From an uncultured Prolixibacteraceae bacterium (GTDB lineage: Bacteria > Bacteroidota > Bacteroidia > Bacteroidales > Prolixibacteraceae), in NCBI GenBank assembly GCA_903834475.1, contig CAILJH010000122.1:1-38781 (forward strand): DNA of 38,781 nt. Reading direction: 5' to 3'. Shown one piece after another: positions 1-38,781 of this stretch (its first letter is position 1; each line of letters starts with the position of its first letter). The notes under the pieces were generated by a model. The model had not been told where the DNA came from. It saw only the letters and a program-made list of their open reading frames with translations, and made no database searches. The translations under genes and the position numbers were made by a program.

Positions 1-1311
1 AATTTTACGGTACAAATCAAGTGCATACAAGTCTGTCATTCCTGAAACAAAATCGACAACTGACTGCACTTTTTCATAAGTTGATTCATGTTTCCCGCCA
101 TACTGGTCAGGCATAAGCTGGGTTATTTTTTGTGAAAATCCTTCCTTTGGATTCAGAATTGCTTCAATAAAAACCTCAAGCAATGTTCCGATAATCTGGT
201 AGCCTGAAATCTCAATTTCAACCACCGACCGATCGTTGTAAATATTTTGCCAACTCACTTCTTTAATCCTTTTTATTGCCTCCAGTGAAATTGGATGAAC
301 ATGATCAATCAAAGCTTTCTGGAAATTTCCCGAAAAGATATCGTCTTGCTTTTCCCAGAAAACATTTACGCATTGTTTTACCAATTTCCCGATCACACTG
401 GCACGCAAATAGGCAATCTGCTCATTTGGATCCGAAACCATGTTCAGTGTATCATTGATGCGGTCAATCTGTGTCGTTTCCGTCTGTGCGTCAAAAAAAT
501 TCATCAACAGGAAACGTGTCTGTTCGAAGTTGTGGATTTTCAGTTTATGTGCATCTTCCAAATCCATTAACTGGTAGCAGATATCGTCGGCGGCCTCAAC
601 CAGAAATACCAGAGGATGCCGAACATATTTGACCGGATTTTCATTCGTTTGAAGCAGTCCAAGTTCATTGGCAATGTTTGCAAAAATTGACTTTTCAGAT
701 TGAAAAAACCCGAATTTAGGTTTTTCAGTCAACAGAGATTCATATGGATATTTCACGATGGATGCCAGCGTGGTATAGGTCAAGGCAAAACCGCCATCGC
801 GTCGTCCGTTGAACCTGTGGCTCAGTAACCTGAATGCATTCGCATTTCCGTCGAACTGGGTAAAATCCCTCCACTGAGCTTCATTAAGTTCATTCCGGAG
901 CCGAGGTTCATTGCTTTTTTTGAAGAACTGCGCGATGGCATCTTCTCCGGAATGACCAAAAGGCGGATTTCCCATGTCGTGAGCCAAACAGGCTGCAGAG
1001 ATTACAGAGCCAATTTCCTGAAACAGTGGATTCTCAACCATCAGATTTTCACTTTCTGCCCTTTCGATAAACATGCTGCCCAAAGAACGGCCTACGCTGG
1101 CAACTTCCAGGCTGTGAGTCAAACGATTGTGTACAAAAACACTTCCTGGAAGCGGAAATACCTGGGTCTTATTTTGCATTCTCCGGAAAGGAGATGAAAA
1201 AATAATCCGGTCGTAATCGCGCTGAAACTGGGTCCGGCTATGTTTAATATCGTTTGTTGCAAGTTCTTCCTGTCCCAGTCGGGTGGTCGAAATGATTTGA
1301 TTCCAGTTCAT
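1..1311 (-). CDS. dgt: Deoxyguanosinetriphosphate triphosphohydrolase (dGTPase), 3' end cut by window edge
   Basis: This HD-domain enzyme hydrolyses dGTP (and related dNTPs) to the deoxynucleoside and triphosphate in the cytoplasm, which affects the dNTP pool. The frame is open from an ATG at 1309-1311 to the left edge, giving 437 codons; the family is usually about 450 residues, so only the last few are missing. Visible motifs are RLTHSLEV (His66), the HD signature CLAHDMGNPPFGHSGE (His111, Asp112, His120), a further metal-site segment EAADDICYQLMDLEDAHKL, and a C-terminal DFVSGMTDLYALDLYRKI stretch typical of the family. It is preceded by a 179-base gap that contains a hairpin, so it is probably transcribed separately from the metallopeptidase gene upstream. 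No clear Shine-Dalgarno sequence is seen. Identification is firm; only the terminus is unknown. Confidence 0.95.
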   Translation of the reverse strand, partial: MNWNQIISTTRLGQEELATNDIKHSRTQFQRDYDRIIFSSPFRRMQNKTQVFPLPGSVFVHNRLTHSLEVASVGRSLGSMFIERAESENLMVENPLFQEIGSVISAACLAHDMGNPPFGHSGEDAIAQFFKKSNEPRLRNELNEAQWRDFTQFDGNANAFRLLSHRFNGRRDGGFALTYTTLASIVKYPYESLLTEKPKFGFFQSEKSIFANIANELGLLQTNENPVKYVRHPLVFLVEAADDICYQLMDLEDAHKLKIHNFEQTRFLLMNFFDAQTETTQIDRINDTLNMVSDPNEQIAYLRASVIGKLVKQCVNVFWEKQDDIFSGNFQKALIDHVHPISLEAIKRIKEVSWQNIYNDRSVVEIEISGYQIIGTLLEVFIEAILNPKEGFSQKITQLMPDQYGGKHESTYEKVQSVVDFVSGMTDLYALDLYRKI

Positions 1312-1363
1312 TCGGGTTTTGTTTTAAATGATTGTTCATTTATTGACCTATTGTGCCTTTCAT

Positions 1364-1450
1364 GTCAGTCATTGGTTGTCATGCATCGTCATTCTGTTGT
1401 TTGATTTCGCTTCAAACAACTTAATGACCACCTAATGACAATTATATGAC
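1364..1450. repeat. GTCATT/AATGAC hairpin element, copy 1
   Basis: This is an intergenic inverted repeat between two minus-strand genes. The apex is a perfect 9-bp stem, GTTGTTTGA at 1396-1404 against TCAAACAAC at 1412-1420, with a 7-base loop. Below it the left arm holds three GTCAT copies (1368 onward) and the right arm holds AATGAC, AATGAC and ATGAC, so the arms pair imperfectly along most of their length. It lies just past the stop of the metallopeptidase gene and about 50 bases upstream of the dGTPase start. A terminator or transcript-end stabiliser is the simplest reading. A similar element lies at 4710-4785. Confidence 0.6.
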
Positions 1451-1490
1451 CTATTCATGTCTTTTGGCAAATTTGCAAAATCCAAGTATT

Positions 1491-2201
1491 TCAAAATGTT
1501 TGTGTCCGGTAATTATTCATTTCCTTATCGGCTTTTCGGGCATTCGGATAACATTGTTCCAGTAACATCCAGAACTTTTCGCCGTGATTTTTTACAACAG
1601 TATGAACCAACTCATGCACCAGCACATAATCGATCAGGTGTTCGGGAACCCGCATCAGGTGAAGGTTTAAATTGATGTTGTTGACCGACGAACAGCTTCC
1701 CCATCGGGTCGAGGCATTTTTTATACTGACATTTTCAAATTTGAATCCATGTTTATCGGCTAATTCCTTTAGTCGTTTTGGCAGGTAAGCCTTTGCTTCC
1801 CAGCGCATAACGTCAACCAGTGTGTTTTTTATAAACTCCTGAACTTTGGGTTGTTCATGATTCACCCGCTCAGGAATAAAAATTTGAATGATCCCGTTTC
1901 CGACCCGGTTGTAAACCTTATCGGTATTTCCTTTGGTGATTGCCAACTGGTGAAACCTGGTTTTAAAACAGCTTTCAGGAGCGAATAAAGTTAGCCCTTT
2001 ACGAATTTTAGCCTGTTGTTTCAGTATCCAGTCCGCCTTCGATTCTACAAACCGGATGGCATCGCGGTATGGTGCCGATGGTGGCATGGATACCACAATT
2101 TCACCGTCCGGTTTTACGCTTAAACGAATCCTCCCCGATCGTTCGTTTATTGTAAATGAAACCTTTCCAAGCTGTTCAATATCGATGTATTTCGTCTCCA
2201 T
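1491..2201 (-). CDS. YgjP-like zinc metallopeptidase domain protein (M48/DUF45 family)
   Basis: This is a 236-residue protein of the YgjP-like metallopeptidase group (DUF45, often called M48 family metallopeptidase). The zinc-binding motif is HELVH at His196-His200, followed by a third His in KNHGEKFW (His206). The preceding VSIKNASTRWGSCSS segment is the conserved WGSC motif of this family. The N-terminal half is beta-rich with no signal peptide or membrane segment, so the protein should be cytoplasmic. Members are commonly annotated as metal-dependent hydrolases; physiological substrates are generally unknown. The start is the first ATG of the open frame, and the sequence begins METKYIDIEQLGKVSF. 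It is transcribed away from maeB, with a 193-base divergent gap. The family assignment is confident and the function is not. Confidence 0.9.
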   Translation of the reverse strand: METKYIDIEQLGKVSFTINERSGRIRLSVKPDGEIVVSMPPSAPYRDAIRFVESKADWILKQQAKIRKGLTLFAPESCFKTRFHQLAITKGNTDKVYNRVGNGIIQIFIPERVNHEQPKVQEFIKNTLVDVMRWEAKAYLPKRLKELADKHGFKFENVSIKNASTRWGSCSSVNNINLNLHLMRVPEHLIDYVLVHELVHTVVKNHGEKFWMLLEQCYPNARKADKEMNNYRTQTF

Positions 2202-2394
2202 TCAAAATTCCGGAAATATTTGGCTAAAGTAATCAAACCAACGAATTTTCTTCAAGGATCTGGTGCCATATTAAAACGAGATTTCAGGATAAAAATCTTA
2301 TTTTTTCGTTCTTTTTCATGAATCTTATCATATTACAATCGCCGATTTAGCCCTTACTTTATTAGTCTTTTTACAACTAAAAAAACTAACTGTC

Positions 2395-4665
2395 ATGGCA
2401 ACAATAACCAAAGAAGACGCCCTGCTTTATCATACTGAGGGCCGTCCCGGAAAACTGGAAGTGGTAACTACAAAGCCACACACAACCCAACGCGATCTTT
2501 CATTAGCTTATTCACCCGGAGTTGCATATCCTTGCCTTGAAATCAACAAAAATTTTGACGATATTTATAAATATACTTCAAAAGGGAACCTTGTGGCTGT
2601 CATTTCAAACGGAACGGCAGTGCTCGGATTGGGCGACATAGGCGCCGGTGCCGGGAAGCCGGTTATGGAAGGCAAAGGCTTTCTTTTTAAAATTTTTGCC
2701 GACATCGATGTTTTCGATATCGAAGTAGATACCAAAGACATCGATCAGTTTGTGCAAACGGTTAAAAACATCGCTGTTACATTTGGTGGAATAAATCTCG
2801 AAGATATTAAGGCGCCGGAATGTTTCGAAATCGAAGAACGTTTAAAGCGTGAATTGCAGATTCCACTGATGCACGATGATCAGCATGGAACTGCCATTAT
2901 TTCTTCAGCCGGAATAATTAATTCGCTTGAACTGTCGGGCAAGAAACTGAACGAAGCCAGACTCGTTGTTAATGGTGCTGGAGCTTCAGCCATCGCCTGC
3001 ACCAAACTGATTATTTCGCTGGGTGCAAATCCTGAAAACATTGTTATGGTCGATTCAAAAGGTGTACTTCGAAAAGACCGAACCGATCTGAATAAATACA
3101 AAGTTGAATTTGCCACCGATCTTGATATCAGAACATTGCCGGAAGCGATGGTTGGGGCTGATATTTTCCTCGGTTTATCACAAGCCAATATTGTTTCCAA
3201 AGAAATGGTGCAATCCATGGCAAAAAATCCGATCGTATTTGCGATGGCCAATCCTGATCCTGAAATACCATACGATGATGCCATGTCGGCACGAAAAGAT
3301 TTGATCATGGCAACCGGACGTTCGGATTATCCGAACCAGGTCAACAATGTGCTGGGATTCCCGTATATTTTCCGTGGCGCACTGGATGTGCGTGCCACCT
3401 GTATCAATGAAGAAATGAAACTGGCTGCTGTTTATGCCCTTGCCGGACTTGCAAAAGAAGTTGTTCCTGAAAGCGTGAGCAAAGCATATAATGTAAAGAA
3501 TCTTGTTTTTGGAAAAGATTACATCATTCCAAAGCCTCTCGACCCAAGATTGCTTACAACCGTTGCCCCTGCTGTTGCCAAAGCAGCTATGGACAGCGGA
3601 GTTGCGCGCAAACCAATTGAAGATTGGAATGCATACAAGCTTGAACTCAGCCAGCGTCTTGGCCTCGACAATCAGTTGTTTCATGGCATAGTAATTAAGG
3701 CCAAACAGAATCCGAAGAGAATTGTATTTGCTGAAGGCGATAACCTGAAGGTATTACGGGCTGCCAACGAAGTTTTACACGAAGGAATTGCAATACCGAT
3801 TTTACTGGGAAATGTTGAGGAAATCAAACAACTCATTAAAGATAACCATTTTGATTTATCTGAGATTCAAATTATCGATCCACATTCGAATGAGAACAAT
3901 AAAACACGAAAGGCCTTTGCCAATTTGATCTACGACAAACGTCAACGCAAAGGCGTAACCATGGCAGAAGCTTATGAAATGACTTTCAACCGCAACTATT
4001 ATGGAATCATGATGGTTGATGCCGGATTAGCCGATGGAATGATTTCAGGAGTTACAACCCATTACCAGGATGTAATCAGTCCGGCCTTGAAATTGATCGG
4101 ACCAAAACCAAACCTGAATCATATTTCAAGCATGAATATTGTGATGACAAAGAAAGGTCCACTTTTCTTTGCCGATACCACAGTAAACCTTGATCCCGAC
4201 GTTCAGACCCTGATCGAAACAACTTTGCTGACTGCAGAGGAAGTCCGGAAATTCAATATCGAACCAGTCATTGCATTGGTATCCTACTCCAACTTTGGTT
4301 CTGTGAAATTGTCGGAACATACCAATACGCTGGAAAGAGTGAGACAGGCCGTAGCGTATTTGCACAAAAACCACCCGGAACTCATTGTGGATGGTGAAAT
4401 TCAGATGAATTTTGCACTCAATAAAGAACTGCGGAGTCAAAAATTTCCATTCACTTTATTAGAAAACAGGGATGTCAATACGATTATATTCCCCAACCTA
4501 ACAGCCGGAAATATTGCATTCAAAATGATGTACGAAATCGGCGGAGCAGAAGTCGTCGGTCCAATTCTGATGGGAATGAAAAAACCGATCCATGTTGTTC
4601 CGACAGAATGTTCTGTACGCGAAATCGTAAACATGACCACTATTGCAGTGGTTGATGCTCATTGA
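2395..4665 (+). CDS. maeB: NADP-dependent malic enzyme with C-terminal phosphotransacetylase-like domain
   Basis: This 756-residue MaeB-type malic enzyme oxidatively decarboxylates malate to pyruvate, normally with NADP, in the cytoplasm. Residues about 15-160 form the malic N-terminal domain, with [18 protein letters not shown] from about residue 73, and the metal/substrate site [11 protein letters not shown] follows at about 158. A Rossmann domain ([17 protein letters not shown], from about 190) runs to about residue 400. From about 430 the PTA-like domain begins ([21 protein letters not shown] starts it; [14 protein letters not shown] and [10 protein letters not shown] lie inside). In related hybrid enzymes this domain is regulatory (acetyl-CoA sensing) rather than catalytic. 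The length is typical. The ATG is preceded by an AT-rich leader without a clear Shine-Dalgarno sequence. It is a single gene, followed by a convergent hairpin at 4710-4785. Confidence 0.96.
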
Positions 4666-4709
4666 AAGGATAAACGAGTATACGATATGCTGACTAACCA
4701 AAAACATTT

Positions 4710-4785
4710 TGTCATTAAGTGGTCATTTGATGGTCATTAAGTAGTAAAAAAGCAATGAATGACAATCAAATGACTATAAATGACA
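4710..4785. terminator. Bidirectional terminator-like GTCATT/AATGAC hairpin, copy 2
   Basis: The left arm, 4710-4738, has three GTCATT units with 5-base spacers; the right arm, 4758-4785, has three AATGAC units. The reverse complement of the right arm matches the left arm except in one 4-5-base spacer and one further base. The loop is 19 bases (4739-4757) and rich in A. It sits between maeB (plus) and the small secreted protein gene (minus), which converge, so a terminator working in both directions fits. There is no long T run directly after the arms, so intrinsic termination is not proven. Confidence 0.6.
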
Positions 4786-4841
4786 AATCTTGACGGAAAG
4801 AAATCCAAGTCAGGAAAGTAAGCTGATATTCGTAAAGGATA

Positions 4842-5309
4842 TTATTCTTTGTCGAAAACAAGCGTTTCTGCAACTTCACCAAAAGATGATGAAGCACTTG
4901 TTTCGACAACCAGATTAACGGTTTCCATCTTATACACCTCAACGATTACCATTTCCCCGTTATCACCCATCGGAAACTTCGTGGTAATTTTTAAAGAATT
5001 TTTATCGTCGGACCAAATTGCAATCGACTTCTTCTGAGTATCCTGCCATCCGGGATTAATGCATTCGTTTCCATCCAAAGTAAATTTATCCTTGATTGTA
5101 AAATCGGTGCCCTGAAAACTGGAATGTCTTTCCACGTTAAGATCATTGCCGGACTGAACAGCAATCATGTCTTTGGGTGCCATGCTGAACTGAGCGTTCA
5201 ATTTGCTTTTTGAGCTGTTCAACTTCCAGTTTCCGGAGAAATCAGTGGCCTGTGCTGATACAATTACAGACACCAGTAAGGTGGCTAAAAGGAATACCAT
5301 TTTATTCAT
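4842..5309 (-). CDS. Small secreted protein of unknown function, lipocalin-like beta fold possible
   Basis: This is a 155-residue hypothetical protein. Residues 1-19 are a signal peptide with probable cleavage at VSA|Q (MNKMVFLLATLLVSVIVSAQ), so it should be periplasmic or exported. The mature protein opens with DFSGNWKLNSSKSKL, a start I associate with many small Bacteroidota exported proteins that are probably lipocalin-like beta barrels. There are alternating beta-strand patterns after it and only one cysteine in the mature chain. There is no lipobox cysteine, so it is not a lipoprotein. It lies convergent to maeB and divergent from the sensor kinase gene. A set of inverted AGAACT-type half-sites lies directly upstream. 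Function cannot be assigned. Confidence 0.8.
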   Translation of the reverse strand: MNKMVFLLATLLVSVIVSAQATDFSGNWKLNSSKSKLNAQFSMAPKDMIAVQSGNDLNVERHSSFQGTDFTIKDKFTLDGNECINPGWQDTQKKSIAIWSDDKNSLKITTKFPMGDNGEMVIVEVYKMETVNLVVETSASSSFGEVAETLVFDKE

Positions 5310-5325
5310 AAAAGTCAGGTTTTAA

Positions 5326-5360
5326 TTTAGAACTCTAAAGTTCTAAAAAATAAAGAACTT
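5326..5360. promoter_or_regulatory. Operator-like inverted half-sites upstream of the small secreted protein gene
   Basis: TTTAGAACT (5326-5334) and AGTTCTAAA (5339-5347) form a perfect 9-bp inverted repeat around a 4-base centre. A third half-site, AGAACTT (5354-5360), pairs with AAGTTCT (5338-5344), giving three alternating copies in 35 bases. The set starts 17 bases upstream of the minus-strand start codon at 5309. It could be a repressor operator or a 5' leader hairpin. No regulator can be named. Confidence 0.4.
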
Positions 5361-5573
5361 ATTGCATCCCAGACAATCTTATTACTTCAAGAAAAAAGTA
5401 GTCTCCGGTATTATCAACTGCACAATTTCAGGAATAAAAGAATGAATTTCAAGGCTAAAAAAACTAAGACATCTCAACGATTTCTAATCCAATCAACAGA
5501 ATGATATCTGGTTAAACAAAACTGAAAATGAAAATTCTCTGAAATATTCAAAAGGTTACATATATTTACTGCG

Positions 5574-8500
5574 ATGAACAAACGGTTATCACTTTTTCTA
5601 TATGTTCTCCTGTACTCATTGGGCAACGCATGGGCTCAGCAGCTTTATTTCAATCATCTCTCGGTAAACAATGGGTTGTCGCAGGGAGTAAACAACTGCA
5701 TTTTCAAAGATTCAAAAGGATTTGTTTGGATCAGTTCATATGATGGACTCAACCGGTTTGACGGTATGAGTTGCGTCAGTTTTCGTTCTTCGATCAATGA
5801 AACAAGCGGTTTAAAAGGAACTCTTTTCTTAAATATCCTGGAAGATCAAAATTCAAATTTGTGGTTCGGAAGTAATGCGGGCCTGAATTTTTACAACCGA
5901 CAACTTGATGTATTTCAAAACTTCAGAATCAAAGACCGCAGTAATGACGAGCAGTTTTATTCCCCTTTCTATATTGATGACGCCAATAACATCTGGCTTC
6001 AGTCGGTTTCTGATATTATCGTGTTTAATCCTGCCAGCAAAACATTTAAATTTCTCAAACATTTTCCTTTGCCTGGAAATTTAATTGTAAAACCATTGCC
6101 TGAAAAGCTCTATCAGCCTTTGCAAAAAATCTTTGCTGTCAAAAATAACTTACCCGTATTGTGGCAGGGAGAATTTATTGGTGAAAAGGCCCTATGGGAA
6201 TCTATACCTTTGACTATTCCGGCAAAACAAATCACCTCGTTACTGCCAGTTACAGACAAAAAAATCTGGTTAGGTACCGAAAATGGTGTTTACCATGTAC
6301 AAATGAATCAAAAGAAAGATTGCATTTGCCAACTTGCAGACAAGGAGATAAAAAGTGTTTCATCGATGCACCTCGATCAGAAAGGAACACTCTGGATTGG
6401 AACATTAAAGCAGGGTTTGTTCAGTTTAGATACTTTGGCACGAAAAATAAAAAATCAGTATATAAACTCAGTGTATAGCGGTTATTCCCTTGCCGGAAAC
6501 CAGATTAAATACATTACTTCGGATGAAAAGGGAGAGTTGTGGGTATCGGTCTGGGGAAAAGGAGTGGATTATACCAGTCTCAAAAGGTTCCGGTTTAATC
6601 AACACATAACCAAAGAGGAAGCAATTCTGGCCGGAACTGACAATTTTATCCGATCTATCATCCAGGTGAAAAATGAATTTTGGTGCGGTACACAAGCGAG
6701 TGGTATTTTAATTTTGGACGAAAACAAAAAGATAAAAAAGTCCATTCATGATGGGATACCCCAGTCGATTGAACATTTATTTTTAGATCAGGACAATCGT
6801 GTATGGGCATCAACTTTTGAAGGTTTGTTTGTGATTGATCCGATAACGAAAAAAATCATCAAACTTCCGGTGAATAATGCCGGATACGGTTCTACCTCCA
6901 ATCAGTACAACTTTATCAGCCGTTTGCCCAATGGCTCCATGCTTGCTTCAACGAACTCAGGACTGTTCATTATCAAAAAAAATAATGGCAATTACCAATT
7001 CAGCGCAATAAAAGGGATAGAAAATGCGGAAGATGTGTATTTGACTACCTACTGCGATCAGTTGAATCATTTATATATTTCAAGGGCATTCAAAGGATTC
7101 TCCGTTTATAATCTTTCCGGAAATTCATTGAATCTGATCCGGGATCTGCCGATGGAAGCAACCATCAAATGCTTCAGCGAATCGGCCGACAGCACAATCT
7201 GGATCGGCAGCACAATTGGTCTGATCAGATTCAATAAATACAAAGTTCAGATGGAGCAATTGATTACCACCAAACAAGGTCTGAGTAATCAATACATCTA
7301 CAGTATCCTGAAAGACGAAGATCACTTGTGGCTGAGCACAAACGCTGGCATCAACCGGTTGGATCTCCGCGATAAAACAATTAAAATATTTTCGGCTGGC
7401 GATGGGCAGCAAAGCAATGAATTCAATACGTATTCCTATTGTAAAACCGCCAAAGGAGAAATTCTTTTCGGGGGAGTGAACGGACTGAATTCTTTTTTTC
7501 CGGCCGACTTTAATGACAATTCATATCCTCCGCAGCTTATTCTTACGGGTTTGCAAATTAACGATACAATTTTTAAAACACCTTTCAATTTAACTGATAT
7601 AAAAGAACTTCAACTTGAATATCACCAGAATACACTTGGGTTGCAGTTTACGGTAATTCAGTATGCCAATGCTCCTGCCAATACTCTGAGCTACATGCTT
7701 CAAGGTTATGATAAAACATGGGTTAACGCAGGCAATAAAACAAAGCTAAGGTATTCCAGAATTCCCCCAGGTCGTTATATGCTCAAAGTAAAAGCTTTTA
7801 ATGCTGACGGGGTCGAATCTGAAAAGATATATTCTTTACCCATAACTATTCATTTTCCCTGGTGGCGAAGTTTGTGGTTTGAGTTATTGGCAACACTTAT
7901 GTTTTTTGGCCTGATCCATTTTATATCAAGAAGTTATGTCAGGAGAAGACTCGAAAAGCAAAGGGAACTTCTGGAGCGGAAACAGGCCGTTGAAAAAGAA
8001 CGCAACCGCATTAGCCGCGATATGCATGATGACCTTGGAAGTGGACTTACAATGATTGCTATTCTTAGTGAAGTTGCAAAAAAAAGATTGTCTGAACCTG
8101 ATGAAGCCAAGGATTTGCTTGATAAAATCGCTGTTTCTTCCAGAGAACTGGTTGATAACCTTCAGGATATCATCTGGTTGCTCAATCCAAAAAACGACAC
8201 AACTGAAAGCCTTTCGTCATACATCAGGGAATATGGCCTGAAATATTTTGAACTACTTCCTGTGCAAGTTAATTTTAACTATCCTGAAGATTTTTCCTCT
8301 ACCCGTTTGGGTGAAGAACAACGCCGCAATATCTTTTTATCGGTGAAGGAAAGCATGAATAACATAGCTAAGCACGCCGAGTGCAATAACGTGATAGTTT
8401 CCATCCATGAAACATCAAGTGAATTCAAGATAAGTATTGTTGATGATGGAAAAGGTTTTGACATGAATTCGGTTCGGATATTTGCCAATGGACTTGATAA

Positions 8501-8594
8501 TATACAAAACCGGATTGAGCAGGCCGGTGGAAAATATTTTATTACTTCTGATCCGGGAAAGGGAACGATGACCGAAATTATATTTTATACTTAA
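5574..8594 (+). CDS. Two-component sensor histidine kinase with periplasmic propeller and Y_Y_Y domain
   Basis: This 1006-residue inner-membrane kinase has a large sensing domain. A signal sequence occupies about residues 1-21 (cleavage near AWA|Q). Residues about 22-670 are many two-component-regulator propeller repeats (for example DSKGFVWISSYDGLNRFD, WFGSNAGLNFY, LWLSTNAGINRLD). A Y_Y_Y domain follows at about 679-762 and one membrane helix at about 763-790. The cytoplasmic part is a HisKA_3 dimerisation domain with RISRDMHDDLGSGL (phospho-acceptor His818) and a HATPase_c domain with the N box NNIAKHA, DDGKGFD and GLDNIQNRIEQAGG. Unlike hybrid HTCS proteins it has no receiver or DNA-binding domain; those are on the regulator gene 73 bases downstream. 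The ligand is unknown. In Bacteroidota such propeller sensors often respond to glycans or surface signals. Confidence 0.93.
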   Translation: MNKRLSLFLYVLLYSLGNAWAQQLYFNHLSVNNGLSQGVNNCIFKDSKGFVWISSYDGLNRFDGMSCVSFRSSINETSGLKGTLFLNILEDQNSNLWFGSNAGLNFYNRQLDVFQNFRIKDRSNDEQFYSPFYIDDANNIWLQSVSDIIVFNPASKTFKFLKHFPLPGNLIVKPLPEKLYQPLQKIFAVKNNLPVLWQGEFIGEKALWESIPLTIPAKQITSLLPVTDKKIWLGTENGVYHVQMNQKKDCICQLADKEIKSVSSMHLDQKGTLWIGTLKQGLFSLDTLARKIKNQYINSVYSGYSLAGNQIKYITSDEKGELWVSVWGKGVDYTSLKRFRFNQHITKEEAILAGTDNFIRSIIQVKNEFWCGTQASGILILDENKKIKKSIHDGIPQSIEHLFLDQDNRVWASTFEGLFVIDPITKKIIKLPVNNAGYGSTSNQYNFISRLPNGSMLASTNSGLFIIKKNNGNYQFSAIKGIENAEDVYLTTYCDQLNHLYISRAFKGFSVYNLSGNSLNLIRDLPMEATIKCFSESADSTIWIGSTIGLIRFNKYKVQMEQLITTKQGLSNQYIYSILKDEDHLWLSTNAGINRLDLRDKTIKIFSAGDGQQSNEFNTYSYCKTAKGEILFGGVNGLNSFFPADFNDNSYPPQLILTGLQINDTIFKTPFNLTDIKELQLEYHQNTLGLQFTVIQYANAPANTLSYMLQGYDKTWVNAGNKTKLRYSRIPPGRYMLKVKAFNADGVESEKIYSLPITIHFPWWRSLWFELLATLMFFGLIHFISRSYVRRRLEKQRELLERKQAVEKERNRISRDMHDDLGSGLTMIAILSEVAKKRLSEPDEAKDLLDKIAVSSRELVDNLQDIIWLLNPKNDTTESLSSYIREYGLKYFELLPVQVNFNYPEDFSSTRLGEEQRRNIFLSVKESMNNIAKHAECNNVIVSIHETSSEFKISIVDDGKGFDMNSVRIFANGLDNIQNRIEQAGGKYFITSDPGKGTMTEIIFYT

Positions 8595-8667
8595 CCCTTT
8601 TTTGTTACTTGGAAACAAAGAAAGATGATTTACTTTTAAAGGTTTAAACAGAGTTTTATCAAGCCGG

Positions 8668-9288
8668 ATGATTAAGGTAGTAATTATAGAAGATATCAAG
8701 GAAATAAGGGAAGGCCTGCAAATGCTGATTGATGGCAGCGATGGATTCGTTTGTGCCCAAACCTTTGGAAACGGCGAAGAAGCGCTGGAAAAACTTCCTG
8801 CTATTTGCCCGGATGTTGCATTAATGGACATCAACCTACCTGGGATCAATGGTATCGAAGTTGTTCGGGCGCTTAAGTCACAAGGCTGTAAAACACAATT
8901 CATTATGAGCACTGTTTACGAAGATGATGAATCAATTTTCGAATCACTCAAAGCAGGTGCCTGTGGATATTTATTAAAAAAAACACCCCCAACAAAAATT
9001 CTGGATTCAATTACCGAAGTCTACCACGGTGGATCCCCAATGAGCGGACAAATTGCACGGAAAGTGATCGCCTCCTTTCAGCAAAAAGATTCGATTGATG
9101 AATCTGAAATCCTCACTCAGCGCGAAAAAGAAATTCTTAAATCCTTGTCAAAAGGCCTGCGTTATAAAGAAATTGCCTCCGAATTCAATATTGGAATGGA
9201 GACTGTGCGTTCGCATGCACGAAATATCTACGAAAAACTCCAGGTGCAAAGCCGCACCGAGGCCATCAATAAAGTAATGGGCCGATAA
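8668..9288 (+). CDS. NarL/LuxR-family response regulator, partner of the upstream kinase
   Basis: This 206-residue response regulator is predicted to be phosphorylated by the kinase encoded directly upstream. The N-terminal receiver (about 1-120) has the acidic pair Glu8-Asp9, phospho-acceptor Asp54 in LMDINLPGINGIE, a Ser81/Thr82 switch position and Lys104 in YLLKK. The C-terminal LuxR-type helix-turn-helix (about 143-206) reads LTQREKEILKSLSKG, then KEIASEFNIGMETVRSHARN. The architecture and length are standard. The start ATG gives MIKVVIIEDIKEIREG, the normal receiver start. The gene sits 185 bases upstream of the giant secreted-protein cluster on the same strand, which makes that cluster the first candidate target; this is inference from position only. 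Confidence 0.95.
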   Translation: MIKVVIIEDIKEIREGLQMLIDGSDGFVCAQTFGNGEEALEKLPAICPDVALMDINLPGINGIEVVRALKSQGCKTQFIMSTVYEDDESIFESLKAGACGYLLKKTPPTKILDSITEVYHGGSPMSGQIARKVIASFQQKDSIDESEILTQREKEILKSLSKGLRYKEIASEFNIGMETVRSHARNIYEKLQVQSRTEAINKVMGR

Positions 9289-9437
9289 AATTTCAACTTT
9301 CCTTTTTCTTCATCCTCCCCTCCTAACACTATTTTGGGATTGCCTTCTTTTAGAATATATCGGAACTTCACTATCTAAAATACACCACCGTATTTTTCTG
9401 GAAGTGACTGCGTTTTAGAGAGAGCAAATAACAAAGC

Positions 9438-9451
9438 TGGGGTAACCCCCA
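9438..9451 (+). other. Short GC stem-loop in the leader of the giant cluster
   Basis: TGGGG (9438-9442), loop TAAC, CCCCA (9447-9451) form a 5-bp stem 22 bases upstream of the first giant gene's ATG. It stands out as the most GC-rich patch in an AT-rich leader. It has no T run, so it is not a terminator. A role in the mRNA leader is possible but unsupported. The rest of the 9289-9473 gap shows no promoter match I would defend. Confidence 0.25.
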
Positions 9452-9473
9452 ATCATAAATTAAATATACCAAT

Positions 9474-12400
9474 ATGAAAAAATTTATCCTTTTAAGCTTG
9501 TGTGCATTTCAATTGGCCATTGGATCGTTTGCACAAACCAACATCAGTACCAGTTTCGCAGTAAATACAACACTGACGTTAGCGAACAGCCCTTACGTGA
9601 TAACCAATTCGATCAATATTAACGATGGAGTTACCGTTACCATTGAAAAAGGGGTCGAAGTCAGGTTCAATTCGGGCGTCTATTTGCAGGCATTCGGAAC
9701 ACTGAATGCCAAGGGCGTTAATTTCACAGCCAACACTACCAAAACAAAAGGTTTCTGGGATGGAATTTATGTTTCGTATGAATATTCTGCAAGCATTGGG
9801 AGCGTAACTCTGGACAGTTGCAACGTTGAGTTCGCCAGCAATTTATACGCCCGTCACGGTCAGCTCACCCTGAAAAAAACTACCCTGAATAATTTTAGCG
9901 GGCATGGAGTTCAGGTCTCTAATCTGGGAACGCTAAACGTCACCAACTCGGTCATTAAAAATGTCAACTACCCGATTTATATCTACGGTCCGGGGAAAAT
10001 TGCAAGTGGAGGGAATAACCAGTTTACAGGCAATGCCAATGACTATGTCTATATGGCTTTTAACAATATTCCGGGCGTTTTTGACATGCCTAATCTGGGT
10101 ATTCCTTATTATTGTAATTATTTGCTGGTTACCGAAACCGGAACCCTGAATATTTCTCCGGGAGCCCAGCTTAAATTCATGAATTGCGAATTTACGATCA
10201 GTGGAAAAATTAAAGCCCCGGGAACCGCATTAAATCCGATCATTTTCGATATGCATCCGGGCGCTTCCTATTGGCTGGGAATAAACATAACTGCCAATGC
10301 CATTGATACCGCCTGTATTTTTAAGAACTGTGTTTTCAAGAACGCTAAGTATGATTATGAGCCTTACGTTGCTATGGAAATTAACTCTGCTTCGCCAACA
10401 TTCGAAAATTGCAAGTTTACTTCAAATGCCCGGAACCTGATTGTTACAGGATTAAGCAAACCAACGTTTACCAATTGTAATTTTGAAGGTTCTACACTTC
10501 AGTACGGTGAGTGTTTTAACGTCAGTGTTGCAATGGACGCCAGTGTAGTTTTCACCAGTGATTCGATCAAATTCAACACAAAGGAAATCAGGGCTTTAAA
10601 AATACCGGCATCTTCGGTAATTGATGATGCCCAACTAAAAAAACAATCCTTCAAAAATCTTAATAACATAAGCTATTGCCTTTATGGAAACACAACGGTT
10701 CTCGATACGGCCACCTTGGTAATCGATCCGGGAGTGGTTATTAAATGCCGCGATAACTCTTCAATGATTACAGCAAACGGAACTTTAACTGGAATTGGAA
10801 CTGACCTGGAACCTATCATATTTACCAGCATCGCTGATGATACTTATGGAAATCCACTGGATTCGCAAAACGATGGGAATGCCGTTCCGGGAAATAGCAG
10901 CTCTGGCCGGATTGCCATTTATGGTAAAAAAACATCCAAAATTGAAAATTGGAAAATAAACTTTGGCGGCTATAACTCCGACAATTGGTCCGTTTATGTT
11001 ACAAACGGGAACATCGTAAGTAAATGTGAAATCAAAAACTCATACAGGGGAATATACTTTAGTGACAATGCCCAGCTTTTAAATAACTCCTTCCTGAATA
11101 TCAACTACTATCCATTAGCCCGGTTTGTTAATCAGGGAAGTCCGGTCATGTTGGGAAATACCATCTCGAATGTTGGAAATGTTGGGATTCTGATCGCAGG
11201 CTTTGGAACCGATTCGCCAACACTTAAACCGATGGATTTTGCCGGATTTACGAACGTAGCATACATTGTTGAAAATCTGATAACCATCCCTGCGTCGAAT
11301 GTGATTACTATCGATCCGGGAGTAGTAGTAAAATTTCAGGATTATTATGGAGGATTTCTTGTAAACGGAGCAATAAAAGCTGTTGGAAAAGCAAATAATA
11401 AGATCATCTTCACTTCTCTAAAAGACGATTCTGCAGGAGGTGACACCAATAATAATGGAACTGCTACAGTACCTGCTTCAGGCAATTGGTACGGAATTAA
11501 TTACACAGGAACCGCAAGCGATACCGATAATATTCTTAAAAATTGTGAGTTAAGGTATTCCGGTTCCACCTATTACATCAGTTATCCAGATGATTACTTT
11601 AAGAAAAGTGCAATACGAATTACCGATTGCCACGTGGCGATCGACTCAGTCAAAGTGAACTTTACCAGTAACTGCGCATTGGGTATTTTCGGCAATGCAA
11701 ATCCGGTAATTACAAATAGCGAGTTTTATAATTTAGGTAATGCCCCTGTTTACATGGACATGTTTTCACAACCAACCTTTACAGGAAACAAAATTGCCAA
11801 TTTACCAAGAGTTGGATTGCTTATACGAGGTCAGGACATTAGTGGAACCGTTCCTTCCCGCAGTTTTGCAGGTTACGATAACATAACTTACATTGTAGAA
11901 GAGGGAATGACCATTACCGGTCAGCTGACAATTCCTGCCGGAACAACCTTCAAAGGGCCTGGAATATGGTACATTCACGGAAAAATAAGCGTTCAGGGAA
12001 CAGCAGACAAACCAGTAGTATTCACAACGCAGGAGGACGATGCCTATGGCATCCCAAGTGACCTGCAGCAAAACGGGGCAAGCGGTTTGAATAATTCCGG
12101 AAGCGTTTTTGTTTTCTACGACGAATCCAATGATCTGAGTACCATCGATCATACGATATTCAGGTACTCGCCCACAATCCCAATCCAGCTTACCAATGCA
12201 TCACCTAAAATATTAAATACAACTTTCGAAAACCTTCCTTTTTCAGGTATTCAACTTTCCGGCTCGAGTGCACCATCTATTAACAATTGTACGTTCAACA
12301 ACATTTCCTTTCCATTCACAACCTCTTTGATCACTTATCCGGCTGAAACAACCAACAATGTGATTTCAGGAACAACTGGAAGAGCCATTCGGATTACGGA

Positions 12401-14024
12401 CGAAACTCTCACTTCGGACGTAACACTCGCGAAACATGATTTTGCAGGCAAAACAAATATTCCGTATGTATTTATGAACTATACCGTTGGAACGGGTGCT
12501 AAATTGACAATCAAACCGGGAGTAGTCTGTAAATTCATGCAAAATGGCTTTTTACATATCCAAAATGGCTTGATTGCCAAGGGAGGAAGTACAACCGACA
12601 GCACTATTGTTTTCACCGCCGACCGCGACGACTTTTACGGGGGTGATACTTATGCTGACGGAGATGCAAACCAACCAACCAATAACTGGTGGAAAGGCAT
12701 CTATTTTTACAACGAATCACTTGATGAAAATTGTTCGCTCGAAAATTGCATACTAAAAGATGCATCTGATTACTACTATTATCCTTATTACGCTCCATAC
12801 GATCAATACAGAACCGGAGCAGTAACCGTTGATAATGCTTCACCCACACTCAAGAATTGCCTTTTTGAAAGTAATTACTACGGAATTATTTCCCGAAATA
12901 CTTCGTTGCCTAAAATTACCAACTGCGACTTTGTCGGAACGGATCCAACCTACGGATTTGGCGTATACAATCAAACCTCAACAAACACGGTTACCGCAAT
13001 AAATTGCTGGTGGAACAGCAATACCGGGCCAAAACATTCTTCGAATCCGGGTGGTTTAGGCGAACGTGTATCTGACTATGTAACATTCATTCCATGGGCA
13101 ACCCAATTAGCCAAACCGGTTTTAGGTGATGTAAGCATGAATGGTGAAGTGAAACCATACGATGCTTCACTGGTTTTGCAGTACGCTGCGAGCAATATCA
13201 CACTGTCTGCTAAACAGCTGACTGTCGCCGATGTGAGTGGAAACGGAATCATTTCTTCATACGATGCTTCTCTGATTTTGCAGTATAGTGTTGGCCTGAT
13301 CAGCATGTTCGACCAATTGGGCGTGAAATCGGCTTCGATTAACGATTTGGCTACCATTTCTTTTCCTGATCTGATTAGCGAACCATCCAAAAAGACCTTT
13401 GAAATTCCACTCACCGTTTCAACAGCACAGGGAATCAAAGCGATGGACATGAAGTTTTCTATCAATCCTGAACATGTCAAATTCCTTCGCATCAATAAAG
13501 ATAAATTGCCGGCAGGCCTTAGCATCGAAGCCGGGTTTAATGCTCAGAAAGGCGAAATTGTCCTTTCCATGGCTTCAGCGTATGATTTGAATCTGATCAG
13601 TCAACCCATGATTCTTGAATTCGAATTTGTAGACTCTGCCATAACCGAATCGCAGTTTAACCTGACTTCAGCCATGGCAAACGACGATTTCCTGATGGAC
13701 ATCGCTGCTCCGGCAACCATAAGCAGCAAAACGACCGTTACCGGACTGAACGCTCAGTCGCAGCTTTCAGCGCCAACGGTTTATACCGATCAGGATGGAA
13801 TCCATACCCGGTTTGAACTTTCGAAAAGCAATCAGAATCTGTCGTTTCAGGTAGCTGATTTATTAGGCCGGACAGTTTATCAAACGACAGTTAAAAATCT
13901 CAGTTCCGGAAGGCAATATTTTGACCTGAATTATACTGATTTCGAAAATCACACCAAAGGAATTTATATCCTGAACTTGCATACTGATGACTTCAGTTAT
14001 TCCAAAAAGCTACTGCTAAAGTAA
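9474..14024 (+). CDS. T9SS-secreted beta-helix protein with dockerin and cohesin-like domains
   Basis: This is a 1516-residue exported protein. The signal peptide covers about residues 1-20 (SFA|Q). Residues about 25-1210 form at least six right-handed beta-helix blocks. Most open with a phrase like TIDPGVVVKF; several go on to an Asp-rich loop such as DDSAGGDTNNNG, and the series ends with the classic CWWNSNTGP and FIPWATQ. A type I dockerin-like domain lies at about 1218-1276 with two calcium loops, DVSMNGEVKPYD (Asp1219-Asp1230) and DVSGNGIISSYD (Asp1253-Asp1264). A cohesin-like domain follows at about 1283-1418, starting LATISFPDL. Residues about 1430-1516 are a T9SS C-terminal sorting domain (DLLGRTVYQT, GIYILNLHTDD, KKLLLK). 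It is the first of four giant same-strand genes. No catalytic residues of pectinases or lyases are evident, so a structural or binding role is more likely; enzymatic activity of the helix is not excluded. Confidence 0.88.
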   Translation: MKKFILLSLCAFQLAIGSFAQTNISTSFAVNTTLTLANSPYVITNSININDGVTVTIEKGVEVRFNSGVYLQAFGTLNAKGVNFTANTTKTKGFWDGIYVSYEYSASIGSVTLDSCNVEFASNLYARHGQLTLKKTTLNNFSGHGVQVSNLGTLNVTNSVIKNVNYPIYIYGPGKIASGGNNQFTGNANDYVYMAFNNIPGVFDMPNLGIPYYCNYLLVTETGTLNISPGAQLKFMNCEFTISGKIKAPGTALNPIIFDMHPGASYWLGINITANAIDTACIFKNCVFKNAKYDYEPYVAMEINSASPTFENCKFTSNARNLIVTGLSKPTFTNCNFEGSTLQYGECFNVSVAMDASVVFTSDSIKFNTKEIRALKIPASSVIDDAQLKKQSFKNLNNISYCLYGNTTVLDTATLVIDPGVVIKCRDNSSMITANGTLTGIGTDLEPIIFTSIADDTYGNPLDSQNDGNAVPGNSSSGRIAIYGKKTSKIENWKINFGGYNSDNWSVYVTNGNIVSKCEIKNSYRGIYFSDNAQLLNNSFLNINYYPLARFVNQGSPVMLGNTISNVGNVGILIAGFGTDSPTLKPMDFAGFTNVAYIVENLITIPASNVITIDPGVVVKFQDYYGGFLVNGAIKAVGKANNKIIFTSLKDDSAGGDTNNNGTATVPASGNWYGINYTGTASDTDNILKNCELRYSGSTYYISYPDDYFKKSAIRITDCHVAIDSVKVNFTSNCALGIFGNANPVITNSEFYNLGNAPVYMDMFSQPTFTGNKIANLPRVGLLIRGQDISGTVPSRSFAGYDNITYIVEEGMTITGQLTIPAGTTFKGPGIWYIHGKISVQGTADKPVVFTTQEDDAYGIPSDLQQNGASGLNNSGSVFVFYDESNDLSTIDHTIFRYSPTIPIQLTNASPKILNTTFENLPFSGIQLSGSSAPSINNCTFNNISFPFTTSLITYPAETTNNVISGTTGRAIRITDETLTSDVTLAKHDFAGKTNIPYVFMNYTVGTGAKLTIKPGVVCKFMQNGFLHIQNGLIAKGGSTTDSTIVFTADRDDFYGGDTYADGDANQPTNNWWKGIYFYNESLDENCSLENCILKDASDYYYYPYYAPYDQYRTGAVTVDNASPTLKNCLFESNYYGIISRNTSLPKITNCDFVGTDPTYGFGVYNQTSTNTVTAINCWWNSNTGPKHSSNPGGLGERVSDYVTFIPWATQLAKPVLGDVSMNGEVKPYDASLVLQYAASNITLSAKQLTVADVSGNGIISSYDASLILQYSVGLISMFDQLGVKSASINDLATISFPDLISEPSKKTFEIPLTVSTAQGIKAMDMKFSINPEHVKFLRINKDKLPAGLSIEAGFNAQKGEIVLSMASAYDLNLISQPMILEFEFVDSAITESQFNLTSAMANDDFLMDIAAPATISSKTTVTGLNAQSQLSAPTVYTDQDGIHTRFELSKSNQNLSFQVADLLGRTVYQTTVKNLSSGRQYFDLNYTDFENHTKGIYILNLHTDDFSYSKKLLLK
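13125..13301 (+). other. Type I dockerin-like domain (two calcium-loop repeats)
   Basis: Residues 1218-1276 of the beta-helix protein. Each half has the pattern D-x-S-x-N-G-x-(V/I)-x-x-Y-D followed by ASL-x-LQY, so positions 1, 3, 5 and 12 of an EF-hand-like loop are filled. The halves are separated by the usual linker of about 20 residues. Loop positions 10-11, which set partner choice in clostridial dockerins, are Pro-Tyr and Ser-Tyr here. The near-identical halves would allow two binding orientations, as in known dockerins. Confidence 0.85.
13320..13727 (+). other. Cohesin-like domain next to the dockerin
   Basis: Residues about 1283-1418. The stretch shows cohesin-type features: a parallel-strand opening (TISFPDL, then FEIPLTVSTAQGIKAMDMKF), a middle block with VKFLRINKDKLPAGLS, a GEIVLSMASA strand and a final LEFEFVD strand. 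It is weaker than the three copies in the next gene but has the same length and order of elements. Confidence 0.6.
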
Positions 14025-14137
14025 GCTGTCATTTTAGATGAAACCGCATTCGTGCTTAGGGTTGAAACCAAGAAAATCAAACACAGGCACTGGTGCATTA
14101 CTGGAAAAACGCCAGACACTAAAATAAATTTTTACAG

Positions 14138-17100
14138 ATGAATAAACTGATCAGATATATATTTTCCTCCTGCATTTTGACCTGGTGCTGTATGCTGCTC
14201 GTCCCTGGCGCAGCAATGGCTCAATCGAACGTGGGATTCAGTATTGAAGGGACAACGATCCTGGAAAAAAGCACATTTACAATTGCAGTTAAAGCGGATA
14301 CGCTTTTAACGGGAAAAGGAATTTATGCCTTCCGCTTTGGTTTGTCGTATAATGCCGACTACCTTGAATTTCAGGGGATCGATTCTGTTGCATCAATCAT
14401 GAAAGACTGGGGAATTCCAACTTTAAGCAACCGGACAAAAGGCACCATACTGGTTGCCGGGGCAGGTTCTTCAGCACTTTCAGGAAAAGGGAAATTGTTT
14501 TACCTGAAATTTAAAGCGCTGATTGGGGGAGGAACCTACATTCAGAATATTTCAGGAGTAAGTTTTCTTAACGAAGGATCACCTGCAATGACAATGAATT
14601 ATGCCTATATTCAGGCTAATTCACGTTCCTATCCTGACATTTATCCTGACGATATCCAACTATATGTGGGAGATGAGGCCCAATTGTATGTGAACGGAGG
14701 TACCGCCCCGTACATTTACAATGTTGCAGATACTGCTGTCGCTGTGATTAGCAGCGCGACCAAAATTAAAGCAAAAGGTCCGGGCTACACCAAAGCAATT
14801 GTAACGGATAAGGATGGTTATGTATCGACCATGACCGGAAATATTGACGTGCGTGCGGTCAAGATGAGCATCATGCATAGTACGGCCTGGCCAAAAGACA
14901 CTTTCTATTTGCCGGTAAAAATTGAAATCGCACCCGGAACGAAAGTTTACTCCGGATATTTCGAACTCTCTTTTAACGGGAACATCGAGGGAATTAAGTC
15001 AAGTGCAAAAACCGGAGATTTTGATATTTCCATACAAAATAATGCGGTTTCCAATCTGGTTAGGGTTTCGTTTGCTTCTACCACCGGAATTACCGGAAGC
15101 GGAATTTTTTGCTACCTGGGATTCAAGGCTGTCAATAGCGGAAATCATTACTTTACGCTTCAGAACATGCAGTTCAACGAGTCTCTGAGAGCTTTTTCAA
15201 CCAATGATTTCGTTGAAGTGTATTATTTGCCAACCTTAAATATTTCGCCAAACAGCGGAACGCTGATGTGGGGTGAAACACAAAAAATAACCGTGACAAA
15301 CGGAGCACCGCCAATGACGTATAAAGTTTCTGACACGAAACTGGCTTCGGTCGACATTCAGGGAAACCTGAAAGGTTTATCAGGCGGAAAAGTACAGGTC
15401 ACAGCAACCGACTCGCACGGAGCGACACAAACCAGCAGCAATTTTCTCATTTACGACAACCAGTTCTCCATCACCAATTCCGACGGAGTTCTTGATAAAA
15501 TTTGCCGGGTTCCGTTATCCACCTCACAACTTCCATCCGGAAAATCGATTTTCGATTTCGACGGCACGATTTCATTTCAGGGAACGGATCTTGATTTTGT
15601 AGGAATCGATCCGGTTAACTCCGGAATGTTAACTGATTTTGCTCAGACCGGAAATTCGGTGCACATTGTTGGTGCCACCAGTACCGGAATACCTTCAGGA
15701 ATAGTGTGCTACCTGAAATTTAACCTGAAAAATACAATGGCCATCGGGCAGCAGACCACGATTACCCTGAACTCCATGTCGGCCAATGAGTCAACGCTGT
15801 ACTCAACTCTTTTAAATGGAAATATTACGCGCGTGGCACAATTGAGTTACCGGCCAATCGCTATGGCTGGATTAAACAAGAGCGTGGCCGAGGGAGAAAC
15901 AGTTCAGCTCGATGGATCACAATCATACGACAACGATGGAAATCCGCTCACCTTCTCGTGGAGGGCACCTAAAGGAATTCACCTGAACGATAGCACCCTG
16001 AAAATGCCAACATTTATAGCCCCTGAAGTGAAAGTGAATACCAATTACACCTTTACGCTGGTTGTAAACGACGGTACATCCGACTCCGATCCTTCAACCA
16101 TTACTGTTAATGTTCTGCAAATTAACAAACGGCCGGTAGCCAATGCCGGACCAGATAAAAATTATAATGAAGGAAGTTCCGTTTCATTGGACGGCAGTCT
16201 CTCATTCGATCCCGATCAGGATGTGATCTCCTACAAATGGACCTCGTTGGATGGAATTATCCTGTTTGATCCGCTCAGTGTATCGCCTTCATTTATTGCC
16301 CCTCAGGTCAATTCCAACAAGGTGTACCGATTTAAACTTGAAGTAAATGATGGCGTAATTGGTTCACTTCCGGATACTGTAAAAATTACTGATGTGAACC
16401 TGAATAAAAAGCCGGTGGCTTTTGCGGGTGGTGACCAAACCGTCAACGAAGGTGTTTTGGTTCAACTCGACGGATCCTTATCATCGGATGGCGATGGAGA
16501 ACCATTAACTTTTAAATGGGTTGTTCCGGCCAATGTTCATCTTTCGTCGCCGACAGTGAGTAAACCAACTTTTACGGCACCACTGGTTCATCGCGATTCG
16601 GTTCTGGTTCTTTCGCTGGTTGTCAACGACGGTCACATCAATTCGGATACCGACAAAGTATCGGTTACAGTTAAAAACCTGAACATATTGAGTTCTGAAG
16701 CTCAGATTATAAAGGCATCGGGCACAGGTATTGATTCATCGAAAGTAGATCAGGTTTTATCGCAGGTATTCCTTTACATTCCATACGGTGCTGATCCCCG
16801 GACACTGGCGCCAACTTTCCAGATTTCTCCCAAAGCTACTATTAACCCGGCTGGAGGATCAATCCGGAACTTCACTTCACCAGTCAGTTATACGGTGACT
16901 TCGGAAGATGTAACAGTGACCAAAACTTATTCAGTCAAAGTATTTACACCCACCGTAACTCTGAAAAGAACTTTGGCCGCCGGATGGAACTGGATTTCCT
17001 TAACTACAATTCCGGCAGATTTAAATGTCGGACCTGTTTTGAGTTGCCTTTCAATGGCCAGTCTGGACTATGTCAAGTCAGCAACAGCATCGGCAACCTA

Positions 17101-18124
17101 TTATGCGCCTTCCGGCTGGTTCGGCGATTTGATCAGTTTGCCGCAATACGAAATGCTGATGCTTAAAAAAGCCACCACGCAGATTTTCACTTTGTCAGGA
17201 AAAGAAATTAATCCGGCTTTGACAACTATACCTGTTACGACAGGCTGGAACCGGATCGGATATATCCTGAAAGGCAACGCAGCAATTGGCGGGGCTTTCG
17301 ATCAGACTTCGCTGCCAACAGGTGATCTTTTGCTGAAAAGCAAAGAAGCTTCGTCGGTATTCTATCCTTTATCGGGATGGACCGGCGACCTCGACTCACT
17401 CCGCGTTCTGACCGGATACATGATGAAAACCGTTTCGAATTCCGATCTGAAATATCAGTCAGGCAGTGCAAAACTAAAATCTGCTCAGCAATCACTTTTC
17501 AGCCGGAACGAATTATATAAAAACTATGAGATTAATCCGCCGGCATACGAAAATTCGGCCAGCCTGATTGGAGAACTGGTAAATCAGAACGGTGAGAATT
17601 TAATTCATGAGGGTGACTTGCTGATCGCTTATTCGCAAAACGCGCCAAGAGGTGTTACCGAAGCCCGCTTTGTTCCGGATTTAAACCGCTATGTATTCCT
17701 GTTAACGATGTTTTCGAATTCGAATCAGGAAAAGCTGAGTTTTAAAGTCAAAACACTTTCTGATGGACTGGAGAAGACGATCACTGACAAAGTGGTTTTC
17801 AGTGCCGACGAAGTATTCGGACAGGCCATGAATCCATACCAGCTTCACCTGGACAGTTCAACCGGAATATCCGCAGCCGGAACCGAAGGATCAATAACTG
17901 TATTTCCAAATCCGGTTAATGACGAACTTCAGATCCGGTCTGATGAGAAAATCCTTTCGGCCAGATTGTCCGGATTATCCGGAAATTGCCTGATTACTAT
18001 TTCAAATACGTCGGAATATACTTTGCGTTTAAGCACCAAAAATCTGAGTTCAGGAATATACCTCCTGAAAGTTGAAACATCCCGTGGCACATTCATACAG
18101 AAACTAATTAAATCGGCCAATTAG
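14138..18124 (+). CDS. T9SS-secreted scaffoldin-like protein with three cohesin-like and three PKD domains
   Basis: This is a 1328-residue exported protein with a signal peptide at 1-28 (AMA|Q). Domains in order: cohesin-like 1 (about 30-160, with FGLSYNADYLEFQGID and KLFYLKFKA), an Ig-like/BIG2-type domain (about 165-243), cohesin-like 2 (about 244-362), a second Ig-like domain (about 364-440), cohesin-like 3 (about 441-570) and three PKD-type domains of about 93 residues (about 570-847, with RPVANAGPD and VQLDGS). Next come a DUF5018-like domain (about 848-940), a GWNWIS double module (about 945-1110), a RGVTEARF module (about 1120-1241) and a T9SS sorting domain (about 1245-1328, VFPNPVNDELQI). 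Cohesins bind dockerins, and the preceding gene encodes one, so this may be its surface scaffold. There are 113 bases upstream and 42 downstream, so it is probably in the same operon. No catalytic domain is visible. Confidence 0.88.
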   Translation: MNKLIRYIFSSCILTWCCMLLVPGAAMAQSNVGFSIEGTTILEKSTFTIAVKADTLLTGKGIYAFRFGLSYNADYLEFQGIDSVASIMKDWGIPTLSNRTKGTILVAGAGSSALSGKGKLFYLKFKALIGGGTYIQNISGVSFLNEGSPAMTMNYAYIQANSRSYPDIYPDDIQLYVGDEAQLYVNGGTAPYIYNVADTAVAVISSATKIKAKGPGYTKAIVTDKDGYVSTMTGNIDVRAVKMSIMHSTAWPKDTFYLPVKIEIAPGTKVYSGYFELSFNGNIEGIKSSAKTGDFDISIQNNAVSNLVRVSFASTTGITGSGIFCYLGFKAVNSGNHYFTLQNMQFNESLRAFSTNDFVEVYYLPTLNISPNSGTLMWGETQKITVTNGAPPMTYKVSDTKLASVDIQGNLKGLSGGKVQVTATDSHGATQTSSNFLIYDNQFSITNSDGVLDKICRVPLSTSQLPSGKSIFDFDGTISFQGTDLDFVGIDPVNSGMLTDFAQTGNSVHIVGATSTGIPSGIVCYLKFNLKNTMAIGQQTTITLNSMSANESTLYSTLLNGNITRVAQLSYRPIAMAGLNKSVAEGETVQLDGSQSYDNDGNPLTFSWRAPKGIHLNDSTLKMPTFIAPEVKVNTNYTFTLVVNDGTSDSDPSTITVNVLQINKRPVANAGPDKNYNEGSSVSLDGSLSFDPDQDVISYKWTSLDGIILFDPLSVSPSFIAPQVNSNKVYRFKLEVNDGVIGSLPDTVKITDVNLNKKPVAFAGGDQTVNEGVLVQLDGSLSSDGDGEPLTFKWVVPANVHLSSPTVSKPTFTAPLVHRDSVLVLSLVVNDGHINSDTDKVSVTVKNLNILSSEAQIIKASGTGIDSSKVDQVLSQVFLYIPYGADPRTLAPTFQISPKATINPAGGSIRNFTSPVSYTVTSEDVTVTKTYSVKVFTPTVTLKRTLAAGWNWISLTTIPADLNVGPVLSCLSMASLDYVKSATASATYYAPSGWFGDLISLPQYEMLMLKKATTQIFTLSGKEINPALTTIPVTTGWNRIGYILKGNAAIGGAFDQTSLPTGDLLLKSKEASSVFYPLSGWTGDLDSLRVLTGYMMKTVSNSDLKYQSGSAKLKSAQQSLFSRNELYKNYEINPPAYENSASLIGELVNQNGENLIHEGDLLIAYSQNAPRGVTEARFVPDLNRYVFLLTMFSNSNQEKLSFKVKTLSDGLEKTITDKVVFSADEVFGQAMNPYQLHLDSSTGISAAGTEGSITVFPNPVNDELQIRSDEKILSARLSGLSGNCLITISNTSEYTLRLSTKNLSSGIYLLKVETSRGTFIQKLIKSAN
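14225..14617 (+). other. Cohesin-like domain 1 of the scaffoldin-like protein
   Basis: Residues about 30-160 at the mature N-terminus. The order GIYAFRFGLSYNADYLEF, TKGTILVAGAG, LSGKGKLFYLKFKA follows the strand pattern of type I cohesins (GxxxxxFxxxYDPxxLEF, then a xVxFAG strand, then GxLxxIxFK). This is the clearest of the three copies. Confidence 0.75.
14867..15223 (+). other. Cohesin-like domain 2
   Basis: Residues about 244-362. It contains DTFYLPVKIEIAPGTKVYSG, then YFELSFNGNIEGIKS, then LVRVSFASTTGITGSGIFCY and LGFKAVNSGNHYF. This is the same strand order as copy 1, slightly shorter, without the LEF element. Confidence 0.6.
15458..15847 (+). other. Cohesin-like domain 3
   Basis: Residues about 441-570. 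Elements are CRVPLSTSQLPSGKSIFDFD, GTDLDFVGIDPVNSGML, VHIVGATSTGIPSGIVCYLK and FNLKN. It resembles copy 1 in the DLDFVGID element and the VHIVGA strand. It is followed directly by the first PKD domain. Confidence 0.65.
16690..18124 (+). repeat. C-terminal cassette, copy 1 (DUF5018-like, GWNWIS double module, RGVTEARF module, T9SS domain)
   Basis: The last about 480 residues of the scaffoldin-like protein match, in order and spacing, the last about 480 residues of the next gene (cassette 2 at 27010-28444). Phrases such as GWNRIGYILKGNAAIGGAF and EARFVP are identical or nearly so, and the DNA is visibly alike. This is one duplicated 3' end shared by two otherwise different proteins. Confidence 0.85.
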
Positions 18125-18166
18125 CTGTTTGAAAAGGAATTACTAAAGAGATAAACCCAAGAGAAT

Positions 18167-21100
18167 ATGAAAAATTTCATACCTAAAAATAGTCAACTAC
18201 CTTCCTCCGGAATTCAGGACGAATTCAGAAGATGGAAATTGAATCTCGGCATCATCCGGACGGCAGTACTGGCATTGTTACTTTGGTTGCCAATTGCTGC
18301 CAGCGCAGCCTTTTCGCTGCCTGCCATACCAAGCAATGGCAGTCTGGCCAAACGGTTTGAACTGAGTACGGAATTGGTTTTCAGGGTAAAAATCGGCGAA
18401 ACGTATTTACCCAGCGGAGCCCTGATCGCATCCATCAACGGCGAAATACGCGGCGCACAAACCGCTTCGGTAAATTTTCCTGCTACCGGAATTAACGTTT
18501 ATAAGATTCTGGTTTTCAACGATAAATCCAGTGGTGATTCAATCAGCTTCAAGTATTACGACATTTTCAGCGAGAAAATATACGACATCAAACAGAAAAT
18601 TGAGTTTATTCCCAATCTGATTCCCGACTATTCCAATCCGGCAATCCTTACTGCATATTGTAAGCCAATTACAATTGTTACCGGACTGATTCCCGAAAAT
18701 GCAAAAGAAAACCAGAACTCTACTTTGGATTTGTTCTGGCAACCTTCGGCCAATACCTCCTACTACAATCTTTTCGTTTGGGAAGACGGTACAACGATGC
18801 CAGTGACACCCACGAATACCAATATTTCCGGTACAACTTTCCGACTGTACAATTTAAAATACGGGCAACTGTACCGCTGGAAAATCGGATCGGTTAACGA
18901 TTGTTCTTCGGTTGAGAGTGCCGTGCAAACCTTTAAAGTCAGGCAATTACCCGACCTGACCGTTAACCTGGTTACGGCTCCTGCAAACATCGAATCGGCT
19001 AATAATTTTACGATTAATTTTAAAATAAAAAACGCTGGGGGTGGCAATACTGCCGGTGCTCAATGGTGGGATGCCATTTATGCATCGACCGATCAGACCA
19101 TCAGCAACGACGACAGATTACTGACAACCAAAACAAATCTCAAACAGCTCGAAGCCGACAGTACATACAGTCAGTCGGTTTCTGTTTCCTTTCCAATTGA
19201 CGTCACCGGAGATTTTTATTTTCTGGTAAAGACTGATATTTACAATTCGGTCGTTGAACTTTCAGAAGATAATAATTTAGGAAAGACTGCTGTTACAACC
19301 CATGTTGCACAAAAATCGCTTCCTGACATTCTGGTTAAAGACATTCAGTTTGGAAGCACAACCGTTAATCCAGGTGATTCACTGACTGTCAGCTGGAAAG
19401 TTCAGAACATTGCCGGAGTGCCAGCCATTGGTGGCTGGATCGAAAAGATTTCGCTGATTCCGGTTTCAGGATTAAAACTCACGATTGACCCAAGTTTCGA
19501 ATACGACCTGGATCTGGCCGCCGGAGCCACATTGAACCGGACAAAAAAAATTAAACTCCCCGATCTGCTTAAGTTCTCGGGTGATGCAAATGTTGAAGTT
19601 GAGTTGATTCCGCTCCCTGCATTGCAGGAATACCCGGCCAGCAAAGCCAACAACAAATCAACATCAGCCAACCGGCTTACTGTTGGAAATTTGCTCAAAT
19701 TGGATATCCAGACCGCTTCGGCACTTGAAAATACAGCATCACCGATTCGGTGCATTATTACCCGCAGCGGCGATTATTCGGCTGATCTGGTAGTCTCTTT
19801 GTCGGCATCACTTGCCGGGCAGGTAACTATTCCGCCAACTGTCACCATTCCGGCCAACCAGTCTTCAGTTGTATTTAACCTCAGTACCATCAACAATCTA
19901 ATCATCGACGGCCCAAGAAATGTAGACATTTCGGCCAGTGCAACTGATTATACCAATTCAACGAAAACAATCACCATTCTCGATGATGAAATTCCCGGAC
20001 TGAAGGCCCAACTGAGCAAAAGCTCTGCCACCGAAGGAGAAACGATCACTCTGACCGTTACCCGAGATCTGGTTACCAGTTCGCCTTTACCGGTAAATAT
20101 ATCAACCAACAAATCTTCGCAGTGGACTTTCTCATCAGGTCTCATAATTCCGGCAAACCAGGCTTCAGCCGATATAACGGTGAGCATTACCGACGATAAC
20201 ATTCCGGAATTAACCAGCGATGCAACAATCTACGCCAGTTCTGCCGGATTGACTACAGGCCAGGTCACAGCAAGTATTATTGACAACGATATTCCTGAAG
20301 TCAGTTTTCAGATTCTGACTGATACCATTTCTGAATCAGCCGGAATTTATGCTACATGGGGAGTCGTCAAGCGGGTAAAAGGAAGCGACATCATTACCGT
20401 GAATTTAACGGCCAACCTGAGTGACCAGCTGTTCTTTCCGGCCAGCGTTGTACTTCCGAAAGGAGTTTTGGAGCAGAAGTTCAATATCGGAGTGGTTGAC
20501 AATGCGATTGTGGATGGTTACCGACGAGTGACTCTGACTGGTTCTGTGTTCATTTCATCGTGCAATTGTCGGACAACCGCGCAAAACGGCGGAGTGGTGA
20601 ATGCAGATTTGGTCATTGCCGACAATGACGGACCTTCTTTATCGGTTTCGGTCGACCCGATTTCACTTCCGGAAGGAAAACTGAACGCCGGGACTCTGAC
20701 TATCACACGAAATACTCCAACCGCTTTGGCTCTGGATGTAAACATTTCGTATAACGACACTTCTCAGGTTAAAATTCAGCCAACGGCTACTATACTGGCC
20801 GGACAACGGTCTGTTCAGGTCCCAATAAACACTAAAAATGATCACGTCCTGGTCGGAACCCAAATGGCATCCATTCAGGCCAGTGCACCAACTTTCACCA
20901 CAGGTTTCGGTTATGTTTTTGTTACCGACCAAAACAAACCTGATCTTCAAATCACCGATATTGCATTAAATGTAAACACTGCAGCAACGAACGACGGGAT
21001 TGAAATTACCGGCTCGGCCTTTAATGGCGGGTTCGCTACCGCACCTTCCGGAGTTGTCATTAATTTTTACAGTTCGAACGACAAAACTCTTGATGCCAGC

Positions 21101-24100
21101 GATATCCTTTTGGGAGATTTAACTCTTCCATCACCAATCCTTCAGGGAGCTGTGGCTAATTTTATGAAAACGGTTAATGCTCCGGGTCAAACCGGGAATT
21201 ACTATATTCTGGCAAAAATCAATCCGACCGAAACGCTTTCTGAACTGGTTTATTTCAACAATGTTTCGGATGCCGTCGCCTTGACGATTACCCCGGAATA
21301 CAATGCAACAGTAATTGCCGATAATAATCTGTACCAGCCAAACACCACGATTTCACTTCATGGGTCGGCCGTCAATAACAAAAGCGAAAAAGTTCCGAAC
21401 TCCGATGTGGATGTGTACATTTTAAATAATGGAACACGGAGAGAATTGAAAGCAAAAACAAACAGCAGTGGCGATTATACCATTGATTTTGTTCCAATTC
21501 CCAATGAATCTGGTCATTATTCAATTGGTGCCTGTTTTCCCAAACAGAACCTGAGTGCTGAACAGGACAAATTCGATATTCCAGGATTACTGAAGGAATC
21601 TACTTCGAATATCATTTGGGACATGAAACAGGGACAGACTATAAGCGGGAAAATCGCTATTAAAAACACCAGCGAAGCACCGTTAAATAAACTCGTCATT
21701 ACACCGGATAAACTTCCGTTGGGCTGTGAACTCAAATTTGATACCATTGCCGTTCTTTCAGGAAACCAGAGCAAAGAATTTAGTTTTACTCTGAAGGCAC
21801 TTGAAATAACCAGTGGAAAGGATTATGAAAAAATAAATTTCCAGGTCAAATCAAGCGAAGGAATCACCTTAGATTTCCCGGCTTTCTACTATTGTCAGGC
21901 ACTTCAGGCGCAGTTGAAATCCGATCCGGTAAGTATCAATACCACCATGACCAAAGGAAAATCAAGACTTTATGAGCTTCACATATACAATAACGGAGCC
22001 GGCCAATCAGGAACTGTAACCATTAATTTACCGAATGTAAGCTGGATGACTCTCGTGAGCCCTGCAACCCTTACCAATATTGCCCCGAAGGACACCGCCA
22101 CGGTTATTATCAACCTGACACCGAATTCAGATACACCGCTCAATACACCAATTTCAGGAAACATAGGTGTAAATTGCGTGAATGGCAACGGAACTTCGGT
22201 TCCATATCGCATCGAGGCGGTATCCGAAGAAACCGGCGGATTGAAAGTTGATGTCATTGATGAATACACCTATTTCACCGATGCCAAACCACACCTGAAA
22301 AATGCCCATGTGGTGGTCCGTCATCCTTTCTCAGGCGCAATTCTGGCCGATGGGTTTACTGGTGATGATGGAATTTTCTCTGTGGATAAACTTCCGGAAG
22401 GCTCTTACAAAATGAATGTGGAAGCCGATAAACATGAAGGATTCCAAACCACCCTGATTATTGATCCGGGACGGGTGAACGAACAAAGTGTTTTCCTGAG
22501 TTTCCAGGCCATTACTTACACCTGGGAAGTTGTACCAACTCAGATTCAGGACAGTTATGAGGTTCAGTTAGTCATGAAATTTGAGACCAATGTTCCGGCT
22601 CCGGTAGTGATCATGGAGATGCCAACCGATATGCCGCAACTCTACAACGACCAGACATTTCCGTTTGTGGTTACCCTGACCAATAAAGGATTGATCACGG
22701 CACAGGATGTGCAACTTAATTTACCTCAGAACGATCCGGAATATGAATTTGTGACCAATTTTACTAAAATGAATCTTTTGGCACAACAGGCTATTCAGGT
22801 TCCGGTGGTCATGAGATTAAGATCTTCAACCAAATCAGCTACGATTGCACAATCAACAACTTCAGGCGGTCCTTGTACCGACTATGCCTTCACGATTTAC
22901 GGTTTTGAATGTGGTGCAGACAAACAGTGGCATTCGACTTCGCATGGAATTACATTCTCTGGCAGAGTTTGTCTTGGAAACGGGAATGGTCTGATTGGCG
23001 TTGGAGGTTGGGGCGGACTTGGCGGTGATCCTTCAAGAGGCGGCACCGGAACTCCGTATTACGATCCGAGCAACAATATACCCTACGTTGAAGCTCCTAC
23101 CATTGGATGCGACAACTGCCTTATAGATTTGGGACTTGCTCTTGGCGCCTGTATTCCCGGTCCTGTTGGAGCGGCATTTAATACAGTTAGTTGTATTAAA
23201 ACATTTGCAGGATATTCCGGATTCAATTTCGAGTTTGTTGTTGATTCTTATATATGTCTTGCAGGTTATTCGGCTGCTGGCTGCCCGATTGGACTTTTAG
23301 GTGCACTTAAATCGTGTATTAAAGATCCACCGATTTTTGTAAAAAGTGCATCGCTGATTACCGGTGTACAGGGGACGAATTCAGTGTCACCAATTATACA
23401 GCAAGCCTGGAATGATATGGCCTATTTTGAATACAAAAAAGAAGCACAGATCAGTTGGATGAGCGAAATGATGGGAGGATTGGATTGGCAAACGAAACAA
23501 AGTTTTTCCGATTTTATTACACAATTGGGTTCTATTCTCGGTACCAATAAAATGATCGATGCGCAGAATGCTGCACTGATCAAGGATAAGATGGTAGGTT
23601 CGGATATTACCGGTGATGAAATAGATGCTTTTATAACTCGCTGGAACAGTTCAATGACTGCTTTTGCATTAGGCATATTTTCCCCGACACCAGAGCATCC
23701 GGGAATTATAGATAATTCGATTTTGGCTGGTTACGTGCAAAAATCTGATTCGGCCCAGCATTATGCGGTTTCAAAAGGATATGGTTCTGTAGGAGAATTG
23801 TATAATGCGTCTTTGAAAATCATAAAGGATCAAATTGAAGCCGGACGAAACTCAGTTTGTGCTTCGGTCACCATTAACATTACCCAAAAAGTAGTCATGA
23901 CCCGTGAAGCTTTTGAAGGCACCTTGACCATATTCAATGGCAACAAGACCACGGACATGAAGGAAATCAAGCTCAACCTCGAAATAAAAGACGAATTCGG
24001 AGTTTTGAGCAACGATCTGTTCCAGATTGATACCAAAGCACTCAGTATTCTGACAGGAGTTGATGGCACAGGAAGTCTTGGTCCGGATCAAAAAGGAAGT

Positions 24101-27100
24101 GCCACAGTATTGTTTATTCCTGAAAAAGGAGCCGCTCCAACAGTTCCAAAAAGTTATTCTTTTGGTGGTTCATTCTCTTACCTCGATCCGTTTACCAACG
24201 TAACGGTTACGAAGCCGTTGTTCCCTGTAACGCTTGATGTCAATCCAAGTCCGGATTTATGGCTGCACTATTTTATGTCACGCGATATTCTCGGTGATGA
24301 TCCATTGACTCCAGCTATTGAGCCAATCGTGCCGGCAGAATTTGATGTGATGGTTCAGAATAATGGATTTGGTACCGCTAAAAACGTTCGCATCGAAAGT
24401 GCTCAGCCAAAAATTGTAGAAAACGAAAAAGGACTGGCCATTAATTTTGCGCTGATAGGTTCAAACCTGAACGGACAGCCCCGTCAGTTAGGTTTAACAA
24501 ACATCGATTTTGGAAATATTGCACCTAAAAAAGCAACCATCGGGCAATGGTGGTTTACAAGTGATCTGCTCGGCCATTTCGTATCCTACGAAACCAAGCT
24601 GACCCATCTGGATAGCCGCGGCAATCCGAATCTCAGCCTGATCAGCGGAGTAACCTTGCACGAACTGATCAAAGGTGTCCGGGTTTATTCAGGTGTTGAA
24701 GATGGAATCAACGACTTTCTTGTCAACGAAGTTCAGGATGCCCTGGAGTTTCCAGATGTAATTTACCTATCCAACGGCGGAACACTGGATGTTTATCCGG
24801 CAGTTTCTCAAAGTTCCACGGGCTCAATCGCTTCAGGAAATCATGAGATTGAACTGCAGGTTACTCCCAAGCAGATTGGCTGGAATTACATCAAATTCAG
24901 CGATCCGGGAAATGGTCAGTACAAAATTGTCAGTGTAACCCGTGAAGATGACGGCCAGGTTATTCCACTCGATAATGTATGGCAGACATTCGTCACTCTA
25001 CCTGATAGTAGAGAACCGGTGTATGAAAACATGATGCATTTTCTGGATGTGTTTACAGCAGATACACCTCAAAAATACCTCATCCGGTTTACTCCAAAAG
25101 ATCAGAGTTATCCTCAGATTGCTCATTTTGAAAACGTTCCGGCTGCGGCTGTTACTTCACCGGTTACCTCTGTCAATGTGGTATTCGAGAATCCGATTGA
25201 TCCGGCCACTTTCAATTATCAGGACATGGTTCTGAGGATTCAGGGAGGAGCTGATGTCATGGATAATACCGTAACTGTCACCCAACTTGATCCAACAACT
25301 TATAAGGTTGATTTGACCACCAAGTCACTTGGAAATGGATATTATGTTTTAACTGTCCAGACCGACCAGATCAGTAATATGAGCGGTACGAAAGGGTTGA
25401 CAGGCAAACAGGCAACCTGGACACAGTTCCTCGACATTCCTGCGGTAAGTGAATTCATCGGTTTACCAACCAATAATGTTGGCGCTCCGTTCGATAATAT
25501 GATGCTTCGGTTCAATCTCCCGATCGACAAGTCCTCTTTATTGCCCGATCGGTTTACCTGGAAGAAAGACGGAAAACCGGTTTCAGGAACAGTCACCATT
25601 ACGCCAATGGATACGGATGGCAAATTGTTCCAGCTTTCCGGATTGCAGGCATTTCTGTCGCATGATGGAAAATATAAGCTCACCATTGACTTGCCGAATA
25701 TCAAATCGCTCGACGGGGTCAACGGAATGTTGCCTCAAAGCATTGACTGGAAAATTGATCAGATTGCACCATTCATTAGTCGGATTGTACCTTCGACTGA
25801 TGGCGGGTACGATGCTCAACACCGGACTGCGTTCACAGTTCTGTTCAGTGAACCTGTTAAAGGTTTTGGAGTCGCAAACCTGGAGTTATGGAAAGACGGA
25901 ACAAAACAACCGCTTTCGCAACTGGATTTCACAACGAAAAGTGACTCAGAATACCTGTTTACGCAATTCAGAATGCTCACCTATTCCGAAGGAAGCTACC
26001 AATTGAAGGTAAAAATGAAGGATATCACCGATTTGGCCGGAAACTCGAGCACCGACACGGTGAAATACAACTGGATCGTTTACCGCACCATTCCAAAAGC
26101 AGTGACCAATTTGCACATTACTCCGGATATGGGATTCTCGGATACCGACAACATCACCGCAACCCGGACTTTATTCGCTTCCATGATGGTGAATGAACCC
26201 AATACCCGGATTCAAATCTATCAGACCGATCATGTCAATCCAATCCTTTTGGCCGACTCTTCAAATGTAAAAACAGGGTTGCTCAAATTGCCGGTCAATT
26301 TCACCTATGGTGGAAATATCACTTTGCAGGTGTATTGCATCGATTCTTATTCCAACCAGGCAATTACTGAAATACCAGTATATATTGATGAAGCGGCATT
26401 GGTTGGCGCATGGAAAAATGCACCTATTGCAACTCTCACTGCTCAACCCACTTCCCTGCAATTGGAGTTCTCAGATAAATTACTCGACGATACCAAACTG
26501 AAAGTAAACCTGAAGTTCGAACGCGACGGTCAATCTTTGGGAACGGACAATCTGACGATTTTAAAATCAACCGATAAACTGTATTTGGTTTCAGGTATGG
26601 ATCTGGCTGGAATTGCAACAGGAACTTACAGCTTAAGTCTCGATCTGAGTAAACTAAAAAAGTACAATAGCGGAAAAGAGGGAGCTTCAACAGCTAAGGT
26701 TCAGTGGAGTGTTAACAGTTCCAATAGAGCACCAATTGCAAATGCCGGAGCAGACCAGACGATCAATGAAATCACGCTTGTCACTTTGGATGGATCAGGC
26801 TCAACAGACCCTGACAACGATGCGCTGACTTATTTATGGACCGCACCTTCAGGAATAACTCTGAGTTCGGCAACAGATCCAAAACCTACATTTACCGCAC
26901 CAGACGTTGCAGCAGACCAATCGTTTACTTTCAGCCTGACAGTAAACGACGGTAAAGTGAACTCCGCTGCCGATGAAGTGGTAATTAATGTAAAAAACAT
27001 CATCGCTCTCAGCAAACAGGCACAGATTCTGAACGCTCAGGTGACAGGTGCCGATTCGGTAAAAGTTGATCAGGCGCAGCTTCAGGTTAATCTTTACATG

Positions 27101-28444
27101 GCTTATGGATCAGACATACGGGTATTGGCCCCGACTTTCGGGTTATCTCCCAATGCTTCCATTGTACCGGCAAGCGGGTCCACCTGGAATTTCACATCGC
27201 CGGTTTCTTATACCGTTACGGCAGAAGATGGAACAACCCAAAAGACATATTCTGTCAGGGTATTGGTTCCGGATGTCACTCTGAAAAGAGCGATTGCTTC
27301 GGGCTGGAACTGGATTTCATTAAGTGCAATTCCTTCTGATCTCAGCGTAGGAAGTGTTTTCGGAAACCTAACATTAGCGAACCTTGACTATGTAAAATCG
27401 GCAACAACTTCGGCAGTTTATTACACGGCTTCAGGCTGGTTTGGAGATCTGGACAATGTTCCGCAATACGAAATGCTCAAGCTCAAAAAATCGACTTCGC
27501 AGGTTTTCACTGTTTCTGGAAAAGAAATCAATCCGACATTAGTTACGATTCCAGTTTCAGCTGGATGGAACCGCATTGGTTATATCCTGAAAGGCAATGC
27601 TGCAATTGGCGGAGCATTCGATCCAACTTCACTTCCTGCAGGTGAAACGCTTCTCAAAAGCAAAGAGGCTGCAGCCATTTATTATCCCGGAACTGGTTGG
27701 ATTGGCGATCTCGATTCACTGAAAGTGCTGACCGGCTATATGATGAAAACAGTTTCGAACAGCAATTTAAAATACAAAGCCAGCGGTGCCCATTTAAAAT
27801 CGGCCCAGCAATCGCTTTTCAGCCGAAACGAATTATACCTAAACTACCGGATTAATCCGGCAGCATTTGAATACTCGGCCAACCTGATTGGGGAAATCGT
27901 TAATCAGAACAGTGAAGATTTAATTCATGAGGGAGATCTGCTTCTCGCTTATTCGCAAAACGAAGCAAGGGGTGTTACCGAAGCCCGTTTTGTTCCGAAT
28001 TTGAATCGCTATGTTTTCCTGTTAACCATGTTCTCGAATTCGAACCAGGAAAAATTAAGATTCAGTATAAAATCCATCGCTAATAATACTGAAACTCTTC
28101 TTTCTGATAAGTTGGTTTTCAGCAGCGATGAAGTTTACGGGCAGGCAATGAATCCATACCCGCTTCATCTGGAAAGTTCTACCGAAATCCCGGTAACTGA
28201 GTCCGATCTTTCAGTTCAGGTATATCCAAATCCTGTGACCGACGAACTTCATATTATTTCGGAAGCAAAAATTCAATCCGTCACACTTTTCGGACCGTCA
28301 GGCAATTGCATCCAACTTTTATCCAATATTTCTGAATATACCTTGCTCGTCAATACCAAAAATCTGGCTATAGGAATGTATATGCTGAAAATTGAAACAT
28401 CGAATGGTATGGCAATCAGGAAACTAATTAAGTCAACGAATTAA
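18167..28444 (+). CDS. Giant T9SS-secreted multidomain surface protein (CARDB, Calx-beta, PKD, Cys-rich core)
   Basis: This is a 3425-residue exported protein. Its signal sequence has a long polar n-region (about 1-31) before the hydrophobic core (TAVLALLLWLPIAASA). Domains in order, approximate: a GETYLPSGALIASINGEIRG module (50-150), FN3-like (160-262), CARDB (263-385), CARDB-like (386-508), four Calx-beta-like (509-920), CARDB (924-1043), Ig-like and NEW3-like stretches (1044-1365), a carboxypeptidase-regulatory-like domain (about 1365-1450) and a conserved YTWEVVPTQIQDSYE region (about 1450-1560). A ten-cysteine glycine-rich segment follows (1570-1717), then a helical stretch (about 1740-1890), a DILGDDPLTP to DALEFPDVIYLSN region (about 2030-2210), Ig-like/Big_5-type domains (about 2330-2850), one PKD (about 2855-2945), a DUF5018-like domain (about 2947-3040), a GWNWIS double module (about 3045-3210), a RGVTEARF module and a T9SS sorting domain (about 3345-3425, VYPNPVTDELHI). 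The next gene is its tandem paralogue. A role in adhesion or surface layer is likely but not shown. Confidence 0.88.
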   Translation: MKNFIPKNSQLPSSGIQDEFRRWKLNLGIIRTAVLALLLWLPIAASAAFSLPAIPSNGSLAKRFELSTELVFRVKIGETYLPSGALIASINGEIRGAQTASVNFPATGINVYKILVFNDKSSGDSISFKYYDIFSEKIYDIKQKIEFIPNLIPDYSNPAILTAYCKPITIVTGLIPENAKENQNSTLDLFWQPSANTSYYNLFVWEDGTTMPVTPTNTNISGTTFRLYNLKYGQLYRWKIGSVNDCSSVESAVQTFKVRQLPDLTVNLVTAPANIESANNFTINFKIKNAGGGNTAGAQWWDAIYASTDQTISNDDRLLTTKTNLKQLEADSTYSQSVSVSFPIDVTGDFYFLVKTDIYNSVVELSEDNNLGKTAVTTHVAQKSLPDILVKDIQFGSTTVNPGDSLTVSWKVQNIAGVPAIGGWIEKISLIPVSGLKLTIDPSFEYDLDLAAGATLNRTKKIKLPDLLKFSGDANVEVELIPLPALQEYPASKANNKSTSANRLTVGNLLKLDIQTASALENTASPIRCIITRSGDYSADLVVSLSASLAGQVTIPPTVTIPANQSSVVFNLSTINNLIIDGPRNVDISASATDYTNSTKTITILDDEIPGLKAQLSKSSATEGETITLTVTRDLVTSSPLPVNISTNKSSQWTFSSGLIIPANQASADITVSITDDNIPELTSDATIYASSAGLTTGQVTASIIDNDIPEVSFQILTDTISESAGIYATWGVVKRVKGSDIITVNLTANLSDQLFFPASVVLPKGVLEQKFNIGVVDNAIVDGYRRVTLTGSVFISSCNCRTTAQNGGVVNADLVIADNDGPSLSVSVDPISLPEGKLNAGTLTITRNTPTALALDVNISYNDTSQVKIQPTATILAGQRSVQVPINTKNDHVLVGTQMASIQASAPTFTTGFGYVFVTDQNKPDLQITDIALNVNTAATNDGIEITGSAFNGGFATAPSGVVINFYSSNDKTLDASDILLGDLTLPSPILQGAVANFMKTVNAPGQTGNYYILAKINPTETLSELVYFNNVSDAVALTITPEYNATVIADNNLYQPNTTISLHGSAVNNKSEKVPNSDVDVYILNNGTRRELKAKTNSSGDYTIDFVPIPNESGHYSIGACFPKQNLSAEQDKFDIPGLLKESTSNIIWDMKQGQTISGKIAIKNTSEAPLNKLVITPDKLPLGCELKFDTIAVLSGNQSKEFSFTLKALEITSGKDYEKINFQVKSSEGITLDFPAFYYCQALQAQLKSDPVSINTTMTKGKSRLYELHIYNNGAGQSGTVTINLPNVSWMTLVSPATLTNIAPKDTATVIINLTPNSDTPLNTPISGNIGVNCVNGNGTSVPYRIEAVSEETGGLKVDVIDEYTYFTDAKPHLKNAHVVVRHPFSGAILADGFTGDDGIFSVDKLPEGSYKMNVEADKHEGFQTTLIIDPGRVNEQSVFLSFQAITYTWEVVPTQIQDSYEVQLVMKFETNVPAPVVIMEMPTDMPQLYNDQTFPFVVTLTNKGLITAQDVQLNLPQNDPEYEFVTNFTKMNLLAQQAIQVPVVMRLRSSTKSATIAQSTTSGGPCTDYAFTIYGFECGADKQWHSTSHGITFSGRVCLGNGNGLIGVGGWGGLGGDPSRGGTGTPYYDPSNNIPYVEAPTIGCDNCLIDLGLALGACIPGPVGAAFNTVSCIKTFAGYSGFNFEFVVDSYICLAGYSAAGCPIGLLGALKSCIKDPPIFVKSASLITGVQGTNSVSPIIQQAWNDMAYFEYKKEAQISWMSEMMGGLDWQTKQSFSDFITQLGSILGTNKMIDAQNAALIKDKMVGSDITGDEIDAFITRWNSSMTAFALGIFSPTPEHPGIIDNSILAGYVQKSDSAQHYAVSKGYGSVGELYNASLKIIKDQIEAGRNSVCASVTINITQKVVMTREAFEGTLTIFNGNKTTDMKEIKLNLEIKDEFGVLSNDLFQIDTKALSILTGVDGTGSLGPDQKGSATVLFIPEKGAAPTVPKSYSFGGSFSYLDPFTNVTVTKPLFPVTLDVNPSPDLWLHYFMSRDILGDDPLTPAIEPIVPAEFDVMVQNNGFGTAKNVRIESAQPKIVENEKGLAINFALIGSNLNGQPRQLGLTNIDFGNIAPKKATIGQWWFTSDLLGHFVSYETKLTHLDSRGNPNLSLISGVTLHELIKGVRVYSGVEDGINDFLVNEVQDALEFPDVIYLSNGGTLDVYPAVSQSSTGSIASGNHEIELQVTPKQIGWNYIKFSDPGNGQYKIVSVTREDDGQVIPLDNVWQTFVTLPDSREPVYENMMHFLDVFTADTPQKYLIRFTPKDQSYPQIAHFENVPAAAVTSPVTSVNVVFENPIDPATFNYQDMVLRIQGGADVMDNTVTVTQLDPTTYKVDLTTKSLGNGYYVLTVQTDQISNMSGTKGLTGKQATWTQFLDIPAVSEFIGLPTNNVGAPFDNMMLRFNLPIDKSSLLPDRFTWKKDGKPVSGTVTITPMDTDGKLFQLSGLQAFLSHDGKYKLTIDLPNIKSLDGVNGMLPQSIDWKIDQIAPFISRIVPSTDGGYDAQHRTAFTVLFSEPVKGFGVANLELWKDGTKQPLSQLDFTTKSDSEYLFTQFRMLTYSEGSYQLKVKMKDITDLAGNSSTDTVKYNWIVYRTIPKAVTNLHITPDMGFSDTDNITATRTLFASMMVNEPNTRIQIYQTDHVNPILLADSSNVKTGLLKLPVNFTYGGNITLQVYCIDSYSNQAITEIPVYIDEAALVGAWKNAPIATLTAQPTSLQLEFSDKLLDDTKLKVNLKFERDGQSLGTDNLTILKSTDKLYLVSGMDLAGIATGTYSLSLDLSKLKKYNSGKEGASTAKVQWSVNSSNRAPIANAGADQTINEITLVTLDGSGSTDPDNDALTYLWTAPSGITLSSATDPKPTFTAPDVAADQSFTFSLTVNDGKVNSAADEVVINVKNIIALSKQAQILNAQVTGADSVKVDQAQLQVNLYMAYGSDIRVLAPTFGLSPNASIVPASGSTWNFTSPVSYTVTAEDGTTQKTYSVRVLVPDVTLKRAIASGWNWISLSAIPSDLSVGSVFGNLTLANLDYVKSATTSAVYYTASGWFGDLDNVPQYEMLKLKKSTSQVFTVSGKEINPTLVTIPVSAGWNRIGYILKGNAAIGGAFDPTSLPAGETLLKSKEAAAIYYPGTGWIGDLDSLKVLTGYMMKTVSNSNLKYKASGAHLKSAQQSLFSRNELYLNYRINPAAFEYSANLIGEIVNQNSEDLIHEGDLLLAYSQNEARGVTEARFVPNLNRYVFLLTMFSNSNQEKLRFSIKSIANNTETLLSDKLVFSSDEVYGQAMNPYPLHLESSTEIPVTESDLSVQVYPNPVTDELHIISEAKIQSVTLFGPSGNCIQLLSNISEYTLLVNTKNLAIGMYMLKIETSNGMAIRKLIKSTN
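22874..23317 (+). other. Cysteine- and glycine-rich core segment (copy in first giant)
   Basis: Residues 1570-1717 hold ten cysteines: CTDY, ECG, VC, CDNC, AC, SC, IC, GC and SC. The second half is hydrophobic and rich in Gly/Ala (CLIDLGLALGACIPG, CLAGYSAAGCPIGLLGALKSC). Between the third and fourth cysteine lies a Gly/Pro/aromatic linker. I recognise no named family. The surrounding modules have few cysteines, so this block is compositionally distinct. Confidence 0.7.
27010..28444 (+). repeat. C-terminal cassette, copy 2
   Basis: This is the 3' end of the 3425-residue gene. It is homologous to 16690-18124 along its whole length, with the same order of DUF5018-like, GWNWIS, RGVTEARF and T9SS sorting modules, and both end in KLIKS-x-N and a stop. 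The third giant's copy, if present, lies outside the window. Confidence 0.85.
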
Positions 28445-28545
28445 AATTGGCTCATATTCAATTTAGCAAATCCATGGGAAAGATCAATATAAATCTATTA
28501 AGCTGTTGGAAAAGTGATTTAACAATGAGAAAAATCCGACCGATT

Positions 28546-31500
28546 ATGAAAGAATCAATCGATAAAAATAGTCAACTACTTTCTCCCGAAATTCAGGACG
28601 AATCCAAAAGAAGTAGTTGGAGCCTTCTGCGAATCGAAACAAAAGTTATTCGTAAAATAGCTCTGGCCTTGCTCATTTGGTTGCCGATGGTCGTAAATGC
28701 CGCGATCACATTGCCTGCCATACCGAGTAATGTAAGTCTGGCCAATCGGTTCGAGTTAAGCACCGAAATGATTATCAGGGTAAAAATAGGTGAAACCTAT
28801 TTGACCGGCGGTGCCTTGGTTGCATCTGTCAATGGTGAAGTCAGGGGTGCCCAGATGACTCCTGTTATTTTTCCAGCCACTGGGAATAAAGAGTATAAAG
28901 TCCTTGTTTTCAACGATAAACCCAACGGAGATTCAATCAGCTTTAAATATTACGACATTTCCGCCGATAAAATATACGACATCAAACAGAAGATTGAGTT
29001 TGTATTCGATTTGGTTCCTGACTTTGCCAATCCGGTAATCCTGACCGCTTTTTGTAAACCTCTTACCAGTGTTACCGGCCTGATACCTGAAAACGGAAAA
29101 GAAAATCAGAACACGACGGTGGATTTATTCTGGCAACCTTCGCCAAATACTGCATCATATAACCTGTTCGTTTGGGAAGACGGCACAACAATGCCCGTTG
29201 CACCTACAAATCCAAATATTTCCGCTACAACTTTCCGGCTCTCCAATTTAAAATACGGACAGCTTTACCGCTGGAAAATCGGTACCTTTAACGAATGTTC
29301 TTCGGTTGAAAGTGCCGTTCAGACATTCCGGATCATGCTTCTTCCCGACTTGACCGTAAGCAATGTTCTGGCTCCGGCAAATATCGAATCGGGCAGTATT
29401 TTTAACGTCAGTTTCAATGTCACCAACATTGGTGGCGGAAGCACTTCGGGTGTGTCCTGGTCGGATGCCGTGTATGTTTCGACCGACCAGACGCTGAGCA
29501 TTGACGACAAGTTGCTCTCAACAACAGCCAACATCAAACAACTAAAAGCTGACAGTTCGTATACTCAATCGGTAAGCGTTTCGCTTCCCAACGAATACGC
29601 CGGAGATTATTATTTCCTGGTTAAAACCGATGTTGCCAATACAGTTTCCGAACTTCTGGAAAATAACAACCTGGGAAAAACGGCCTCTGTTACTCATGTG
29701 GCTTTAAAATCACTTCCGGACATTCTGGTAAAAGACATTCAGCCCGGAAGTGGAAACGTCAATCCCGGTGATTCACTGAGCATCAGCTGGAAAGTTCAGA
29801 ACATAGCCTCAGTGCCAGCCATTGGTGGCTGGATCGAACGGATTTCGCTGATTCCGGTTTCAGGATCGAAACTTACGATTGACCCGAGTTTCGAATACGA
29901 CCTGGATCTGGCCGCCGGAACCTCCTTGAACCGGACAAAAAAAATTAAACTGCCTGAACTTCCAAAGTTCTCGGGTGATGCAAACATTGAAGTTGAGTTG
30001 ATTCCGCTCCCTGCATTGCAGGAATACCCGGCTAACAAAGCCAACAACAAAGCAACTTCGTCGAGTCAGGTAACCGTTGGAAATTTGCTGACTTTGAGTA
30101 TTCAGACCGCCGCGGTACTTGAAAATACACCTACGCCGGTTCGGTGCATCATTACCCGCAGTGGTGATTATTCAGCTGATTTACTGGTTAACCTGTCGGC
30201 CTCTCTGGCAGGACAAGTTACCATTCCGGCCAATGTAACCATTCCGGCCAACCAGTCTTCAGTTGTATTTAACCTCAGTCCGATAAACAATCTAATCATC
30301 GATGGCCCAAGAAATGTAGATATTACTGCCGGTGCAACTGATTATACCAATTCAACGAAAACGATTACCATTCTCGATGATGAAATTCCGGGACTGAAGG
30401 CCCAACTGAGCAAAAGCTCTGCCACTGAAGGCGAAACCATCACGCTGACCGTTACCCGCGATTTGGTAACTAATTTACCTTTATCGGTAAATTTTTCAAC
30501 CAATAAGCCGTCGCAATGGACTTTCCCGTCGGCATTGATTATTCCGGCAAACCAGGCTTCAGGCCAAACTACGGTGAGCATTACCGACGACAATATTCCT
30601 GAATTAACCAGCGATGCAATAATCTATGCCAATTCTGCCGGACTGACGACTGGCCAGGTTACGGCAAGCATTATTGACAACGATATTCCCGAAGTCAGTC
30701 TTCAGATTTTGACAGATACGGTTTCGGAATCTGGCGGAATTTATGCCACCTGGGGAGTCATCAAGCGGGTAAAAGGCAGCGACAACATTACCATGAATCT
30801 GACAGCCAACCTGAGCGATCAGCTGTTCTTTCCGGCCAGCGTCGTACTTCCGAAAGGAGCTTTAGAACAAAGGTTCAACATCGGGGTGGTTGACAACGCC
30901 ATTGTTGATGGATACCGGAGAGTAACTCTGACAGGTTCTGTACTCATCTCATCGTGCAATTGCCGGACAACGGCCCAAAACGGCGGAGTGGTGAATGCCG
31001 ATTTGGTCATTGCCGATAACGACGGCCCTTCACTTTCGGTTTCAATCGACCCGATTTCACTTCCGGAAGGAAAATTAAATGCCGGAACACTGACTATTAC
31101 ACGAAACACCCCAACGGATTTGGCCCTGGATGTAAACATTTCATATAACGACACTTCTCAGGTTAAAATTCAGCCTACGGCTAAGATTCTGGCCGGACAA
31201 AGGTCTGTTCAGGTTCCGATCGATACTAAAAATGATCATATCCAGAGCGGAAGCCAGATGGCATCCATTCAGGCCAGTGCAGCAACTTTCACTTCAGGTT
31301 TCGGTTATGTTTTTGTGACCGACCAGAACAAACCTGATCTTCAAATTACCGATATTGCATTAAATGTTAGTACCGCTGCAACAAACGATGTGATTGAAAT
31401 CAGCGGTTCGGCATTTAACGGCGGGTTTGCTACTGCACCTTCAGGAGTTCTCATTAATTTCTACAGTTCGCAGGACAAGACACTTGACGCAAGTGATGTC

Positions 31501-34500
31501 CTTTTGGGTGATTTTACGTTTACATCACCAATTCTGCAAGGAGCAGCGGCCAATTTCATGAAAACCGTCAATGTTCCTGCTCAAACCGGGAATTACTATA
31601 TCCTTGCAAAGATTAATCCGAATGAGACTTTGATGGAGTTGGTATATTTCAACAATGTTTCGGATGCAGTTCCTCTGACAATTACTCCGGAATACAATGC
31701 AACAGCAATTGCCGACAATACGCTGTACCTTCCAAATACAACCATTACCATTCATGGTTCAGCTTTGAATAAAAATAGCGAAAAAGTTCCCAACGTCGAT
31801 GTTGATGTGTACATTTTATCAAACGGAACACGGCGGGAACTGAAAGCAAAAACTGATAACTCGGGAAATTATTCCGTAGATTTTGTGCCAATTCACAATG
31901 AAACGGGGCATTTCGTTATCGGAGCCTGTTTCCCGAAACAAAACCTGAGCGACAGTCAGGATGCATTTGACATACCTGGGTTGCAGCTTACATCGACTTC
32001 GAACATTATCTGGGAAGTAAAACTTGGCCAGATCCTGTTTGGGAAAATCGCAGTCCGGAATACCAGCGAAGCACCTTTAAAACAAATAGTTATTCTTCCG
32101 GATAAACTTCCTTTAGGTTGTGAATTAAAGTTTGACACGATTGCTTTGCTTTCTGCAAACCAGACCTTAGAATTCCACTATACCCTGAAGGCTAACGAAC
32201 TAACCAGCGGAACGAATTACGAAAATATTAACTTTCATGTTCAATCTGCCGAAGGCGTTACGATCGATTTTCCGGCCTATTACTATTGTCAGGCTTTGCA
32301 GGGACAGTTAAAATCCGATCCGGTGGCGATCAATACCACCATGACCAAGGGAAAATCAAGGCAATATGAACTTCACATTTACAACAACGGAGCCGGACAA
32401 ACCGGTACGGTAACCGTCGGTTTACCCGATGTAAGCTGGATGAGTCTGGTGAGTTCGGCAACAATTCCGAATATTGCGCCAAAAGATACTGCAACGGTGA
32501 TTCTGAACCTTTCACCAACATCAGATATGCCTCTAAATACGCCCATTTCCGGGAGTATTGCTGTAAACTGTGTCAATGGCATTGGCGTACAGGTTCCCTA
32601 CCTTTTTGAAGTGGTTTCTCAGGAAAAGGGTGGTTTAAAAGTTGATGTGCTTGATGAGTACAGCTACTATACAGAAGCCAAACCACACCTGAAAAATGCA
32701 CATGTGGTCGTTCGTCATCCATTTTCCGGTGCAATTTTAGCCGACGGATTTACCGGAGACGATGGCACTTTTTCGGTTGACAGTCTGCCTGAAGGCTCTT
32801 ATAAAATGAGTGTTGAGGCCGACAAGCATGAAGGATTCCAGACCGTTATTACGATTGATCCGGGGCGTGTTAATGAACAAAGCGTATTTCTGAGTTTCCA
32901 GGCCATCACTTACTCATGGGAAGTAGTTCCAACCACGGTTCAGGACAGTTATGATGTTCAGCTGGTCATGAAATATGAGACGAATGTACCGGTACCGGTT
33001 GTGGTTGTTGACATGCCAACGGATATGCCGCAACTCGTTAATGACCAAACCTATCCATTTTTGATCACCTTGACGAACAAAGGCTTGATTACGGCCAAAG
33101 ATGTTGATATCACCCTTCCGCAAAACGATCCGGAATATGAGTTTATACTGAATTTCACCAAAACAGATCTATTGGCGCAGCAGGCCATTCAGGTTCCTGT
33201 TGTGATGCAAAGGCGGGCCGGGTTAAAATCAGCCACGACCACGCAAACGATTGCTTCTTCAGGACCTTGTACCGATTATGAAGTTACTATTTACGGATGG
33301 GAGTGTGGAAAGAATAAACAATGGAACAGAACCGGACATAATCTTACTTTTTCAGGAAGGTCTTGCGGGGGGTCCAGCGTCACTACTACGGGTCCTTCAG
33401 GCGGTACTCCCTGGTTTAATGGCTGGTTCTGGCCTCTTGTACCAAATAGGACGACTGGTCATTATTGGTTCAATCCTATCATATTGCCAGGAGCAGGAAT
33501 CAGTTCGTTTTCGGCCGGGTGCGACCCCTGTTTGATTGATTTGGGTCTTGGTCTCGCAGGATGCCTTCCTCTTATTGGAACTGCGGCCAATACTGCTGGA
33601 TGCATTAAAACATTCGTAGGGTTTGGTGGCATTTCTTTAGAGTTTGCGGGTGATGTTATCCTTTGTATTGCGGGATATATCCCTGGAGTAGATTGTTTGG
33701 CCGGTTTGGTTGGTGCACTTAAAACTTGTGGAATAGCTGCTTATCATTCGTTGAAAAGTGCCTCGATAATTGGCAGTACGCAGGGAACAATTTCAAAGTA
33801 CCCAATCATACAACAGGCATTTGATGATATGGCATATCTTAAATATCTCAATGATGCGCAGGTCGCCTGGATGAGTGAAGTGGTGGGGAGTATGGATTGG
33901 CAGTCGAAGCAAAGCTTTATTGACTTTCTCAATCTGTTGAATTCACTTTCCGTAAAGAATCAACCAATCGATCAGTCGCATCTTGCCTTGATAAAAGAAA
34001 AAATGATCGGAACTGACATTTCAGCGGACGAGATTGATGCAATTGTTACCCGGTGGAATAATTCAGTGGTCGCATTTAATCTTGGTATATATGCTCCTAC
34101 AGCCGATTATCCTGGAATTATTGATAACAACCTCCTTGCAAGCTATGTTTCAAAAGCTGATTCAACCCAGAATTATGCCCTTTCAAAAGGCTATGGTTCA
34201 GTTGGTGAATTATACAATGCATCTCAGAAAATCCTGAAAGCTGAAGTTGAAACAAGCCGAAACTCGGTTTGTGCCTCTGTTACGATCAATATTACCCAGA
34301 AAGTGGTTATGACCCGCGAAGCCTTTGAAGGTACGCTCACCATTTTTAATGGCCACACTTCTGAAGCCATGAAAGAAATCAAATTAAACCTGGATATCAC
34401 CGACGAAAACGGAGTTCCGAGCAACAATCTGTTCCAGATTGATACCAAAGCACTCAGTATTCTGACCGGAATTGACGGTACAGGATCTCTCGGTCCGCAG

Positions 34501-37500
34501 GAAAAAGGAAGCGCTACGGTTATTTTTATTCCTGAAAAAGGAGCCGCACCAACAGTTCCTAAAAGCTATTCATTCGGAGGTTCATTCTCTTACCTCGATC
34601 CGTTTACCGGGGTAACCGTAACCAAACCTTTATTCCCGGTAACACTCGATGTGAATCCAAGTCCCGATTTATGGCTGCACTATTTCATGCAGCGCGATAT
34701 TCTGGGCGACGATCCGTTAACACTTGATAAGGTTGAACCAATCGTTCCGGCTGAACTTGCTGTGATGATTCAAAACAATGGCTATGGCACAGCAAATGGT
34801 GTCCATATCGAAAGCGCCCAGCCAAAAATTGTGGAAAACGCCAAAGGACTCGCAATTAATTTTGCCCTGATTGGTTCGAACCTCAACGGACAACCGCGTC
34901 AACTGGGTTTGACAAACATCGATTTTGGGAATATCGCACCTAAAAAGGCAGCAATCGGTCAATGGTATTTTACCAGCGATCTGATGGGCCATTTTGTTTC
35001 GTATGATGCCAAAGTCAGTCATATCGATAGCCGTGGAAATCCTGATCTCAGCCTGATCAGCGGAGCTACTTTGCACGAACTGATTAAAAGTGTAGATGTT
35101 TATTCAGGAGTAGAAGATGGAATCAATGACTTTCTCGTCAACGAAGTTCAGGATGCATTGGAATTTCCTGATGTAATTTACCTCTCCAATGGCGGAGTTC
35201 TCGATGTTTATCCCGCAGTTTCCCAAAGTACTTCCGGAAATATTGCCTCAGCAAATCATGAACTGGAACTGCTGGTTACTCCCAAACAGATTGGTTGGAA
35301 CTACATCAAATTCAGCGATCCTGGTGGTGGCAACTATAAGATTGCCAGTGTAACCCGCGAAGATGGCCAGATCATTCCGCTGGATAATGTGTGGCAGACT
35401 TTTGTCACCATGCCCGACAGCAAAGAACCTGTCTATGAAAACATGATACATTTCCTTGATGTTTTCGCAGCAAACAGCACTCAAAAATATACGATCCGGT
35501 TTACCGCAAAAGACCAGAATCCACCGGCAATAGTGCGGTTCGATAATGTTCCTGCTGCCGCAGCAACTTCACCGGTCACTTCTGTAAACGTGGTATTTAA
35601 CCGGCCAATTGATCCATCGACTTTCAATTACGAAGACATGACCCTTCGAATTCAGGGTGGAGCTGATGTTATGGATAATACGGTGACAATCACTAAACTT
35701 GACTCGGTAACTTATAAAATTGATCTGACCACCAAATCACTTGAAAACGGATACTATGTTTTAACCGTTCAGACCAGCCAGATCAGCAGCCTGACGGGGA
35801 CCAGCGGACTGGTTGGAAAACAGGCAACCTGGACACAGTTCATCAATGTTCCGGCAGTAAGCGAATTCATTGGCTTACCCGACAACAAGGTCGGCCCGCC
35901 TTTCGATTTGTTACTGCTTCGCTTCAATCTGCCAATCGATCAGTCCACCTTATCGTCTGAACGGTTTACCCTGAAGAAAGATGGAAAATCGGTCTCAGGA
36001 ACTGTGACCGTAACGCCGATGGATACGAAAGGAATCTTGTTTCAGCTTTCAGGATTGAAGGATTTGATGTCGCAGGATGGAAAATACACACTGACTGTTG
36101 ATTTGCCAAATATCAAAACCATCGATGGAAACAACGGAATCCTGGTTCAAAGTACTCAATGGAAGGTTGACCAGACTGCGCCATTAGTAAGTCAGATCAT
36201 TCCTTCGACCGATGGCGGTTACGATTCGCAGCACCGGACAGCTTTCACCGTTCAGTTCGATGAACCTGTGAAAGGATTTGGAGTCGCAAACCTCGAGTTA
36301 TGGAAAGCCGGCATCAGACAGCCACTTTCACAGCTCGATTTCACAACTAAAAGTGACTCGGAATACCTGTTTACCCAATTCAGGATGTTGACCTATTATG
36401 ACGGCAGCTACCAGCTGAAGGTAAAAATGAAGGGTATTACCGATTTAGCCGGCAACTCACGAACCGATACGGTGAAGTACAACTGGATTGTTTCCCGCTC
36501 CATTCCAAAGGCAGTAACCAATTTGCACATCACGCCGGATATGGGATTTTCGGATACCGATGGGGTCACGGCAACACGAAACCTGAATGCAGTAATGACG
36601 GTAAACGAACCGAATTCGAGAATTCAAATCTATCAGACCGATCGGGTCAGTCCAATACTTTTGGCTGATGTTTCAAACGTAAATACCGGTCTGTTATCAT
36701 TACCTGTCAAATTGAGCTATGGGGGAAACATGACCTTGCAGGCATACAGCATTGATTCTTATACTAACCAGATAGTTACTGAAATACCTTTATTTATTGA
36801 TGAAGCCGGATTGGTTGGCACATGGAAAAATGCACCTGCAGTACCTGTGACTATTCAACCAACCTCGCTCCAGATGGAATTCTCAGACAAATTACTCGAC
36901 GATATCCTACTGAAAGATGCCCTGAAATTTGAACGCGACGGGCAATCATTGGGAACCGAGAATTTGACAATTTTGAAATCTACCGACAAACTCTATGTTG
37001 TTTCGGGAATGGATCAGGTTGGAAATGCAAAAGGAATTTACAGTTTAACTCTTGACCTGAGCAAATTGGCGAAGTATAACAGTGGTAAAGAAGGAGTTGG
37101 TACTTCCAAAGTAAATTGGACTGTGAGTAGTCCGAACACAGCTCCAAATGCCAATGCAGGAATTGATCAAACTGTAAACGAAAATACCCTGGTCACTCTG
37201 GATGGTTCAGGATCAAGCGATGCAAACAATGATGCGCTGACCTACTTATGGACAGCACCGGCAGGAATAACACTTAGTTCAGCAACAGATGCAAAACCAA
37301 CATTCACCGCTCCTTTAGTTAATGCAGATCAAACCTATACGTTTGATCTGGTCGTCAATGACGGAAAGGCGGATTCTCAGAAAGATCAGGTTATTGTGAC
37401 AGTTATGAATGTAAATAAAGCACCTGTTGCCAATGCCGGTCCTGATCTTACAGTGAGCCAGGGAGCAACTGTTTCGCTCGATGGTACCGCATCTACTGAT

Positions 37501-38781
37501 CCGGATGGAAATCCGCTGACTTACAGATGGACCGCTCCGTCAGGGATTACATTTAGCTCGGCAACTGCTGCGAAACCAACATTTACAGCTCCTGCAGTCA
37601 CCATAAATACCAGTTACACCATTCTTCTGGTTGTTAACGATGGAACTGTTGATTCACCTGCTGACCAGGTTGTCATCACAATAAAGACTTCAAATAGTGC
37701 TCCTGTTGCAAATGCCGGTCATGATCTGGCTGTTAATCAGGGAGCAACTGTTTCATTGGATGGTACCGCATCAACAGATCCGGATGGAAATCCACTGACT
37801 TACCATTGGACTGCACCGGCTGGGATTACCTTTAGTTCGGCGACTGATGCAAAACCTACGTTTGTAGCACCCGCAGTCACCGTAAATACCAGTTACACCA
37901 TTACCCTGAAGGTTAACGATGGATTGGTTGATTCACCTGCCGACCAGGTTGTAATCACAATAAAGACTTCAAACACTGCTCCTGTTGCAAATGCCGGTTC
38001 CGACCAGGCAGTCAATGAAGGTGCGATTGTTACTTTGGATGGTTCGGCATCTACAGATCCGGATGGAAATCCATTGACCTACAAATGGACTACACCGTCT
38101 GGAATTACCCTGAGTTCGACGACTGCTGCAAAACCAACATTTACAGCTCCTGAAGTGAGTGTAAATACGAGTTACACCCTTACCATGGTTGTTAACGATG
38201 GATTGGTAAATTCACCTGTCGATCAGGTAGTTATAACTGTAAAGCAAGTTAATAAGACTCCGGTTGCAAACGCCGGTCCTGATCAGTCAGTATATGAAGG
38301 ACAAACAATTACTTTGGATGGTTCGGCATCAACAGATCCGGACAGCAATCCATTGACTTACAAATGGACCGTGCCTGCAGGAATTACCCTGAATTCGGCA
38401 AATGTTGCAAAACCAACATTTACAGCACCTGCAGTAGCAATAACTACAAGTTACACCTTTACCCTGGTGGTTAATGATGGATTAGTCGATTCTCCTGCAG
38501 ATCAGATAGTAATAACGGTATTTCAAGCGAATAAAGGTCTATTGGCCTATGCAGGACCAGATCAGTCGGTTAATGAAGGCACAATTGTTACTTTGGATGG
38601 TTCGGCATCAAAAGATCCCAACAGCAATCCATTAACTTATAAATGGACCGTACCATCAGGAATTATTCTAAGTTCATCAACTGTTGCCACACCAACATTT
38701 ACAGCACCCGAAGTCAATGTGAATACAAGTTATACCATTATACTGGTAGTTAATAATGGATTGGTTGATTCTCCTGCAGAT
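28546..38781 (+). CDS. Giant secreted multidomain surface protein, tandem paralogue with expanded PKD array; 3' end outside window
   Basis: The frame is open from 28546 to the right edge (3412 codons, no stop). It parallels the preceding gene module by module: long n-region signal (MKESIDKNSQLLSPEIQDES, core IALALLIWLPMVVNA), a GETYLTGGALVASVNGEVRG module, FN3-like, CARDB, Calx-beta-like, carboxypeptidase-regulatory-like, a ten-cysteine core (residues 1575-1728) and Ig-like/Big_5-type domains. The difference is at the 3' end: where the paralogue has one PKD domain, this one has six by the window edge, in exact 93-residue steps from about residue 2866. Start choice: ATG 28546 matches the paralogue's N-terminus (shared KNSQL and IQDE); an in-frame ATG at 28525 would add seven residues. 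The T9SS sorting domain expected at the C-terminus cannot be seen. It is probably cotranscribed with the gene 101 bases upstream. Confidence 0.88.
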   Translation, partial: MKESIDKNSQLLSPEIQDESKRSSWSLLRIETKVIRKIALALLIWLPMVVNAAITLPAIPSNVSLANRFELSTEMIIRVKIGETYLTGGALVASVNGEVRGAQMTPVIFPATGNKEYKVLVFNDKPNGDSISFKYYDISADKIYDIKQKIEFVFDLVPDFANPVILTAFCKPLTSVTGLIPENGKENQNTTVDLFWQPSPNTASYNLFVWEDGTTMPVAPTNPNISATTFRLSNLKYGQLYRWKIGTFNECSSVESAVQTFRIMLLPDLTVSNVLAPANIESGSIFNVSFNVTNIGGGSTSGVSWSDAVYVSTDQTLSIDDKLLSTTANIKQLKADSSYTQSVSVSLPNEYAGDYYFLVKTDVANTVSELLENNNLGKTASVTHVALKSLPDILVKDIQPGSGNVNPGDSLSISWKVQNIASVPAIGGWIERISLIPVSGSKLTIDPSFEYDLDLAAGTSLNRTKKIKLPELPKFSGDANIEVELIPLPALQEYPANKANNKATSSSQVTVGNLLTLSIQTAAVLENTPTPVRCIITRSGDYSADLLVNLSASLAGQVTIPANVTIPANQSSVVFNLSPINNLIIDGPRNVDITAGATDYTNSTKTITILDDEIPGLKAQLSKSSATEGETITLTVTRDLVTNLPLSVNFSTNKPSQWTFPSALIIPANQASGQTTVSITDDNIPELTSDAIIYANSAGLTTGQVTASIIDNDIPEVSLQILTDTVSESGGIYATWGVIKRVKGSDNITMNLTANLSDQLFFPASVVLPKGALEQRFNIGVVDNAIVDGYRRVTLTGSVLISSCNCRTTAQNGGVVNADLVIADNDGPSLSVSIDPISLPEGKLNAGTLTITRNTPTDLALDVNISYNDTSQVKIQPTAKILAGQRSVQVPIDTKNDHIQSGSQMASIQASAATFTSGFGYVFVTDQNKPDLQITDIALNVSTAATNDVIEISGSAFNGGFATAPSGVLINFYSSQDKTLDASDVLLGDFTFTSPILQGAAANFMKTVNVPAQTGNYYILAKINPNETLMELVYFNNVSDAVPLTITPEYNATAIADNTLYLPNTTITIHGSALNKNSEKVPNVDVDVYILSNGTRRELKAKTDNSGNYSVDFVPIHNETGHFVIGACFPKQNLSDSQDAFDIPGLQLTSTSNIIWEVKLGQILFGKIAVRNTSEAPLKQIVILPDKLPLGCELKFDTIALLSANQTLEFHYTLKANELTSGTNYENINFHVQSAEGVTIDFPAYYYCQALQGQLKSDPVAINTTMTKGKSRQYELHIYNNGAGQTGTVTVGLPDVSWMSLVSSATIPNIAPKDTATVILNLSPTSDMPLNTPISGSIAVNCVNGIGVQVPYLFEVVSQEKGGLKVDVLDEYSYYTEAKPHLKNAHVVVRHPFSGAILADGFTGDDGTFSVDSLPEGSYKMSVEADKHEGFQTVITIDPGRVNEQSVFLSFQAITYSWEVVPTTVQDSYDVQLVMKYETNVPVPVVVVDMPTDMPQLVNDQTYPFLITLTNKGLITAKDVDITLPQNDPEYEFILNFTKTDLLAQQAIQVPVVMQRRAGLKSATTTQTIASSGPCTDYEVTIYGWECGKNKQWNRTGHNLTFSGRSCGGSSVTTTGPSGGTPWFNGWFWPLVPNRTTGHYWFNPIILPGAGISSFSAGCDPCLIDLGLGLAGCLPLIGTAANTAGCIKTFVGFGGISLEFAGDVILCIAGYIPGVDCLAGLVGALKTCGIAAYHSLKSASIIGSTQGTISKYPIIQQAFDDMAYLKYLNDAQVAWMSEVVGSMDWQSKQSFIDFLNLLNSLSVKNQPIDQSHLALIKEKMIGTDISADEIDAIVTRWNNSVVAFNLGIYAPTADYPGIIDNNLLASYVSKADSTQNYALSKGYGSVGELYNASQKILKAEVETSRNSVCASVTINITQKVVMTREAFEGTLTIFNGHTSEAMKEIKLNLDITDENGVPSNNLFQIDTKALSILTGIDGTGSLGPQEKGSATVIFIPEKGAAPTVPKSYSFGGSFSYLDPFTGVTVTKPLFPVTLDVNPSPDLWLHYFMQRDILGDDPLTLDKVEPIVPAELAVMIQNNGYGTANGVHIESAQPKIVENAKGLAINFALIGSNLNGQPRQLGLTNIDFGNIAPKKAAIGQWYFTSDLMGHFVSYDAKVSHIDSRGNPDLSLISGATLHELIKSVDVYSGVEDGINDFLVNEVQDALEFPDVIYLSNGGVLDVYPAVSQSTSGNIASANHELELLVTPKQIGWNYIKFSDPGGGNYKIASVTREDGQIIPLDNVWQTFVTMPDSKEPVYENMIHFLDVFAANSTQKYTIRFTAKDQNPPAIVRFDNVPAAAATSPVTSVNVVFNRPIDPSTFNYEDMTLRIQGGADVMDNTVTITKLDSVTYKIDLTTKSLENGYYVLTVQTSQISSLTGTSGLVGKQATWTQFINVPAVSEFIGLPDNKVGPPFDLLLLRFNLPIDQSTLSSERFTLKKDGKSVSGTVTVTPMDTKGILFQLSGLKDLMSQDGKYTLTVDLPNIKTIDGNNGILVQSTQWKVDQTAPLVSQIIPSTDGGYDSQHRTAFTVQFDEPVKGFGVANLELWKAGIRQPLSQLDFTTKSDSEYLFTQFRMLTYYDGSYQLKVKMKGITDLAGNSRTDTVKYNWIVSRSIPKAVTNLHITPDMGFSDTDGVTATRNLNAVMTVNEPNSRIQIYQTDRVSPILLADVSNVNTGLLSLPVKLSYGGNMTLQAYSIDSYTNQIVTEIPLFIDEAGLVGTWKNAPAVPVTIQPTSLQMEFSDKLLDDILLKDALKFERDGQSLGTENLTILKSTDKLYVVSGMDQVGNAKGIYSLTLDLSKLAKYNSGKEGVGTSKVNWTVSSPNTAPNANAGIDQTVNENTLVTLDGSGSSDANNDALTYLWTAPAGITLSSATDAKPTFTAPLVNADQTYTFDLVVNDGKADSQKDQVIVTVMNVNKAPVANAGPDLTVSQGATVSLDGTASTDPDGNPLTYRWTAPSGITFSSATAAKPTFTAPAVTINTSYTILLVVNDGTVDSPADQVVITIKTSNSAPVANAGHDLAVNQGATVSLDGTASTDPDGNPLTYHWTAPAGITFSSATDAKPTFVAPAVTVNTSYTITLKVNDGLVDSPADQVVITIKTSNTAPVANAGSDQAVNEGAIVTLDGSASTDPDGNPLTYKWTTPSGITLSSTTAAKPTFTAPEVSVNTSYTLTMVVNDGLVNSPVDQVVITVKQVNKTPVANAGPDQSVYEGQTITLDGSASTDPDSNPLTYKWTVPAGITLNSANVAKPTFTAPAVAITTSYTFTLVVNDGLVDSPADQIVITVFQANKGLLAYAGPDQSVNEGTIVTLDGSASKDPNSNPLTYKWTVPSGIILSSSTVATPTFTAPEVNVNTSYTIILVVNNGLVDSPAD
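33268..33729 (+). other. Cysteine- and glycine-rich core segment (copy in second giant)
   Basis: Residues 1575-1728. Ten cysteines fall in the same order as the paralogue (CTDY, ECG, SC, CDPC, GC, GC, LC, DC, TC). CLIDLGLGLAGCLP matches closely, but the linker after the third cysteine is unrelated in sequence and rich in Trp, Phe, Pro and Thr (for example PWFNGWFWPLVPNRTTGHYW). Confidence 0.7.
37141..38781 (+). repeat. Tandem PKD-domain array, 279-base period
   Basis: Successive repeat starts are at 37141, 37420, 37699, 37978, 38257 and 38536, exactly 279 bases (93 residues) apart; the sixth is cut by the edge. Each unit has the PKD-type frame APVANAGPDxxVxxG, TVSLDGTASTDPDGNPLTY, then FTAPAV and VNDGxVDSPADQVVIT. 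Units 2 and 3 are especially close in DNA sequence. The array is coding throughout. Confidence 0.93.

What the first reader, a model, noticed from the sequence alone, without database searches (positions are those of the whole stretch)
9474..18124. Cohesin-dockerin pair on T9SS-secreted proteins without enzymes
Adjacent genes encode a dockerin-bearing beta-helix protein and a protein with three cohesin-like domains, both with signal peptides and T9SS sorting domains. Seen: both calcium loops of the dockerin and the cohesin strand order. Known: cohesin-dockerin pairs build cellulosomes in clostridia and also occur singly elsewhere. Inferred: a calcium-dependent, non-cellulosomal surface assembly in a Bacteroidota cell, with the helix protein as client and the PKD protein as anchor.
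Basis: partly seen in the sequence, partly recalled or inferred. Interest (0 to 1): 0.75.

Follow-up and report, generated by a model that had tools for sequence, protein, structure and literature searches.

The report
Two-gene cohesin–dockerin surface assembly
Two neighbouring genes in a Bacteroidota bacterium encode a long, apparently non-enzymatic exported protein and its three-socket holder, carrying the plug-and-socket domains that build cellulose-digesting machines elsewhere; the pair stays side by side in distant relatives, so it is probably a way of mounting proteins on the cell surface.

Summary
ORF A (9474-14024) is a beta-helix protein with a type I dockerin above Pfam's cut-off. 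ORF B (14138-18124) has three cohesins separated by Ig-like spacers. Both have T9SS sorting tails and, by eye, signal peptides. The pair is a conserved two-gene unit. In a genome scan keyed on A upstream of its dockerin, 50 of 50 homologues carry the dockerin, and a cohesin gene follows in 49 of 49 loci whose contig continues. Of 395 genomes spread over the phylum, all 14 with A also have B. The 8 genomes with B alone have a divergent A-like dockerin gene upstream: next to B in 7, one small cohesin gene between in 1. The dockerin is the most conserved domain of either protein. The pair is patchy: 7 of 22 other genus members have it. Best reading: A docks by calcium-dependent binding onto up to three cohesins of B at the surface, a non-cellulosomal and probably adhesive assembly. 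Binding was not tested. It is a new variant of a known kind; ten open-access searches listed no paper on this pair.

The parts
9474..14024 (+). Protein A: T9SS-type beta-helix / dockerin / cohesin protein, 1516 aa
9537..13070 (+). A: right-handed beta-helix region, about 1180 aa, no enzyme domain listed
   Evidence: PF13229, 6 stretches; alignment A5
13122..13286 (+). A: type I dockerin, aa 1217-1271
13353..13718 (+).
13815..14021 (+). A: T9SS C-terminal sorting domain
14138..18124 (+). Protein B: three-cohesin T9SS protein, 1328 aa
14234..14608 (+). B: cohesin 1, aa 33-157
14627..14854 (+). B: Ig-like spacer between cohesins 1 and 2
14861..15211 (+). B: cohesin 2, aa 242-358
15236..15436 (+). 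B: Big_2 spacer between cohesins 2 and 3, aa 367-433
15461..15823 (+). B: cohesin 3, aa 442-562
15851..16687 (+). B: three PKD-type domains
17900..18121 (+). B: T9SS C-terminal sorting domain
18167..28444 (+). Protein C: giant CARDB/PKD T9SS protein (3425 aa) after the pair; shares its C-terminal 573 aa with B (66% identity)
28447..38781 (+). Protein D: second giant, 76% identical to C over about 2950 aa, runs off the window
5574..8594 (+). Two-component propeller histidine kinase upstream of the pair; possible regulator
8668..9288 (+). LuxR-type response regulator (named from recall of its sequence) directly upstream of A; possible regulator

Best explanation
Genes A and B are a conserved two-gene, non-cellulosomal cohesin-dockerin assembly. 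Both proteins are exported by Sec and then T9SS (sorting tails and SprA shown; signal peptides read by eye; export inferred). Outside the cell the calcium-stabilised dockerin of A plugs into the cohesins of B (inferred), so one B, probably tethered by its T9SS tail, can hold up to three copies of the long A beta-helix. With no enzyme domain listed in A, B, C or D, the product is most likely a structural or adhesive surface array rather than a degradative machine (inferred). A's own cohesin may add A-to-A contacts or a link to another dockerin protein (speculative).
For: Domains. Synteny: a genome-contig scan whose two search peptides lie upstream of the dockerin, in or at the edge of the beta-helix, gave 50 loci; dockerin in 50 of 50; a cohesin gene directly downstream on the same strand in 49 of 49 loci whose contig continues, gaps -11 to 189 bp; of 43 complete B genes 40 have three cohesins, 1 two, and 2 one (in those two a three-cohesin gene is the next one). 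Co-occurrence: of 395 phylum genomes A in 14, B in 22, all 14 A genomes have B (Fisher p 1.6e-20, too small because genomes are related). In 11 of 11 further three-cohesin B loci, including those of the 8 B-only genomes, an A-like dockerin gene lies upstream on the same strand: adjacent in 10, with a one-cohesin gene between in L167. Among 34 near-full dockerin hits of 101 order-level relatives, G063 left out, 20 are followed directly by a same-strand cohesin gene. The dockerin has mean pairwise identity 0.66 (47 rows) against 0.25-0.44 for the other domains (28-47 rows). The window genome's only dockerins over the cut-off (2) and cohesin genes over it (2) form two A-B pairs (genome 66% complete). 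SprA present.
Against: No binding or calcium data. Loop 2 position 5 of the dockerin is A, T or V in 18 of 47 rows. The cohesin face expected to bind is only slightly more conserved than the other sheet (B cohesins 1-3: 0.40 v 0.34, 0.44 v 0.33, 0.32 v 0.29; A's cohesin 0.30 v 0.26), without a significance test. Covariation of dockerin and B cohesin distances beyond shared ancestry is weak (partial r 0.20-0.28). A has its own cohesin. Both A and B have T9SS tails, so A may not need B for attachment. 8 of 28 relatives with cohesin hits have no dockerin hit at E 0.001. 14 of 34 dockerin hits have no cohesin gene next door. The pair is patchy: found in 7 of 22 other genus members (G001, G003, G009, G010, G012, G015, G021) and 14 of 395 phylum genomes. 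The dockerin and cohesin profiles used for the wide counts were trained partly on this family.
Confidence: 0.74

Rival explanations
1. A polymerises by itself: the dockerin of one A binds the cohesin of the next A, and B's cohesins cap or branch the chain.
For: A cohesin is detected after the dockerin in 46 of 50 A homologues (of the other four, one is cut by the contig end). The modelled fold is sound.
Against: A's cohesin is the least conserved cohesin (0.26). It was not detected in 10 of 11 divergent A-like genes that keep dockerin and three-cohesin partner, though about 240 aa follow their dockerin too, so a diverged cohesin may be there. Its partial correlation with the dockerin is the lowest (0.15).
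Confidence: 0.12
2. The cohesin-like and dockerin domains are structural modules with no mutual binding; gene order merely reflects an old operon.
For: 8 of 28 relatives with cohesin hits have no dockerin hit at E 0.001. Only weak co-variation.
Against: Both dockerin halves keep loop and helix motif better than any other domain. Seven dockerin genes outside the A/B family, three of them also with beta-helix, are directly followed by a cohesin gene.
Confidence: 0.12
3. It is a small cellulosome: B is a scaffoldin for dockerin-bearing enzymes elsewhere in the genome.
For: B has tandem cohesins like a scaffoldin. Genus member G002 has a subtilase with a dockerin, though no cohesin hit.
Against: The only dockerins over the cut-off in the genome are the two A copies (genome 66% complete). 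In genus members rated 99% complete that have the pair (G003, G010, G012, G021) the near-full Pfam dockerin hits are A genes; G012 has one more dockerin by my own profile, on a HYR-repeat protein. No CBM listed in A or B.
Confidence: 0.04

Closest known systems
Non-cellulosomal cohesin/dockerin modules, Archaeoglobus fulgidus pair (2xdh cohesin; Peer 2009 and Voronov-Goldman 2011 seen only as references, otherwise recalled)
   Same: Cohesin- and dockerin-containing proteins outside cellulosome producers; 2xdh is the best cohesin match of A's cohesin. The A. fulgidus pair binds well enough to be used for E. coli surface display (PMC9705933, passages).
   Different: Archaeal; no T9SS, beta-helix or Coh-Ig-Coh-Ig-Coh array that I know of (recall).
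Cellulosome-like complex proposed for Ca. Stygibacter, Cloacimonadota (PMC8542988, passages)
   Same: Dockerin and cohesin proteins with a C-terminal sorting domain; Cloacimonadota records are also among the A-B loci here (L147, L156).
   Different: There the dockerins sit on enzymes (GH18, GH57, S8/S53, C25) and the scaffoldin has 3,755 aa with CBMs; here the client is a beta-helix without enzyme domain and the holder has three cohesins and no CBM listed.
Dockerin/cohesin proteins of ANME archaea (PMC9012536, passages; PMC5244752, passages)
   Same: Non-cellulosomal; proposed cell-surface or cell-cell role.
   Different: Variable sets of modules, some on S-layer and transporter proteins; no conserved two-gene unit in the passages seen.
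Clostridial cellulosome cohesins and dockerins (e.g. 1ohz, 4uyq)
   Same: Homologous cohesin and dockerin domains.
   Different: No enzymes or CBM found here; T9SS tails.

Membership tests
Type I dockerin (PF00404) | Duplicated calcium loop-helix, above Pfam cut-off | tested here: met
   31.6 bits v 22.9; solved dockerins 4uyq_B 1.7e-9, 1ohz_B 2.7e-4
Type I dockerin (PF00404) | Intact calcium ligands in both loops | tested here: inconclusive
   Loop 1 positions 1, 3, 5, 12 invariant 47/47; loop 2 position 5 N/D in 27/47 (N in the window); loop 1 position 9 is mostly Q, K or M
Cohesin (PF00963) | Profile match above cut-off and cohesin fold in B | tested here: met
   55.5 bits v 24.1; PDB cohesins over domains 2 and 3, weakly over domain 1 (the top two chains there match the Ig-like spacers); model pLDDT 92. 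Foldseek on the multi-domain B model ranked long Ig-like chains first, with cohesin chains among the top 50, so for B the sequence evidence is the stronger
Functional cohesin-dockerin pair | Calcium-dependent tight binding | not testable with these tools
   no experiment; complexes could not be co-folded
Cellulosome | Dockerin-bearing plant cell wall enzymes | tested here: not met
   two dockerins over the cut-off in the genome, both A; genome 66% complete
Cellulosome | Carbohydrate-binding module on scaffoldin | tested here: not met
   none named as a CBM family among Pfam matches of A or B up to E 1; B's PKD repeats also match PF21027, named for a cellulose-binding protein's C-terminal domain, which overlaps the PKD matches
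T9SS substrate | Signal peptide plus C-terminal sorting domain, secretion machinery in genome | tested here: met
   TIGR04183 above cut-off in A and B; SprA 2684 bits in the genome; signal peptides read by eye, no predictor run; other T9SS parts not searched
Non-cellulosomal cohesin/dockerin systems | Both modules present without cellulosomal enzymes | tested here: met
   genome incomplete

The most novel reading that the evidence does not exclude
Bacteroidota and neighbouring phyla use cohesin-dockerin pairs as a general clamp for mounting large T9SS-exported, non-enzymatic (adhesin-like) proteins: a dockerin client gene directly followed by its private cohesin holder gene, with the A/B beta-helix pair as one widespread case among several client types (beta-helix, Kelch plus beta-helix, HYR or SprB-repeat, Reelin/laminin-like, possibly Omp28-like).
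Probability: 0.5. Interest if true: 0.78.

Novelty: new variant of a known kind. Interest (0 to 1): 0.6.

Why it matters
The role of cohesin and dockerin domains outside cellulosomes is an open question; one paper says it is not known (PMC5244752, passage). Here the likely partners are handed over by gene order: one client, one holder, kept together across distant relatives without enzymes. That makes partner, stoichiometry and calcium dependence directly testable, and it suggests how very large T9SS proteins may be assembled at the surface. It could also supply new binding pairs for engineering.

Tried and rejected
Cellulosome: rejected, no dockerin enzymes and no CBM found. Ordinary Ig-like domains instead of cohesins: rejected for B and for A's fourth domain on profile and fold evidence; Foldseek on the whole B fragment was not decisive because long Ig-like chains score well. 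Partial dockerin hits of about 22-40 positions in many relatives were left out of counts; I suspect SusC-type calcium motifs, from recall, not tested. Covariation and binding-face conservation gave only weak signals. A conserved kinase-regulator-A-B unit: seen in the window, L168, L172, L173 and L179, not in most other A loci, so left as a lead.

Rows dropped before counts: L119 (contig ends inside A) is out of the 49, and six B genes cut by a contig end (L113, L116, L129, L134, L148, L160) are out of the 43. In one search, 50 of 100 pattern matches were not confirmed as relatives. In one search the 38 hits of G063 and partial hits were left out; of the 14 without a cohesin neighbour, L085 has only 196 bp left on its contig and five hosts show no dockerin with my own profile. 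Among the B hits, L178 (a one-cohesin gene in a genome with two ordinary pairs) has no dockerin neighbour.
Full report
OBSERVATION. Two long + strand ORFs lie 113 bp apart: A, 9474-14024, 1516 aa, and B, 14138-18124, 1328 aa. Pfam finds in A a right-handed beta-helix (1.8e-26) and a type I dockerin (1.9e-7, aa 1217-1271, above cut-off), and in B cohesin (8.9e-15, two stretches), Big_2, PKD-type domains in three stretches and a T9SS tail. NCBIfam's T9SS sorting domain is above its cut-off in both; Pfam's is below its cut-off in A. No enzyme family stands above its cut-off in A, B, or the two giant proteins C and D that follow (D was scanned with Pfam only).

CORRECTION. Pfam alone sees it weakly (E 0.07). 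A profile of 47 A C-termini matches solved cohesins there (2xdh 1.2e-8, 3ul4 1e-6) and solved dockerins before it (4uyq_B 1.7e-9, 1ohz_B 2.7e-4). The AlphaFold2 model of A aa 1200-1516 has pLDDT 82.5, three helices in the dockerin and a beta-sandwich after it. In the Foldseek top 50, the seven matches with rmsd under 5 A are all cohesins (2vo8, 4uyq_A, 4uyp_C, 4dh2_C, 4uyp_A, 2xdh, 5nrm_A; target TM 0.56-0.65); rank 1 by E-value is a peptidase chain at 18.4 A, and many antibody and integrin chains match at 12 A or worse. I could not see whether dockerin and cohesin touch in the model: coordinates are not given.

B. A profile of 42 B fragments (aa 25-575 in the window) matches PDB cohesins over domain 2 (2xdh 3.6e-7) and domain 3 (5nrm 8.6e-6), weakly over domain 1 (2y3n 0.0038, 1tyj 0.0061), and Ig-like chains in between, which take the two top places. 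Pfam itself places the domain 1 and 2 cohesins above the cut-off in the window. The model has pLDDT 92.4. Foldseek with this five-domain model is headed by long Ig-like chains, with cohesin dyads and scaffoldin fragments among the top 50, so for B the sequence evidence is the stronger. Pfam finds three cohesin stretches in B homologues L168, L092 and L148.

OWN GENOME. The window is contig 122 of an assembly of 3.6 Mb, rated 66% complete. It has two dockerins and two cohesin genes over the cut-off, forming two A-B pairs: the window's and one on contig 102 (A 71%, B 74% identical), which is also followed by a C-like giant. SprA of T9SS is present; I searched no other T9SS part. Record titles of loci 65% identical or more name Prolixibacteraceae, Bacteroidales, Bacteroidia, Bacteroidetes or Bacteroidota; one reads Chitinophaga pinensis. 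Titles were not checked against phylogeny.

CONSERVED PAIR. One scan of the genome collection with an alignment of A used two peptide patterns that lie upstream of the dockerin, in or at the edge of the beta-helix, so dockerin and neighbour were not selected for by the patterns; confirmation was by tblastn with the whole of A. Of 100 stretches matching a pattern, 50 encoded a relative. Titles include Prolixibacteraceae, Marinilabiliaceae, Paludibacter, Ignavibacteriales, Chlorobiota and Cloacimonadota. The dockerin is found in 50 of 50, a cohesin after it in 46 of 50 (one of the other four is cut by the contig end). A gene with cohesins follows directly on the same strand in 49 of 49 loci whose contig continues, gaps -11 to 189 bp. 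Of 43 complete B genes 40 have three cohesins, one (L122, fused to C) has two, and two (Cloacimonadota titles) have one and are followed by a three-cohesin gene. These counts use dockerin and cohesin profiles that I built from Pfam-defined hits and iterated, so they include this family.

CO-OCCURRENCE. In 395 genomes drawn evenly over the phylum, the A beta-helix profile hits 14 at E <= 1e-60 and the B profile 22 at E <= 1e-25; all 14 A genomes are among the 22 (Fisher p 1.6e-20; genomes are related, so this p is too small). I then took the further B loci, which cover the eight genomes with B alone. In 11 of 11 three-cohesin loci an A-like gene with a dockerin lies upstream on the same strand, next to B in ten; in L167 a one-cohesin gene lies between. 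The A likeness is by BLAST to A's C-terminal part; Pfam was run on one of them (L168: beta-helix, dockerin, T9SS tail). The one solitary hit, L178, is a one-cohesin gene in a genome with two ordinary pairs. The pair is not universal: 14 of 395 phylum genomes have A by this profile, and 7 of 22 other members of the genus have A genes.

BEYOND THIS FAMILY. Among 101 genomes at genus to order level (own genome counted), 34 near-full dockerin hits lie outside genome G063; 20 are followed directly on the same strand by a cohesin gene (gaps 3-174 bp) and 14 are not. Thirteen of the 20 are A/B pairs; seven are other genes. Pfam of dockerin clients beside cohesin genes: Kelch plus beta-helix (L089, L090, L091), HYR repeats (L110, L079), SprB repeats (L097; below cut-off in L079) with beta-helix in both L079 and L097, Reelin/laminin-like (L107), Omp28-like below cut-off (L102), YDG/MBG repeats (L098). 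The dockerins of L079 and L097, and that of the L098 protein scanned, were found by my own profile only. Some of these beta-helices resemble A's distantly (L089, 27%). Dockerin proteins without a cohesin neighbour include enzymes: a GH31 (L086) and a subtilase (L084). G063 has a subtilase with dockerin beside a one-cohesin gene (L112). 8 of 28 genomes with cohesin hits have no dockerin hit at E 0.001.

CONSTRAINT. Mean pairwise identity per domain: dockerin 0.66, A's cohesin 0.26 and A's sorting tail 0.25 (47 rows); beta-helix 0.44 (28 rows); B cohesins 1-3 0.40, 0.37, 0.30 and the Ig-like spacers 0.43, 0.44 (42 rows). Both dockerin halves mostly keep the motif Y/F-D-A-S-L and the leucine and glutamine after it, which fits a symmetric, two-way binding dockerin (that reading is from recall of clostridial dockerins). 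Loop 2 position 5 is A, T or V in 18 of 47 rows. The face expected to bind (strands 8-3-6-5, recall) is slightly more conserved in all four cohesins, without a significance test. With control distances removed the dockerin tracks B cohesin 1 best and A's cohesin least (partial r 0.28, 0.22, 0.20, 0.15; 42 loci), a weak signal.

MECHANISM. Shown: domain content, T9SS tails, gene order, conservation, no enzyme domain listed. Inferred: export to the surface, calcium-dependent docking of A onto B, up to three A per B, adhesive or structural role. Open: what A's own cohesin binds, and what the beta-helix binds. A C-like giant follows the pair in the genus and in relatives about 45% identical, where the locus is long enough, but is not seen as a full-length neighbour in the more distant pairs, so I take C and D as accessories.

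LITERATURE. Ten searches of the open-access library listed no paper that by title or start of abstract describes this pair; most listed papers were not opened, and for two searches only the first 25 of 47 and 12 of 13 were listed. I saw passages of PMC8542988, PMC9012536, PMC9705933, PMC6394049, PMC12484212 and PMC5244752. Peer 2009, a key review, is not held. Subscription papers are not covered, so absence from print is not established.

VERDICT. It is a new variant of the known non-cellulosomal cohesin-dockerin kind.

Noticed in passing
G063: L100 (6476-13876, 14021-17740), L111, L112: A 2.6 Mb genome of the same order has 38 dockerin hits and, by my own profile, scaffoldin-like genes with 8 and 5 cohesins: looks like a cellulosome-like system in this order.
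   Followed up: partly
window 5574-9288; L168, L172, L173, L179: A propeller histidine kinase and a response regulator (43-47% identical to the window's) sit directly upstream of the pair in the window and in four loci of another family; most other pairs lack them.
   Followed up: partly
L085, L086, L087: Proteins of 1273-1281 aa end in a dockerin-cohesin tandem; no cohesin gene next to L086 and L087 (the contig of L085 ends); L086 is a GH31 enzyme.
   Followed up: partly
window 18167-38781: Two giant neighbouring genes C and D, 76% identical over about 2950 aa, look like a tandem duplication; B shares its C-terminal 573 aa with C.
   Followed up: no
L147 15873-16712, L156 6144-6989, L167 8392-9390: A small one-cohesin gene is inserted between A and B; the L156 one also has a T9SS tail by Pfam.
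   Followed up: partly
L148 1-9755: Two further large proteins with cohesin-dockerin-cohesin order lie directly upstream of an A-B pair whose B also carries a dockerin.
   Followed up: no
L095, L096 (G005, G022): Genus members with Pfam cohesin hits but no dockerin hit at E 0.001; my own profile sees two cohesins in a 484-aa gene of L096 and none in L095; role unclear.
   Followed up: no
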